A DNA stretch of 64,000 nucleotides from Streptomyces sp. McG3. GTDB lineage: Bacteria > Actinomycetota > Actinomycetes > Streptomycetales > Streptomycetaceae. A program made the position numbers and the translations under genes. Below, in pieces: positions 1 to 64,000 of this stretch. Numbering within the stretch: position 1 is the first letter of the stretch; the number at the start of each line of letters is the position of its first letter. The stretch lies in contig NZ_JAAXYC010000001.1 of NCBI RefSeq assembly GCF_018619185.1, positions 1-64,000 of the forward strand. Direction: 5' to 3'. Under the pieces are notes generated by a model. It made no database searches. It saw only the letters and a program-made list of their open reading frames with translations, and was not told the DNA's origin.

Positions 1-23
1 CACCACCCCTCCCCCCTCCTCCC

Positions 24-39
24 CCGGTGACCTCACCGG
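24..39. repeat. Inverted repeat upstream of the -35 box
   Basis: CCGGTGA (24-30) and TCACCGG (33-39) form a 7-bp inverted repeat with a 2-nt spacer. It ends one base before the TTGACA box of the ABC operon promoter. It could be a regulator site or chance in GC-rich DNA. Confidence 0.35.
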
Positions 40-40
40 C

Positions 41-70
41 TTGACAGTCATTCCCCCACGACTCCATGAT
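41..70 (+). promoter_or_regulatory. Candidate promoter of the ABC transporter operon
   Basis: A perfect TTGACA (41-46) is followed after 18 nt by CATGAT (65-70). Transcription would start near 77, about 30 nt before the likely GTG start codon. The following inverted repeat (69-92) overlaps the end of the -10 box and the expected start site. Confidence 0.5.
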
Positions 71-92
71 TCCATTAATTGACTAATGGAAT
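69..92. promoter_or_regulatory. Candidate operator for the YtrA-type GntR regulator
   Basis: ATTCCATTA (69-77) and TAATGGAAT (84-92) are perfect 9-bp arms around a 6-nt spacer. This AT-rich palindrome stands out in very GC-rich DNA and lies over the predicted transcription start. GntR proteins bind palindromes of this size, and one is encoded at the end of the same operon. Autoregulated repression of the exporter is therefore the simplest reading. Confidence 0.6.
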
Positions 93-105
93 TGAGGTGA
101 GGCGC

Positions 106-1050
106 GTGGCGGACACGGGCACTCCGAACGCGACATCCGGCAGCTGGGCGCTGGAAGCCCGCGGCCTGGGCAAGCGCTACCGGCGCGGCTGGGCGCTGCG
201 CGACTGCTCCTTCCGGATCCCGGCCGGCCGTATCTGCGGTCTGGTCGGCCCGAACGGGGCGGGCAAGAGCACCCTGCTCGGACTGGCGACCCGGCAGGTA
301 CAGCCGACCACCGGCGAACTGCGGATCTTCGGCGTACCGGTCGACGACCCCGCCGTGCTGCCCACGTTCGCGTTCCTCGGCCAGGAGAAGCCGGTGTTCA
401 AGCGGTTCACCGTGGCCGACACCCTGCGCATGGGCGCCGAGCTGAACCCCGGCTGGGACGCGGCCGCGGCGACGCGGATCGTCCGCTCGGGCAACGTCCC
501 GCTGCACGCGAGGGTCGGCACGCTCTCCGGCGGCCAGCGCACCCGCGTGGCCTTCGCGCTCGCCTTCGGCAAGCGGCCGGACCTGCTGCTCCTGGACGAG
601 CCGATGTCGGACCTCGACCCGCTGGCCCGCGACGAGATGAGCACCCTGCTCATGGCGGAGGCCGTCGAGCGCGGCACCACGGTGGTGATGTCCTCGCACA
701 TGCTGACCGAGCTGGAGGACATGTGCGACTACCTGCTGGTCGTCTCCGAGGGCCGGATCCGGATGGCCGGTGACGCCGACGCGCTGGTCCCGGCCCACGC
801 GCTGGTCACCGGGGTGGCCCGGGACGGCTCGCTGCCGCCCGAGCTGGCCGACCACACCGTCGTCGAAACCCGCCTCCAGGGGCGGCAGTTCCAGGCGATG
901 ATCCGGCCGAAGGCTCCGCTCCCGGCCGACTGGGAGAGCGCCGAGCCCTCCCTGGAGGAAGTCCTCCTCGCCCATCTCCGCTCCCCGGACGCGCCCTCGC
1001 TCTACACCCAGGGCGCCCGCGTCGAGGCCGAAGGGACCCAGGCCGCATGA
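106..1050 (+). CDS. ABC transporter ATP-binding protein
   Basis: This is the ATPase subunit of an ABC-2-type exporter acting at the inner face of the membrane. The 314-residue product has a Walker A (GPNGAGKST), a signature loop (LSGGQRTR) and a Walker B (LLLDEPMSDLDP), followed by a short C-terminal domain. I chose the GTG at 106 because GGTGAGG lies 5 nt before it and because it leaves the palindrome at 69-92 upstream of the gene. TTG at 79 and GTG at 97 are open in the same frame but lack a better ribosome site. The permease overlaps its stop by 4 nt. YtrA-controlled ABC systems in Bacillus respond to cell-wall antibiotics, so a self-protection role is possible but unproven. Confidence 0.85.
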   Translation: MADTGTPNATSGSWALEARGLGKRYRRGWALRDCSFRIPAGRICGLVGPNGAGKSTLLGLATRQVQPTTGELRIFGVPVDDPAVLPTFAFLGQEKPVFKRFTVADTLRMGAELNPGWDAAAATRIVRSGNVPLHARVGTLSGGQRTRVAFALAFGKRPDLLLLDEPMSDLDPLARDEMSTLLMAEAVERGTTVVMSSHMLTELEDMCDYLLVVSEGRIRMAGDADALVPAHALVTGVARDGSLPPELADHTVVETRLQGRQFQAMIRPKAPLPADWESAEPSLEEVLLAHLRSPDAPSLYTQGARVEAEGTQAA

Positions 1051-2021
1051 GTACCACCCTCACCGAGAAGCCCGCCGAACCCGGCTCCGGACGCCGCCTG
1101 CTGCGCGGGATGCCGTGGCTCGTCGTACGCCAGCACCGGGTCGCACTGCTCTGCGTCCTCGGTCTCACGCTGGTGGCCGCGCTCCTGATCGCGTACGGGC
1201 GCAACGAGCTGGTCCAGCTGCTCGACGCGAAGGGGTGGCCGGAGAAGGACGCCGGTCAGCCGATGGAGAGCAACCGCGTTTACGGGTACGTCAGTTCCGT
1301 CCTCGGCGGCCTCCCCCTGATCCTCGCCGTCTTCATCGGCGCCCCGCTGATCGCGGGCGACCAGGAGAACGGCACCGCGCAAGTCGTCACCACCCAGTCG
1401 GCGACCCGCCGTCAGTGGCTGATCGCCAAGCTGGGCCTGGCCTACGCCCTCGCGCTGGTCTCCGGCGTGGTGCTCTCGGCGCTGTTCACCTGGTGGTGGA
1501 AGCCGTACCGCTCGGTCTTCCTCAGCGACTGGATCGACGGCGTCATCTTCGACAACACCGGCCCCGTCCTGCCCGCGTTCCTCCTCTTCTTCACCGCCGC
1601 GGGCATCACCATCGGCACCCTGATCCGCCGGGTTCTGCCGGCCATGGTGGTCACGTTCCTCTTCACGGCGATCACCACCATGTTCGTCTGGGACGAGGTG
1701 CGCGTACGCCTCGGCGACACGCAGATCTTCACGTACCCGATGGACACCGAACTCCCGGCCCGCTATGCCGAGGCATACGAGGTGGACCGCTGGGTCGGCA
1801 GCGCCGACGGGACCCTGTACGGCTGGGGCACCTGCGCCGAGGCGACCGAGAAGGCGCAGAACGCGTGCATCAAGGAGCACGGCATCGTCAACGACGTGAT
1901 CGAATACCTCGACTACAGCCAGATGGCGTCGATGCAGTGGACCGCCGCGGGCATCCTGCTCGCCGGAACGGCCCTGCTCACGGCGTTCACCCTGTGGCGG
2001 GTCACCCGCCGCCCGCTGTGA
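1047..2021 (+). CDS. ABC-2 type transporter permease
   Basis: This 324-residue membrane protein is the permease partner of the ATPase, whose stop it overlaps (ATGA). It has an N-terminal transmembrane helix near residues 28-50 and a second helix followed by a conserved-looking segment (APLIAGDQENGT) of ABC-2 permeases. Further helices follow near 130-150, 170-190 and 200-215, with one at the C-terminus. A polar segment lies between the last two helices and is probably extracellular. The substrate cannot be read from the sequence. Confidence 0.8.
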   Translation: MSTTLTEKPAEPGSGRRLLRGMPWLVVRQHRVALLCVLGLTLVAALLIAYGRNELVQLLDAKGWPEKDAGQPMESNRVYGYVSSVLGGLPLILAVFIGAPLIAGDQENGTAQVVTTQSATRRQWLIAKLGLAYALALVSGVVLSALFTWWWKPYRSVFLSDWIDGVIFDNTGPVLPAFLLFFTAAGITIGTLIRRVLPAMVVTFLFTAITTMFVWDEVRVRLGDTQIFTYPMDTELPARYAEAYEVDRWVGSADGTLYGWGTCAEATEKAQNACIKEHGIVNDVIEYLDYSQMASMQWTAAGILLAGTALLTAFTLWRVTRRPL

Positions 2022-2066
2022 ACACCCCCCTCTCCCCTTACGTAAAATGTCGCAGTCGAGCGGAAG

Positions 2067-2471
2067 GTGAAGACCGTGGTCGTGTTCCGCATCGACCGGC
2101 GCAGTGGAGTGGCGACCTATCTCCAGATCGTCCGGCAGGTCGAGCAGGCGCTGCGCATGGGCGCGCTGGAGGAGGGTGACCGGCTGCCCACCGCCGCCCA
2201 GGTCGCCGCGACCACCAAGGTCAACCCGAACACGACCCTGAAGGCCTACCGCGAACTGGAACGCATGGGCCTCGCCGAGGTGCGCCAGGGAGCGGGCACG
2301 TTCATCACCCGCTCTCTCGCCCAGCCCCAGTCCGGCCCCGGCTCACCCCTGCGCTCCGCGCTGGCCGAATGGCTGGACCGGGCCCGCGCCGAGGGCCTCA
2401 CCGGGCAGGACGTCACGGCCCTGTTCCACGCGGCGTTCGAGAGCGCGTACCCGGGCGAGGCGCCGGACTGA
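2067..2471 (+). CDS. GntR-family regulator, YtrA subfamily
   Basis: This is a 134-residue transcription factor. Residues 10-75 form the GntR winged helix-turn-helix (Y-L-Q-I-V-R-Q-V-E near the start and T-T-K-V-N-P-N-T-T-L-K-A-Y-R-E-L-E in the recognition region). Only about 50 residues follow, which is the short dimerisation tail of the YtrA subfamily rather than a ligand-binding domain. The start is GTG at 2067 behind GCGGAAG; a second in-frame GTG at 2076 is possible. It lies 45 nt after the permease gene and is probably its co-transcribed repressor, acting at the palindrome at 69-92. Confidence 0.85.
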   Translation: MKTVVVFRIDRRSGVATYLQIVRQVEQALRMGALEEGDRLPTAAQVAATTKVNPNTTLKAYRELERMGLAEVRQGAGTFITRSLAQPQSGPGSPLRSALAEWLDRARAEGLTGQDVTALFHAAFESAYPGEAPD

Positions 2472-2482
2472 CCGCCCCGGGA

Positions 2483-2498
2483 TGACCGGCGCCGGTCA
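2483..2498. repeat. 16-bp perfect palindrome between convergent genes
   Basis: TGACCGGC is followed directly by GCCGGTCA. It lies in the 170-bp gap between the convergent GntR and thioesterase genes. With no loop bases it is a poor hairpin for termination, so a protein-binding site is possible. I see no U-tract terminator in the rest of the gap. Confidence 0.35.
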
Positions 2499-2641
2499 GG
2501 CGCGGTCCTGGCCCATGCTGACCCGATCCCCCGATGGCCTTGTCCCCTGCGGTCGTTCACGCCCGGCCGGAGCCGTGCGCGCCCGCCAAGGACAGGAGCA
2601 CCGGGGGCTGGCGCTTCCCGCGGATCCCGGCCGGAGCACGG

Positions 2642-3442
2642 TCAGGGAAGGGCGGGGGCCGCCGTCGGCGGAACCAGCCGGGCGAGGACCGACCGGAGCA
2701 GCGGCTCGTGCTGCTCGACCAGGTAGAAATGGCCTCCGGGCAGGACGTCCAGACGGAAGCCGCCGGACGCGACGTCGGACCACGCCGACATGTCCTCCAC
2801 CGAGGTGCCCGGGTCCTCGTCCCCGATGTACGCGTACACGGGACAGCCGACCGGATCGGCGGGGCGCGGTCCATAGGTCCCGACGATCGTGAAGTCGGCG
2901 CGGATGGCGGGCAGGACGATCTCCCGGAGGTCCGGGTCGCCGAGGACCGACTCGTCGGTGCCGCCGAGCCGGCGCACCTCCTCGATCAGCGCGTCGTCGC
3001 CCTCTTCGTGCAGGGCCCGCGGGGTCAGACGGTGCGGCGGCCTGCGGCTCGACACGTGCAGAGCCGCCGGAACCCTTCCGTGCCGCCGTCCCAGGCGCAG
3101 CGCCACCTCGTAGGCGAGCGAGGCTCCCATGCTGTGACCGAAGAGCGACAGCGGTACGTCGTGGAAGGGGAGGACCGCTTGGGTCACCCGGTCGGCCAGC
3201 TCGTCCATCGACGTGACGCAGGGGTCGCCCAGCCGGTCGTGGCGTCCGGGGTAGCGCGCGACCAGCAGTTCCGTACCGCTGTCGAACGCGGTGCCCCAGG
3301 AGTGGAAGAAACCGGCCGAGCCGCCCGCGTGCGGCAGGACCAGCAGCCTGCGGCGGACGCCCGCCGTCGCGGGGTAGCGACGCAGCCATCCGTCCGCGAC
3401 GACGTTCGCCGACGGTGCGGTGCGGTGGACTCCGACGTTCAT
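2642..3442 (-). CDS. Type II thioesterase (GrsT-like)
   Basis: This 266-residue alpha/beta hydrolase removes wrong acyl or aminoacyl groups from carrier proteins of NRPS and PKS lines. The nucleophile is Ser104 in GHSMG, an acid is in the G-D-E-D segment near 208-210, and His238 lies in GGHFY. All are at positions usual for the TEII family. It is the last gene of the minus-strand operon, and its ATG overlaps the stop of the deacylase gene (ATGA). A second TEII gene lies at 20751. The two may have different substrates: one for stalled T domains, the other for aminoacyl transfer or acyl-ACP release. Confidence 0.88.
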   Translation of the reverse strand: MNVGVHRTAPSANVVADGWLRRYPATAGVRRRLLVLPHAGGSAGFFHSWGTAFDSGTELLVARYPGRHDRLGDPCVTSMDELADRVTQAVLPFHDVPLSLFGHSMGASLAYEVALRLGRRHGRVPAALHVSSRRPPHRLTPRALHEEGDDALIEEVRRLGGTDESVLGDPDLREIVLPAIRADFTIVGTYGPRPADPVGCPVYAYIGDEDPGTSVEDMSAWSDVASGGFRLDVLPGGHFYLVEQHEPLLRSVLARLVPPTAAPALP

Positions 3443-3972
3443 CCGGTCATCCTTGGGGCTGTGAGGCTCGGGGCGATGGGCAGTCGGTCGACGGAGAGCT
3501 GGGTGATGGGGTGTATCCGCGGCAGGGCCATCGCCACGTAGTCCTCCGTGGCCAGGGCCACCGACCGGTCGAGGCGTGCCGCGTTGAAGAAGATCTCGTC
3601 GTGGACCAATAGTCCGGGGTCTGCCACCAGTTCGAGTTCGGGGTGACGTGCGAAGGGCATCACCGATCCGCTGACGCTGCCCGCCAGCCGCTCGGCCACG
3701 TCGCGCGTCGCGAACGACGCCTCCCTGCCCGCGTACATGTCCCGGAGCACGCCCAGGTCGACCTTGCGGTCGCCCGGCACGACCGCCAGGACGTACCGCC
3801 GGGACCGGCGGCCCGTGGCGACCCGGACGACCAGGCATTTGGCCGCCTGGGCGAGGGAGTGCCGGCGCAGGACGCTGGCGAGATCCGTGCGGCCCTCCGG
3901 GACGTGGTCCATCAGCCGGAACCGCGCCTGCCTGCGTTCCAGCTGGTCCAGCAGCCAGTCGTAGCCATTCAT
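3439..3972 (-). CDS. YbaK/ProX-type aminoacyl-tRNA deacylase
   Basis: The 177-residue product is a single YbaK/EbsC (prolyl-tRNA synthetase-associated) domain. This family hydrolyses wrongly charged aminoacyl-tRNAs in trans. The conserved lysine is in QAAKCLVV (Lys45), and the G-S-V-x-P-F loop near 115-122 matches the family GG-V-S-P-F signature. The ATG overlaps the stop of SerA (ATGA), so it is translationally coupled to serine and diaminopropionate supply genes. I infer that it clears tRNAs mischarged with a non-protein amino acid such as 2,3-diaminopropionate. A general housekeeping editing role cannot be excluded. Confidence 0.8.
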   Translation of the reverse strand: MNGYDWLLDQLERRQARFRLMDHVPEGRTDLASVLRRHSLAQAAKCLVVRVATGRRSRRYVLAVVPGDRKVDLGVLRDMYAGREASFATRDVAERLAGSVSGSVMPFARHPELELVADPGLLVHDEIFFNAARLDRSVALATEDYVAMALPRIHPITQLSVDRLPIAPSLTAPRMTG

Positions 3973-5561
3973 CCGGTCCGCTCCAGGCCCCAGGCGCGGG
4001 CCGCGTCGATCGCGGCGGCCCCGTCGTCGAGCAGCGCCTGATCCGCGGGTCCGCCCAGCCCCAGGGCGACCAGGGCCGCCTCTCCCGATCCGCCGCCCCG
4101 GCCGATCCACAGGGATTCGACGGGGACCCCGGCCCGGGTGAAGACCTCGCTGACCGCGCCGATCGCGCCGGGCCGGTCGGGGGCGAGGAAGAAGGCCAGG
4201 TCGCCGTCGAGCGCCACATCGGTCGCGTAGCCGCAGATCTCCACGAGGCGCGCGCCGGAGCGGAGCCCGCTCAGGGCGCCGGTCACCGACACCGGCTCAC
4301 CGGACGCCAGGGTGCCGTCGACCCGCACGAGACTGCGGTAGACGGGGCTGTCGGGGTCGGAGTGCACCGCGGTGCCCAGACCGCGCTCCTGGGCGATCAG
4401 CGGGGCGTTGACATAGCTGACACCACCGTCGACGACCGGGCTCAACGCCCCCTTGAGCACCGCCAGTTCCAGGGACCCCGCGTCGTGGCACGCGATCTCG
4501 CCGGACACCGTCACCCGCAACTGCGACGGCAGTCCGCCGGCCGTCGCCGTGAACAGCCGGCCGAGCCGCTCCACCACGGCCAGCCACGGGGCGAGTTCGG
4601 CGTCGACCTCGCCCATCCGCACATTGACCGCCTCCGGCACGAACCGGCCGGCCAGCGCCTCCCGCACCGACCGGGCGACCGCGACGCCCGCCCGCTCCTG
4701 CGCCTCCAGGGTGCTCGCGCCCAGATGCGGGGTGACGACCACGTTGTCCAGCTCGTACAACGGGGAGGTGGTGCAGGGTTCGGTCGCGAACACGTCGACG
4801 GCCGCGCCCGCGACGCGCCCCTCCTTCAGCGCCGCGTACAGCTCCGCCTCGTCGACGATCCCGCCCCGGGAGGCGTTGACGATCCGTACGTCCGGCTTGA
4901 CCCGGTGCAGCGCGTCGAAGCCGATCAGGCCCACCGTCTCCGGGGTCCTCGGAAGGTGGACGGTGAGGAAGTCCGCCTCGTCGAGGAGGGTGTCGAGCCC
5001 GACGCCGGACACCCCCGCGCGCTCGGCGTACCCGGCCTGCACATACGGGTCGTACGCGAGCACCCGCATCCCGAACGCCGCCATGCGGCGGGCGACCAGC
5101 GAGCCGATCCTGCCGAGCCCGATGATCCCGAGCGTCTTGTCGGCCAGCTCGACACCGGTGAACCGGCCTCGCTCCCAGCGGCCTTCCTTGAGCGCCCCGT
5201 GGGCCTGCGGGATGTTCCTGGCCACCGCCAGCAGCAGGCCCACCGTGTGCTCGGCCGCGCTGACGATGTTGGAGGTGGGCGCGTTGACCACCATGACGCC
5301 CGCCCGGGACGCGGCGGCCACGTCGACGTTGTCCAGGCCGACCCCGGCCCGGCCGATCACCTTGAGCCTCCGGCCGGCCGCGATGGCCTCCGCGTCCATG
5401 CGGGTGGCGCTGCGGATGAGTACGGCGTCGGCCCCCGGGAGTGCGTCGAGGAGGGCGCCCCGGTCGGCGCCGGAACAGCTCAGGATCTCGAAATCGGACC
5501 CCAGGGTGTCGACGGTGGCGGGAGAGAGCTCCTCGGCGATCAGAACGATTGGCTTGTGCAC
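3969..5561 (-). CDS. serA: D-3-phosphoglycerate dehydrogenase
   Basis: This enzyme oxidises 3-phosphoglycerate to 3-phosphohydroxypyruvate with NAD, the first step to O-phosphoserine. At 530 residues it is the long actinobacterial form: an NAD-binding GLGRIG at 148-153, the catalytic triad Arg232 (SRGG), Glu261 (ATEP) and His279 (PHLGAS), an intervening substrate-binding domain, and a C-terminal ACT domain from about 450 (D-R-P-G-A-I-G). The start is GTG at 5561 behind AAGGAA. O-phosphoserine is the substrate of SbnA, whose gene lies 58 nt upstream in the operon. This copy is thus probably a pathway-dedicated supplier of precursor, additional to a housekeeping SerA. Confidence 0.92.
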   Translation of the reverse strand: MHKPIVLIAEELSPATVDTLGSDFEILSCSGADRGALLDALPGADAVLIRSATRMDAEAIAAGRRLKVIGRAGVGLDNVDVAAASRAGVMVVNAPTSNIVSAAEHTVGLLLAVARNIPQAHGALKEGRWERGRFTGVELADKTLGIIGLGRIGSLVARRMAAFGMRVLAYDPYVQAGYAERAGVSGVGLDTLLDEADFLTVHLPRTPETVGLIGFDALHRVKPDVRIVNASRGGIVDEAELYAALKEGRVAGAAVDVFATEPCTTSPLYELDNVVVTPHLGASTLEAQERAGVAVARSVREALAGRFVPEAVNVRMGEVDAELAPWLAVVERLGRLFTATAGGLPSQLRVTVSGEIACHDAGSLELAVLKGALSPVVDGGVSYVNAPLIAQERGLGTAVHSDPDSPVYRSLVRVDGTLASGEPVSVTGALSGLRSGARLVEICGYATDVALDGDLAFFLAPDRPGAIGAVSEVFTRAGVPVESLWIGRGGGSGEAALVALGLGGPADQALLDDGAAAIDAARAWGLERTG

Positions 5562-5619
5562 GACGCTATTCCTTGTCTCGAAGAGAGCGATGAGGTGTCC
5601 CGGACAGACCTGTGCGGGC

Positions 5620-6630
5620 TCAGCCGGCGCTCGTCACCAGAGGAGGCAGGTCGGCCGGGGCCGCCGGAACGGCGTCCCAGGTGTGCGGTGCGCCGAAGCG
5701 CTCCTCCACCCACGCGGGGTCGTACACCGAGTCGAGATAGCGGTCGCCCTGGTCCGGGGAGAGGGCCACCGCGGTGAGCCGCTCCCCCTCGGGCCGGCCG
5801 GCCAGCCAGCGCAGCGCGCCGCTCACGACCGTCCCGGTGGAGCCGCCGAACAGGAAGCCCCGCTGGGCGAGGGTCTGGCAGCTCTCCAGGCTGTCCCGCT
5901 CGGGCACCATCACGACGTCGTCGACGAGCCCGTCGTCGAGCAACTGGGGCCGTACGCCCGCCCCGAGGCCGGGTATGTGCCGGGTCAGGGCGGGGCCGCC
6001 GAAGGTCACGGAGCCGACGCTGTCGACGGCCACGATCCTCGTCTGCGGCCGCGTCTCCCGGAAGTAGCGGGCGCAGCCCATGAGGGTCCCGGTGGTTCCG
6101 GCGCCGACGAAGAGCACGTCCACCTCCGGGAACTGGGCGGCGACGGCGGGGCCGGTCGACCGGTAGTGCGCCAGCCAGTTGTGCGGGTTCACGTACTGGT
6201 TGAGCCACACGTAGTTGGGGTCGTAGTCGACGAGCCGCTGTACGTAGTCGATGCGGGCGCCCAGCAGGCCCCGGTGCTTGTCGGGGCGCGAGATGACCAG
6301 CACCCGGGCGCCGAACGACTCCATCAGGCGGCGGCTGGCCGGATTGCAGCGGCTGTCGGTGACGCAGACGAAGCCGTATCCCCGGTGGGCCGCGATCATG
6401 CTGAGCGCCACACCGAGATTGCCGGACGAGGACTCCACGAGCACGTCGCCCGGGGTGAGCGTGCCGTCGCGTTCGGCGGCCAGCACCATTTCCAGGGCGG
6501 CCTTCAGCTTGACCGAGCCCGCGAGATTGATCCCCTCGTACTTGAGGAAGAGGGGGACGTCGAAGACGGGCAGCAGATCCACGAAGACGTCGTCGACGTT
6601 GATCTCGTAGGGAGCGGATATGACCGTCAC
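5620..6630 (-). CDS. sbnA: SbnA-like N-(2-amino-2-carboxyethyl)-L-glutamate synthase
   Basis: This is a PLP enzyme of the cysteine synthase fold, 336 residues. The SVK motif gives the PLP lysine as Lys41, and SSSGNLG near 66-72 and GAGTTG near 170 are the cofactor-binding loops. In staphyloferrin B biosynthesis SbnA condenses O-phospho-L-serine with L-glutamate. The adduct is then split by SbnB to give L-2,3-diaminopropionate. Close coupling with an SbnB homologue (33 nt upstream) and with SerA downstream supports this over plain cysteine synthase. The start is GTG at 6630, with only a weak ribosome site. Confidence 0.9.
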   Translation of the reverse strand: MTVISAPYEINVDDVFVDLLPVFDVPLFLKYEGINLAGSVKLKAALEMVLAAERDGTLTPGDVLVESSSGNLGVALSMIAAHRGYGFVCVTDSRCNPASRRLMESFGARVLVISRPDKHRGLLGARIDYVQRLVDYDPNYVWLNQYVNPHNWLAHYRSTGPAVAAQFPEVDVLFVGAGTTGTLMGCARYFRETRPQTRIVAVDSVGSVTFGGPALTRHIPGLGAGVRPQLLDDGLVDDVVMVPERDSLESCQTLAQRGFLFGGSTGTVVSGALRWLAGRPEGERLTAVALSPDQGDRYLDSVYDPAWVEERFGAPHTWDAVPAAPADLPPLVTSAG

Positions 6631-6663
6631 TTCATCACCGTTTTTCAGTCAGTCGGGCGCCGC

Positions 6664-7704
6664 CTAGGCGCGGGAGCGGCCGTAGCGGTCGAGCTCGTGG
6701 AAGAAGCCGTCGACGACGGCGAGTCCGCCCGCGTCGCGCAACTGGTCGTGGACGTAACGGCCGAGGGCGATGTCGAGCACGCCGAGACCGAACGGCGAGA
6801 ACACGACGGGGCGGTCGCCGGGCAGCTCGACCCGGCCCTCGATCACGTCGCACAGGGTGCCGTCGATGAAGTCGCGGTTCCCGGTGAGCTGTTCGGTCAG
6901 GTGGGGGGAGGTGTCCGCCTTCAGGCAGTGCTCGACGTCGTCGACGATGTTGGCGGACGCGAGCAGGATCTCCGGCGCCAGGTCCCGCAGCGACACGTTG
7001 AGGACCAGCGGGTTGTGGGCGAACCAGGAGGGGTCGTGCACGTGCGGGCTGCCGGCGACGGTGGCGAAGACCACCAGGTCGCTCTCCCGGATCAGTTCCT
7101 CGGCCGTCCCGTGCACCACGACGGGGGCGTCCCCGCGCCCGCCGAGGTAGTCCGCGAACGCCTCGCCGTGCGCAGCGGACAGGTCGTGGACGCCGAGCTC
7201 GTCGAAGGTCCAGCCGGTGGCCTCCAGGTAGTGGTGGACGTAGCGGGCGATGAGGCCGGTGCCGATGAAGCCGATCCGGCGCGGGCGTTCGGCCCCGCTG
7301 AGCCGGTCGGCGGCGAGGGCCGCCGAGGCGGCGGTCCTGGAGGCGCTGATGATGGAGCTCTCCAGGCAGGCGAACGGGTAGCCCGTCGTGTGGTCGTTGA
7401 GGATGAGGACGGCGGAGGCCCGCGGGATGCCCGCGGCCACGTTCTCCGGGAAGCTGGAGATCCACTTCAGGCCGTCGGTGGGACGGTCTCCGCCCACCGA
7501 GGCGGGCAGGGCGATGATCCGGGAGCTGGGGCGGTCCGGGAACCGCAGGAAGTACGAGGGCGGGTTGACCGAGTCGCCCCGGCCGTGCAGCCGGTAGACG
7601 TCCTCGACCAGGTTCACGACCTGCTTCTCGCTGCCGGTGAGAACCTGTGCCACCTGCGCGCCGGTGATGACGGCGAAGGGCGGCACGAGCGGCTGCTGGG
7701 ACAT
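6664..7704 (-). CDS. sbnB: SbnB-like 2,3-diaminopropionate synthase (ornithine cyclodeaminase family)
   Basis: This 346-residue protein of the ornithine cyclodeaminase/mu-crystallin family has its nucleotide-binding loop GTGLIA at about 148-153 and the family lysine in G-L-K-W (Lys80). SbnB oxidatively cleaves the SbnA product to L-2,3-diaminopropionate and 2-oxoglutarate, using NAD. The ATG at 7704 follows GGAG at good spacing. It lies 43 nt after the A-T-TauD gene and 33 nt before sbnA. The 2-oxoglutarate released is also the co-substrate of the TauD domain encoded next door. This is noted only as a coincidence of chemistry. Confidence 0.9.
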   Translation of the reverse strand: MSQQPLVPPFAVITGAQVAQVLTGSEKQVVNLVEDVYRLHGRGDSVNPPSYFLRFPDRPSSRIIALPASVGGDRPTDGLKWISSFPENVAAGIPRASAVLILNDHTTGYPFACLESSIISASRTAASAALAADRLSGAERPRRIGFIGTGLIARYVHHYLEATGWTFDELGVHDLSAAHGEAFADYLGGRGDAPVVVHGTAEELIRESDLVVFATVAGSPHVHDPSWFAHNPLVLNVSLRDLAPEILLASANIVDDVEHCLKADTSPHLTEQLTGNRDFIDGTLCDVIEGRVELPGDRPVVFSPFGLGVLDIALGRYVHDQLRDAGGLAVVDGFFHELDRYGRSRA

Positions 7705-7747
7705 GGGACTCCATCCATGGGCGGTGGGTGCGGTGGGAAGAGGCTGG

Positions 7748-10700
7748 TCAGTGGTGGGCCGGCACGGTGGCCGGGTCGCCGATGACGACCGCGATCCGCC
7801 GGTCCCCCTCGTAGGGCTCCCTGCTGTGCGCCATCCGCAGGTTGTCCACGACGAGGAGGTCGCCCGCCCGCCACGGCTCGCGGAGCGTGTGCTTCTCGTA
7901 CACCGCGTTGATCGTGAGCACGGTCTCCTCGTCGAGGCCCGCGCCTTTGCCGTAACGGCTGTTGAAGGGCAGTCCGGCGTCGCCGAACTCGAACATGAGG
8001 TACTCGCGGACGATCGGGTCGAGGGTCCACTCGTTGAGGAAGGCGATCTGGTTGAACCAGCCGCGCCGGCCGGTCACCGGGTGGGTGAGCACGGCGGCGG
8101 CGTACTGCCGGGTGAGCAGGTCCCCGTTGGACTGCGGGCGGCACTCGATGCCCCGCTCCGCGCAGTAGGCCTCGATGGCCGCGCGGTCGGTCGTGCCGAA
8201 GGCGTCCTCCAGGCCGACGCCCACCGTGTCGGTGTAGTTGCGGTCGACGAGCCAGCCCTCGGCCTCGAAGCGCGCCACCAGCTCGGCGGGGAGCGCCTCC
8301 AGGACGTCGGCGGAGTCGGAGACACCGGTGGCGCCGCCCGATTCGGGTGCGGTGAGGCAGGCGAAGAGCAGGGTGCCGGGCACCTCACGGGCGTAACTCA
8401 GCTCGTGGTGCATGCACATGGGCTGGTCGACGGGCCACTCGGAGGAGGTGTACACGCCGTCCGCGAGCCGTTGCCTCGGCGCGAAGCCCTCGCGTTCGGT
8501 CATCACCTGGTGCAGGAGTCCGCGGCCGACCCGGCCGACGGTGTCCGCGTCCCGCAGGCCGAGGCCCCGCACCAGCAGCGCACCGTGCTCCGCCACCGTG
8601 GCCCGTACCCGGCCGGCGTTCTCCGCCGCCCAGGCCGCCGGGTCCTCGGGGGCCGGGCCGTCCAGGGTGAGCACGGCGGGCCGGCCCTCGGTCCTGACCA
8701 CGTCGAACGGTGCCGCTTCCAGGGAGGTACGGGGCAGGGCGGCGGATCCGGCGGACGCGCCGTTCGTGGCGGGAGTCTCCCGGCCGCCGTCCGCGGGCGC
8801 GTCCTCGGTGCGGGCCTCCGGATCGTCGAGGAACGCGGCGAGGGCGTCGAGCCTCGGGCGCCGCACCACGTCGCGCAGGGTGAAGGCCCGCTCCATCCGG
8901 ACGACGAGCCGTACGGCGGAGAGGGACGTGCCGCCCAGCAGGAAGAAGTCGGCGGTGCGGCCGATCCGTTCCACGGGCAGTTTCAGCACGGCGGCCCATG
9001 CCTCGGCGAGCCGCAGTTCGGTGCCGGGGCGGGGCGCCTCGTACGCGTCGGCGTGCTCCTGCTCGGCGACCAGGGCGAGTTCGGCGGCGAGGGTGCGCAG
9101 GGCGCGCTTGTCCGTCTTGCCGTTCGGGGTGAGCGGCAGCGCGTCGAGGGGCTCGAACCGGTCCGGCACCATGTACGCGGGCAGCGCCTGTTCCAGCCGC
9201 TCGCGCAGGGCGTCGGACGGCTCGGCCGAGCCGACCTGGAAGCCGACCAGATGGCGGCCCCGGTCGGGCGAGTCGACGACGACGACCGCACCGTCGCGGA
9301 CTCCGGGCAGCCGCAGCAGCTGGTTCTCGATCTCCCCGATCTCGATGCGGAAGCCACGGATCTTGATCTGCGCGTCGCGCCGGCCGAGGAACTCCACGGA
9401 GCCGCCCGGCAGCCGGCGGCCGAAGTCGCCCGATCGGTAGAGCCGCTGACCGGGCCGGTGCGGATCCTCGCCGAAGGCCTCCGCGCTGCGCTCGGGGTCG
9501 TTGACGTACCCCCGTCCCACGCAGACGCCGGAGAAGACGATCTCGCCCGGCGCGCCGAGCGGTACCGGCCGCAGGTCCTCGTCGACGACGTACACGGAAA
9601 CGTTGCCGACCGCGTGCCCGAGCGGGACCGAGTCCCATACCGGCACGGAGGTCATGACCTCGTGGTTGGTGTCGTCCGACGTCTCCGTGAGTCCGTAGGC
9701 GTTCATCAGGGAGATGTGCGGGAAGCGCGCGAACCACCGGACGGCGAGTTCCTTCTTCAGCGCCTCACCGGTGACCGAGACGCAGCGCAGGGAAGGCAGC
9801 GCCCGGGGGCGTTCCTCCAGCCGGCTGAGCACCACCTCCAGATAGGAGGGGACGGCCTGGAGCACGGAGACCCCGCCCCGCTCGATCGTGTCGAGGTAGC
9901 GGTCGACGTCGAGGACGGCCTCCTGTTCGACGATCAGGGTGCGTCCGCCCACGACCAGGGCGGCGACCAGCTGCCACAGGGAGATGTCGAAGGACTGCGG
10001 TGCGGTCTGGGCGACCACGTGGCCCGCGCCGATCCCCTGGTCGTCGATCTTGGCGTACAGATGGTTGAGGAACCCGGCGTGCTCGCACATCGCTCCCTTG
10101 GGCTCGCCGGTGGAGCCCGAGGTGAAGTACAGGTAGGCGAGCCGGCCGGGACCGACGCGCACGCCCGGGTCGTGGATGGGGCGGTCCTCGGCGAGGGCGG
10201 CGCCGACGTCGAGGAGTTCGACGCCGGACGGCGCGGCCCGCCGCGCGTGGTCCGGGCCGCCGTCCTCGGTCAGGACCAGCCGGCAGCCGCTGCGGACCAG
10301 GGTGCGGGACATCCGGTCGACGGGGGCGTGCGGCTCGATCGGCAGATAGGCGGCGCCGGCCTTGAAGACGCCGATGACCGAGGCGAGCCAGTCCAGGTTG
10401 CGCTCGGTGACGACGGCCACGACGGCCTCGTCCCCCAGGTCCCGGGCCAGGAGCGCGTGGGCGATCCGGTTGGCCCGGGTGTTGAGCTCCTCGTACGTCC
10501 AGGTGTCCTCGCCGTGCACGGCCGCGAGGTCCAGGGGCCGCAGCGCGACCTGGTCCTCGAACAGTTCATGGAACCGCTTGTCGGGCAACTCCCTCGCCGG
10601 ACCCGCGAGTTCGACTATCTGATGGTGGAGTTCGGCAGCGGACAGCAGGCTCTTGCCACGGGCCCGCGCGTCCGGCTCCGCCACGAGCCGGCCGACGGCC

Positions 10701-11230
10701 GCGAGGTAGTACCCGGCGATCCGGCCGGCCGCTTCGGCGTCCAGCACGTCGGTACGGTGGCGGATCAGCAGCGCGAGACCCTCGGGGCCACGGCGCAGCG
10801 CGGCCGTGAGCACGGTGTCCGTGAGCGGCTCCGCCTGCTCCCCCTCCGTCCGCCCCAGGTCCAGTACGGCCTCGAACGCCGCCTCGACGGGGGTGGCGGC
10901 GGCCTGTCCGGCGGCGGCGAACAGCTCGCGCCAGGTCTCGCCCCGGAGCGAGAGGCCCACCGGGCGGAGCGCGTCGGCCCGTCCGGGCGCACGGTAGCCG
11001 CTCACCACCGAGGACTCGCCGCCGAGAGCGGTGAGGACGGCGGTGTGGGCGGCGAGCAGGAGGGCCTCCCAGCCGACGCCCGAGCGGCGGGCGAGCAGCC
11101 GGACCCGGGCGGCGAGCCGGAGCGGGACCGGGCGGATCAGATCCTCGTGCGCGGTCCGCGCCGGCTGACCGGGCGGCGGAGGTGGCACCCAGCGCGGGAC
11201 GGTCCGCTGGGGTGTTCCGGTCACGGTCAT
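7748..11230 (-). CDS. Stand-alone A-T-TauD fusion with an N-terminal half condensation domain
   Basis: This 1160-residue protein activates an amino acid, holds it on a carrier domain and probably oxidises it there. Residues 1-215 resemble the C-terminal lobe of a condensation domain, without the HHxxxDG lobe. The A domain covers about 216-735 (FTSGSTG near 373, GYGD-type core, PNGKTDK near its end). The T domain has LGGTSL (Ser about 765). The TauD/SyrP-like Fe(II)/2-oxoglutarate oxygenase covers 850-1160, with ligands in MHHELSY (about 941) and A-H-S plus the 2-oxoglutarate Arg in G-D-R-R-I. The specificity residues read DIWQSTADDK. The two acidic residues suggest a substrate with a side-chain amine, such as diaminopropionate. 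The start overlaps the isomerase stop (ATGA). It is the only visible A domain able to serve the A-less modules. Confidence 0.88.
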   Translation of the reverse strand: MTVTGTPQRTVPRWVPPPPPGQPARTAHEDLIRPVPLRLAARVRLLARRSGVGWEALLLAAHTAVLTALGGESSVVSGYRAPGRADALRPVGLSLRGETWRELFAAAGQAAATPVEAAFEAVLDLGRTEGEQAEPLTDTVLTAALRRGPEGLALLIRHRTDVLDAEAAGRIAGYYLAAVGRLVAEPDARARGKSLLSAAELHHQIVELAGPARELPDKRFHELFEDQVALRPLDLAAVHGEDTWTYEELNTRANRIAHALLARDLGDEAVVAVVTERNLDWLASVIGVFKAGAAYLPIEPHAPVDRMSRTLVRSGCRLVLTEDGGPDHARRAAPSGVELLDVGAALAEDRPIHDPGVRVGPGRLAYLYFTSGSTGEPKGAMCEHAGFLNHLYAKIDDQGIGAGHVVAQTAPQSFDISLWQLVAALVVGGRTLIVEQEAVLDVDRYLDTIERGGVSVLQAVPSYLEVVLSRLEERPRALPSLRCVSVTGEALKKELAVRWFARFPHISLMNAYGLTETSDDTNHEVMTSVPVWDSVPLGHAVGNVSVYVVDEDLRPVPLGAPGEIVFSGVCVGRGYVNDPERSAEAFGEDPHRPGQRLYRSGDFGRRLPGGSVEFLGRRDAQIKIRGFRIEIGEIENQLLRLPGVRDGAVVVVDSPDRGRHLVGFQVGSAEPSDALRERLEQALPAYMVPDRFEPLDALPLTPNGKTDKRALRTLAAELALVAEQEHADAYEAPRPGTELRLAEAWAAVLKLPVERIGRTADFFLLGGTSLSAVRLVVRMERAFTLRDVVRRPRLDALAAFLDDPEARTEDAPADGGRETPATNGASAGSAALPRTSLEAAPFDVVRTEGRPAVLTLDGPAPEDPAAWAAENAGRVRATVAEHGALLVRGLGLRDADTVGRVGRGLLHQVMTEREGFAPRQRLADGVYTSSEWPVDQPMCMHHELSYAREVPGTLLFACLTAPESGGATGVSDSADVLEALPAELVARFEAEGWLVDRNYTDTVGVGLEDAFGTTDRAAIEAYCAERGIECRPQSNGDLLTRQYAAAVLTHPVTGRRGWFNQIAFLNEWTLDPIVREYLMFEFGDAGLPFNSRYGKGAGLDEETVLTINAVYEKHTLREPWRAGDLLVVDNLRMAHSREPYEGDRRIAVVIGDPATVPAHH

Positions 11231-11946
11231 GGCTCTCTCCTGTCGGACGGGCCGCCCTGGTCCGGGACCACCGCGGTGAACGGGGGCGCGTCGAACGGCG
11301 CGTCGCTGCGGCCGTCCCACTCCTCGCCGCGCACGGCGGACACGAACGCCCCGACCCGCTCGGCGCCCCAGAACGCCTCACGGCCGTGCATGAAGAACGG
11401 CACCCCGAAGGCGTCGTCGTGGTAGGCGGCGATCAGGCACTCCACGCCCCTGATCCGCAGGTCGGGGTCGTCGACCGCGTCGGCGACCGACGGGTCGAGG
11501 CCCAGCTCGCCCGCGATGCCGGCGATGGTCGAGCGCTCGGCGAGGTCCAGGCCCTGGTTCCAGCGCGCCCGGTAGGCGAGGTCGACGAACTGACGGCCCA
11601 GGCCGCGCTCCTCGGCCGCGAGGTAGGCGAGGTGCGACACCTCCCAGTGCGGGGCGCGGTCCACCGGCCAGGTCACCTGCCAGCCACGGGCGTGCGCCCA
11701 GCGGCGCGCGTCACGCAGGATGTAGAAGTTCTTGGAGCGGTGCATGGGCATCACCGGCAGGGTGACCCCGGCCTCGGAGAGCAGGTGGGTGGACTCCTCG
11801 TCCGGTTCCCAGTAGGGAATCCACTCGATCCGGTCGAGCACGTCCGGGTGCTTCTCGCTGAGGTCGCGGTAGGCGAACCACGAGTACGGGCTGCGCAGCG
11901 AGAAGTACCATCGGGGGTTCTTCTTCCGGCGGGCGGCGCTGCTCAC
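11227..11946 (-). CDS. DsbA-fold isomerase (2-hydroxychromene-2-carboxylate isomerase family)
   Basis: This 239-residue thioredoxin-fold protein has SPYS at 19-22 in place of the CxxC of redox-active DsbA. This is the signature of the glutathione-dependent isomerase branch (N-terminal W-Y-F-S-L-R-S-P-Y-S). It is embedded between the ketoreductase and the A-T-TauD gene with 4-nt overlaps on both sides (GTGA start at 11946). Proteins of this family accompany highly reducing type II PKS sets that make cinnamoyl lipids, where they are linked to double-bond E/Z isomerisation. That role for a polyenoyl thioester is inferred here from context. Confidence 0.82.
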   Translation of the reverse strand: MSSAARRKKNPRWYFSLRSPYSWFAYRDLSEKHPDVLDRIEWIPYWEPDEESTHLLSEAGVTLPVMPMHRSKNFYILRDARRWAHARGWQVTWPVDRAPHWEVSHLAYLAAEERGLGRQFVDLAYRARWNQGLDLAERSTIAGIAGELGLDPSVADAVDDPDLRIRGVECLIAAYHDDAFGVPFFMHGREAFWGAERVGAFVSAVRGEEWDGRSDAPFDAPPFTAVVPDQGGPSDRREP

Positions 11947-12686
11947 AGGGCGATCCCCCCGTCTATCTGGAACACGGATCCCGTGATGTAGCTGGCGCGG
12001 TCGGAGGCCAGGAAGGCGACCAGTTCGGCGACTTCACCGGCGGTGCCCATCCGGCCGAGCGCGACGCCCGCGAGGGCCTCGTCGCGGAACTTCTCGGAGA
12101 CGGCGGCGACCATGTCGGTGTCGACGAAGCCGGGCGCCACCGCGTTGACGCGGATGCCGTAGCGGCCGGCCTCCTTGGCCAGGGACCTCGACAGGCCGAT
12201 GATCCCGGCCTTGGACGCGGCGTAGTTCGTCTGGTTGGCGTTGCCGTAGACGCCCGCCACCGACGAGATGGTGACGATGCTCCCGCGCCGGCGCTTCATC
12301 ATCCCGAAGGCGACCGCACGGCAGACGTGGAAGACGCCGTCGAGGTTGGTGGAGAGGACGGAGGTCCACTCGTCGTCGGACATCATCACCAGCGCCTTGT
12401 CGCGGGTGATGCCGGCCGAGGGGACGGCGGCCTCGATGGGGCCGAGGTCCTTCTCGGTCGCGGCGACCCAGTCGCGTACGGCGGCGGCGTCGCTGACGTC
12501 GACCCTGCGGTGGAGCACCCGGGCGCCCAGCGCCTCGGCCTCCTTCGCCAGGATCTCCGCCGTCTCCGACTGCGAGCGGTAGCAGAAACTGATGTCGTAG
12601 CCGTCCTCCGCGAGCTTCAGCACGGCGGCACGGCCGATTCCGCGGGAACCCCCGCTGATCAGGGCCACGGGCCTGGTGTCGGTCAT
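11943..12686 (-). CDS. 3-oxoacyl-ACP reductase (FabG-like)
   Basis: This is a short-chain dehydrogenase of 247 residues. It has the NADPH-binding motif G-G-S-R-G-I-G (12-18), catalytic Ser142, Tyr155 and Lys159 (N-Y-A-A-S-K), and the FabG-type tail ending Y-I-T-G-S-V-F-Q-I-D-G-G. It should reduce the 3-keto group after each condensation of the cluster's type II PKS. Its ATG overlaps the stop of the preceding dehydratase gene (ATGA). Confidence 0.92.
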   Translation of the reverse strand: MTDTRPVALISGGSRGIGRAAVLKLAEDGYDISFCYRSQSETAEILAKEAEALGARVLHRRVDVSDAAAVRDWVAATEKDLGPIEAAVPSAGITRDKALVMMSDDEWTSVLSTNLDGVFHVCRAVAFGMMKRRRGSIVTISSVAGVYGNANQTNYAASKAGIIGLSRSLAKEAGRYGIRVNAVAPGFVDTDMVAAVSEKFRDEALAGVALGRMGTAGEVAELVAFLASDRASYITGSVFQIDGGIAL

Positions 12687-13204
12687 CGGACGGCCTTTCC
12701 TGGGGACGACGGGGTGGTGGGCCGCGTTGCGGCGGGGTCGGCGGGGCGAAGCAGTTCCGCGGCGCGGAAGGCCATCACCATCCGCGTCACGGTCATCACG
12801 GTGTCGTCCCCCCGGTGGCTGCTGCCCTCGAAGATCACCGAGTCGGTGAGGGACCGGGTGATGCTCACCCGGTGCTCGATCACGTCGCCCGGGAGGACGG
12901 GCAGGTGGAACGCGGCGTCCGCGACGGAGCCGAACAGCATCACCTGGCCCTGCGGCGCTTCGGCGACCGCCGAGGCGAGGAGTCCGGCCGACTGGCCCCA
13001 GGACTCGATGAGCAGGGACGGCGGGTAGTCGAACGGGGCGTCGGCCGGTATCCCGGCGTAACAGGGCTCGTTGAGCGTGATCGCCTTGACGGTACGGATC
13101 CGCTCGCCGGGCACGAGTTCGGTCACCCGGTCCACGAGCAGCATCGGGTAGCGGTGCGGCAGCAGGTCGGTGACCCGGGGCAGGGCGGGTGCGGGCGCGG
13201 TCAT
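12683..13204 (-). CDS. FabZ-like dehydratase subunit lacking the catalytic histidine
   Basis: This 173-residue hotdog protein starts with the FabZ-like LPHRYPMLLVDRV (15-27). The second FabZ box is altered. The usual G-H-F-P is G-I-P-A (51-54), so the catalytic His is missing, while the helix Glu is kept (IES, Glu67). The adjacent gene (13201-13605) encodes a small hotdog with the His. The pair may form one working heterodimer, as in HadAB-type dehydratases. The start overlaps the stop of the upstream gene (ATGA). The proline/threonine-rich tail after about 150 looks unstructured. Confidence 0.82.
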   Translation of the reverse strand: MTAPAPALPRVTDLLPHRYPMLLVDRVTELVPGERIRTVKAITLNEPCYAGIPADAPFDYPPSLLIESWGQSAGLLASAVAEAPQGQVMLFGSVADAAFHLPVLPGDVIEHRVSITRSLTDSVIFEGSSHRGDDTVMTVTRMVMAFRAAELLRPADPAATRPTTPSSPGKAVR

Positions 13205-13605
13205 CGCTCACCTCGGGCGGTCGTGTAGCGCAGCCGTACGGTGGCGGCCTTGCCCCGCTGGGTGACGGCCACGGCGTCGCAGCGCAGGCCGGCCTCCGTG
13301 GGGCGCCACGTGAGGGTCAGGTGGAGGGTGTCTCCCGGGTAGACGGCCCCGGCGAACCGTGCCGACTCGACGGCGGCGAGGTCGGAGGGGGCCGGGGCGG
13401 CTTCCCCGTCGGTCGCCGCCCGCTGCACGCACTCCAGCACGCAGACTCCGGGGAAGATCGGGAAGTCGGGGTAGTGGCCGGCGAAGACCGGTTCGCTCTC
13501 TGCAACCTCGGCCCGCGCGACGGCGGTCAGACCGTCCTCGGTCCGGGACTCCACCCGCACCTCGGCGGCGACCGGGCTCACCCGGGTCCGCGGGGCGGCG
13601 GTCAT
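13201..13605 (-). CDS. Small 3-hydroxyacyl-ACP dehydratase subunit (hotdog)
   Basis: This 134-residue hotdog protein has A-G-H-Y-P-D-F-P-I-F-P-G-V (His44) and L-E-C (Glu58). Both catalytic residues of the FabA/FabZ family are therefore in place. It lacks the LPHRYP box that its neighbour at 12683-13204 retains. The two proteins are complementary halves of the usual FabZ signature, and their genes overlap by 4 nt. The expected role is dehydration of 3-hydroxyacyl-ACP to the 2-enoyl form. There is no enoyl reductase in the window, so double bonds would be kept. Confidence 0.85.
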   Translation of the reverse strand: MTAAPRTRVSPVAAEVRVESRTEDGLTAVARAEVAESEPVFAGHYPDFPIFPGVCVLECVQRAATDGEAAPAPSDLAAVESARFAGAVYPGDTLHLTLTWRPTEAGLRCDAVAVTQRGKAATVRLRYTTARGER

Positions 13606-14699
13606 CGTGCGTCCCGGAGCTTCAGCACGGCGCAGGCGAGGGAGCCGTCGCGGTCGGCGGACGTCACCAGGGCGATGCTGCCGCCCGTACGGGGCGCGGC
13701 GGCGAGGACGGTGGCGATCTGGAACGAGCCGGAGGCGGCGGAGACGTCGCCGAGCCGGCCGACAGCCGGAATCCGCCGCACCGCCGCGTCCCCGCAGATC
13801 TCGCCGAGGACCTCACGCTCCACGTGGCCGAGGAGCCCCGGCGCGTCCGACGGGCTCGCGGCCCACACCTCGGAGGCCGCCACCCCGGCGGCCTCCAGGG
13901 CGGAGCGCACGCAGGCCTCCAGGGCCGGGCGCACCTGATGGCCGATGGCCACCCGGGTGCGCACGGCGAGCACCTCGGCGAGGGCGGGGCGGTCGGGGGT
14001 GACGGTGGAGGCCGGCTGGACCAGGAGGACGGCCGCGCCCTCGCCGAGCGCGACGTTGGGCGCCTCGGGTCCCCGGCTGTGCCTCTCCAGCCAGTACCGG
14101 GCGGCCGAGTACTCCTCGGCGGCGGCGCAGAGCACCGCGTCCGCGCGGCCCGAGGCCAGCAGCCGGGTGGCGTAGTTGAGCGCCAGCAGTCCGGCCGCAC
14201 GGCCGCCCGCGAGCGTGGTGTTGGGGCCCTTGATGCCGTACCAGATGGCGCACTGCCCGGCCGCGCAGTTCATCACGGCGTTGGGCATGACCGCCGGGTC
14301 CACGTCGTAGGGCCGGTCGCCCACGAGCGAGCTGCGGGTGAAGTCCATCATGCTGGCCGCGCTGCCGGTGGTGGTGGCCAGTACGAGGGCGGCGCGTTCC
14401 CCGGTCTCCGACTCCTTCACCGAACCGGGCTGGTCCAGGAGGGAGCCGACGGCGGCGACGGCCAGTCCGGTGACCCGGTCCATGGAGCGGGTGCCCTTCT
14501 TGCCCAGCACCTCCCGGGTCTCGAAGCCGGGTACCAGGTGGGCCCGGGAGGTGGGCACCTTCCAGCGGGCGGTGTCCACCGGGGCCACCGTGGAGCGCTG
14601 TTCGCGCAGTCCCTCGGCGAAGGCCTCGGCCCCGAGGCCGAACGGGGAGACCGCGGACCAGCCGGTGATCACCGGACGGTCGGTCACCGGGGTGCTCAT
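13602..14699 (-). CDS. Ketosynthase-like chain-length factor (second)
   Basis: This 365-residue protein has the thiolase/ketosynthase fold but no active-site Cys. At the aligned position, eight residues after the G-P, it has Arg167 in A-G-G-R-A-A-G. No H-G-T-G-T is present. This resembles chain-length factors of type II PKSs, where the Cys is usually Gln. It would pair with one of the two complete ketosynthases in the operon. The ATG overlaps the hotdog gene stop (ATGA). Confidence 0.82.
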   Translation of the reverse strand: MSTPVTDRPVITGWSAVSPFGLGAEAFAEGLREQRSTVAPVDTARWKVPTSRAHLVPGFETREVLGKKGTRSMDRVTGLAVAAVGSLLDQPGSVKESETGERAALVLATTTGSAASMMDFTRSSLVGDRPYDVDPAVMPNAVMNCAAGQCAIWYGIKGPNTTLAGGRAAGLLALNYATRLLASGRADAVLCAAAEEYSAARYWLERHSRGPEAPNVALGEGAAVLLVQPASTVTPDRPALAEVLAVRTRVAIGHQVRPALEACVRSALEAAGVAASEVWAASPSDAPGLLGHVEREVLGEICGDAAVRRIPAVGRLGDVSAASGSFQIATVLAAAPRTGGSIALVTSADRDGSLACAVLKLRDAR

Positions 14700-15703
14700 G
14701 ACGCCGCCTTGCGGGGGGTGGTGAGGGCCTCGACCGTGGACTGGTCGAACTCGGCCATCTCCCACTGGTTGGGGGCCGTCTCGTGGAGGTAGCCGTGGGT
14801 GATGGAGCCGGTGGCGGTCTTCACCAGGTGGCCGTCGCGCAGCACGTAGCAGTCCATGCGGCAGGTGTAGAGCAGGGTCTTGAAGACGTTCTCGACCGTG
14901 TAGACGGTGTAGAGCTCCTCCTCCATCACCGTCTCGTCGAGCAGCTCGATGCGCGACTGGGTCACGACGGGGATCCAGCCCCGGGTGTCGAGGACCTCCT
15001 TGATGGCCAGGCCGCGGTCGGCGAGGAAGAGGTCCTCGACCTCCTCCATCACCCGCAGGAATCCGGACATCTGGACGCGCTCGTTGAAGTGGCAGTAGAA
15101 GTAGCCCATGCGCCAGCGCCAGCCGAACGCGTTGGTCTCCCCGATGACTTCGCTCAGCACCGGGTCGGTGCTGGTGCCGCGGCCCGCGGTGAACTCGCCG
15201 TACGGTCGCGGGGCCGCCGCGATCTCCAGGCGCTCGCCGTCGCCCAGGCGGGCGGTGGTGAACCGCTCCAGGCCGGCCGGCCAGGGCTCCTCGGCGGTGA
15301 TGTGGTCGTCGATCCGCAGGGCGACCAGGATCGTCGAGCCCGCGCACTTGACCCGCTTGCCGTCGCGCTCGACGAACTGCTCGACCTTGAAGCGGAGCCG
15401 GTCGGCACCGTCCTTGGTCACCGGGGTGACCACGGCCTCGACCTCGTCGTCGACGGCGAGCAGGGCGCCGAGGCGGGAGTGGATGTCGACCACGTCGAAC
15501 CCGAGGCCGAACCGCCGGTACAGCTCCCCTACGGGCAGCCCCGCCTCTCTGAAGTGGTGGAGAACCGCTGCCTCGGCAACGTAGTTGATGTGCTTGAAGC
15601 CGATGGCGAAGCTGATGTTGTTTCCCTCGAAGAGGGGGCGCAGGCGCCCCGTCGTCGGGGTCTCCAGCAGCGCCGTGACAGCGGGATGGGGCGTCGGGCC
15701 CAT
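14696..15703 (-). CDS. Hotdog-fold protein, thioesterase/dehydratase-like
   Basis: This 335-residue protein is about twice the length of a single hotdog domain. The first half carries a YbgC/4-hydroxybenzoyl-CoA thioesterase-like segment (H-I-N-Y-V-A-E-A-A-V-L-H-H near 38-50). The second half carries a hotdog-like stretch from about 200 to 310. It is likely a double-hotdog enzyme acting on acyl thioesters of the type II PKS line, either releasing or modifying chains. The start is ATG at 15703 behind GAAGGAG. It lies 53 nt after the alpha/beta hydrolase gene, one of the few gaps in this part of the operon. The exact reaction is unknown. Confidence 0.6.
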   Translation of the reverse strand: MGPTPHPAVTALLETPTTGRLRPLFEGNNISFAIGFKHINYVAEAAVLHHFREAGLPVGELYRRFGLGFDVVDIHSRLGALLAVDDEVEAVVTPVTKDGADRLRFKVEQFVERDGKRVKCAGSTILVALRIDDHITAEEPWPAGLERFTTARLGDGERLEIAAAPRPYGEFTAGRGTSTDPVLSEVIGETNAFGWRWRMGYFYCHFNERVQMSGFLRVMEEVEDLFLADRGLAIKEVLDTRGWIPVVTQSRIELLDETVMEEELYTVYTVENVFKTLLYTCRMDCYVLRDGHLVKTATGSITHGYLHETAPNQWEMAEFDQSTVEALTTPRKAAS

Positions 15704-15756
15704 CACGGACTCCTTCGGGTCGGGGCGGATCGGGGTGGGATGAACGCGGGCCGGGA

Positions 15757-16506
15757 TCAGGTGACGGCCAACGGGTGTTCCGGGGTCCGGTCGAGGAAGG
15801 CGTGCACGGTGCTCGTGAACCAGGCGGGCCGTTCGAGCATCGGGAAGTGACCGCAGCCGGGGACGGTCAGCGAGCGGCCGGCCGGCAGCCGGGCGGCCAG
15901 CGTCCGCGCCTGCTCGGGGGGCGCGGACCGGTCGTCCCCGCCGCCGATGACCAGGGCCGGGGTCTCGATCAGGTCCACGCGGAACAGCGGTGTGCGCAGA
16001 TAGGCGTCGAAGAACCGGAGCCAGCCGTAGGGGCCGATCCACTCGGTCATCCGCCGGGCCATGTCCGCGAGCAGGTCCGCGTCGACGGTGCGGTCGGGCG
16101 TCCGCAGCCTGATCGACTCGGCCATGGTGCGCGGGAAGTCGGCCAGGGTCGGGGCGATCATGTCCCAGTGGAAGTCGTCCGCGTCGCTCCGGTAGAACGG
16201 GTTGACGAGGACCACGGCCGGCGGGTTCAGCGGGTCGCCGGCCGCCGCCCGGCGGCCGAGCAGGTCGAGCAGGACCACCGAGCTGAACGAGTGCGCCACC
16301 ACCACGTCCGGGCCGCCGGGCACGGCGTCCAGGACGTCCCCGAGCCGGGCCGCCGAGTCGGTCTCGTGCCGCCAGTCGGCGATGCCGCCGCTGTGCCAGG
16401 GCAGCCGGGGGGCGTGGACCGCCAGGTCCGCCGGCCAGTGCCCCTTCAGGCCCGACCAGATGGCCTCGTTGTTGGCGAGCCCGTGGAGCAGTACGACGTT
16501 CTTCAT
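15757..16506 (-). CDS. Alpha/beta hydrolase
   Basis: This is a 249-residue alpha/beta hydrolase. The oxyanion segment is L-L-H-G-L (6-10), and the nucleophile elbow is A-H-S-F-S (Ser73) rather than a strict GxSxG. An acid lies in G-G-G-D-D near 199 and the His in G-C-G-H-F near 220. It overlaps the chain-length factor gene (ATGA). Placed inside the acyl-chain gene set, it could release acyl groups from ACP. Alternatively it could move aminoacyl groups between carrier domains, as SyrC-like proteins do in other clusters, although those use Cys. Confidence 0.7.
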   Translation of the reverse strand: MKNVVLLHGLANNEAIWSGLKGHWPADLAVHAPRLPWHSGGIADWRHETDSAARLGDVLDAVPGGPDVVVAHSFSSVVLLDLLGRRAAAGDPLNPPAVVLVNPFYRSDADDFHWDMIAPTLADFPRTMAESIRLRTPDRTVDADLLADMARRMTEWIGPYGWLRFFDAYLRTPLFRVDLIETPALVIGGGDDRSAPPEQARTLAARLPAGRSLTVPGCGHFPMLERPAWFTSTVHAFLDRTPEHPLAVT

Positions 16507-17390
16507 GGGGTGCGCTCCGGGGGCAGCAGGACGGCCCCGGCCGCGCCGGCCACGGCGTACGCCGGACCGTCGTGCCCCTCGGCGAACCAGCCCGCGGCGG
16601 CGGCGCACTGCACCACGCCGAGGGCGCCCGAGAGCTCTCCCCAGCCGGTGAGCCCGATCCGTCGTGCGGAGGAGGGCGCCAGGTCGTCGTCGGCGCAGAG
16701 CCAGAGGTCGCCGCCGGGCGCCCGGCGGGCCAGCAGGGCGGCGGTCTCCGCCGGTTGCGCCGTACGCAACACCGGGCCCAGCAGCGCCTTGGCCCGCGTC
16801 GTGTCGCGGCTGAGGACCACGGCGGCGCCGCCGTCGGCGACCGGCCCGTCGACGAGCCTGCGGGTCACCTCGTTGTCCGGTTCGACTCCGGTCACCAGGA
16901 CGTGGTCGGCGCGTCCGGCGCGCAGCATCAGGGCGGCCCAGCGCATCGCGTCCAGCCCCGAGCCCCGCCCGTTGCACACGGTCAGGTTGGGGCCGCGGAG
17001 GCCGAACCGGATCGCGGTCTCCGAGGCGATGATGTTGCTGGAGGCGTTCGGGGTGTCCATCGGGCTGAGGCCGCCGGTGGACTCCTTGGCTATGGTCTCC
17101 ACCGCCCGGCACACGGTGTCGGTGTTGCCGAGGTTGGAGCTGACCACGGTGGCCAGCCGGTCCCCGGCGGCGGCCGGTCCGCCGGCCACGAGCAGTCCGG
17201 CGTCGGTGAGCGCCGCATGGGCCAGGTGCAGGCCCAGTTGGGTGGCCCGGTCCTTGAACCGCAGCCCCTTCCGGCCGATCACGGCGGCGGGGTCGACCGG
17301 TTCGGCGCCGGGGCGGGCGGGGAGCAGCAGGGCGTCCGGGCCGGACGCGCCGGGCAGGGCGACGGCGACCCCGGTGACGGCGATCTTCAT
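16503..17390 (-). CDS. Ketosynthase-like chain-length factor (first), short
   Basis: This 295-residue ketosynthase-fold protein is about 100 residues shorter than its paralogues. The Cys position is Arg142 in C-N-G-R-G-S-G, and neither catalytic His motif is present. The late core (H-G-T-G-T to G-H-T) seems largely missing. It directly follows the second complete ketosynthase with an ATGA overlap, as KS and chain-length factor genes usually do. It probably acts as that protein's non-catalytic partner. Confidence 0.75.
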   Translation of the reverse strand: MKIAVTGVAVALPGASGPDALLLPARPGAEPVDPAAVIGRKGLRFKDRATQLGLHLAHAALTDAGLLVAGGPAAAGDRLATVVSSNLGNTDTVCRAVETIAKESTGGLSPMDTPNASSNIIASETAIRFGLRGPNLTVCNGRGSGLDAMRWAALMLRAGRADHVLVTGVEPDNEVTRRLVDGPVADGGAAVVLSRDTTRAKALLGPVLRTAQPAETAALLARRAPGGDLWLCADDDLAPSSARRIGLTGWGELSGALGVVQCAAAAGWFAEGHDGPAYAVAGAAGAVLLPPERTP

Positions 17391-18514
17391 GCGACGCCTC
17401 CCACGACGGCGACGGCGTTGACCCCGCCGAAGCCGAAGCTGTTGACCTGGGCCAGCCGCACCGGCGAGACCAGGGGTTCGCCGGCCACCAGCCGCAGCCC
17501 CGCGCCCTCGGGCAGCGGGTCGGCCAGGCCGGCGACGTGCGGCACGGTCCCGCTGTCCAGGCAGCTCAGCGCCACGACCAGGCTGAGCAGCCCGGCCGAC
17601 CCCGAGGTGTGCCCGGTCAGGGACTTGATGCCGGTGAGGGCCGGTCCGGGTGCGTCGAAGACCTCCGCGGTCACGGTGGCCTCCGTACGGTCGTTGAGCG
17701 GGGTGCCGGTGCCGTGCATCACCACCAGGTCGATCTCGGGCGGGGTCACACCGGCCCTGTCGTGGGCCTGCCGTACGGCGGCCTCGACGCCCGCCGCGTC
17801 CGGCGCGGTCTGGTGGTGGGCGTCGCAGTTGACGGCGACCGAGCGCAGCAGGCCGCGCGCCGGGCGGCTCCCGGCGGAGCGGCTCAGGACGACGGCCGCC
17901 GCGCCCTCGCCGAGGATGGTGCCCTGGCGGTCCTTGTCGAAGGGGCGTACCGAGGGCGGCGGATCGAACTGGACCCGGTCGGCCTGGCCGAACATGCTCT
18001 CGGTGACCACGTCGCAGCCGGCCACCACGACCGCCTCCGCCTCCCCCGCCTCCAGCAGGTCCCAGGCGAGCGCCAGGGCGTAGAGGGAGGCGGAGCAGGC
18101 GCCCGCGAACGTGTGGGTGTCGACGGCGCCGAAGCGGCTGCGCAGCGCGTCCTCGAAGTGCAGCCCGTCGGCCTCGAACGGGACGCCGTCGCGCCACCAC
18201 AGCTCCAGGGAGCGCAGTTCGCGCAGGCCCGTGCCGACGAGTACGGGGATGCCCGCGAGGTCTTCGGGCAGCCCCGCGTCCTCGACGGCCTGGCGGACCG
18301 CCTCGACGAGGAAGCGGGTGGCCCGGCCCGGTTCGTCGACGCCGTCGGTCTCCCGGTCGTCGATCTCGAAGAGCTGCTGGGCGTTGAATCGGGACCGGTC
18401 GAAGGCGCGGAGGGGGGCGAGTCCGCTGCGGCCCTCGCAGAGGCTCGCGAAGATCGCGTCCGGGTCGCCGCCGATGCTGCTGACCGCGCCGGCGCCGATG
18501 ATCGGGTAGGTCAT
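17387..18514 (-). CDS. Ketosynthase, type II PKS (second)
   Basis: This 375-residue beta-ketoacyl-ACP synthase has a full triad: Cys140 (G-A-C-S-A-S), His267 (M-H-G-T-G-T) and His302 (G-H-T-S-G). The C-terminal glycine-rich N-S-F-G-F-G-G-V-N-A is intact. Its ATG overlaps the stop of the first ketosynthase (ATGA), and its stop overlaps the following chain-length factor. Having two complete ketosynthases and two non-catalytic ones suggests two KS/CLF pairs, perhaps acting at different chain lengths. Confidence 0.9.
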   Translation of the reverse strand: MTYPIIGAGAVSSIGGDPDAIFASLCEGRSGLAPLRAFDRSRFNAQQLFEIDDRETDGVDEPGRATRFLVEAVRQAVEDAGLPEDLAGIPVLVGTGLRELRSLELWWRDGVPFEADGLHFEDALRSRFGAVDTHTFAGACSASLYALALAWDLLEAGEAEAVVVAGCDVVTESMFGQADRVQFDPPPSVRPFDKDRQGTILGEGAAAVVLSRSAGSRPARGLLRSVAVNCDAHHQTAPDAAGVEAAVRQAHDRAGVTPPEIDLVVMHGTGTPLNDRTEATVTAEVFDAPGPALTGIKSLTGHTSGSAGLLSLVVALSCLDSGTVPHVAGLADPLPEGAGLRLVAGEPLVSPVRLAQVNSFGFGGVNAVAVVGGVA

Positions 18515-19767
18515 GGACGGCCGCCGTCCGCGTCGTACTTGCCCAGGATCACGATGGCGTTGTTGCCGCCGAACGCGAGCCCGTTGTTCTGGACGATCCG
18601 CAGGTCGGCGTCGACGGCGTGGTTGGGCACGCAGTCGATGTCGCACTCCGGGTCGGTCCGGTGGTGGTTGATCGTCGGCGGGATGAAGCCGTGCGTGATG
18701 GCGAGGCCGCAGGCGATCGCGCCGAGCGCGCTGGCCGCGCCCATGGTGTGGCCGAGCATCGACTTCAGGGAGATGGTGCGGGGGGTCGCGTCGCCGAAGA
18801 CGCTGCGGATGGCGCCGGCCTCGGTGATGTCGTTCGCCTTGGTGCCGGTGCCGTGGGCCGAGATCAGGTCGACCTCGTCGGGCTTCACCCCGGCGTTCGC
18901 CAGGGCGATGCTCATGCACTGCGCGACGCTCTCCCCGTTGGGCGCGACCTGGTGGTACGCGTCGCAGTTGAGCCCGTAGCCGAGCACTTCGGCGTAGATC
19001 GTGGCGCCGCGGGCCAGGGCGGAATCCAGGCTCTCCAGGACCAGGATCCCGGCTCCCTCGCCGGTGAGGATGCCCTTGCGGTCGGCGTCGAAGGGCTGGC
19101 AGTAGTCGGGCGCGATGGTCCCGAGCCGGTAGAAGCCGGTGAACGTCTTGCGGCACATCGCGTCGGCGCCTCCGCACAGGGCGAATTCCACCTCGCCCGA
19201 GCTGACCGCGTCGAAGCCGTACCCGATGGCGTAGTTGCCCGCGGAACAGGCCGTGGCGATGGTGGGCGCCTCGACGTCGGTGAGCTCCAGTTCCTGCGCG
19301 ATGGCTGTGGAGAGCCGGGCCGCCGAGACCCGCCGGACGACCTCTGCGTCCATGCCGTGAGGTCCTCCGGCGAGTTCGGCGGCCACCAGCTGATCCAGCT
19401 CGTAGGACTCGCCGTCCGTGGTGCCGACGGAGATGAGCCCCCGTCGGCCGGCGAGTTCCGCGAGGTCCAGATCAGCGTCCTGCACCGCCATCCGCGCCGC
19501 CGCGACGGCGAAGCGGCTGGCGCGCCCCAACTCCCGTACCGGAGTACGGGAAATCCACTGCTCGGGATCGAATCCGGTGACCTCGCAGCCGTTGACATGG
19601 GCGAAGCCCTCGACGTCGAACACCGAGATCGGACTGACACCGCTACGGCCCGCCCGCAGACTTTCGGTGAATTCCTCGGCCCCGATGCCAATACTGGAGA
19701 TCACTCCGAAGCCGGTGAGAACCACCCGGCGTTTCCCGGTTGCGGCGCCGGGGCTTGCTGAGGACAT
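18511..19767 (-). CDS. Ketosynthase, type II PKS/FabF-like (first)
   Basis: This is a 418-residue FabF-like condensing enzyme with Cys174 (T-A-C-S-A-G), His305 (A-H-G-T-G-T) and His340 (M-L-G-H-T-M-G). Its length is normal for the family. The ATG follows AGGGGA at good spacing and lies 50 nt after the ACP gene. It should carry out decarboxylative condensations on the ACP encoded next to it. With the ketoreductase and dehydratases it would make a conjugated or polyunsaturated acyl chain for the N-terminus of the peptide. Confidence 0.92.
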   Translation of the reverse strand: MSSASPGAATGKRRVVLTGFGVISSIGIGAEEFTESLRAGRSGVSPISVFDVEGFAHVNGCEVTGFDPEQWISRTPVRELGRASRFAVAAARMAVQDADLDLAELAGRRGLISVGTTDGESYELDQLVAAELAGGPHGMDAEVVRRVSAARLSTAIAQELELTDVEAPTIATACSAGNYAIGYGFDAVSSGEVEFALCGGADAMCRKTFTGFYRLGTIAPDYCQPFDADRKGILTGEGAGILVLESLDSALARGATIYAEVLGYGLNCDAYHQVAPNGESVAQCMSIALANAGVKPDEVDLISAHGTGTKANDITEAGAIRSVFGDATPRTISLKSMLGHTMGAASALGAIACGLAITHGFIPPTINHHRTDPECDIDCVPNHAVDADLRIVQNNGLAFGGNNAIVILGKYDADGGRP

Positions 19768-19817
19768 GCTGATTCCCCTTCAGTCCTTCAGACGTGAGAT
19801 CGAGAGGGTGGGAGCGG

Positions 19818-20069
19818 TCAGCGGGCGGGCGCCTCGGCGACCACCTTGTAGACCGCCTCCAGGTTGATCATCTGGGCGAGCTCGGACTGGTCGATGGTGA
19901 TGCCGAACTCCTTCTCCAAGGAGGCCAGGATCTCGATGGCCCGCAGGGAGTCGGCGCCGTGATCGTCGATGAAGAGGCTGGTCTCGCTCACGTCGCCCTC
20001 TTCGAGTTCGAGGATGTCGCAGACGATTTCCTTGATCGCGGAACGACGGTCGCTGGTGATGGTCGGCAT
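19818..20069 (-). CDS. Acyl carrier protein
   Basis: This is an 83-residue acidic carrier protein with the phosphopantetheine site Ser41 in H-G-A-D-S-L. A strong GGAGGAAAG ribosome site precedes the ATG. Its position just before the ketosynthase genes makes it the carrier of the growing acyl chain. It is presumably also the donor to the first condensation domain of the NRPS, because no acyl-AMP ligase is seen in the window. Confidence 0.93.
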   Translation of the reverse strand: MPTITSDRRSAIKEIVCDILELEEGDVSETSLFIDDHGADSLRAIEILASLEKEFGITIDQSELAQMINLEAVYKVVAEAPAR

Positions 20070-20174
20070 GATTTCTTTCCTCCAGGATGGTTCGGTCGCC
20101 GCAAGGCCGGCACAGGAATGTGGACCGCGGAACTGCTGAGCAGGAAGTGAGGCTCGTTCGGTACGGCTGTGACG

Positions 20175-20393
20175 TCAGGCGGGCTGGGACGTCATGGCTT
20201 CGGCGAGACTGCGCGGACGCATATCGGTCCAGTTCTCATTCACGTGGTCGAGGCACTCCTGACGGGCGGCCGCACCGTGCACCGTCTTCCAGCCCTCCGG
20301 GATCCGGGCGAATACGGGCCAGATCGAATACTGCCCCTCGTCGTTCACGAGCACGTAGTACTCGGCATTGTCATCCTCGAATGGATTGGCCAT
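20175..20393 (-). CDS. MbtH-like protein
   Basis: This 72-residue protein shows the family pattern [14 protein letters not shown] and N-E-N-W-T-D-M-R-P. MbtH-like proteins bind adenylation domains and are often needed for their solubility and activity. It is the first gene of the minus-strand operon, behind GAAGAGGAG. It probably serves several of the seven module-borne A domains and the free-standing one. Confidence 0.95.
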
Positions 20394-20434
20394 GGAGCTC
20401 TCCTCTTCCTGGCGCTGTCACCGAATTCGAGTCG

Positions 20435-20464
20435 ACCCTAGGCGTCGGAGAATCGACCTAACAA
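20435..20464 (-). promoter_or_regulatory. Candidate promoter of the mbtH-led biosynthetic operon
   Basis: Reading on the minus strand, TTGTTA (20464-20459) is followed after 18 nt by TAGGGT (20440-20435). The latter fits the TAGRRT -10 seen at housekeeping promoters of Streptomyces. The leader to the mbtH ATG would be about 35 nt. The rest of the 357-bp divergent gap (20394-20750) has an AT-richer stretch near 20505-20535. I found no clear promoter for the plus-strand thioesterase. Confidence 0.4.
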
Positions 20465-20750
20465 GAGCTTCCGGCGACCACTTCGGCCCCGCGTTCGAGA
20501 CTTTGCATTGAGAAGAATTGAATATTGCGTTGCGCAGCTTTCGGCCACTCCTCCGCCGGGCCGGAAGTGCCGGGAAAACGAACGGTCGCGGCCTTCGGTA
20601 GCCGGCCCTCCGCCGCCCCGGTCACTCTCCCGCCACGTCCCGTAGCCGAGCGTCACCCCGGAGGATCGAAGATTTGTTGGCCCCGGGACGGCGGCCCGGC
20701 CGGCGCCGGTACATTCCCGGTGACACCGACGGCCGTCGAGAGGACTCACC

Positions 20751-21518
20751 GTGCCCGGGCCACTGTTCCGGCCGCTGCCCCGGCCACAGGCGGAGCGCAC
20801 CCTGTTCTGTCTCAGCTTCTGCGGGGGCGGTACGGCACCCTTCCGCGCGTGGGCCGACGCCCTGCCCGAGGACACCGAACTGGTCCTGTACTGCTATCCC
20901 GGGCGCGAGGGACGCTATGGCGTCCCGTTCGCACGGACCTGGGAGCACCTGCTCGGCGGGGCGCTGGCCGCACTCGCCGGCATCGCCGCCCGCCCCTACG
21001 TACTGGCGGGCCACAGCATGGGTGCGTGGGTCGCCTTCGACCTGGCGGTGCGCGCCGAGCGTGCCGGGATCGCCCCGCCGCGGGGGCTGGTCGTCTCGGC
21101 CGCGGGCGCCCCCGACCGCCCGGCCGACCGGGACGCGCCGCCCCACACGGGGAACACCGACGAGGAGCTGCTCGACTGGATGTTCACGGTCGGTCAGGTC
21201 GCCGACGCGGTCCGGGACGAGCCGGAGCTGCTGCGGATGGCGGTGGAGGTGCTCCGGGCGGACCTACGGACGGTCGAGGGCTACCGGTACCGGCCCGGGG
21301 AGCTGGTCGGCGCGCCGCTCCAGCTGCTCCGCGGCGCGGACGACGACGTGGACGAGGAGGACCTGGAGCGCTGGCGGCGCCTGACCACGGGCCCGTTCGA
21401 GGCGGCCCTCCTGCCGGGCGGGCACTTCTACACGCCCGAGGTGTGGAGCCGGCTGCCCGCGCACATGAGTGTGCTCCACCCGGTGGGGCCGGGCGGAGCA
21501 GCGGGAAGACCGTCCTGA
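20751..21518 (+). CDS. Type II thioesterase (second copy)
   Basis: This 255-residue thioesterase has Ser89 in G-H-S-M-G and the C-terminal G-G-H-F-Y His box, as in the TEII at 2642. The start is GTG at 20751 behind GAGAGGA. It is divergent from the main operon and transcribed alone. Editing of NRPS carrier domains is the expected role. Because the cluster has A-less modules, one of the two TEIIs could also take part in aminoacyl transfer, but nothing in the sequence decides this. Confidence 0.87.
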   Translation: MPGPLFRPLPRPQAERTLFCLSFCGGGTAPFRAWADALPEDTELVLYCYPGREGRYGVPFARTWEHLLGGALAALAGIAARPYVLAGHSMGAWVAFDLAVRAERAGIAPPRGLVVSAAGAPDRPADRDAPPHTGNTDEELLDWMFTVGQVADAVRDEPELLRMAVEVLRADLRTVEGYRYRPGELVGAPLQLLRGADDDVDEEDLERWRRLTTGPFEAALLPGGHFYTPEVWSRLPAHMSVLHPVGPGGAAGRPS

Positions 21519-21533
21519 CGCCTGATCCGGAGG

Positions 21534-22070
21534 TCAGCCGGAGGCCGCCTCACGCAGCACCCGGGCCCGGATCGCCCTGAGCATGGACGTACGGGTCAGC
21601 CCGCTGCCGAACCTGATGAACAGCCAGTAGGGCAGGAACCGGCGCCGGGTGCGTTCGTCCGTGGCGAGGATCCGGGTCTCCGTGGTGAGCACGCCCGCCG
21701 CGTGGCGGACGTTCATCCCGACCTTGAGGATGCCCGGCTGATCGCAGCCGGTCACGATGTCGACGACGCTGCCGTCCGGCCGGGGGGTGTCGCCCAGACC
21801 CTGGACCGCGGCGAGCAGGAACTCCTCGTCCCCGGTGGGCAGCACCTCGCCCATGCCGCTCAGGAACTCGGAGACGATGAGCCCCCGGCCCGAGACGTCC
21901 GCACCGGTGATCGCGACCAGGGCCCGGGCGATCGGGGCCTCGGACCAGGTCGTCGCGTGCGCGGCCGTCATGACCTCGGCGGTGGCGCCGGGGACCGGAA
22001 CACGATGGATTTCCCTGAAATGCCATTCCGGCAGCAGCCGTTCCAGTTCGGACTCGCCCTCACCAGACAT
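21534..22070 (-). CDS. Conserved hypothetical protein, possibly lipid-binding (SRPBCC-like)
   Basis: I do not recognise this 178-residue protein with certainty. Its pattern fits small START/SRPBCC-type proteins of actinomycetes: an N-terminal H-F-R-E-I-H-R-V-P-V segment, alternating strands, T-E-T-R-I near 130 and a C-terminal helix with F-L-P-Y-W-L-F-I-R-F. It has no signal peptide or clear catalytic motif. It faces the kinase gene across a 188-bp gap that holds a 7-bp-arm palindrome. Any link to lipopeptide production is only positional. Confidence 0.55.
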   Translation of the reverse strand: MSGEGESELERLLPEWHFREIHRVPVPGATAEVMTAAHATTWSEAPIARALVAITGADVSGRGLIVSEFLSGMGEVLPTGDEEFLLAAVQGLGDTPRPDGSVVDIVTGCDQPGILKVGMNVRHAAGVLTTETRILATDERTRRRFLPYWLFIRFGSGLTRTSMLRAIRARVLREAASG

Positions 22071-22126
22071 ATCACCCTCCCGAACGGACCGTCATCGACG
22101 TTGTTCCCACGGCGTGCCCCAGGGAT

Positions 22127-22143
22127 GATTCCGCCGCGGAATC
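22127..22143. repeat. Palindrome between divergent genes
   Basis: GATTCCG (22127-22133) and CGGAATC (22137-22143) form perfect 7-bp arms with a 3-nt spacer. It lies in the divergent gap between the hypothetical gene (start 22070) and the histidine kinase (start 22259). A regulator site for either gene is possible. TTGACA on the minus strand at 22176-22171 lacks a good -10 partner. Confidence 0.35.
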
Positions 22144-22258
22144 GCCCCCGACTTCCCGGTGGCAACTAGCTGTCAACAGGGAGATCCGATCGCGCGCTTC
22201 TCCGCCCCGCTCCCGCTTCCGACTTCACCAAGCTGACAGAAAAGGGAGAATCCGACGG

Positions 22259-23518
22259 GTGCGTAGAATCGCGGGAATGGGGACGAACACGGGGAACCGC
22301 ATCCAGAGCCGCCTCCGGGAGCGTGCCGTCGGCCCGGTCTGCGCGGTCCTGACGCTCTGCGTGGTGCCGGCCGCTCTGCTGGCGGGCCCTTCCGCCGGCT
22401 GGCGCGCGGTCCTGCCCATGATGGTCGCGGTGCTGGGCGCGCTCGCCGTGGCCTCACTGCACACCCGGGACCGGGTCGTCCCGGCGGCCGCCGTCGTGGT
22501 GGCCGTGAGCTCCGCCCTCGGCACCCTGTTCGGGGACCCTCCGGCCCTGGAGGAGGCGACCGGCGTGGCCACCCTGGTGGAGATCGCCGGACTTCTGCTG
22601 CTCGTCTGCCTGGTCGCCCGGTACGCCGGGACCCGGCAGGCCTTCGTGCTCTGCACCGTGCTCGGGCTCCTGGCCTCGACCGCGCTCCTGCGCCTCCAGA
22701 TCCCCCCGACCGCGCTGGAAGCCGCCGCCCAGAGCGCGTTCTTCGCGCTGGGCGCGATCGCCGCGGCCGCCACGGGCGGCGGTCTGCGCACCCTGGAGAC
22801 ACGCCGGATCCGGGCGGTGCACGAGGCCCGCCGCAGCCAGCGCCTCCAACTGGCGGCCGATCTGCATGACTTCGTGGCCCACGACGTGTCGGGCATCGTC
22901 GTGCTGGCGCAGGCGGCGCAGGTGATCGGCGCGGACCGGCCGGAGAAGGTTCTGCCGCTCCTCCAGCAGATCGAGGCCTCCGGCCGCCAGGCCCTCGGCT
23001 CCATGGACCGCACCGTCCACATGCTCAGGTCCTCCGACGGGACGACCCCGGCCGGCCGGGGCGCGACGGAGGAGTCCCAGCCGGTGGCCTACGGGCTGGA
23101 GGACATCGTGGACGTCGTGGACCGGTTCCGCGCGTCCGGCCGGGCCGAAGTGCGCCTGGACATCGACCGGTCGCCCGAGCACGTCGGCCGGGTCCCCCGC
23201 GAAGTGGCGAGCACCGCCCACCGGGTGGTGGTGGAGGCGCTGACCAACGTACGGCGGCACGCGGGCACCACGCCGTGGGTGACCGTGTCCGTGACGCCCG
23301 GCCCCGAACACCGGGAGCCGTCGCTCACCGTGTCCGTGACCAACGGCTCCCCCTCCATCAGCGAGGCGGGCGGCGGGTACTTCGGCGACCGGGGACGACA
23401 CGGGGCCAGTGGCCTGGAAGGCCTCGCCGAACGCGTCCGGGCGCTCGGCGGGACCCTGGAGTTCGGCGTGCACGGGGAGCACGGCTGGCGGGTCACCGCA
23501 GCTTTGCCGCTGGGCTGA
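22259..23518 (+). CDS. Orphan sensor histidine kinase (NarL-type, HisKA_3)
   Basis: This is a 419-residue membrane sensor kinase. The first 175 residues hold about five or six transmembrane helices with short loops, so there is no large extracellular sensor domain. The phosphoacceptor is His203 in D-L-H-D-F-V-A-H. The HATPase domain ends with G-L-E-G-L-A-E-R-V-R-A-L-G-G. No response regulator gene lies beside it. The start may be GTG at 22259 (behind GGGAG) or ATG at 22277. It sits just upstream of an exporter, so it may sense the product or envelope stress. Confidence 0.87.
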   Translation: MRRIAGMGTNTGNRIQSRLRERAVGPVCAVLTLCVVPAALLAGPSAGWRAVLPMMVAVLGALAVASLHTRDRVVPAAAVVVAVSSALGTLFGDPPALEEATGVATLVEIAGLLLLVCLVARYAGTRQAFVLCTVLGLLASTALLRLQIPPTALEAAAQSAFFALGAIAAAATGGGLRTLETRRIRAVHEARRSQRLQLAADLHDFVAHDVSGIVVLAQAAQVIGADRPEKVLPLLQQIEASGRQALGSMDRTVHMLRSSDGTTPAGRGATEESQPVAYGLEDIVDVVDRFRASGRAEVRLDIDRSPEHVGRVPREVASTAHRVVVEALTNVRRHAGTTPWVTVSVTPGPEHREPSLTVSVTNGSPSISEAGGGYFGDRGRHGASGLEGLAERVRALGGTLEFGVHGEHGWRVTAALPLG

Positions 23519-23701
23519 GAGCACTCCCCTTTTCACGGGTTTCCACAATGCCACTTTCAGAGTTCTGATCGACCCTCCTGAATTCCCGCTCCCACCGCTA
23601 CGTTACGTCTGCGGGCGACGCCCCACGCAGTCCCTTTCGGTCTTCCCTGAATGCGCCCGGCGGCCGGTGGCGGGCTTCCGGTGACGAGGGAAGGGCATTT
23701 C

Positions 23702-24640
23702 ATGGACACGATGATGATCGAAGTCTCCGACGTGACGAAATCGTTCGGAGCCACACGCGCGCTCGACGGCGTGAGCCTCGCGGTGCCCCGGGGATCGGTG
23801 CTGGGGCTGCTCGGGCACAACGGTGCGGGAAAGACCACCGTCGTCGGCATCCTGAGCACCCTCTCGCTGCCCACGTCGGGCCGGGCCCGGGTGGCGGGGC
23901 TCGACGTCACCAGGAACGCCGAGGAGGTCCGCCGCCGCATCGGCCTCACCGGCCAGTACGCGGCCGTGGACGAGACGCTCTCCGGTCACGCCAACCTGGT
24001 GCTCATCGCCCGGCTCCTGGGCGCCTCACGCGCCCAGGCCGCCGCTCGCGCGGAGGAGTTGCTCGATCTCTTCTCCCTCACCGACGCCGCCCTGCGCAAG
24101 GTGAAGGGCTACTCGGGCGGCATGCGCCGGCGCCTGGACCTGGCGGCCAGCCTGGTCGGGCAGCCGGAGGTGATCTTCCTGGACGAGCCGACCACCGGGC
24201 TGGACCCCTCGGCCCGCCGGGGCCTGTGGGCCGTGGTCAAGCGACTGGTCCAGGAGGGCACCACGGTGCTGCTGACCACGCAGTACCTGGACGAGGCCGA
24301 CTTCCTGGCGGACTCGATCACCGTGCTGTCCTCCGGCCGCGTCATCGCCTCGGGCACCGCGGACGAACTCAAGGACCGGGTCGGGCACCGCTCCGTCTCG
24401 GTCACCCTGCGCGTCGCGGAGGACCGTCCGCGGGCCGTACGGGCGCTGGAGGCGGCCGGCCTCGCCCCCGCCCACGAGCAGGACGGCCTCGTGCTCACCA
24501 TGCCCGTCAAGGACTCCACCGGCCTGGCGGGCGTCGTCCGGGCGTCCGACGAGGCCGGTGTGGAACTCGCGGGGCTCGCGTTCTCCGAGCCCTCGCTGGA
24601 CGACGTGTACATGGCCCTGAACCACTCCGGCGCCAACTGA
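23702..24640 (+). CDS. ABC exporter ATP-binding protein (DrrA-like)
   Basis: This 312-residue ATPase has Walker A G-H-N-G-A-G-K-T-T, signature Y-S-G-G-M-R-R-R, Walker B V-I-F-L-D-E-P-T-T-G-L-D-P and the DrrA-type C-terminal extension ending near E-P-S-L-D-D-V-Y. The ATG at 23702 follows GAGGGAAGGG. With the downstream permease it forms a drug-resistance type exporter, the best candidate in the window for lipopeptide export and self-protection. The 183-bp gap to the kinase gene shows no promoter I can support. Confidence 0.9.
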   Translation: MDTMMIEVSDVTKSFGATRALDGVSLAVPRGSVLGLLGHNGAGKTTVVGILSTLSLPTSGRARVAGLDVTRNAEEVRRRIGLTGQYAAVDETLSGHANLVLIARLLGASRAQAAARAEELLDLFSLTDAALRKVKGYSGGMRRRLDLAASLVGQPEVIFLDEPTTGLDPSARRGLWAVVKRLVQEGTTVLLTTQYLDEADFLADSITVLSSGRVIASGTADELKDRVGHRSVSVTLRVAEDRPRAVRALEAAGLAPAHEQDGLVLTMPVKDSTGLAGVVRASDEAGVELAGLAFSEPSLDDVYMALNHSGAN

Positions 24641-24723
24641 CGCCCGACGTCGGGCCGTACAGCCACCGCCCTCTCCCTCCGGCAGCCCGAACCGCCGGAC
24701 AGACTCCAGGCAGGGATGCCCCG

Positions 24724-25563
24724 ATGACCACCACCACCAGCCCGCCGGCCCTCACGAAGGCCCCCGTCCACCCCCCGTCACCGCGGTTCAGCGGGAGCGG
24801 TGTGCTCCGGCAGATCTCCGTGCTGTCCGGCAGATCGCTGCGGGTGCTCCGCGAACCCGCCATGGTCCTGCCCGGGGCTCTCGAACCCATCCTGATGCTG
24901 ACCGTGTTCAGCCAGGTGTTCAAGAGCGTCTCGCAGACGTCGTCGTTCCCCCCGGGCGTCACCTACATCGACTACCTGCTGCCCGCGTTCCTCGTCACCA
25001 GCTCGATCAGCGCCGGGCTCAAGTCGGGGGTGGCGCTGACGACGGAGATGAACAACGGCATCATCTCCCGGTTCAAGGCCATGCCGATCCACACCGGCTC
25101 GGTCCTGGTGGGCCGGAGCATCGCGGACACGATGCTCAACGTCGTCAACCTGATCGTCATGCTGGCGGCGGCCGCCCTGGTCTTCGGGTACGGCCCGGAG
25201 GGCGGTGTGCTGGGCTCGCTCGGCGCGGCGCTGATCGCGGTGGTGCTCGGCTGGTCCCTGGGCTGGCTGTTCATGGCGCTCTCCGCCTGGTTGCGCCGTC
25301 CTGAGTCCTTGCAGCCCATCGGAGGCATGGTGAACATGGTCCTGCTCTTCGCCTCGAACGCGTTCGTCCCGGCCGACGGCCTCCCCGGCTGGCTGAAGGC
25401 CGTCGCCGAGGTCAACCCGATGTCCCACGCGATCACGGCGGCCCGCGACCTGGCGCTCGGCAGCCCCGACCTCGGCACCATCCTGGCGACACTGGGCTGC
25501 TGCCTGGTGCTCGTCCTCGTCACCGCGCCGCTGGCGATCCGCAGTTTCCGCCGGGCGACCTGA
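24724..25563 (+). CDS. ABC exporter permease (DrrB-like)
   Basis: This 279-residue ABC-2 permease has about six transmembrane helices. It carries the DrrB-like features of a long first cytoplasmic segment, an E-M-N-N-G-I-I-S-R-F-K-A-M-P coupling motif near 117-130, and N-P-M-S-H-A-I-T-A-A-R near 236-246. It follows the ATPase by 83 nt and is followed by a strong hairpin. Together they export a hydrophobic compound, probably the lipopeptide. Confidence 0.9.
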   Translation: MTTTTSPPALTKAPVHPPSPRFSGSGVLRQISVLSGRSLRVLREPAMVLPGALEPILMLTVFSQVFKSVSQTSSFPPGVTYIDYLLPAFLVTSSISAGLKSGVALTTEMNNGIISRFKAMPIHTGSVLVGRSIADTMLNVVNLIVMLAAAALVFGYGPEGGVLGSLGAALIAVVLGWSLGWLFMALSAWLRRPESLQPIGGMVNMVLLFASNAFVPADGLPGWLKAVAEVNPMSHAITAARDLALGSPDLGTILATLGCCLVLVLVTAPLAIRSFRRAT

Positions 25564-25576
25564 CCCTCCCGGCCAA

Positions 25577-25620
25577 CAGGGCGGGCCCGGAACCAGTCAC
25601 CTGGTTCCGGGCCCGCCCTG
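25577..25620. terminator. Strong bidirectional terminator hairpin
   Basis: A perfect 20-bp stem (25577-25596 with 25601-25620) closes a TCAC loop. It lies 14 nt after the permease stop and 27 nt after the stop of the convergent small secreted gene, so it can end both transcripts. Its core G-G-G-C-C-C-G-G-A-A-C-C recurs in two further hairpins nearby. Confidence 0.85.
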
Positions 25621-25646
25621 CGTCGTGGAACGCGCCGAACCGCGGG

Positions 25647-25961
25647 TCAGCAGGGAATGAGGCCCTCGTAGCGGTTGGCCGACCACACCGCCTCGCTCGT
25701 CGTGACCGACTTGCCCGGGGCGATGGTGTGACACTTGTCGGGCACGAACGGCTCCCCGCCGAAGGAGTACTTGACGTTCACCTGCTGCGTGGTGGCGCAG
25801 TTGTTGGTGATGGTGACGATGACGCCGCCCAGCAGGGTCCACTCCCCCTTCACGCAGCTCGGCACAGCGGTCGCACCCTGGGCCTGGGCGACGCCCTGCG
25901 CGCCGGCCAGCAGCCCGAGAGCCGCCACGCCGGAAGCCATTGCATAAGCCAGCTTCTTCAT
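25647..25961 (-). CDS. Secreted tendamistat-like protein, copy 1
   Basis: This 104-residue precursor begins with a typical signal peptide (M-K-K-L, hydrophobic 8-22, cleavage probably after A-Q-A near 27). The mature part has four cysteines. The layout P-S-C-V, N-N-C-A-T-T, K-C-H-T-I-A-P-G and a C-terminal Cys matches the small Streptomyces alpha-amylase inhibitor tendamistat in order and approximate spacing. The inhibitor's W-R-Y loop is missing, so amylase inhibition is doubtful. It is transcribed alone behind GGAGGTAAGC, with a paralogue 451 bp away. Confidence 0.72.
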   Translation of the reverse strand: MKKLAYAMASGVAALGLLAGAQGVAQAQGATAVPSCVKGEWTLLGGVIVTITNNCATTQQVNVKYSFGGEPFVPDKCHTIAPGKSVTTSEAVWSANRYEGLIPC

Positions 25962-25990
25962 TGCTTACCTCCGATAGATGGAGACTTCAG

Positions 25991-26018
25991 TGAATACGAG
26001 AACGCCGCGGGCACTCAA
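25991..26018 (-). promoter_or_regulatory. Candidate promoter of secreted protein copy 1
   Basis: On the minus strand, TTGAGT (26018-26013) and TATTCA (25996-25991) are 16 nt apart. They are conserved in the second copy at 26469-26442. The arrangement is plausible but weak by consensus. Confidence 0.3.
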
Positions 26019-26053
26019 TGCCGTATCAAGCACTTGAGACCAGGAAAAGCAGA

Positions 26054-26085
26054 GGGCCCGGAACCGGCATTCCGGTTCCGGGCCC
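26054..26085 (-). terminator. Terminator of secreted protein copy 2
   Basis: A perfect 14-bp stem GGGCCCGGAACCGG (26054-26067) and its complement (26072-26085) close a 4-nt loop, CATT. It lies about 10 nt after the stop of the gene at 26095-26412. Confidence 0.8.
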
Positions 26086-26094
26086 CCTATCGGC

Positions 26095-26412
26095 TCAGCA
26101 GTGAATCAGACCCGCGTAGCGCTCGCCGAACCAGAAGGGTTCCCGGTACTTGACCTGCTCGCCCGGGGCGAGGGTGTAGCACCGGTTCTCGGGGTAGACC
26201 GGCACACCGTCACGCTCGTACCAGGCGGTCACCCGCTGGGTGGTGTCGCAGTTGTTGGTGATGGTGACGTAGAGGGCGATCAGGTACGCCCCCTCGCCCT
26301 TCACACAGCTCGGCACGGCAGCGGACTCCTCCGCCTGGGCGACGCCCTGCGCACCGGCCAGCAGCCCGAGAGCCGCCACGCCGGAAGCCAATGCATAAGC
26401 CAGCTTCTTCAC
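26095..26412 (-). CDS. Secreted tendamistat-like protein, copy 2
   Basis: The 105-residue paralogue of the gene at 25647 starts with GTG (V-K-K-L) behind GGAGGTGTGC. The signal peptides of the two are almost identical, but the mature parts differ strongly except for the four cysteines and the T-I-T-N-N-C and L/I-A-P-G cores. So the leader is conserved while the mature protein diverges. Tendamistat's W-R-Y loop is absent here too. Whether it inhibits an enzyme, binds the envelope or has no link to the lipopeptide is unknown. Confidence 0.72.
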   Translation of the reverse strand: MKKLAYALASGVAALGLLAGAQGVAQAEESAAVPSCVKGEGAYLIALYVTITNNCDTTQRVTAWYERDGVPVYPENRCYTLAPGEQVKYREPFWFGERYAGLIHC

Positions 26413-26537
26413 TGCACACCTCCGATAGATGGAGACTTCAGTGAATACGAGAACGCCGCGCGCACTCAATGCCGTATCAAGCACTTGAGAACAGGAAAAG
26501 CAGAGGGCCCGGAACCGGCCATCCGGTTCCGGGCCCC
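26333..26537. repeat. Tandem duplication, unit copy 2
   Basis: This matches 25882-26086 nearly base for base, with a 451-bp offset, as described for copy 1. Confidence 0.85.
26505..26536 (-). terminator. Terminator of the 8-TM membrane protein gene
   Basis: The same 14-bp stem as at 26054-26085, with loop CCAT (26519-26522). It follows the membrane protein stop by about 20 nt and belongs to the duplicated 451-bp unit. Confidence 0.78.
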
Positions 26538-26558
26538 CGCATTTCTCGGCCGATTTCC

Positions 26559-27629
26559 TCAGCCGCGGGTGCAACGCTTGCACACCCCGCGCCGCCGGAA
26601 GTAGTAGGCGAGCGTGGCGGCCGCCAGGGCGATGCCCCACACCGGCCAGATCATCTCCGGAACCGTGGCTCCCCAGTCGTCCCTCTGGTTGTCGAAGGAT
26701 CCCTGCAGGTGCAGCCGGATGTACATGATCCCGGCGATCGTCACCATGATGGAGACCAGCGTGGCCGGGACGACCGCCAGGGTCAGCGGAACCCGCCGGC
26801 CCCGGAGGCCCAGCATCCACCGGGGGAAGACCTCGCCCCAGCGCTGCACCAGGCCCAGGGTGAGCAGCGAGCCCAGCGCCCCCATGGTGGCCAGCGCGGC
26901 GCCGGCGATCCAGAGGTTGTCCTCCTTGCCCTCCTCCCACAGCTTCTCGGAGATGCCGAGCGGGATGCCCAGGGCCCAGGCCCACCGGGTGCTGGCGTAC
27001 AGCAGGGGGACGATGACCGCCGTGTACGCCGCCCGCCTGCCCCAGCGGGCCGCGGCCTCCGGCGAGGTCCAGCCGGCGCCCGAGTCGCTGCGCCCGCAGC
27101 CGGTGCACGCGCCGGACGTGCGGCGCTGGTAGATGATCGCGGAGGCGAGCATGAGGCCCACCGAGACCACCGCGAAGAGCTGGTTGATCACGGTCCAGTT
27201 GATCGCGCTGAACTTCAGCATGAAGACATAGGCGAGATTGCCGAGGATGCGGAAGTCGGCGAGCGTGCTGAACACCGCGGCCGCGGAGAACACGGAGGCG
27301 CCCACCAGGACCCGGGTGGGGATCCGCCGCCGGCCCGGCAGCGCCAGAAGGAGTGCGACCACCGAGCTGCCCAGGAACCCGCCCGCGATCCACGGCGCCA
27401 GCCGGTCGCGGCCGACGTGCTCGAAGGCCGAGTACTCCGGGTTGGCGTCGTCGGCGCCGAACGGGAAGCCGTCCCCGCCGAAGGCCCAGTAGGTGTGGGC
27501 GAGCCCGTAGAGAAGGAGCGCGAGAAAGGCCACGTAGCCGATCAGGGCCGTCCAGTTGAATCGCCCGCGCACCGGACCTGGTGCACCGGCCGCCGTCCGC
27601 GATGACATGTGCTCGGTCACCTGGGTCAT
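26559..27629 (-). CDS. Integral membrane protein with two CxxC motifs
   Basis: I do not recognise the family of this 356-residue protein. Eight transmembrane helices can be placed, at about 25-48, 75-95, 105-127, 138-165, 196-220, 240-262, 285-312 and 322-345. A cytosol- or periplasm-facing loop holds C-T-G-C and the C-terminus holds C-K-R-C, so the two pairs may together bind a metal. The ATG at 27629 follows AAGGAGGAAG, a strong ribosome site. It lies 182 bp after the last NRPS gene on the same strand. Immunity or transport are guesses only. Confidence 0.7.
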   Translation of the reverse strand: MTQVTEHMSSRTAAGAPGPVRGRFNWTALIGYVAFLALLLYGLAHTYWAFGGDGFPFGADDANPEYSAFEHVGRDRLAPWIAGGFLGSSVVALLLALPGRRRIPTRVLVGASVFSAAAVFSTLADFRILGNLAYVFMLKFSAINWTVINQLFAVVSVGLMLASAIIYQRRTSGACTGCGRSDSGAGWTSPEAAARWGRRAAYTAVIVPLLYASTRWAWALGIPLGISEKLWEEGKEDNLWIAGAALATMGALGSLLTLGLVQRWGEVFPRWMLGLRGRRVPLTLAVVPATLVSIMVTIAGIMYIRLHLQGSFDNQRDDWGATVPEMIWPVWGIALAAATLAYYFRRRGVCKRCTRG

Positions 27630-27730
27630 GATGCTTCCTCCTTGGATCTTCTCTCTGATCAGCATTCCTGGCCGGGCCGCCCGGCACATCTGCCGAACGG
27701 CAGATCCCGCACGGCCGGACCGGGCAGCGG

Positions 27731-27777
27731 GACGGCCCGGCGCCGTCCGCGCGAGCGGCGGGCGGCACCGGGCCGTC
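27731..27777 (-). terminator. Possible terminator after the NRPS genes
   Basis: GACGGCCCGG (27731-27740) and CCGGGCCGTC (27768-27777) are perfect 10-bp arms with a GC-rich, partly self-complementary interior. They lie about 35 nt after the stop of the last NRPS gene (27812). No U-tract follows, which is usual in actinomycetes. Confidence 0.45.
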
Positions 27778-27811
27778 GTACGGGCCCCTCGGGCCCTCGG
27801 GGGCGTCCGGG

Positions 27812-30800
27812 TCAGTCCTGGAGGCCGTCGAGCCGCTGCTGAAGGGCGCGGCCGACCTCGGCGACCGGCCCGGCCTGCAGGAGCTGGCGGTGCTCGCAGT
27901 CGATCTCCTCGACCTCGACCTTCCCGGTGACGAAGCGCTGGAGCTTCGCGACGGACCGGTCGGTCTTCCCCTCCGGGCCGTCCTCGTCGCGGGTGGCGAC
28001 GAACAGCAGGACGTCCCCGTCGAACACCTCCGGTTCGTAGCCGATGGTCAGGGACCAGTTGTTGTTGTTGACCTCGCCGATCCGCAGGATGTGGTCGTCG
28101 TCGAAGGTGGCGAGCGCGCTGCCCTCCTCGCGCAGGACCTCGATGACCCGGTCGCGTTCGAGCGGACCGTCCCCGAACATCCCGGGGTCGCGCCCCACGA
28201 AGTCGAGGAGGGCCGCGTAGACCTTCTGGTCGTCGGCGGCGACGTACTCGCCGTCCAGCTCCTCCGCGCTGACGGGCGGCTGGTCGAGGTTGGCGAGCAA
28301 CGCGACCTCCTGTCCCTGCTGTTGCAGCCGGACCGCCACGGCGTGGGCGAGCAGCGAACCCATGGACCAGCCGAGCAGGTGGTACGGGCCCGAGGGCTGG
28401 ACCTCACGGATCCGCTCGGTGTAGTCCTCCGCCATCTCCGCTATGGAGACGGGGAGTTGCTCCTGCCTAGCCAGGCCCCGCGCCTGGATCCCGTACAACG
28501 GGCGGTCGCCGGCGATGTGCCGCATCAGGCCGGAGTACATCCAGCTGACGCCGCCGACCGGGTGCAGGCAGAACAGCGGGGCCGCCGCCCCTCCGGCCCG
28601 CAGTTCCAGGACCACCTCGAAGGAGTCGTCCCGCTGGCCGCCCGCGCCCATCACCTCCATCAGCGAGGCCACCGTGGGCGCCTGGAACACCGCCCGGTTG
28701 GACAGTTCGACCCCGAAGACGGAACGGACCCTGCTGGTGAGCTGGAGGGAGACGATGCTGTCGCCGCCGAGTTCGAAGAAGTTGTCGTCGATCCCCACCC
28801 GGTCCAGCTTCAGGGCCTCGGCCCAGAGCCGGCACAGGAGTTCCTCCCGGGGGTCGCGCGGTCCGCGCCCCCCGGCCACGGGGCCGAAATCGGGTGCGGG
28901 CAGGGCCTTCCGGTCCACCTTGCCGTTCGCGTTGACGGGCAGGTCCGGCAGGTACACGAAGGCGGACGGGACCATGTAGTCCGGCAGCCGTCGTGCGACC
29001 TGCTCCCGGAGGCCCGCGGTGTCCGCGCCGGGCACGGGCACGAGATAGGCCACCAGCTTCTTGTCGCCCGGCTCGTCCTCCCGGACGGTCACCAGGGTCC
29101 GGGAGATCTGCGGCTGGTCCTGGAGGACCGACTCGATCTCCCCCAGCTCGATCCGCAGACCCCGGATCTTCACCTGGTGGTCCGCACGCCCGACGAACTC
29201 GATGAGCCCCTCGGCGTCCTGCCGCACCACATCGCCCGTGCGGTACATCCGCTCGCCCACCGCGCCGAACGGGTCGGCCACGAAGCGCTCGGCGGTCATG
29301 CCCGGCAGCCCGAGGTAACCGCGCGCCGTGCCGGCCCCCGCCAGGTACAGCTCCCCGGCCACCCCGAACGGGACGGGCCGGAGACGGTCGTCCAGGACGT
29401 ACGCCCGGGTGTTGTCCATCGGGCGTCCGACCGGCACGTTGCGCAGGGCGGCGACCGGGGCGTGCAGCGGGACGCAGAGGGCGTACACCGTGGTCTCCGT
29501 CGGCCCGTAGACATGGACCACCGCGGTGTCCGGGCAGGCGGCGAGCACCCGCTGGAAGGCGGCCGGGGAGACCTGCTCGCCACCGGTCCAGATCTCGCGG
29601 AGCCCGGCGAAGGCCCCGGGATCCTCCTCGGCGACGAGGTTGAACAGAGCCGTGGTCATGAAGACCGCGGTGAGGCCCTCCTCCTCGGTGAGCCGCCGCA
29701 GACCGGCGGCGTCCAGCTGGCCGGGGGGCGCGACCACGAGGTGGGCGCCGCCCAGCAGGGTCGCCCAGATCTCGTACGTCGACGCGTCGAAGGCGTGCGG
29801 CGAGTGGAACAGCACCCGCTCGTGCCCGGACCGCCACCGCTCGTCCGCGGCGAAGGCGACGACGCACGCGTGGGTGACGCCGATGCCCTTCGGCTTGCCC
29901 GTGGAGCCCGAGGTGTACATGACGTACGCCAACTCGTCGTGGTGGCCGACGAGATCCGGGCTGCTCGCTGCGTAGCCGGCCGACTCCGCCGCTTCCCGCT
30001 CGCCGTCGACCACGATGACCTCGACGGGACCGTCGACCGCCACCCCGGACAGGGCCCGGTCGGTCAGCAGGACGCGGCTGCCGGTCTCCTCGACGATGAG
30101 TCCGAGGCGGGGCAGCGGGTAGCGGGCGTCGAGCGGGACGTACGCCGCGCCGGCCTTCAGCACGGCGAGCGTGGAGACGACGAGGTCGGCGGAGCGCTCC
30201 TGGAGGACCGCCACCCGGTCACCGGGGACGACGCCCGCGGCGATCAGGCGGTGGGCCAGCCGGTTGGCGCGGGCGTCCAGTTCCGCGTAGCCGATCGTCA
30301 CACCCCGGTCGGAGACCGCCGGTGCGTCCGGCTCGGCGGCCACCCGCTCCGCGAACCGCGAGACGATCGTCCCGGCCGGCCGTGCCCGCGCGGTGTCGTT
30401 GCGCTCCTGGAGCACGGCGCGCTCGCGCGGCGAGAGCAGGTCGGCGTCCGCGACCGGGAGGCCGGGGTCCGCGACGACCGCGGCGAGCAGCCGCACCAGC
30501 CGGTCGGCGAGGGCCTCGGCCGTGGCGTGGTCGAACAGAGCCGCGTTGTAATCCAGTTGGCCGCCCAGCCCGGCCGGTCCTCCGTCCGGACGGATCTCGC
30601 CGAAGGCGAACGACAGGTCGAACTTGGCGAGGTCCGCCGTGGTCGGCTGCGGGGCCAGGGTGAGGCCCGGCAGTTCCAGGTCCGCCTCCTCGTTGTTCTC
30701 CAGGCTGACCGCCACCTGGAAGAGGGGGTTCCGGCCGAGGGACCGTGCCGGGTTCAGCTCCTCGACCAGCCGCTCGAACGGCACGTCCTGGTGGCTGAAG

Positions 30801-31770
30801 GCCGTCAGATCGGTGTTCCGCACCCGCCTCAGCAGCTCCCGGAAGTCCGGGGTGCCGGAGAGGTCCGTGCGTAGCACCAGGGTGTTGACGAAGAAGCCGA
30901 CGAGCTCGTCGAGCGCCTCGTCACCCCGGCCGGCCACCACGGTGCCCACCGGGATGTCCGTGCCGCCGCCCACCCGGTGCAGCGTCGCGGCCACGGCGGC
31001 GTGCAGCACCATGAACAGGCTCGCGCCGCCCTCGTCCGCCAGCCGGTGGACGCCCTCGACGACATCGTCGGGGAAGCGCAGCTCCACCTGCCCGCCCGGG
31101 TTGCCGGCCTCGGCCGAACGCGGGCGGTCGACCGGCAGGTCCAGCTCCTCCGGCAGCCCGGCCAGGGCCGTCCGCCAGTGGGCCAGCTGCCGCCCGTAGG
31201 GGCTCTCCGGGTCGTTCTCGTCCCCGAGGGTGCGCCGCTGCCACAGGGCGTAGTCCGCGTACTGCACGGGCAGGGGGACGAACTCCGGCTCCACTCCTGC
31301 CAGTCGGGCCGCGTAGGCGTGGCCGAGGTCCCGGGCGAGCGGCGCCAGCGAGGATCCGTCTCCCGCGATGTGGTGCAGGACGAGGTCCAGGACGTGCTCG
31401 CGCGGCGCGAGGCGCAGCAGCCGCGCCCGCAGCGGGATGTCGGCCGCCAGGTCGAACACCGACGCCGCCGACTCCTTGAGGGACCCCTCCAGGCCGTCCT
31501 CGGTCACCGCTTCGACGGGGAGCGGGACGCTGTACTCCTCCGGGGCGAGGATCCGCTGGCGCGGGGCGCCGCCCTCGACGGGGAAGACGGTGCGCAGGCT
31601 CTCGTGGCGGTCCACCACGTCGCCGACGGCCGCCTCCATCGCCCCGGGGTCCACCTCGCCGAGCAGCCGCACGGCCAGCTGGATGGTGTACGAGCCGGTG
31701 GTGTCCTCCTCCACCGAGTCGATGAACCAGAGCCGCCGCTGGGCGTGCGAGAGCGCAATCGCCGCCGGCC
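27812..31770 (-). other. Module 10: C-A-T-TE (branched-chain-like residue, release)
   Basis: The C domain is of the LCL kind (S-H-A-Q-R-R-L-W-F), fitting the preceding module without E. The A-domain pocket reads DAYFWGVVYK, close to Ile/Val pockets, so an aliphatic residue is likely. The T domain (LGGDSI near 28755) is followed by a single type I thioesterase from about 28630. Confidence 0.75.
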
Positions 31771-34700
31771 GTTCGACCGGGACCAGGCGCTGCTTCGCCG
31801 CCTCCGCACCGGTCAGCCGGCCGGCCAGGGCCGCGACCGTGGGCGCCTCGAAGACCAGACGCACCGGCACCTCCGCACCGAACGCGGACCGGATCCGGTT
31901 GACCAGCCGGGTCGCGAGCAGCGAGTGACCGCCGAGATCGAAGAAGCTGTCGTCGATGCCGACCTCCGGCACCCCGAGGATCTCGGCGTACAGGGCGCAC
32001 AGGGTCTTCTCCCGCTCGTCGCGCGGCGCGCGGCGTTCCTCCGCCCCGCCGTACTCGGGCGCGGGCAGGGCCCTGCGGTCGATCTTGCCGTTCGCGGTCA
32101 GCGGCAGCGCGGCGACGGCCACCAGCGCGGACGGCACCATGTAGTCCGGCAGTTCGCCGCTCAGGTACGCCGTGAGGTCCGCCGTCGTGGCCGGTCCGTC
32201 CGGATCGGCCAGGACGGCATAGCCGACCAGCCGTTTGTCGCCGGGCCGGTCCTCGCGCACGATCACCGCCGCCTGGGCCACGGCGGGGTGGCGGGCCAGC
32301 CGGTCCTCGATCTCACCGGGCTCGATCCGGAAGCCCCGGAGCTTGACCTGGTCGTCGGCGCGGCCCGCGAACTCCACCACGCCGTCCGCCGTCCACCTGA
32401 CGAGGTCGCCGGTGCGGTACATCCGGGCGCCGGGCGGGCCGAAGGGGTTCGCCACGAAGCGCCCGGCGGTCGCCGCCGGCTGCCGGGTGTAGCCCCGGGC
32501 GAGGCCGGCGCCGGCGATGTACAGCTCGCCCGCCACTCCGGCCGGCACCGGGCGCAGGCTGCCGTCCAGCACGTACACGCGCATGTTGTCGAGCGGTCGC
32601 CCGATCGGCACCCGCACCGGTACCGGTTCGCCGGCCGTCAGGGGGTGGCTGAGGGCGAACGTGGTCGTCTCGGTGGGCCCGTAGCCGTCCGTGACGACGA
32701 TGCCGGGGCAGGCCTCCAGGATCCGTCGCACCGCCTCGGCGGGGACCACGTCGCCGCCCGTCCACACCTCGCGCAGGCCCGACAGCGCGCCCGGCGACTC
32801 CTCGGCGACCAGCCGGAAGAGTCCCGCCGTGAGCCAGAGGCCGGTGACCTCGTGGGTGGCGAGGAGCCGTTCCAGAGCGGCCACGGACAGGGCCCCCGGC
32901 GGGGCGACCACGACGGCGCCGCCGTGGAGCAGCGGCACCCAGCTCTCGTAGGTGGAGGCGTCGAAGGCGGTCGGGGAGTGCATCAGCACCCGCCGGTGCG
33001 CCCCGCTCTCCCAGCGCCGGTCGAAGGCCAGCTCGACGATGTCCCGCTGGGTGATCTCCACCCCCTTGGGCAGCCCGGTGGAGCCGGAGGTGTACATCAC
33101 GTAGGCGAGCTGGTCCGGCAGGACCGTGACCTCCGGCGCCGCCGCCGGGGATTCGTCGCGCGCGTCGAGCACCGTGACGCCCAGCTCGCCGGCGAGGGAG
33201 GCCGAAGCCGGGTCGGTGACGACGACCTGGGCTCCGGTGTCGGCCAGGAGCTGCCGCAGCCTCGGGGCGGGGTCGGTGTCCCGCAGCGGCACGTACGCGC
33301 CGCCCGCCTTGAGGACGGCGAGGAGGACGACGGGGAGTTCGGCGGAGCGTTCCATCAGGACGCCCACCGGGGTCTCCGGGCCGACGCCGAGTCCGGCCAG
33401 GAGTCCGGCGAGCCGGTCCGACCTCTCGTCGAGGTCCCGGTAGTCCAGGCAGGTGTCGCCGAAGACCACGGCGGGTGCGTCGGGGGTCCGCAGCGCCTGC
33501 GCCCGGAACAGCTCGGGCACGGCGACCGACGGGACCTCGGTGGCCGTGTCGTTCCGCTCGACGAGCAGGGTCCGGCGACCGGCCTCCGTCAGCAGGTCCA
33601 GGGAGTCGGCCCGGCGGCCGGGGTCGGTGGCGAACGTGTCCAGGATCGTCCGGAGCCGTGTCCCGAGGGCCTCGGCCGTCTCGTCGTCGTACAGGTCGGG
33701 GCGGTAGTCGATCGTGAGCGTGAGGCTCCGCCCGTCGTCCGAGGCTCCGAGGGCCAGCGGGTAGTGGGTGCCGTCCTGGATCTGGGCGTCGACGATCCCG
33801 ATCCCCTCGGCCGTCCGCTCCAGCGTCTCGGAGTCGACCGGGTAGCTGCTGAACTCGGTGGAGGTGTCGAAGAGCGCCCCGGTCCCGGTGATGCGCTGGA
33901 TGTCGGTGAGTCCGAGGTACTTGTGCGGCAGCAGCTCCAGCTGCTGGTCGCGCAAGCGGTGCACCACGTCGAGCAGGGTGTCCCCGCGCCCGGCGCGCAC
34001 CCGCACGGGCAGCGTGTTGATGAACAGCCCCACCATGGTCTCGACGCCGGGGAGTTCGGCGGGGCGGCCGTTGACCGTCTCGCCGAACGTCACGTCCTCG
34101 CGCCCGGTGAGCCCGCACAGGAGGAGCCCCCAGGCGGCCTGGACCACGGTGTTCTTCGTGACGCCGGCCCGGCGTGCCTGCCCGGTCAGGGCGGCCGTGT
34201 CCGCGGCGGACAGCTCCAGCCGGTGGGCCCGGGGCCGCAGCGGGGCCCGCGCCGGGTCGGCGGGGGCGACGAGCGTCGGCTCGTCCACGCCGTCCAGCGC
34301 CTCGCGCCACGCGCTCTCGGCGGCGGCGCGGTCCTGGCCGGCGAGCCAGCTCAGGTAGTCCTTGTACGGCGTCACCCTGGGCAGCGCCGCGTCGTCGCCG
34401 CCGGTCCGGTAGAGCTCGAACAGCTCGGCGGAGAGCACCGGGCCCGACCAGCCGTCGAACAGGATGTGGTGGTTCGCCAGCAGCAGCCGGTGCGCCTCCG
34501 CCCCGGTCCTGACCAGGGTGAACCGCAGCAGCGGGGCCTGTCGCGGATCGAACCGCTCGGCCAGTGCCTCCGACGTCAGGCGGTCGAGTTCCCGCGTACG
34601 CCGCTCCTCGTCGTACCCGCTGAGGTCCACCTCCCGCCAGGGCAGTTCGACCGTGCGCGGGATGACCTGGAGCGACTGGCCCGCCGCTCCGGGCCGGAAG

Positions 34701-37700
34701 GCCGCGCGCAGGTTGTCGTGCCGGCGCAGCAGGGCCCCGGCCGCGTCCCTCAGCGCGGAGGCGTCCAGCTCTCCTCGCAGTTCGAAGGCGAGGAGGGTGG
34801 TGTAGATGTCCGCGCCCCGCTCGTCGTACAGGGCGTGGAAGAGCAGCCCTTCCTGGAGCGGTGAGAGGGGCAGTACGTCGACGACGTCCTCCCCCGCGGA
34901 TTCGAGGCGGTCGATCTCCTCCTGCCCGAGGTCGACCAGGGTGAGGTCGGACGGGCTCAGACCGCCGGCGCCCTCGGGCCGTTCGGCGTGCCGGACCAGG
35001 GCCTCCAGCGCCCGGAACCAGCTCCGGGCGAGGTCGCGCATGTCGTCGTCCGAGAACAGCTCGCCGGCCCAGATCCAGTGGGCGACCAGTCGCGGGCCGT
35101 CGGGGTAGGTGACGGCCGTGGCGGTGAGGTCCAGGGCGTGCGGCAGGGCCATGGCGGCCTCGGCCACGTTCGACAGGCCCCGGTTGACCTCCGGCTCCCG
35201 CCCGGTGTCGGCGCCGTCGTCGGACTCGCCGAGCCGGCCCAGGTAGTTGAAGCCGATCTGCGGCTGCGCGAACCGGCCGAGGACCTGGGCGGTCTGTGGG
35301 TTGAGGTGGCGCAGCAGACCGAAGCCGATCCCGTTGTCGGGCAGGACCCGCCGCTGCTCCTTGATCCGCTTGACCGCGCGGCCCACCGCCGGTCCGCCCG
35401 ACCACACCTCGTCGCCGGGCGTCTCGCCCGGGACGAGGCGCAGCGGGTACAGGCTGGTGAACCAGCCGACGGTACGGGAGAGGTCGACGCCGTCGGTGAT
35501 CTCCTCGCGGCCGTGCCCCTCCAGGTCGATGAGGACCTCGGGGTCGTCCCCGCGCCCGGTGCGCGCCCGCCAGTCGATGACGGCGAGCGCCAGGGCCGTC
35601 AGCAGTACGTCGTTGATCCCGGTGTTGAACAGCGCGGGGATCCGGCCGAGCAGGGGTGCGGTGAGCTTCGCCGGAAGCTGGACGCTCAGCTGGGCGGCCG
35701 TGCCGAAGGTGTCCCGCCTCGCGTCCAGCGGACGGTCGGTCAGGGGGGTGTCGGAGCCGTCGAGGATGTCGCGCCAGAGCGGGAGTTCCCGCATGCGGTC
35801 CGGGGCGGCGGCCAGGTCGGTCAGCCGCCGGGCCCAGCCGCGGAACGAGGTGCCCACGGGTTCCAGGGCGACGGTCCGGCCGGCGGCGAGCGCTTCGAGG
35901 GCGGCCTGCAGATCGGGCAGCAGGATGCGCCAGGAGACGCCGTCGACGACCAGGTGGTGGGCGATCACGGTGAGCCGCCCGGGAGTCTCCGGGCCGAGGT
36001 CGAACCAGACGCAGCGCACCATCGCCCCGGTCCCGGGGTCCAGGCGCGACTGGGCGGCGGCGGTCTCCTCGGCTGCGCGCAGGTCGAGTTCCGCCTCGGT
36101 GAGGCCGGCGGCGATCAGCGCCGCGGCGTCGACGCGGTGGACGCAGTCCTCGGCCCGTACCGTGCCGGGCGGGTCGATCTCCAGCGACCAGCCGAAGTCC
36201 TCCCCGAGCCGGTCCAGACGCATCCGCAGCGCGTCGTGGTGGTCGAGCACCGCCTGGAGCGCCGACGTCACCACGGCGGGCTCCGTGCCCGCGGGCACCG
36301 GCAGTGACATGGTCTGGTTGAACTGGTCGATCGCGCCGCCCCGTTCGCGCACCCAGTGGACGATCGGGGTCAGCGGCACATCGCCGACCGCGTCGCTCCG
36401 CGACACGTCCGGCTCCGCGGGTCCGGCGGCCTCCGTCAGGACGGCCGCCGCCAGTGCCTCCGGGGTGCGGTGTGCGAACACGTCGCGCGGGCTGAACCGC
36501 AGCCCGGCCTGCCGGGCCCGGCTGACCAGCTGGATCGAGCTGATGCTGTCCCCGCCGACGGTGAAGAAACTATCCGCCACGTCGACCCGCTCCAGGCCGA
36601 GCACCTCGGCGTAGAGCGTGCACAGCGTCGACTCGGTGGCGTTGCGCGGCTCCCTGGACAGCTCGCCGCCGTCGGCCTCCGGGGCGGGCAGCGCCTTGCG
36701 GTCCACCTTGGCGTTCGCGTTCAGCGGCAGTTCGTCCAGGACCACGAACGCGGAGGGCACCATGTAGCCGGGCAGCGCCGCCGCGGCGTGCTCGCGCAGC
36801 ACCGCCGCGTCGACGGTCCGCCCCTCGGCCGGCATCACATGGGCGACCAGGCGCCGGTCGCCCGGACGGAACTCATGCACGCCCACGACCGCCCGGCCGA
36901 CGTCCCCGTGACCGTTCAGCACCTCCTCGATCTCGCCGAGTTCGATACGGAAGCCGCGCAGCTTCACCTGGAAGTCGGTGCGGCCCAGGTAGTCGAGCTG
37001 CCCCTCGTCGGTCCAGCGGACCAGGTCGCCGCTGCGGTACATCCGGACACCGGCCGGCCCGTACGGGTCGGGGACGAACCGCTCGGCGGTCAGCCCCGGC
37101 CGGCCGTTGTAGCCACGCGTGACACCCGCTCCGGCGATGTACAGCTCCCCGGGCACACCGGGCGGCACCGGGCGCAGGGCCGCGTCGAGCACGTACACCC
37201 GGGTGCCGGCGACGGGCCCGCCGATGGTGACCGGGGCGACGCCGTCCATCTCGGCGCCGGTGGCGTACACGGTGATCTCGGTGGGTCCGTAGAGGTTGAA
37301 CACCGGGCCGCCGAGGGCGACGAGCCGGCGGGCCAGGTCCGGGGCGAGCGCCTCGCCGCCGGTCATCTTGCTCAGCCCGCGGAGTGCCTGCGGGACCGTC
37401 TCCTCCAGGACGTGCCAGAGGCTCGGCGCCGCCCCCAGCACGGTCGTCCCGGTCCGGGTGAGCAGCGCCCCCAGCTCCTCGGGGTCCTTGACCGCGTCCG
37501 ACCCCGCGAGCACCAGGGTGCCGCCGCTGGTCAGCGGCAGGAAGATCTCCATCACCGCGATGTCGAACCCGACGGTGGACACGGCGGCCAGGCGGTCGTC
37601 CGGGGTGAGCCCCAGTCGCCGCACGAGCGTGTCCAGCATGTTGACCACCCCGCCGCCGGGCACGACGACGCCCTTCGGACGTCCGGTGGAGCCCGAGGTG

Positions 37701-40700
37701 TAGATGACGTACGCGGGGTGGTCGGGGTGCCGGACCACGGCGGAGGCGGCGGCCGGAGCACCGGCACGGTCCGCGCGGGCCATCTCCTCCTCGGTGAGAA
37801 CCAGGAGGGGGGCCGCGTCCTGGAGGACATAGTCGATCCGGTCGGCCGGGAGCGCCGGGTCGATCGGCAGGTAGGCCGCACCCGACTTGAGGACCGCGAG
37901 CAGTGCCACGACCAGGTCGGCGGTGCGCGGCAGCCGGATCGCGACGAACTGCTCGGGGCCTGCCCCCTGTTCGCGCAGCCAGTGGGCCAGGCGGTCGGCG
38001 CGGGCGGCCAGTTCGGCGTACGTCAGCTCCTGATCCTCCGCCATCAGCGCGGTGGCCCCGGGCTGGGCGGCCGCCCACGCCTCGAAGCGTTCGGTGACCG
38101 AGCCGTCGGTGGACCCGGGCTCGCCCTCGCTCCATGCGCCGAGCACCAGCCGCCGCTCGGCGGGGGCCAGCAGGCCGAGCTCGGCGGCCGGCCGGTCCGG
38201 CCCGTCCGCGAAGGCACGCAGCACGGCGAGGAACCGCTCGGCGACGGCTTCGACCCGCGCCCGGTCGAGCAGATCCGGACGGTAGGACCACTCCACGGTG
38301 AGCCGGTCGCCGCGCTGGGCGGCCAGCAGGGCGAGCGGGTAGTGCACGGAGTCGTGGACGTCGGCGTCCACCACCCCGAGCTCCTGGGCGGACTCGCGCA
38401 GCGGCTCGGACTCCACGGGGTAGTTCTCGAACACCACCAGGGTGTCGAAGAGTTCACCGCTGCCGGCCAGCCGCTGGACGTCGGCCAGACCGAGGTACTG
38501 GTGCGCCATCAGCCCCGACTGCCGTTCCTGGAGCCGCTGGAACAGCCCGGCGAGGGAGAAGCCGTGGCCGATGTCCATCCGGACCGGGAGCGTGTTGATG
38601 AACAGGCCGATCATGTCCTCGACGCCGGGCAGCTCCGGCGGGCGGCCCGAGACGGTCGCCCCGAAGACGACGTCGTCACGGCCCGTGAGCGCGGAGAGCA
38701 CGAGCCCCCAGGCCCCCTGCACCAGGGTGTTGACCGTCAGCCCGTGCTCCCGGGCCACGGCCGTCAGCCCCGCCGACAGCTCCTCGGGGATGTCGGTGCC
38801 CATCCGCTCGGGGGCGGCGGAGGCGTGGGCACCGGCGTCCGTGACCAGGTGGGTCACCTCGTCCAGGCCGGCCAGCGCGGTGCGCCAGGCGTCCTCGGAG
38901 ACGCCGCGGTCCTGCGCGGCCAGCCAGCTGAGGTAGCGCTTGTACGGGGCGGCGGGCGACGGTGCCGGTTCCTCGCCGCGCTGGTACCGCCCGTACAGGT
39001 CGAAGAGGTCCCGCACGAGCAGGGGCATCGACCAGCCGTCCACCGCGATGTGGTGGACGGTGAGGACGAAGCGGTGGTCCCGCTCGCCGAGCCGGACCAG
39101 GGTGCAGCGCAGCAGGGGCGGCTTCTCCAGGTCGAACCGCACCCCCCGGTCGGCCGCGAGCAGCCGCTCCAGCTCCGCCGCCCGGTCCTCCTCGGCGAGG
39201 CCGCTCACGTCATGGCTCCGCCACGGCAGCTCGGCGTCCGCGGGGATGACCTGGAGCGGCTTGCCCGCCGCGCCGGTGACGAAGAAGGCCCGCAGGTTGT
39301 CGTGGCGGCGCAGCAGCGCGCGGGCCGCCTCGCGCAGGGCGTCGGGCTCGACGGGGCCGCGGAGTTCGAGGACCGACTGGATGGTGTAGACGTCGGCCTC
39401 GGACGCGTCGTACAGGCCGTGGAAGTGCAGGCCCTGCTGGAGCGGCGAGAGCGGCAGCACGTCGACGATCCCGCCGGGGGTCGTCTCCAGCCGGTCGATC
39501 TCGGCCTGGTCGACGGTCACCAGCGGCAGGTCGGAGGGGGTGAGCCCGCCGGCGTCCGGGCGCTCGGCGTGCGCGGCCAGGGCGGTCAGCGCGTCGAACC
39601 ACAGCCGGGCGACCCGGGTGACCTCCGCCTCGCCGAGCAGTTCGCCCGACCAGGTCCAGGAGGCCGTCAGACGCTGCCCGTCCGGGTGGTCCACGGCGGC
39701 GGCGTTGAGTTCCAGGGTGTACGGGAGCGGCATCGTCGCGTCGCCGGCTCCGGTGAGGTCGCGTACCCGTACGGCGTCGGGATCGGCGTCCGCGTCGGCG
39801 GTGCCGAGCCGGCCCAGGTAGTTGAAGCCGATCTGCGGCTCGGCGAATCCGGCCAGCTCGGGGCCCGTGTCCGGGTTGAGGTGGCGCAGCAGTCCATAGC
39901 CCATGCCCTTGTCGGGGATGGCCCGCAACTGCTCCTTGACCGCCTTGAACGCGGCGCCCAGGGCGGGGCCGCCGGACCAGGTCTCCTCGTCCGCGTCGGC
40001 CCCGGCGCCCGGGTCGACGGCGACCGGGTAGAGGCTGGTGAACCAGCCCACGGTGCGCGAGAGGTCGACCCCGTCGAGGATCTCCTCGCGTCCGTGGCCC
40101 TCCAGCCCGACCAGGACCGCGCTGCCCTCCCCGCGGCCGCGCTCGCGCCGCCAGCGGGCCACCGCCAGGGCGAGCGCGGTGAGCATCGCCTCGTCGGATC
40201 CGGCGTGGAAGAGGGCGGGCACGGCTCCCAGGACCGCCGCCGTGGTGGCGGCGGGCAGGGTCACGGTCAGCTGGCGTGCCGCGCCGACCACGTCGCGCGC
40301 GGGGTCCGTGCGGCGGTCCGCCAGGTGCGGATCGGGGGTGGCCAGCACCGTGCGCCAGCGGTCCAGCTCGGCGACGCGGCGTTCGGTCAGGGCCTCCTTC
40401 GCCAGCTCCCGCGACCAGCGGCGCAGCGAGGTGCCGACCGGGTCGAGGACGATCGCGTCGCCGGACCGGAGCGCGGCGAAGGCGGCTTCCAGGTCGGGCA
40501 GCAGGATCCGCCAGGAGACGCCGTCGACGGCGAGGTGGTGGATCACCAGGGCCAGCAGGCCTTCGGCGTCCGGCCCCGCGTCGTGCCAGACGGCCTGGAC
40601 CATCCGGCCGTCGGCGGGGGCGAGCCGCTCCACGGCCGCGAGCACCTGCTCCTCGTGGGTCCGCTCCGCCGCCGGGTCGCCGGCCGCGGTCACGTAGCGG

Positions 40701-42637
40701 CGCACGCAGTCCTCGGCGCGCACGGCGCCGCGGGCCATGACCTCCAGCGTCCACGCCTCCCGCGGGGTGCGGCCGAGCCGCATCCGCAGCGCGTCGTGGT
40801 GGTCGAGCAGCGCCTGGAGCGCGGTGTGCAGCCGGTCCTGGGTCAGACCGGCCGGGACGGGCACGGTCAGCGTCTGGTTGAAGGCGTCGATCCGGCCGCC
40901 CTGGCTCTGCTGCCAGTGCATGACCGGGGTCAGCGGCACCGGGCCGACACCGTCGTCGGCGACGGCCGCCGCAGGCTGCGGTGCGGCGCCGGCGAGCGCC
41001 GCCAGCCGGGACACCGTCCGGTGCTCGAAGATCTCCCGCAGGCTCAGCGCGATGTTCTCCTTGCGGGCGCGGTGGGCCAGTTGGATCGAGCTGATCGAGT
41101 CGCCGCCGCGCTCGAAGAAGTTGTCGTGGACGGAGACCGACTCGACCCCGAGCACCTCGGCGACGAGCCGGCACAGCAGTGCCTCGCGCTCGTTCCTCGG
41201 CTCCCCGTCCGCCGCGTCCGACGCGTCCGACGCGTCCGGACGATCCGCCCCTTCGGGCTGTGCGGCGCGGTCCGCCGTGCCGGACGGGGAGAGCACCAGA
41301 CGCGCGCGGTCGGCGGCGTCGAACAGCTCCAGCTCCCCGGCCCGCCGGTCGGGCCGGTCGGCGAACTCCGCCAGGACCGCGAGCAGCCGGTCCAGCACCT
41401 CGCGTCCGGCGCCCTCGGCGAACAGGTCGGGCCGGTGGTCGAGGCGGACCGTCATCCGCTCGCCCCGTACGGTGCCCTCCAGGTTGAGGGCGTAGTGCGT
41501 GGCGTCCACCGTGGCCGCGCCGACCGCGCCGATGTCCTCGGCGGAGTCCCGCAGGGTGTCGGTGTCGATCGGGTAGTTGGCGAAGATCGTGATGGCGTCG
41601 AAGAGCGGTCCGGCGCCGTGGAGCTGCTGGATCTCGGCGAGCCCGAGGTGCTTGTGGGCCAGCAGGTCGGCCTGGGCGTCCTGAAGGTTCCGGACGTGGT
41701 CCTTGAGGGAGAGCGCGGAGTCCAGGCGCAGCCGCACCGGCAGGGTGTTGATGAACAGGCCGACCATCCGCTCGACCCCGGGCAGCTCGGGCGGACGGCC
41801 CGAGACCGTCTCACCGAAGACGACGTCGTCCCGCCCGGTCAGCGAGCCGAGGACCAGGCCCCAGGCGGTCTGGACGACGCTGTTGAGGGTCACGCCGAGC
41901 GAACGCGCCCGCTCGATCAGCGCGGCCGACACCTTCGGGTCGACCTCCTCGATCAGGCTGTCGGGCAGCGACGCGCCCGTCCCGGAGCCCGCCACCAGCG
42001 TGGGCGCGGCCCCGTCGAGCGCGGCCTTCCAGGCGGATTCGGCCGCGGGCCGGTCCTGCCGGGAGAGCCAGGCCAGGTACTCCTTGTACGGGATGACCGG
42101 CGGCAGTTCCGCGGCGTCGCCGCCGGCCGCGTAGAGGGCCATCAGTTCGCCGAGCACCAGCGGCATGGACCAGCCGTCGAGCAGGATGTGGTGGGCGGTG
42201 AAGACGAACCGGTACTCCTCGTCCGCCAGCTTGACCAGCGAGAACCGCAGCGGCGGCCGTTTCAGGTCGAACCGGCGGGTCCGGTCCTCGTCGAGCAGGT
42301 CCCGCAGCCGGGCCGCGCGTTCCGGCTCCGGCACATCGCTGAGGTCGGTCTCGGACCAGTCCGGCTCGGCCTCGCGCAGGATCGCCTGCACCGGCTCGCC
42401 GCTCTTGCGGTTGCGGAACGAGGCACGCAGGTTCTCGTGGCGGTCCAGGACCGTGGCCACGGCGCCGCGCAGGACGCCCGCGTCCACCGCGCGCCTGAGA
42501 TCGATCGCCAGCTGGATCACGTAGACGTCCGCGCCCTGCTCCTCGTACAAGGCGTGAAAGAGCATGCCCTTCTGGAGCGGGGACAACGGCCAGATGTCGA
42601 CGAATCCAGGCTTCGACATGTTCCGGTTCTTCTCCAT
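27812..42637 (-). CDS. Non-ribosomal peptide synthetase, modules 7-10 with thioesterase
   Basis: This 4941-residue synthetase has the order C-T-E, C-A-T-E, C-A-T, C-A-T-TE. Landmarks by residue are: M7 C HHILLDG about 150, T Ser about 510, E HHLAVDG about 702; M8 C about 1197, A (TSGSTG) about 1647, T about 2029, E about 2231; M9 C about 2726, A about 3184, T (GGHSL) about 3569; M10 C about 3757, A about 4242, T about 4627. The thioesterase has G-W-S-M-G near 4757 and a C-terminal E-H-R His. The start ATG shares its A with the preceding TGA (TGATG), so upstream extensions of the frame are rejected. The thioesterase makes this the last synthetase; it should release or cyclise the lipopeptide. 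Confidence 0.95.
31770..34890 (-). other. Module 9: C-A-T (Val)
   Basis: The C domain begins with [11 protein letters not shown], the type that follows E domains, and has HHILFDG. The pocket DAYWWGGTFK is a well-known Val code. The T domain has L-G-G-H-S-L and no E follows, so L-Val is expected. Confidence 0.85.
34890..39475 (-). other. Module 8: C-A-T-E (substrate unclear)
   Basis: The C domain is DCL type with HHIAVDG. The pocket reads DIMGMGLVYK, for which I have no confident substrate. The A10 motif is N-A-K-V-D in place of N-G-K-V-D but keeps the Lys. The E domain has intact HHLVVDG, so a D residue is expected. Confidence 0.75.
39475..42637 (-). other. Module 7: C-T-E with no adenylation domain
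   Basis: A C domain (HHILLDG) is joined to a T domain (E-R-G-G-D-S-I) by a short acidic D-A-S repeat linker around 41180-41290, in place of the roughly 500-residue A domain. The E domain is intact (HHLAVDG). The T domain must be loaded in trans, and the residue should become D. Confidence 0.88.
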
Positions 42638-45600
42638 CAGCTCAGATCCCTCTCGAATTCTTCGATCTCGTCCTGCGAGAGCTCCAGCAGCGACATGTCG
42701 GACGGGGTGAGCCCGCCGGACCCGGGCCGGCCGGCGCATCCGGCCAGGGCTTCGAGCGCCCCGAACCAGAGGTCCGCCAGGTCCCGTACTTCGTCCTGGC
42801 CGAAGAGCGCGCCGGGCCACGACCAGATGGCCACCAGCCGCACTCCGTCGGGCCGGTCCTGTGCCACCGCGCTGAGCCCGATGGAGTGGGCCAGCGGGGC
42901 GCTGTCGGCCCCGCCTCCGCCCAGCGTCTCGGTCGCCTCGGGCGGGGCCGCCCAGTCGTCGGCACGTTGTGCCCGCGCGTCGACCGCCTTGAAGCGGCCC
43001 AGGTAGTTGAAGCCGATCTGCGGCTCGGTGTATCCGGCCAGCTCGGGGCCCGTGTCCGGGTTGAGGTGGCGCAGCAGTCCGTAGCCCATGCCCTTGTCGG
43101 GGATGGCCCGCAACTGCTCCTTGACCCGCTTCAGCGCGGTGCCGAGCACCTCGGCGTCCGCGTCGGACGGGGGCCGGTCCACCGCTCCGGGGTCGATGGC
43201 GACCGGGTAGACGCTGGTGAACCAGCCCACCGTCCGGGACAGGTCCGCCCCCGGAACGATCTCCTCACGGCCGTGGCCCTCCAGACCCACCAGGAGCTCG
43301 CTCCCGTCTCCCCGGCCGCGCCCGCTCCGCCAGCGGGCGACCGCCAGCGCGAGGGCGGTGAGGAGCACTTCGTCGACGGCGGCGTTGAACGCCGCCGGCA
43401 CCGTGCCCAGCAGGGGTTCGCTGATCTCCGGCGGGAGGGTCACCGTCAGCCGTCGCGCGGTGCGGACCACGTCGACGGCGGGGTCGAGGGGCCGCTCCGA
43501 GAGCAGCGGATCCGCTGTCTCCAGGACCGAACGCCACAGGTCCAGCTCCTTGGTCCGCTCCGGCCCGGCCGCCTGCTCCGCCAGGACCGAGGCCCAGTGG
43601 CGGAACGACGTGCCGACGGGTTCGAGGCCGGGTTCGCGGTCCTGGGAGACCGCCTCCCAGGCCTGCCGGAGGTCTTCCTGAAGGACGCGCCAGGAGACGC
43701 CGTCCACGGCGAGGTGGTGGACCAGGATCAGCAGCCGCCCCGGCCTGGCGGGTCCGGCGTCGAACCAGACGGCCCGGACCATCTCGCCGTCCTCGCAGGC
43801 GAGTTCGGACTGTGCCCGGGTCTGCGCCTCGGTGACCAGACCGATCAGTCCGTCCTGCGGAACGGAGGTGATGTCCTTCCGGCGGAGCAGCGCGGAGGCG
43901 TCGACGGAACCGGTCGGGGTGACCTCCAGCCGCAGTCCGTCCGTGCCCGTCACGATCCTCGAACGCAGGATGTCGTGGTGGTCGAGGACGGCCTGCAAGG
44001 TCGCCGCGAGCTTCTTCTCGTCCGCGTCCGCCGGGACCTGGAGCAGCGCCGCCTGGTGGACGCTGTCCGTCGGCCCGCCCCGCTCGTACAGGTCGAGCAT
44101 GACCGGCGTCAGCGGCATCTCCCCGATGGCCTCGGCGGCGGACTGGCCCTCGGCCGGGCCCTCGTCCTGGGTGGCGATCCTGGCCAGACCGCGGACCGTC
44201 CGGTACTTGAAGACGTCCCGCAGGCTGATCTGGAGGCCGGCCTTACGGGCCCGGCCGGCCAGCTGGATGGAGACGATGCTGTCGCCGCCGAGTTCGAAGA
44301 AGTCGTCGTCGAGACCGACGTCGGGCGCGTCGAGCAGTTCGGCGAACAGTCCGGCGAGCACCGCCTCCCGGGACGGGTCGGCCGACGAGCCGGCCGGGTC
44401 CTCCTCCCGCACCCCGTCGGCCGGAGCGGCCGCCCGCCCGCTCAGCCGGGAACGCACCCCGGTCCAGCGTCGGGTCAGCGGATCGTCGCCCGACGGAGCG
44501 AACGCCTGCTCCGGGTCCCGGGCGAAGGCCTCCAGCACCTCGCGCAGTCCGTCGGCGACGGCCCCGGCCTCCGCCTCGGTGAACAGGTCGGGCCGGTAGC
44601 CGAGCCGGCAGTGCAGCAGGTCGCCGGAGAGCCCGGCGTCCAGGGTGAGCGGGTAGTGGGTGGCGTCGTTCATCTCCAGGTCGACCGCGCGGACCCGGTC
44701 GGCGTCGCCGCCAAAGCCCGCCCCGTCGGCGGGGATGTTCTGGAAGACCAGGAGCGTGTCGAACAACTCGCCCTTGCCGACGTCCCGTTGCAGGTCCACC
44801 AGGCGCATGTGCTGGTGCGCCGTCAGCTCCACCTGCTGCTGCCAGAGCCGGGCCAGCGCGTCGCCGATCGGCTCGCCGGGACGGAAGGCCACCCGTACGG
44901 GGACGGTGTTGATGAACAGGCCGACCATCCGCTCGACGCCCTGGACCTTCGGGGGACGCCCGGAGACGGTCGCCCCGAACACGACGTCCTCACGGCCGCC
45001 GAGCCGGGCGAGCAGCAGGCCCCAGGCGGCCTGGACGACGGTGTTCGCCGTGGTCCCGTGCCGGCCCGCCAGCGCGGTCAGTCCGGCGACCACGTCCGCC
45101 CCGAAGGTGACGGAGACCTTCTCGGTGGCGACGGCGTGACGCTCCGGGTCGGCCGGAGCCAGCAGGGTGGGCTCCACCGACGCGTCGAGCACCTGGCGCC
45201 AGGCCTTCTCCGAGACCGTCCGGTCCTGGCCGTCCAGCCAGGACAGATAGCTCCGGTACGGATGGGCCGGGGGCAGCCCGGAGGGGTCGCCGCCCGCCGC
45301 GTACAGGCGCATCAGCTCGTCGAGGAGGATCGGCGTGGACCAACCGTCCAGCAGGAGGTGGTGGAAGGTCAGCACCAGCCGGGCCCGGCCACCGCCCAGC
45401 CGGAGCAGCGTGCAGCGCAGCAGCGGGGGCCGGTCGAGGTCGAAGCGCTCGGCCCTCGCCTCCCGCATCACCCGGTCGACCTCGGCGCCCCGTGCGGTGG
45501 CGTCGAGGTCCGCCAGGTCCGTCTCGTTCCACGGCAGTTCGATGTCCGCCGGGATGAACTGCACCGGCCTGGAGAGGTGTTCGTGGGCGAAGCCCGCGCG

Positions 45601-45780
45601 CAGGTTCTCGTGCCGGTCCAGCAGCGCCCGCACCGAGGCGCGCAGCACCTCGGTGCGCGGGTCGCCCTCCAGGTCGAGGCCGAACTGGACGGTGTACACG
45701 TCGATCTCGCTCCGGTCGTAGAGCGAGTGGAAGAGCAGGCCCTCCTGGAGGGGAGCCAACGGCAGCACGTCGTCCAGCCG
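42637..45780 (-). other. Module 6: C-T-E with no adenylation domain
   Basis: The C domain is DCL type ([18 protein letters not shown]). Only about 50 residues separate it from the T domain (LGGDSI near 44283), where an A domain would need about 500. The E domain is intact (HHLAVDG). Trans loading and a D residue are expected. Confidence 0.88.
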
Positions 45781-48700
45781 CCGCCCTCCCTTCTCCAGCA
45801 GGTCGATCTCCCGCTGCTCCAGGCCGACCAGGGAGAAGTCCGACGGGGTGCGTCCGCCGGAGCGGGAGGCATCCGCGAGCAGTCGCCGTGCCGCGTCCCG
45901 CCAGGAGTCGGCGAGCTCGGTCACGTCTGCCTCGCTCAGCAGCGCGTCGGGCCAGGACCAGCGGGCCGTCAGCCGCACGCCGTCGGGGCCCTCGTACGCC
46001 CAGGTCTCCACCTCCAGCGGATACTCCGCCGGCATGTCCGGGGCCTCCGCCCCGGCCGGCCGTACCCCGCCCGCCGCGTCGAGCGGCACCGAGCCGTCGC
46101 CGAGCGGGGAGCGGAACGTGCCTCGGTGGGCGAACCGCAGCTGCGGGACAGGCGACGGGGCGAGCAGGGGAACGGTCTGCGGGTTGAGGTAGCGCAGCAT
46201 CCCGTAGCCGCTGCCGTCGCCGGGAACCGCCGCCAGCAGCTCCTTGACCCGCTTCACCTGGTCGGCGGCGCTGCCGCCGGCCGCCTCGCCCGCACCGAGC
46301 CGCACCGGGTGGACGAGAGCGAACTGGCCGAGTGTGCGGACGAGTTCGACGTCGCCGCGGCGGCCGTCCCGTTCCACGTCGACCAGGGTCCCGGCGGCCG
46401 TGCGCAGGCCGCGTCGGACCTGCCACTCCTCCAGGGCCGCGCCGACGGTGCCGAGCAGCACCTCCTCGGCGCCGGTGGCGAACCTCTCCGGCACCTCGTT
46501 CAGCAGGGCGGCCGACTCGGCGGCGGAGAGGGTGACCTCCACGTTCCGGACGGTGCCCCGGGTGTCCCGGGCGGGGTCCAGCGGACCCGTGATCGACAGC
46601 GCGGGGTCGGCGCCGAGCAGGTCGGTCCACGTCTGGAGTTCGTCGAGGAGTTCCGGGGCGGCGGCCGCCTCGGCACTCCTCTCGGTCCAGGACCGGTAGG
46701 TGGCGCCCACGGGGGGCAGGTGTCCCCCGGTCCCGGCCGCCGCATCCCAGGCGGTGCGCAGGTCGGCGACGAGGACGCGCCAGGCGTCCGGGTCGGCGGC
46801 GAGCCGGTGCACGGCGAGCAGCAGGCGGTGTTCGCCGCCCGGTCCGCCGTCGAGCCAGACGGCCCGGAACACGACGCCGTCCTCCGGCGCCAGCGCGGCG
46901 AGCGCGGCCTCGGTCGCCCGCGCCGTCTCGTCGGCCAGCGCCCCCGGGGCGACGCCCGTGACGTCGACCCGGGTGAGCAGGTCGCGCGCGTCGGTCTCCC
47001 CGCGCGGCCGGACCTCCAGGCCCCACACCAGGTTCCCGGCCCTGCGGGTCAGCCGCAGCCGCAGGGTGTCGTGCCGCTCCACCAGGGTCCGGAGCACGGT
47101 GTGCAGCCGGGCCTCGTCGGTGTCGTGCGGCAGGGCCAGGACGGCGGTGGCCGCCGACCTGGCGACCGGCCCCCCGCGCCTGCGCAGCGCGTGGACGTAC
47201 GGGGTCAGCCCGACCTCGCCCAGGCCCCGGTCGTCGTCGGCGGCGGTCGCGGCGGTCGCGCCGTCCGCCTCCTCGTGTCCGGTGGCGGCGGCGGCGAGCT
47301 CCCCGACCGTGCGGTGGCGCAGCACGTCCGTGGCGGTGAACTCCAGGCCCGCTTCGAGGGCCCGGCTGACCAGTTGGATCGACACGATGCTGTCTCCGCC
47401 GAGGGCGAAGAAGTTGTCGTCGACGCTGACCCGGTCGATGTCGAGCAGGTCGCGGATCAGCTCGCAGAGGAGCGTCTCCTTGGCGTCGCCGGGCTCCCTG
47501 CCCTCCCCCCGGGAACCGAAGTCGGGCTCCGGCAGGGCCTTGCGGTCGACCTTGCCGTTGGCGTTGAGCGGCAGGGCGTCCACCACGGTGAACGCGGCCG
47601 GGACCATGTACTCCGGCAGCAGCCGGCCGAGGTGGTCGCTCAGTTCCCCGGCGTCCGCCGGGGCCGCGCCGGACAGGACCGTGCAGGCCACCAGCCGGTC
47701 GCGCCCGTCCTCTCCCCGGTGCAGGGCCGCCGCGGCGGCCGCGACACCGGGGTGGGTGACGAGCGCGGCCTCGATCTCGCCGAGCTCGACCCGGAATCCC
47801 CGGATCTTCACCTGGTCGTCGGCCCGGCCCACGAACTCCAGTTGCCCGTCGGTGTTCCACCGCACCAGGTCGCCCGTGCGGTAGAGCCGCTCGCCCGGCG
47901 CCCCGAAGGGATGGGCGACGAAGCGCTCGGCGGTCAGCGCGGGCCGGCCCAGATAGCCGCGGGCCAGGCCGTCACCGGCGATGTGGAGCTCTCCGGCGAC
48001 GCCGACCGGAACCGGCATCAGGACGGAGTCCAGGACGTAGACCCGGGTGTTCCACAGCGGGGCGCCGATCGGCGGGTGCACCGCCCCCGAGAGCGGACGG
48101 CTCATGGTGGAGCAGACGGTCGCCTCGCTGGGGCCGTACACGTTCAGCAGCCTGCGCCCCCGGGACCAGTGGTCCACCTGGTCGGGCGGGCAGGCCTCCC
48201 CGCCGACCGCGAGGGTGCGCAGGGAGTCCAGTCCGGTGCGCGGCACCGTGGCGAGGACGCCCGCGGTGATCTGCAGGTGGGTGACGCCGTGGCCGTCGAC
48301 GAGGGAGGCCAGTTCCTCGCCCGCCGGTGCGTGGTGGGTGTCCGGCAGCACCAGCGTGGCCCCGTTGAGCAGGGTCATCGCCAGGTCGGCCATCGAGACG
48401 TCGAAGCTGGGCGAGACGGCCTGGAGAACCCGGCTGTCCGTGTCGATGGCGAAGTTGTCCGCGTGCGCTCCGGCCATGCCCGCGATGCCCCGGTGCGTGA
48501 CCAGGACGCCCTTGGGCCGGCCGGTCGATCCGGAGGTGTAGATGACGTACGCGGGGTGGTCCACGCGGAGCGGGCGGTCGCGGTCCCGGTCGGTGGGGTC
48601 GGTGACCGGGGCGGCGTCGACCCGGGCCGTCACGTCCGCGTCGTCGACGGCGTGCACGACCGTGCCGGCCAGGGCCGGGCTCGTGGCCGTCTCCCCGGTG

Positions 48701-51700
48701 GCGACCACCAGCGCGGGGCGCGCGTCCTGGACGATGTAGGCGATGCGGTCGGCCGGGTAGCCGGGGTCGACCGGCAGGTGGGCGGCGCCGGTCTTGAGGA
48801 CGCCGAGGGTGATCGCCGCCCAGTCCGCCGAGCGCGGCACGGCGACCGCCACGTACCGCTCGGGTCCGGCGCCCTTGCCGATGAGGTAGTGCGCCCACTG
48901 GTTGGCCCGGGCGTTGAGTTCGCCGTAGGTCAGCTCCTGTGCCCCGGCGATCAGCGCGGGGCTGCCGGGGGCGGCCGCCGCCCTCCTCTCGAACAGCGCG
49001 GGGAAGGTCTCCGCCGTGATGGCGCGGGAGGTGTCGTTCCAGCCGGCGAGCACCTGCTCGCGCTCGGCGGCGGAGAGCAGGCCGATCCCGCTGACCGGCA
49101 GCTCCGGGTCGTCGGCCACCGCGTCGAGCAGGGCGGTGAAGCGGGCCGCGACCGACTCGACGGTGGCCCGGTCGAACAGGTCGGTCCGGTAGCTGATCAG
49201 GCCCCGCAGGCCGGCGGGGCTGCCGTCGTCGGCGACGTTCTCCTGGAGCTCCACGCCGAGGTCGGTCTTGGCCGAGGTCAGCTCGATGCCGGCCGGCTCG
49301 ACGTCGAGTCCGGGCAGTTCCAGCCGGGCCGCCGTGTTGTTCTGGAAGGCGAGGAACACCTGGAACAGCGGGGTGTGCGCGAGCGACCGCGCCTCCGGGC
49401 CGAGCCGGTCGACCAGCCGCTCGAAGGGCAGGTCCTGGTGGGCGTAGGCCGCCAGGTCGGCGGCCCGTACCCGGTGCAGGAGCTCGCCGAACGTCGGATC
49501 CCCCGAGGTGTCGGTGCGCAGCACCAGGGTGTTGACGAAGAACCCGACGAGGTCCTCCAGGCTCTCGTCGGGACGGCCCGCCACCGCCGTGCCGAGGGGA
49601 ATGTCGGTACCGGAGCCGAGCCGGGTGAGCAGCGCCGCGAGCCCGGCCTGGGCCACCATGAAGAGGCTGACCTGGTGGGTGCGGGCGAGCGTGGCGAGCC
49701 GGGCGTGCAGGCCGGCGTCGAGGGTGAACTCGACGGTGGCGCCCTCGGTGGTCATCTCCGCCGGGCGGGGCCGGTCGGTGGGCAGAGCCAGCTCCGCGGG
49801 GGCGCCGGCCAGGGACTCCTTCCAGAAGGCCAGCTGCCGCGCGGCCAGGGACTCCGGGTCCTTCTCGTCGCCGAGCAGTTCCCGCTGCCAGAGCGTGTAG
49901 TCGGCGTACTGCACGGGAAGCCGCGTGAAGCGGGGGGCCCGGCCGCTGTGCCGGGCGGTGTAGGCGGCGGACAGGTCGCGGGCCAGCGGGGCGTTGGACC
50001 AGCCGTCGGACGCGATGTGATGGACGTTCAGCAGGAGCACGTGGTCCGTCGTGCCGAGCACGAACAACGTGACGCGCAAGGGCAGTTCGGTCGCGAGGTC
50101 GAAGCCGCGAGCCGCTGCCCGGCGCAGTGCCTCTCCGGACTGCTCGGGGGCGACCTCGACGATCTCCACCGGCACCCGCAGGGTCCCGGGGTCCTGGACG
50201 GACTGCCGCGGCTTGCCGCCGACGGCGGGGAACACGGTCCGCAGGCTCTCGTGCCGCTCCACCACGTCGGCCACGGCGGCGCGCAGCGCGTCCAGGTCGA
50301 GCGTGCCCCGGAGCCGGATCCCGATCGGGATGTTGTACGCGCCGGACGCGCCGTCCAGCCGGTCGAGGAACCACAGCCGGCGCTGGGAGAACGACAGCGG
50401 GATCTCGTCCGGCCGTTCGCCCGCCGTCGGCGCGGGCCGGGTGGCGTCGCCGCCGGGCCCGACCAGCTCGGCGAGGCGCGCGGGGGTCCGCGCCTCGAAG
50501 ACCGCGCGGACGTCGACCTCGGAGCCGAAGGCGGAACGGACCCGGCTGAGCAGCCGGACCGCGCTCAGCGAGTTGCCGCCCAGCTCGAAGAAGTCGTCGT
50601 CCACCCCGGCCTCGGGCAGGTCCAGGACCTGGCCGAAGAGACCGCACAGGATCTCCTCCTGCGGGGTGCGCGGGGAGCGGACGGCCGCGCTCGCCGTGAA
50701 CTCGGGCTCCGGCAGCGCCTTGCGGTCCAGCTTGCCGTGGGAGGTCACCGGCAGCGCGTCGAGGACGACGACGGAGTCGGGAACCATGTAGTCGGGCAGC
50801 GTGTCCGCAAGCAGCCGGCGAAGGTCCTGGCCGTCGGGGGCGGTGCCCTCGACGGGCACGGCGTAGGCCACCAGCCGGCCGCCGTCGGCGCCGTCCCTGA
50901 CCACGACGGCCTGGGCGGCGACGCCCGGCAGGGCGGCGACGGCAGCGGAGACCTCGCCCAGCTCGACGCGGTGGCCGCGGAGTTTCACCTGGTCGTCGGC
51001 GCGGCCGACGAACACCAGGTTCCCGTCGGCGAGCCGGCGGGCGACGTCCCCGGTGCGGTACATCCGGGAGCCTGCCGGACCGTAGGGGTCGGCGGTGAAC
51101 CGCTCGGAGGTCAGCCCGGCCCGGCCCAGGTAGCCGCGGGCGAGGCAGGGACCCGCGAGATACAGCTCGCCGGCCACGCCGGACGCGACCGGACGCAGCG
51201 CCGAGTCCAGGACATAGGCCCGGACGTTGGCCTGCGGGCGGCCCATCGGGACCGGGCCGGGGGCGATCGGGTCACCGGGATCGATGGTGAACTCCGTGAC
51301 GTTCACGGTCGCTTCCGTGGGCCCGTAGACGTTCCGGACGGTGGCGTCCGGGTGGCGCTCGCGCCAGGCGGCCAGCGCCTCGCCGTGCAACGCCTCGCCG
51401 CCCAGCAGGAGTTCGGAGGCAGGCGAGTACGCCGCGGGCAGCGCGCCGAGCAGCGGAAGGTGACTGGGCGTCGCCTTCATGAAGGTGACCGGGGCGCCGG
51501 CCAGCCGGGCCGAGAGCGCCGGGTCCTCCTCCAGGGCGGCGATCAGCACGGCGCCACCCACGGTGAGCGGGGTGAACAGCGCCGTGACCGTCAGGTCGAA
51601 GGAGACCGGCGAGTGCAGCAGTGCCCGCCCGGCGGCCCCGGGGTAGGAGAGGGAGGTCCAGCCGAGGTAGTCGACGACCGAGCGGTGCTCGACCACCACC

Positions 51701-54700
51701 CCCTTGGGAACCCCGGTGGAGCCGGAGGTGTAGATGACGTACGCCGGGTTGTCGGCGGTCAGCGGGGCCCTCCGGTCGGCGTCCGTCGGGTCGGCGCAGG
51801 GGCGTCCGGCGATCCCGGCCGCCGTCGCCGCGTCGTCGACGGCCACGGTGTCGGCGTCGTGGCGGGGCAGCGTGGCCCCGGTGGACCGGGTCGTGAGGAC
51901 GATCCCCGGCCGGGCGTCGTCGAGCAGCCCGCTGATGCGCGCGGCCGGATGGGACGGGTCGACCGGGAGGTAGGCGGCGCCGGACTTGAGGACCGCGAGC
52001 AGCGCCACGACGAGTTCCGCCGAGCGCTCCATGGCGACCGCGACGAGCTGCTCGGGTCCCGCGCCCCGGTGGATCAGCTCGTGCGCCAGGCGGTTGGCCC
52101 GCTCGTTGAGCTCGACGTACCGGAGTTCGGTGACGCCGTCGATCAGCGCGACGGCCTTCGGGGTGCGGGCCGCCTGCGCCTCGATCAGCTCACCGACCAC
52201 GGCGTCCGACAGCGGTGCGGGGACTCCGGCCGAGCCCGTCGTCAGTTCCGCGGTCTCCTCGCCGCCGAGGAGACCGAGCCGGCCCACCGGGGTGTCCGGC
52301 TCGGTGGTGAAGGCGTCGAGGACCCTGCGGAGCTGCCGGGTCGCCGACGTGACCAGCTCCTCGTCGAGAAGGTCGGCGCGGTAGTACCAGTTGAGGACCA
52401 TCCGGCGTTCGTCCTGCATCACGACCATGCCGAGCGGGTAGTGGTTGTCGCCCTTGGTGTCGACCTCGCTCAACGCCAGTCCGTGCACGGTCTCCTGGGA
52501 TCCGGGGTCGGCGGGGAAGTTCTCGAAGACCACGGCGGTGTCGAACAGCGTGCGCAGCCCGGCCAGCCGCTGGAGGTCCGCGAGCCCCAGGTAGTGGTGG
52601 GCCAGCAGCTCGACGCGCTGGGCCTGCACCCGGGTGAGGGTGTCGGCCAGCGAGACGGCGGGGTCGATCCGGACCCGTACCGGAACGGTGTTGCTGAACA
52701 GGCCGACCATCGATTCGATGCCCGGCAGCTCCGGCGGCCGGCCGGACACCGTCTCGCCGAACAGCACGTCGTCACGTCCGGTGAGACCCGCGAGGACGAG
52801 GCCCCAGGCCCCCTGGACCACCGCGTTCATGGTCAGGCCGCGGGCGCGGGCCGCCTCGGTGAGCGCGGCGGTCAGGCCCGACGGCAGCTCGTCCACGATC
52901 CGCCCGGGAAGGGCGGCGGCGTGGCCGGCCGCGGCGGGGGCGATGAGCGTCGGCTCGTCGATCCCGGCCAGCGCGGTCCGCCAGGCGTCCTCGGAGGCGG
53001 TGCGGTCCTGCTGGGACAACCAGGTGAGGTACTCCTTGTACGGGACGACCGGCGGCAGGGCGGAGGCGTCCCCCCGCCGCGCGTACAGCTCGAAGAGCTC
53101 ACCGGCGAGGACCGGCGCCGACCAGCCGTCGAGCAGCAGGTGGTGCGCGGCGAACAGCAGCCGGTGATGCCCGTCCCCGAGCCTGATCAGGGTGAAGCGG
53201 AGCAGCGGCGGGCGCTCCGGGTCGAAGCGCAGGGACCGCTCCCGGAGCAGGAGCCGGTCCAGCTCGGCGCGCTGGGCCGGTTCGTCGAGGGCGCTCAGGT
53301 CGGTCTCGGTCCAGGGGAGTTCGGCCTCGTCCGCGATCAGCTGGACGGGAACGCCCGCGCCGGTGCGGTGGAAGGAGGCGCGCAGACTGGCGTGCCGGGT
53401 GAGCAGCCCCGTGACGGCGGCGCGCAGCGCCCCGGTGTCGAGGTCTCCCCGTACGTCCAGGGCGAGCCGGGTGATGTAGACGTCCTCGGCCTCCTGGTCG
53501 TACGCGGTGTGGAAGAGCAGCCCTTCCTGGAGCGGCGAGAGCGGGAGGACGTCGGTGAGCCGGGGCTCGGCCTGTTCCAGCTGGGCGATCTCGTGCTGGG
53601 TGAGGTCGACCAGCGGCAGGTCGGACGGGACGAGCCCGGCACCGGCGCCGGGCCGGCCGGCCTGGTCCACCAGCGAGCGCAGGGCCTCGAACCACGCCTC
53701 GGCGAGCGGGCGTACGTCGTCCTCGGTGAGCAGCTCGCCCGGCCAGGTCCAGGTGACGGTGAGGCGCGGCCCGTCGCTGTGGGTCTCGGTGACCGCGTTG
53801 GCGGTGAGGGTGTACGGGAGGGGGGTGGCGGAATCCGCGCCGCCGCCGAGACCGTCCGCACCGGCGCCCTCGTCCGCACCACCGATGCGGCCCAGGTAGT
53901 TGAAGCCGATCTGCGGTTCGGCGAACCGGGCGAGGGCCGCCGCGGTCCGCGGGTTCAGATAGCGCAGCAGACCGAAGCCGATCCCGTTGTCGGGGATGGC
54001 CCGCAGCTGTTCCTTGACCGCCTTGAGCGCGGTGACGAGGTCGGCGCCGCCCGCCTCGCCCGGGTCGAGCCGCACGGGGTAGAGGCTGGTGAACCAGCCC
54101 ACGGTGCGCGAGAGGTCGGCCCCCTCGACGATCTCCTCGCGGCCGTGGCCCTCCAGGCCCACCAGGACGGAGGAGCTGTCCCCGCGCCCCCGGAGGCGTC
54201 GCCAGTCGGCGACCGCGACGGCGAGCGCGGTGAGCAGGACCTCGTTGATCCCGGTGCTGAAGGCCGTCGGCACCCGGCCGAGCAGCGGCTCGGTGAGGTC
54301 GGCGGGCAGCCGCAGGGTGAGGTGGCCCGCGGTGGCGAGGGTGTCCGTCGCCGGGTCGGGGAGGCGGTCGGTGAGCAGGGGGTCGGGCTCGGAGAGGATC
54401 GAGCGCCACAGCGGGAGTTCGCGGATCCGGTCCGGCTCTCCGGCGGCGGCGGTCAGCTGCCGGGCCCAGCTGCGGAATGAGGTGCCGACGGGCTCGGGGG
54501 TGAAGGCGCTTCCCCCGGCGGCGGCTTCGAGGGCGGCGGTGAACTCCGGCAGCAGGATGCGCCAGGAGACCCCGTCCACCGAGAGGTGGTGGATGACGAG
54601 CAGCAGGCGTCCGGGCAGGTCCCCTCCCGCCTCGAACCAGACGGCCTCGACCATGCGTCCGCGCTCGGGGGCCAGCCGGTTCTGGGCGGCGGTGAACTCC

Positions 54701-57700
54701 CGCTCGGTCACGGTGCGCAGCGCGTCCGCGTCGAGCCCCGCGACGTCGACCCGGTACAGCGACTCGGCGGCCGCGACGGTGCCGGACGGGGTGATCTCCA
54801 GCGTCCACTCGCCGATGTCCTCGATGCGGGTGAGCCTCAGGCGCAGGGCGTCGTGGTGGTCCAGGAAGGTCTGGAGCACCCCGGCGATGCGGGCGCTGTC
54901 CAGACCCGCGGGCACCGGGAGCGCCATCGCCTGGTTGAACGGGGCGACGGGGCCGCTGTGTTCGCTGAACCAGTGGATGATCGGCGTCAGCGGCACACCG
55001 CCCACGCCGTCCGACGCGGCGGGCCGGCGGGTGGGGGCGGCGGCCTCCGTGGCGACCGCGGCGAGCGCCTCGACGGTCTTGTGGGTGAACACGTCGCGCG
55101 GGGTGAAGCGGAGCCCGGCCTTGCGGGCCCGGCTGATCAGCTGGATGGAGCCGATGCTGTCGCCGCCCAGCTCGAAGAAGCTCTGCTCCACGCCCACGCG
55201 CTCCACGCCGAGCACCTCGGCGTACAGCGTGCAGAGCAGTTCCTCGCGTGCGTCGGCCGGTGCGCGCCCCTCGGTGACCGTGACCTCCGGGGCGGGCAGT
55301 GCCTTGCGGTCCAGCTTGCCGTTGATCATCAGCGGGAGGGCGTCGAGGGCGATGACCAGCGAGGGCGTCATGTACTCGGGCAGCAGCTCCGCGACATGCG
55401 CGCGCAGGGTCTCGGCGTCGACCGGTCCCGGCCCGGCCGGGACCACGTAGGCGACGAGCTGCTTGCCGCCCGCCCCGGTCCCGTGCGCCACCACGGCGGC
55501 ACGGTCCACGCTGTCGTGGCGGGCCAGGACGCTCTCGACCTCGCCCAGCTCGATGCGGAAGCCCCGCACCTTGACCTGGTCGTCGACCCGGCCCGCGAAC
55601 TCCAGCTGCCCGTCCTCGCGCAGCCGTACGAGGTCGCCGGTGCGGTACATCCGCTCCCCCGGGGCGCTGAAGGGATCGGCGACGAACCGTTCGGCGGTGA
55701 GCCCGGGACGGCGCAGATAGCCGCGGGCCAGGCCCGCGCCCGCGACGTACAGCTCTCCCTCGGCGCCCAGGGGCGCCGGCCGCAGGGAACCGTCCAGGAC
55801 ATAGGCGCGCGTGTCGTGCACGGGGGCGCCGATCGGCGGTACACCGCCGGTGGCGTCCAGCGGGGTGCTCATGGAGACCGCGACGGTCGACTCGGTGGGC
55901 CCGTAGGCGTTCACCATGCGCCGGCCGGGGGCCCAGCGGGCCACCAGCTCGGGCGAGCAGGCGTCACCGCCGACGATCAGGCAGGTGAAGCCCGGGAGTT
56001 CCACGGCCGGAACGCTGGCCAGCGCGGCCGGCGGGATCAGCGCGTGCGTGACCCGGCGGTCGGCGATCACCTCGGCGAGCGGCTCGCCCGCGAGCGGGCC
56101 CGGCCGGGGCACCACGAGCGCGGCGCCGGAGGTCAGCGCCATGCACAGCTCCAGCACGGAGGCGTCGAAGCTGGGCGAGGAGAACTGCAGGACGCGGCTG
56201 TCGCCCGTCACGGCGAAGCGTTCCCGCTCGGTCGCCGCGAAGGCGGCGAGTCCCGCGTGGCTGACGACGACGCCCTTGGGCACGCCCGTCGAGCCCGAGG
56301 TGTAGATCACGTACGCGGGTGAGGCGACCGGAAGCGGCGCCCGGGGCGCGGACCGGGGCCCGGACCGAGGCGCGGACCGGGGGGAGGCCCCGTCCGCCGG
56401 GTCAAGGACGAGCACCGCGGTGCCCTCGGAGCGGGGTACCGCCTTCTCGTACGCCCCGGTGGTGAGCACCGCCGCCGGCCGGGCGTCGTCGAACAGGAAG
56501 GCCACGCGCTCGGCCGGGTAGTCGGGGTCCACCGGCAGGAACGCCGCGCCCGCCTTCATCACGGCGAGCGAGCCGACGACGGACTCCACCGAGCGGCCGA
56601 GGACGAGCGCCACGATCGCCTCGGGGCCGACTCCCTCGGCCGTCAGGCGGGCGGCGAGTTCATCGGTACGCGCGTCGAGTTCGGCGTAGGTCAGGGAGAG
56701 GTCCGCGGACTCCACGGCCACCGCGTCCGGCGTGCGCGCGGCCTGGGCCGCGAACAGCTCGGGGAAGGCGGACTGCTCGACCGTGTGCCCGGCCGCGCCG
56801 CCGGCGACGACCAGCCGCTCGCGCTCGCCGTCGGCCAGGACGTCGAGCCCGGCCACGGTCCGCGTGAGGTCCTGGGTGAGGGACTCCAGGATCCGCACCA
56901 GCCGGCCGCCGATGATCCCGACCTGCTCCGGGCGGAAGAGGTCGGGGCGGTAGTTGAGGAGCAGCCGCAGCCTGCCCTCGTACACGTGGGAGACGAGGCA
57001 GAGCGGGTAGTGGTTGGCGTCCAGGACGTCGAACCCGTCGATGGTCAGGTCTCCGGCGAGGTCGCGGAGGTCCTGGAGGTCGAACGGGAAGTTCTCGAAC
57101 GCCACGTAGGTGTCGAAGAGCTCGGGGTGCCCGGAGAGCCGGTGGATGTCGCGCATCCCGGTGTACTGGTGGTTCATCATCTCCAGGTGCTCGCCCTGGA
57201 GCCCGGCCAGTACGTCGCCGAGGGAGTCGCCGCCGTTCAGCCGCACCCGGACCGGCAGGGAGTTGATGAGCATGCCGACCATCCGCTCGACGCCCGGCAC
57301 CTCCGGCGGGCGGCCGGAGACGACGGTGCCGAACACCACGTCCTGACGGCCGGTGAGCACCGACAGCAGGAGCGCCCAGGAACCGTGCACGGCACTGGAG
57401 AAGGTGAGACCGGCCGCGCGCAGCCGGGCCGAGAGCGCCTCGGTCGCCTCCGTGGAGAGTTCGAGGACGAGCTGCTCGGGATGGACGACCTCGCGGGCCG
57501 GGTCCGAGGGGACCAGGCGGGTCGGCGCGTCGATGCCGGAGAGCGCCCGGCGCCAGGCCTCCTCGGAGGCCGGCCGGTCCTGCCGGGCCAGGAACGCGAG
57601 GTGGTCGCGGAACGGGGTGACCGTCGGCAGCACGGAGGCGTCGCCGCCGTTCCCGTACACCTCCAGCAGCTCGCCCAGGAGCACCGACGTCGACCAGCCG

Positions 57701-58146
57701 TCGAGCAGGATGTGGTGGAAGGTGCAGAGCAGGCGGTACGCGTCGTCGGCGAGGCGCACGAGCCGGTAGCGCATCAGCGGAGGCCGGGCGAGGTCGAAGG
57801 CGTGCGCCTTCTCCTCCGCCTGTATCCGCTCCAGCTCCGCGGTCCGCCCGTCGTCCCCGAGCGGCCTCAGATCGCTTTCCTGCCACGGTACTTCGACGCT
57901 GCGCGAGATCACCTGGACCGGACGGCTCTGCTTGGGGTGGAGGAATCCGGCGCGCAGGTTGGCGTGCCGGTCCAGCAGTGCCTGGGCGGTGGCCCGGAGC
58001 ACCGCGGCGTCGAGGCCGCCGCCCAGGTCCAGCACCACCTGCACGGTGTAGACGTCGTCGCCCGACTCGTCGTACAGCGCGTGGAAGAGCAGCCCCTCCT
58101 GCAGCGGTGACAGCGGAAGGATGTCCTCAGGACCCGACTTCTTCAT
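42637..58146 (-). CDS. Non-ribosomal peptide synthetase, modules 3-6
   Basis: This 5169-residue synthetase has the order C-A-T-E, C-A-T, C-A-T-E, C-T-E. By residue: M3 C about 147, A about 616, T about 995, E about 1187; M4 C about 1669, A about 2140, T about 2524; M5 C about 2712, A about 3205, T about 3584, degenerate E about 3782; M6 C about 4265, T about 4621, E about 4812. The ATG shares its A with the preceding TAA (TAATG), and its TGA overlaps the next ATG, so the three synthetases are translationally coupled in order. The N-terminus M-K-K-S-G-P-E-D enters the C domain almost directly, as in E-to-C docking pairs. Confidence 0.95.
45780..50420 (-). other. Module 5: C-A-T-E, E domain degenerate
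   Basis: The C domain is LCL type ([15 protein letters not shown]), matching the L residue of module 4. The pocket DVAQAGVVCK matches no code I know. The E domain has H-R-L-A-A-D-P in place of HHxxxDG and other altered motifs, so epimerisation is unlikely. Confidence 0.8.
50420..53560 (-). other. Module 4: C-A-T (Asp-like)
   Basis: The C domain is DCL type with HHLLLDG. The pocket DLTKLGVVNK is one step from the DLTKLGAVNK Asp codes of calcium-dependent lipopeptides. The T domain is L-G-G-N-S-L. No E domain, so L-Asp is expected. Confidence 0.78.
53560..58146 (-). other. Module 3: C-A-T-E (large hydrophobic or aromatic)
   Basis: The C domain is DCL type with HHILLDG. The pocket DALLIGAVAK suggests a bulky hydrophobic or aromatic side chain. 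The A domain has an insertion of R-S-A/G-P repeats near 56340-56395. The E domain is intact (HHLSVDG), so a D residue is expected. Confidence 0.7.
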
Positions 58147-61100
58147 TACAGCGTCCTCCACTCGTCTTCGAGCCCGTCGATCTCGTCTTGGGACAGGTCC
58201 ACCAGCGCCAGGTCCGATGGGGTGTGGCCGCCGGCGTCCGGACGCTCGGCGTGTTCGGTCAGTGCGCGCACCGCGCGGAACCAGGTGTCCGCCAAGGAGC
58301 GGACGTCGGCTTCCGACAGCAGCCGGCCCGGCCAGGTCCAGACCGTCGTCAGGCGGGGCCCGTCCGCTTCCTGGCGGACGACCGCGTTGATCTCCAGCAG
58401 GTGGGACAGCGGCAGGTCCGCGCCCTCGGCCAGGACCGTGTCGGTCTCCGGCGCGGGCGACCAGTCGCCGCCGAAGGCTTCGGCTCTCCCGAGGTAGTTG
58501 AAGAGCAGGGGCGCCTGGGCGAGGCCCGCGAGCCGGGGCCCGGCGTCCGGGTCGAGATGGCGCAGGAGTCCGTAGCCGATGCCTTCGTCGGGTACGTCCC
58601 TGAGCTGTTCCTTGACCGTGCGCAGTACGCGCCCGGCCTCGGGGCCGCCCTCCCACAGCGCGCCCCAGTCGTCGACGCCCGGGCGCAGGCGGGCCGGCCG
58701 GATGGTGGTGAACCAGCCGACCGTGCGGGACAGGTCCAGGCCCTCGGCGATCTCCTGCCGGCCGTGGCCCTCCACGTCGATGAGGACTCCGGCGTCCTCG
58801 TCCCCGCCCCGGCGGTGCGCGCGGTGCTCCAGGGCGATGGCGAGCGCGGTGACCAGCACCTCGTGCACGCTCGCGTTCAGCGCCCCGGGGGCCCGGTCGA
58901 GGAGGGGCCCGGTGATGTCGGCGGACAGGGTGCGGGTGAGCCGGCGGGCGGCTCCCGCCGTGTCCCTGGCCGGGTCGAGCGGCCGGTCGGCCAGCACGGG
59001 GGCGGGCAGCGCGAGCGCCCGCTCCCAGTGGGCCCGTTCGCCGGACCGGGCGGCCGTCTGCCCGGCGAGGAGTTCGGCCCAGTGTCGCCACGGCGTTCCC
59101 ACCGGGGCGAGTTCGGGGTCCTTGCCGGCCGCGACCGCCTCCCAGGCGGCCCGCAGGTCCGGCAGGATCACGGACCAGGACACGCCGTCCACGACCAGGT
59201 GGTGGGCGGCGATGAGCAGCCGCCCCGGTGTGCCGGGGCCGGCGTCGAACCAGACGGCCCGGACCATCGTGCCGGCCCCGGGGTCCAGCCGGTTCCAGGC
59301 CGCCCGGGCCTCCTGCCCGATCACGGTGCGCAGCTCCTCGCCGTCGAGGCCGGCGATGTCGGTCCGGTGCACGAGACCGGCCGCCTCGACCGTGCCGCGG
59401 CCGGGGATCGTGTACGTCCAGCCGCCGTCGCCCGCCCGGTCCAGCCGGGTGCGCAGGGCGTCGTGCCGGTCGAGCACCGCCTGGAGGGCCCGGGCGAGAT
59501 CGTCCCGGCCGAGCCCGGCCGGGGTCCGGACGAGGGCGCTCTGGTGGAACGCGTCGACGGGGCCGCCGCGCTCCTCCAGCCAGCGCATGATCGGGGTCGC
59601 GGGGAACGCGCCGATACCGGCGTTCTCGTCGGTCCGCGCGGGAGCCGCGTCGGTCGCCTCGGCGGCCAGCGCGGCCACCGTCTTGAGCTCGAACACCTCC
59701 TTGGGGGAGAAGACGAGCCCCTTGCGACGGGCGCGGGACACCAGCTGGATCGACACGATGCTGTCGCCGCCCAGCTCGAAGAAGCTGTCGTGCAGGCCGA
59801 CGCCCTCGCGGCCGAGCACCTCGGCGAAGAGCCCGGCGATCACCTCTTCCGCGGGCGTGCGCGGCCCGCCCGCGTCATCGGCTCGGGCGGCCTCCTGATC
59901 CGGTGCGGGCAGTGCCTTCCGGTCGAGCTTGCCGTTCGGGGTCAGCGGCAGGGCGTCGAGCACGACGACGACGGCGGGGGTCATGTACGCGGGCAGCGCC
60001 CGGGCCGCCCAGGTCAGGACCTCGGCCTCGTCGGGGGCCCCGCCGTCGCCGGGGACGACGTATCCGACGAGCCGGCGGTGGCCCGGCACGTCCTCGCGCA
60101 CCGTGGCGGCGGACCGGGCGACCCCGGGGTGGCGGGCCAGCACCGCCTCGATCTCGCCCAGTTCGATGCGGAAGCCGTTGAGCTTGATCTGGTCGTCGAC
60201 GCGCCCGAGGTAGTCCAGCAGGCCGTCGGCGCGCCAGCGGCCCACGTCGCCGGTGCGGTACATGCGGGCGCCCGCCGGGCCGTACGGGTCGGCGACGAAG
60301 CGTTCGGCGGTGAGCCCCGGCCGGTCCAGGTAGCCGCGGGCCAACTGCCCGCCGCCGATGTAGATCTCGCCCGGGCTGCCGGGCGGTACGGGACCGAGCG
60401 CGGGGTCCAGGACCCGGATGGCCGAGTTGCGCATCGGCCGGCCGATCGGCACGGGCCCGCCGGGGACGGTGTCGTCCGGGCCGATCCTGAACTCCACACA
60501 GCCGACGGTGGCCTCGGTCGGCCCGTACTCGTTGACGACCGTGATCCCCGGCCGGTGCCTGCGCAGCTCCTCGACCGCCTCGCCGAGCAGCATCTCGCCG
60601 CCCACGACCAGTTCGCCGCTGGGCGAGAACTCCTCCGGCAGCACGCCGAGCAGGGCCAGGTGCGCCGGGGTCGCCTTGAGGAAGGACGGGCGCGGTGCGC
60701 CGCTCCCGGGTCCTTCGAGGGCGGTCACCCGCACGGCGCCGCCCGAGATCAGCGGGGCGTACAGCGAGGTGACGGTCAGGTCGAAGGAGACGGGCGAGTG
60801 GAGCAGGGTGCCGCCCGCGACCGAGGGATAACTGTCGCGTGCGCACTCCAGGTAGACGGCGACCGACCGGTGGGTCACGACGACGCCCTTGGGGCGGCCG
60901 GTGGAGCCGGAGGTGTAGATCACGTAGGCGGGGTGGTCCGGGTCCAGTGGCCGCGACCGGTCGGCGTCCGCCGGGGCGCCCCGGTCCGGCGCCGGGGCGC
61001 GGAGCTCCTCGGTGACGTCGAGCACCGGCGTCCCGGCGGGCGCCGCCGTCCGGGGAGACCCCGGTCCGGCCAGGACCAGGGCCGGGGAGGCGTCGGCCAG

Positions 61101-62830
61101 CATGTAGGCGATCCGCTCGCCGGGGTAGTCCGGGTCGATCGGCACATAGGCCGCACCGGACTTGAGGACGGCGAGGAGGGCGACCACCAGCTCCGCCGAG
61201 CGGGGCAGCAGCACGGCGATGCGCTGCTCGGGGCCGGCCCCCGCGTCGGTCAGCCGCCGCGCCAGCCGGTCCGCCAGCGCGTCGAGTTCGGCGTACGAGA
61301 GGGTGCGGTCGCCCTCGATCAGGGCCGGCGCTCCGGGAGTCCTGGCAGCCTGCCGCTCGAAGAGGGCGGGGAGGAGGAGCTCCGCCCCGGCCTCCGCCGA
61401 GGTGCCGAACTCGTCGAGGACCAGACGTCGTTCGTCGTCGATGAGGATGTCGAGGTCGGCGATGCGCCGGTCCGGGGCGGCGGTGAAGGCCTCCAGGACC
61501 CGCAGCAGGCGGGCGCTCATGGCCTCGACGGTGGCGCGGTCGAACAGGTCGGTGCTGAACTCCAGCCGGCCGCTGATCCCGGCGGCGGCCTCGTGGCCCG
61601 CCGAGCGCTCGTCCAGGCCGAAGAGCAGGTCGATCTTGGTGACACCGGGGTCGACCTGCTGCGGGGTGGTGACCAGGCCCGGCAGCTCCAGGCTGGACTC
61701 GGCGGGGGTCTGTACGTCCATCATCACCTGGAACAGCGGGTTCCTGGCGAGCGAACGCTCCGGGTTGAGCGCCTCGACGAGACGCTCGAAGGGCACGTCC
61801 TGGTTGGCGTGCGCGGACAGCGACATCTCCCGGGCGCGGTCGATGAGTTCGCCGACGCTCGGGTTGCCGGAGAGGTCGTTGCGGAACACCACGGTGTTCA
61901 CGAAGCAGCCGACGAGGCCGTCGAGGCTCGCGTCGCCGCGACCGGCGACGGCGCTGCCCAGCGGGATGTCCTCCCCGGCCCCGAGCTTGCCCAGGAGCAC
62001 GGCGACCGCGCTCTGCAGCACCATGAAGAGGCTGGCGCGGTGCGCGTGCCCGAGGTCGGTGAGCCGGCGGTGCAGCGTGGCGTCGATGTCGAAGCGGACG
62101 ATGTCGCCGCGCTGGCTCAGCTCGCTGGGCCGTCGCCGGTCGAGGGGCAGTTCCAGCTCCTCGGGCAGCCCGGCCAGCGCCTGCTTCCAGTGGTCGAGCT
62201 GGCGGGCCAGGGTGCTGTCCGGGTCGCTCTCGTCGCCCAGCTCCGACTGCTGCCACAGGGTGTAGTCGGCGTACTGGACCGGCATCGGCTCGAAGGCCGG
62301 CGGCTCACCGGAGGTGCGGGCCGTGTAGGCGAGGCCGAGGTCACGGGCGAGCGGGGCCAGGGACAGGCCGTCGGCGACGATGTGGTGCAGGACGATCAGC
62401 AGGACGTGGTCCTCGGGTCCGAGGACCAGCAACCGGGGCCGTACGGCGAGCCCTTCGGTCAGGTCGAAGCCCTCGGCCACCACCTCGGCGACGGCCGCGT
62501 CCACGGTGGCGGCGTCGGCGGGCGACTCCGTGAGCACCACCTCCGCCGCGGCCTCGGCGGGCGGGAGGACGTGCTGGCGCGGCGTCCCGTCCGTCTCGGG
62601 GAACGTCGTCCGCAGGCTCTCGTGGCGGGCGAGGACGTCCTGGAACGCCGCGGCGAGCGCGGCCCGGTCCAGCCGGCCGGTCAGCCGGAGCGCGAGCCCC
62701 ATGTTGTAGGCGCCGCTGGGTCCCTGGAGCCGGTTCACCAGCCACAGGCGCTGCTGGGTGAGGGAGAGCGGGAGCACGGCGGGGCGGGCGAGGGGCTCCA
62801 GGGCGCGCCGGCGGGTGGCGGTCCGGCCGA
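58146..62830 (-). other. Module 2: C-A-T-E (Asn-like)
   Basis: The C domain is LCL type ([15 protein letters not shown]). The pocket reads DLTKVGEVGK; Asn codes are DLTKxGEVGK. The T domain is LGGDSI and the E domain is intact (HHLVVDG), so D-Asn is expected. Confidence 0.82.
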
Positions 62831-64000
62831 GGCGGCCGGCGAGGGCGGCGACGGTGGGGGTCTCGAAGACGGTACGGATGGAGAGTTCCGCCCCGAAGGT
62901 CTCGCGGATCCGGCCGAGCAGCCGGATCGCGGTGAGGGAGTGCCCGCCGAGGGCGAAGAAGTCGTCGTCGACGCCCACCCGTCCGACCGTGAGCACCTCG
63001 GCGACCAGCGCGCAGAGCCTCTCCTCGCGCGCGGTCCGCGGGGCGCGGTAGGGCGCCGGGGCCTGCGCGGCGACGGCGTCCCCGGTGTCCTTCGGGGGAA
63101 CCCAGCCGACGGGCGCGCCGGTGACGACGGAGTCCAGCCGGTCGTCCGGTCCGGCGGCGGCCAGGGCGGTGAGGAAGCCGGTGAGCGCGTCGCTGTGGCC
63201 GGTCACCGACTCCTCGCTGTAGAGATCGGCGTTGGCGTGGAGGTCGAGGAGGAAGCCCGCGTCGGGCGTCCGGTTGTCGACGATCAGGGAGAGGTCTTCC
63301 TCGGGCCCGACGGAGAAGCCGCGCACGGTCGCGGGGCGCCCGGCGAAGGAGAGCTGCTCGCCGTACATGATGAGGTTGATCTCGGGGCCCCACAGCCGCT
63401 TCCGGTCGCCGACGCGGCCGAGGTCGCGGTGGATGTCCTCGTAGCGGTAGCGCTGGTGCCGCAGCGCCCCGTGGATCTCCTCGCTCACCGACCGGAGGAA
63501 GGCTCCCACGGTGCCGGACGGCACGGGGTTCAGCCGCAGCGGCAGGGCGTTGGACACCATGCCCGGGGTGCGCCTGCTCGCGGCGGACCTGGCGCTGACG
63601 GCCAGCCCGAGCACGAGGTCGTCGGTGCCGGTCAGCTGCCCGAGGTGCGCGGCGATGCCGGCGACGACCACGGAGGGCCAGCCGACCCGGGTCTCCCGGG
63701 CGAGGTCGCGCAGCGCCTCGGCGTGCTCGGGTGCGACCGGTCCGGTCCGGCGGATGTGGTCGGTGGGCACGCGGGAGGGGCGGCCGGCGAGGGTGACCGG
63801 TTCGGCGGCACCGGCCAGGCGCTCCGACCAGTACCCGCGGTCGGCGGTGAACTGCTCGGAACGCCGGTAGTCGGTGTCGAGGCCGACGAGCTCCGCCAGC
63901 GTGCCGAAGGTGCTCGGCCGCGGCTCCTCGCCGGCCGCCAGGGCCGAGTAGAGGGCCGCGACCCGGGACACGATCAGGGACCAGCTGTAGCCGTCGACGA
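58146..64000 (-). CDS. Non-ribosomal peptide synthetase, first visible modules (partial)
   Basis: About 1950 residues are visible, and the gene continues past the right edge. The order is partial C-T, then C-A-T-E. The edge cuts the first C domain at its H-H-x-x-x-D-G (D-G-Y-S-W remains). This C domain carries [14 protein letters not shown] near 63830-63870. That layout is typical of EntF-like and starter C domains that accept an acyl or aryl donor. It is therefore the probable site of lipid attachment, with the gene start perhaps 400-500 bp beyond the edge. The TAA stop shares an A with the next ATG. Confidence 0.93.
62830..64000 (-). other. Module 1: C-T with no adenylation domain (partial)
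   Basis: The starter-type C domain ends near 63120. After a linker of about 40 residues it is followed by a T domain (L-G-G-H-S-L near 62945). No A or E domain is present. The first visible residue must be loaded in trans and should stay L. Confidence 0.85.

Follow-up and report, generated by a model that had tools for sequence, protein, structure and literature searches.

The gene at 7748..11230 on the minus strand (ATG at 11230) encodes a protein of 1,160 residues, with zero internal stops, which we call the loader after its predicted role. It lies in the window, by which we mean the whole stretch of 64,000 nucleotides that was analysed. The N-terminal 215 residues (10586..11230) are a remnant C-terminal half of a condensation (C) domain. 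They match only the second half of the Pfam Condensation profile (profile positions 190–283; E value 0.1, below the cut-off), and the HHxxxDG motif is absent from the translated sequence of this region; the 'half-C' label of the original prediction is therefore right. The same region of two relatives matches the profile at 7.6e-9 and 1.7e-6, with one of the two passing the cut-off. The adenylation (A) domain (residues 224–705, 9116..10561) is covered by AMP-binding (224–575, 3.7e-75) and AMP-binding_C (633–705), the carrier (T) domain with its GGTS motif (740–801, 8828..9013) by PP-binding (5.9e-11), and the Fe(II)/2-oxoglutarate (2OG) oxygenase domain (862–1146, 7793..8647) by TauD (1.3e-38), all above cut-off. 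The oxygenase has the predicted iron ligands, H-x-E and a distal His, as well as a C-terminal Arg. All 1,160 residues are occupied by these domains, and the TIGR02353 polymerase domain is not among the Pfam families of the loader. At the pocket positions, located by motif and taken to be those of the PheA numbering, the A domain reads DIWQSTADDK, including the Asp-Asp pair noted earlier. Neither a search of the genome with the whole loader nor a profile scan of open reading frames of at least 500 residues finds a second free-standing A domain in the window.

Downstream of the loader, also on the minus strand, lie SbnB (6664..7704; TIGR03944, 413.7 bits, cut-off 326.9) and SbnA (5620..6630; TIGR03945, 390.1 bits, cut-off 349.95), both above the NCBIfam equivalog cut-offs for 2,3-diaminopropionate (Dap) biosynthesis, and a phosphoglycerate dehydrogenase-like protein (3969..5561) that may supply O-phosphoserine. 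The spacings along these three genes are 43, 33 and 58 bp. Upstream, the start codon of the loader overlaps by 4 bp the stop of a minus-strand gene (11227..11946) for a DsbA-type protein, which we take to be the cinnamoyl isomerase. This tight order, with its overlap and gaps of 33–58 bp, fits the predicted co-transcription with the Dap genes but does not prove it. Between 3800 and 14700 no promoter-like sites were found, and the terminator-like sites (2 against 1.5 expected) are uninformative.

The window holds together a type II PKS ketosynthase (18511..19767, minus strand), dehydratases, the DsbA-type isomerase and a nonribosomal peptide synthetase (NRPS), the gene content by which it is predicted to be a cinnamoyl-containing nonribosomal peptide cluster. 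An isomerase role in such clusters is described in the accessible text of PMC6510318. Kitacinnamycin, skyllamycin, epoxinnamide and the coprisamides likewise combine a type II PKS, an isomerase and a large NRPS (PMC6510318, PMC9321520, PMC4778507, PMC13192320). The coprisamides contain Dap; a Dap loader with a fused TauD domain is not described in the portions of these papers available. The contig has a second TauD gene (37% identity) at 65,919–66,896.

The NRPS has ten modules on three minus-strand genes: N3 (M1–M2, 58146..63971, with the frame open to 64430 on the contig), N2 (M3–M6, 42637..59091) and N1 (M7–M10 and a thioesterase domain, 27812..42820). M1, M6 and M7 lack an A domain, as originally reported. 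M1 is a C–T module (approximately 62850..64000, running to about 64430 on the contig; T motif at 62960), and M6 (42640..45900; T motif at 44301) and M7 (approximately 39580..42613; T motif at 41119) are C–T–E modules. A shared recognition feature of the three carriers was considered and rejected, as no trait separates them from the other modules. In module-by-module comparison of T and C identity, the M1 carrier is closest to that of M4, and those of M6 and M7 resemble the carriers of other E-containing modules. Among the annotated genes, a subset of the open reading frames of the window, no SyrC-like shuttle was recognised, and a free-standing thioesterase (20751..21518, plus strand), possibly an aminoacyl shuttle or editing enzyme, is the only candidate. 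The featureless acceptor carriers and the unrecognised shuttle count against a loading function.

Many Streptomyces, and some other bacteria, carry the same set of genes. We collected 80 loci ranked by likeness to the whole loader, TauD included, so that the presence of TauD (at least 45% identity) in 78 of them is a biased count. SbnA is seen in 65 and SbnB in 72 of the 80, the missing cases being due in part to contig ends. The pocket code is identical in 78 of 81 rows. A second sample was drawn with the A domain only: 20 of 114 places, picked by hand from outside the top 30 and extending to weaker matches, with a search threshold that also admits a distant class without SbnB; two of its loci (L142, L154) are apparently the same as L070 and L033 of the larger set. 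All 14 loci with A identity of at least 59% have SbnA, SbnB and TauD. The other six (51–56% A identity) share the Asp-Asp pair; SbnB was not found within about 8 kb of them and TauD is found in only two, while five keep an SbnA-like enzyme; of the three tested against the SbnA cut-off, one passes and two fall short. The linkage to SbnA and SbnB in the 14 close loci makes Dap a well-supported prediction for the substrate. The suggested link between a T-A-D-D-K ending and diamino acids gained no support from literature searches, and the open-access literature searched holds no published match to DIWQSTADDK. The pocket of the characterised Dap polymer (PDAP) synthetase is different: according to the accessible part of PMC10522769, its code position 2 is Phe, where the loader has Ile. 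This difference counts against assigning Dap to the loader.

Two kinds of partner without an A domain accompany the cassette of SbnA, SbnB, A–T protein and TauD. One is the NRPS module. In all 11 scored cinnamoyl-type clusters that carry the cassette, neither M6 nor M7 has an A domain. M1 likewise lacks one in all 9 clusters where it is visible, the M1 protein of G001 and G013 standing outside that count; G003 and G004 (L013, L014) were left out of the module scoring. The 11 clusters are not 11 independent cases because they include close pairs (the window and G001, G008 and G012, G009 and G010, G006 and G007). As controls we used nine cassette-free cinnamoyl-type regions, selected on isomerase identity and contig size without prior view of their NRPS genes and each ending with the fetched stretch. 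NRPS genes are present in eight (none is visible in G371); five of the eight show no A-less module and three show one, in each case beside two different free-standing A–T open reading frames. In G374 the cassette was expected and is absent, and there is no A-less module, yet a free-standing A–T protein is present, which counts against the loader reading. A second NRPS type (L042/G011) pairs a single A-less C–T–TE module with A–T, TauD, SbnB and SbnA. By this co-occurrence, the comparison supports well the proposed loading of A-less modules in trans.

The other partner is a Pls/PosA-type protein, found near 59 of the 80 loci by a blast match to the TIGR02353 domain of L050. Three of the 59 are cut by a contig end, 51 have a carrier but no A domain, and 5 of the 56 readable ones (L018, L031, L048, L060, L068) own an A domain. 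These five and the distant loci lacking SbnB count against the loader reading, as do four loci (L144, L145, L148, L149) that have the cassette with no acceptor found within about 8 kb.

Outside the window, at 92,373–95,393, the contig carries an A–T–TE protein, the only other free A–T found within positions 1–100,000. It was rejected as a second loader because 3 of the 10 relatives retaining the A-less modules have no match to it at an E value of 1e-100. In G005, G006 and G007 it shares a contig with the NRPS, in G010 it lies 1.9 Mb away, and in G001, G002 and G009 (drafts or separate contigs) it is on a different contig.

Of the TauD ligands, both His are conserved in 79 of 80 rows. For the Glu the figure is at least 97%, taken from the list of near-invariant positions and not from the Glu column itself, because of the broken L046 row. 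All three ligands are invariant in an alignment of 38 rows. TauD is fused to the A–T protein in 12, separate in 68 and unseen in 1 of 81. Well-supported branches force at least five switches between the fused and separate states, although the tree is a quick one with several fused rows on long branches. This recurrence points to TauD acting on the carrier-bound residue. The predicted fold matches At3g21360 (Z 29.7, rmsd 2.5, 287 aligned residues) and taurine dioxygenases (Z about 20, rmsd 3.4–4.0, 247–252 aligned); it places the family and indicates no substrate. The predicted oxidation of the tethered residue is thus favoured by recurrent fusion and conserved ligands, but one of its suggested products fares worse. 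The E-domain motifs that follow M6 and M7 are intact, which argues against an sp2 Cα there, and a dehydro residue at these positions is unlikely.

Taken as an observation, the original description of 7748..11230 is confirmed, and its interpretation as a trans loader with oxidation is partly supported. We favour, with moderate confidence, a stand-alone loader for L-Dap with its oxygenase in cis, a reading that derives from sequence comparison. SbnA and SbnB would make Dap. SbnB also releases 2-oxoglutarate. The A domain would adenylate Dap and load the carrier of its own chain, the fused TauD domain would oxidise the carrier-bound Dap with 2-oxoglutarate, perhaps at C3, and the residue would then pass to the carriers of M1, M6 and M7.

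SyrB2 of the syringomycin system is an Fe/2OG enzyme. Fe/2OG halogenases lack the carboxylate ligand. Because the TauD domain of the loader has H-x-E, it would be of the hydroxylase kind and not a halogenase, and the loader would work like the SyrB system without being classed as SyrB. In syringomycin synthesis, the accessible text of PMC8949500 has the stand-alone A–T protein SyrB1 load, SyrB2 modify on the carrier and an A-less C–T module of SyrE receive. The loader, as judged from its sequence, shares the stand-alone A–T make-up, the Fe/2OG enzyme and A-less acceptors in the same cluster; it differs in its fused oxygenase, in the predicted Dap, in having three acceptors and in that SyrC was not recognised among the annotated genes. 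The ramoplanin and enduracidin systems also complement a module in trans with a stand-alone A–T protein, for which, unlike the loader, the same text describes no oxygenase domain. PDAP synthetase draws Dap from SbnA/B-like enzymes, as the loader locus would, and the TIGR02353 polymerase domain of its Pls/PosA family also adjoins relatives of the loader. As far as the available parts of PMC4668381 and PMC10522769 describe it, PDAP synthetase is a single A–T–polymerase chain whose pocket differs and whose Dap genes form a separate locus, whereas in the loader relatives the A–T protein is separate and accompanied by TauD, and the polymerase protein has no A domain in 51 of 56 readable cases.

Four alternatives were weighed. 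Plain Dap may be loaded in trans, with TauD having no effect on the final residue or only on a minor part of it. L046, where the TauD gene is broken while A–T, SbnA and SbnB persist, fits this and counts against an oxidising loader, and so do the coprisamides, cinnamoyl peptides for which the reviews consulted give plain Dap. The near-complete retention of the iron ligands and the presence of TauD in all 14 close loci suggest selection keeping TauD active, and we consider this alternative unlikely. A different small amino acid as substrate of the A domain (Ser, Dab or a Dap derivative), with the Dap genes serving another step, is distinctly unlikely. The identical pocket pair in the six sampled loci without SbnB and the unmatched code speak for this, while SbnA and SbnB are linked in all 14 close loci and an SbnA-like enzyme remains in five of the other six.

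TauD enzymes, for example stand-alone ones, can act on other carriers. The TauD domain might therefore hydroxylate in trans a residue elsewhere in the peptide, such as one of Asp/Asn type at M2 or M4, modules whose codes we take to be Asp/Asn-like; we find this quite improbable, as TauD remains with the loader even beside a Pls/PosA-type polymerase and the second TauD gene could fill that role. Least probable is that the A domain of a neighbouring module, or another free one, serves the A-less modules and the loader makes something else. NRPSs in which other A domains load in trans are known (PMC8949500, accessible text), but the cassette accompanies the A-less modules in all 11 cinnamoyl-type clusters and in the second NRPS type, and the sole other free A–T protein on contig positions 1–100,000 is not conserved with the A-less modules.

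The preferred reading, an oxidising Dap loader, has a broader and more tentative form, in which a widespread four-part cassette (SbnA, SbnB, Dap-specific A–T, TauD) could deliver oxidised carrier-bound Dap to unrelated A-less acceptors, NRPS modules in the window and Pls/PosA-type polymerases in many relatives. The open-access literature searched holds no description of this combination of loader, TauD and Dap; subscription papers, such as the one on the coprisamide C/D pathway, may have it. Because TauD occurs naturally in fused, separate and broken form, the oxidation step lends itself to direct testing. The fused loader-oxidase would be a compact route by which a single gene places one modified residue at several positions, and the cassette beside A-less polymerases in many Streptomyces points to a shared oxidised-Dap building block. 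If the cassette works in this way, one would expect a peptide containing three residues of oxidised Dap, and also an oxidised-Dap polymer, common but undescribed.

The putative loader (7748–11230, reverse strand) is a protein of 1,160 residues whose AMP-binding, AMP-binding_C, PP-binding and TauD domains all score above the Pfam cut-offs. At the N-terminus, a match to the condensation profile covers the second half alone and falls below the cut-off (it is clearer in two relatives), and HHxxxDG is absent from the loader sequence. The region is therefore a condensation remnant rather than a functional domain, in line with the half-domain of the original prediction. The A-domain pocket, read by motif in PheA numbering, is DIWQSTADDK as predicted. 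Upstream, a DsbA-type gene shares 4 bp with the loader gene; downstream come SbnB, SbnA and a phosphoglycerate dehydrogenase-like gene, with gaps of 43, 33 and 58 bp, respectively. SbnA and SbnB, for biosynthesis of l-2,3-diaminopropionate (Dap), exceed the NCBIfam equivalog cut-offs; with a putative Dap A-T protein and TauD they make up the cassette.

The window carries a cinnamoyl-type nonribosomal peptide cluster, with a ketosynthase, FabA-like dehydratases and a DsbA-type protein, gene kinds expected of such clusters (PMC6510318), and a ten-module NRPS. The NRPS runs from N3 through N2 to N1. Motif and profile scans read N3 (M1–M2) as [C-T][C-A-T-E], N2 (M3–M6) as [C-A-T-E][C-A-T][C-A-T-E][C-T-E] and N1 (M7–M10) as [C-T-E][C-A-T-E][C-A-T][C-A-T-TE]; M1, M6 and M7 thus have no A domain, as predicted. 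The M5 E domain (about 45900–47200) lacks the HHxxxDG and EGHGR pair, which is present in only 2 of 11 clusters (G005 and G013); the C domain after M5 groups with C domains downstream of E-bearing modules. Between N1 and an ABC transporter gene lies a 376-residue protein with hydrophobic segments (26559–27689) and no match in Pfam or NCBIfam. Next to the NRPS genes on the same contig is a protein of 1,336 residues that matches PA14 and RHS repeats (G000:C115:66893-70903; L009:6893-10903).

Relatives were sought in one genome per species (337 relatives), and the best 80 loci were kept; the window and ten genomes of these 80, with readable NRPS genes, form the cinnamoyl-type set. The M6–M7 pair is A-less in all 11 clusters of this type with the cassette, and M1 in 9/9 whose M1 protein was read, some clusters being closely related. 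This co-occurrence, with the A-less acceptors found elsewhere, supports the predicted trans loading of the A-less modules. Nine cinnamoyl-type regions without the cassette served as control. Five of the eight with NRPS genes (G493, G432, G376, G350 and G374) contain no A-less module. The other three (G085, G322 and G155) contain one each, adjoining two free-standing A-T ORFs (34–35% identity to the loader in G085), so every A-less module seen had a free-standing A-T protein. The converse fails, as G374 has such a protein yet no A-less module. The G374 protein is 75% identical to an A-T-TE protein of the window's contig. The latter was ruled out as the loader, since three of the ten relatives keeping A-less modules gave no match to it at E 1e-100 and its homologue in G010 lies 1.9 Mb from the NRPS.

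In the 80 loci kept, SbnB is seen in 72 (at 48% or above), SbnA in 65 (at 50% or above) and TauD, itself part of the query, in 78 (at 45% or above). The pocket code is identical in 78/81 A domains. A search using only the A domain found matches (E 1e-130 or lower) in 101 of the 293 genomes that represent the order, and these genomes all belong to the window's own genus. Twenty of these loci were sampled: at 59% A identity or more, TauD, SbnB and SbnA accompany the A domain in 14/14, and at 51–56% SbnB is within reach in 0/6, TauD in 2/6 and an SbnA-like enzyme in 5/6 (of three such enzymes, one is above and two are below the SbnA cut-off). At two loci (L156:3518-4588 and L156:13403-14650; L160:3023-4165), A-T-TE relatives that are more distant but share the pocket pair lie near an SbnA-like enzyme below that cut-off; L156 also carries a methylaspartate mutase E gene. 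In 36 of the 80 loci, L050 (9932-13177) among them, the carrier is followed by a thioesterase domain, which may serve transfer or proof-reading.

A polymerase protein of the Pls/PosA poly(amino acid) synthetase type directly precedes the A-T gene in 59/80 loci; 51 have a carrier without an A domain, three are cut by a contig end and five (L018, L031, L048, L060 and L068) have their own A domain beside the stand-alone A-T protein, so that the polymer might contain two kinds of residue. L042 has a different NRPS with an A-less final module, C-T-TE. L044 has a C-T ORF downstream, a differing code and no SbnB match, and may therefore use another substrate; its fused A-T-TauD (L044:9722-12919, DIWQATCDEK) is possibly the same architecture serving another amino acid, and a PLP enzyme weakly like enduracididine and capreomycidine enzymes lies at L044:7131-8429. 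These exceptions aside, the usual acceptor lacks an A domain, which is what a trans loader would predict. Four sampled cassette loci (L144, L145, L148 and L149) have no acceptor within about 8 kb and do not fit this pattern. Another TauD-family gene follows two of these cassettes (L145:3292-4410 and L148:3390-4886), with a class II DAHP synthase near the former and a tryptophan-halogenase-like gene and a P450 near the latter.

In SyrB1/SyrB2/SyrE (PMC8949500), a stand-alone A-T protein carries the amino acid while another enzyme modifies it, and the recipient is an A-less module. The loader would work in the same way; unlike that system, it has a fused oxygenase with H-x-E, Dap genes and three acceptors. 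A SyrC-like shuttle was not recognised among the annotated genes of the window. The PDAP (poly(l-diaminopropionic acid)) synthetase of S. albulus activates Dap (PMC4668381), but is a single chain with a different pocket (PMC10522769). With these differences, the protein would be a variant of the trans-loading A-T systems. It very likely acts as a trans loader, and its substrate is probably Dap.

Of 80 rows, 79 keep both TauD His ligands and at least 97% keep the Glu, bearing out the iron ligands first noted; in an alignment of 38 rows none of the three varies. The predicted fold (mean pLDDT 86.8) resembles At3g21360 (Z 29.7, rmsd 2.5, 287 aligned) and taurine dioxygenases (Z about 20, rmsd 3.4–4.0, 247–252 aligned). 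Of 81 cases, 12 have TauD joined to the A-T protein and 68 have it as a separate protein; in one it was not seen. On the A-domain tree, a quick tree with some long branches, this state changes at least seven times, at least five forced by well-supported branches. That the two proteins have repeatedly been joined or split while their linkage stayed constant is the strongest indication from sequence that TauD works on the residue this carrier holds. A second TauD gene, upstream of N3 and outside the window (G000:C115:65919-66896; L009:5919-6896), is 37% identical to the fused domain, and an 80% relative of it directly precedes the A-T gene of L042.

Besides the carboxyl, Dap has only two carbons open to oxidation. 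Epimerisation requires the C-alpha hydrogen, and the E domains after M6 and M7 keep HHxxxDG (or DA) in 22/22 cases from 11 clusters and EGHGR in 21/22 (the exception, M7 of G002, is in a split ORF); this speaks against either a dehydro or a C-alpha-hydroxy residue there at that stage, and disfavours the predicted dehydro residue. On chemical grounds, C3-hydroxy Dap would be a carbinolamine, stable when N-acylated and otherwise prone to lose ammonia or water, and C3 hydroxylation is put forward tentatively, as somewhat less than an even chance. Alternatively, the final residue could be unoxidised Dap, since reviews describe coprisamides as containing plain Dap. That description, and one locus without a working TauD, count against the predicted oxidation of the tethered residue, whereas the recurrent fusion, linkage and kept ligands favour it; oxidation on the loader carrier seems fairly probable, and the reading as a whole, with Dap loaded, oxidised there and passed to the A-less modules, is moderately likely. 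At the locus concerned (L046:12300-13400) the TauD gene is broken, with a frame change, the inner part missing and the distal His lost, and the A-T loader, SbnB and SbnA genes beside it look intact. L046 thus offers a natural experiment on whether the oxidation step is required.
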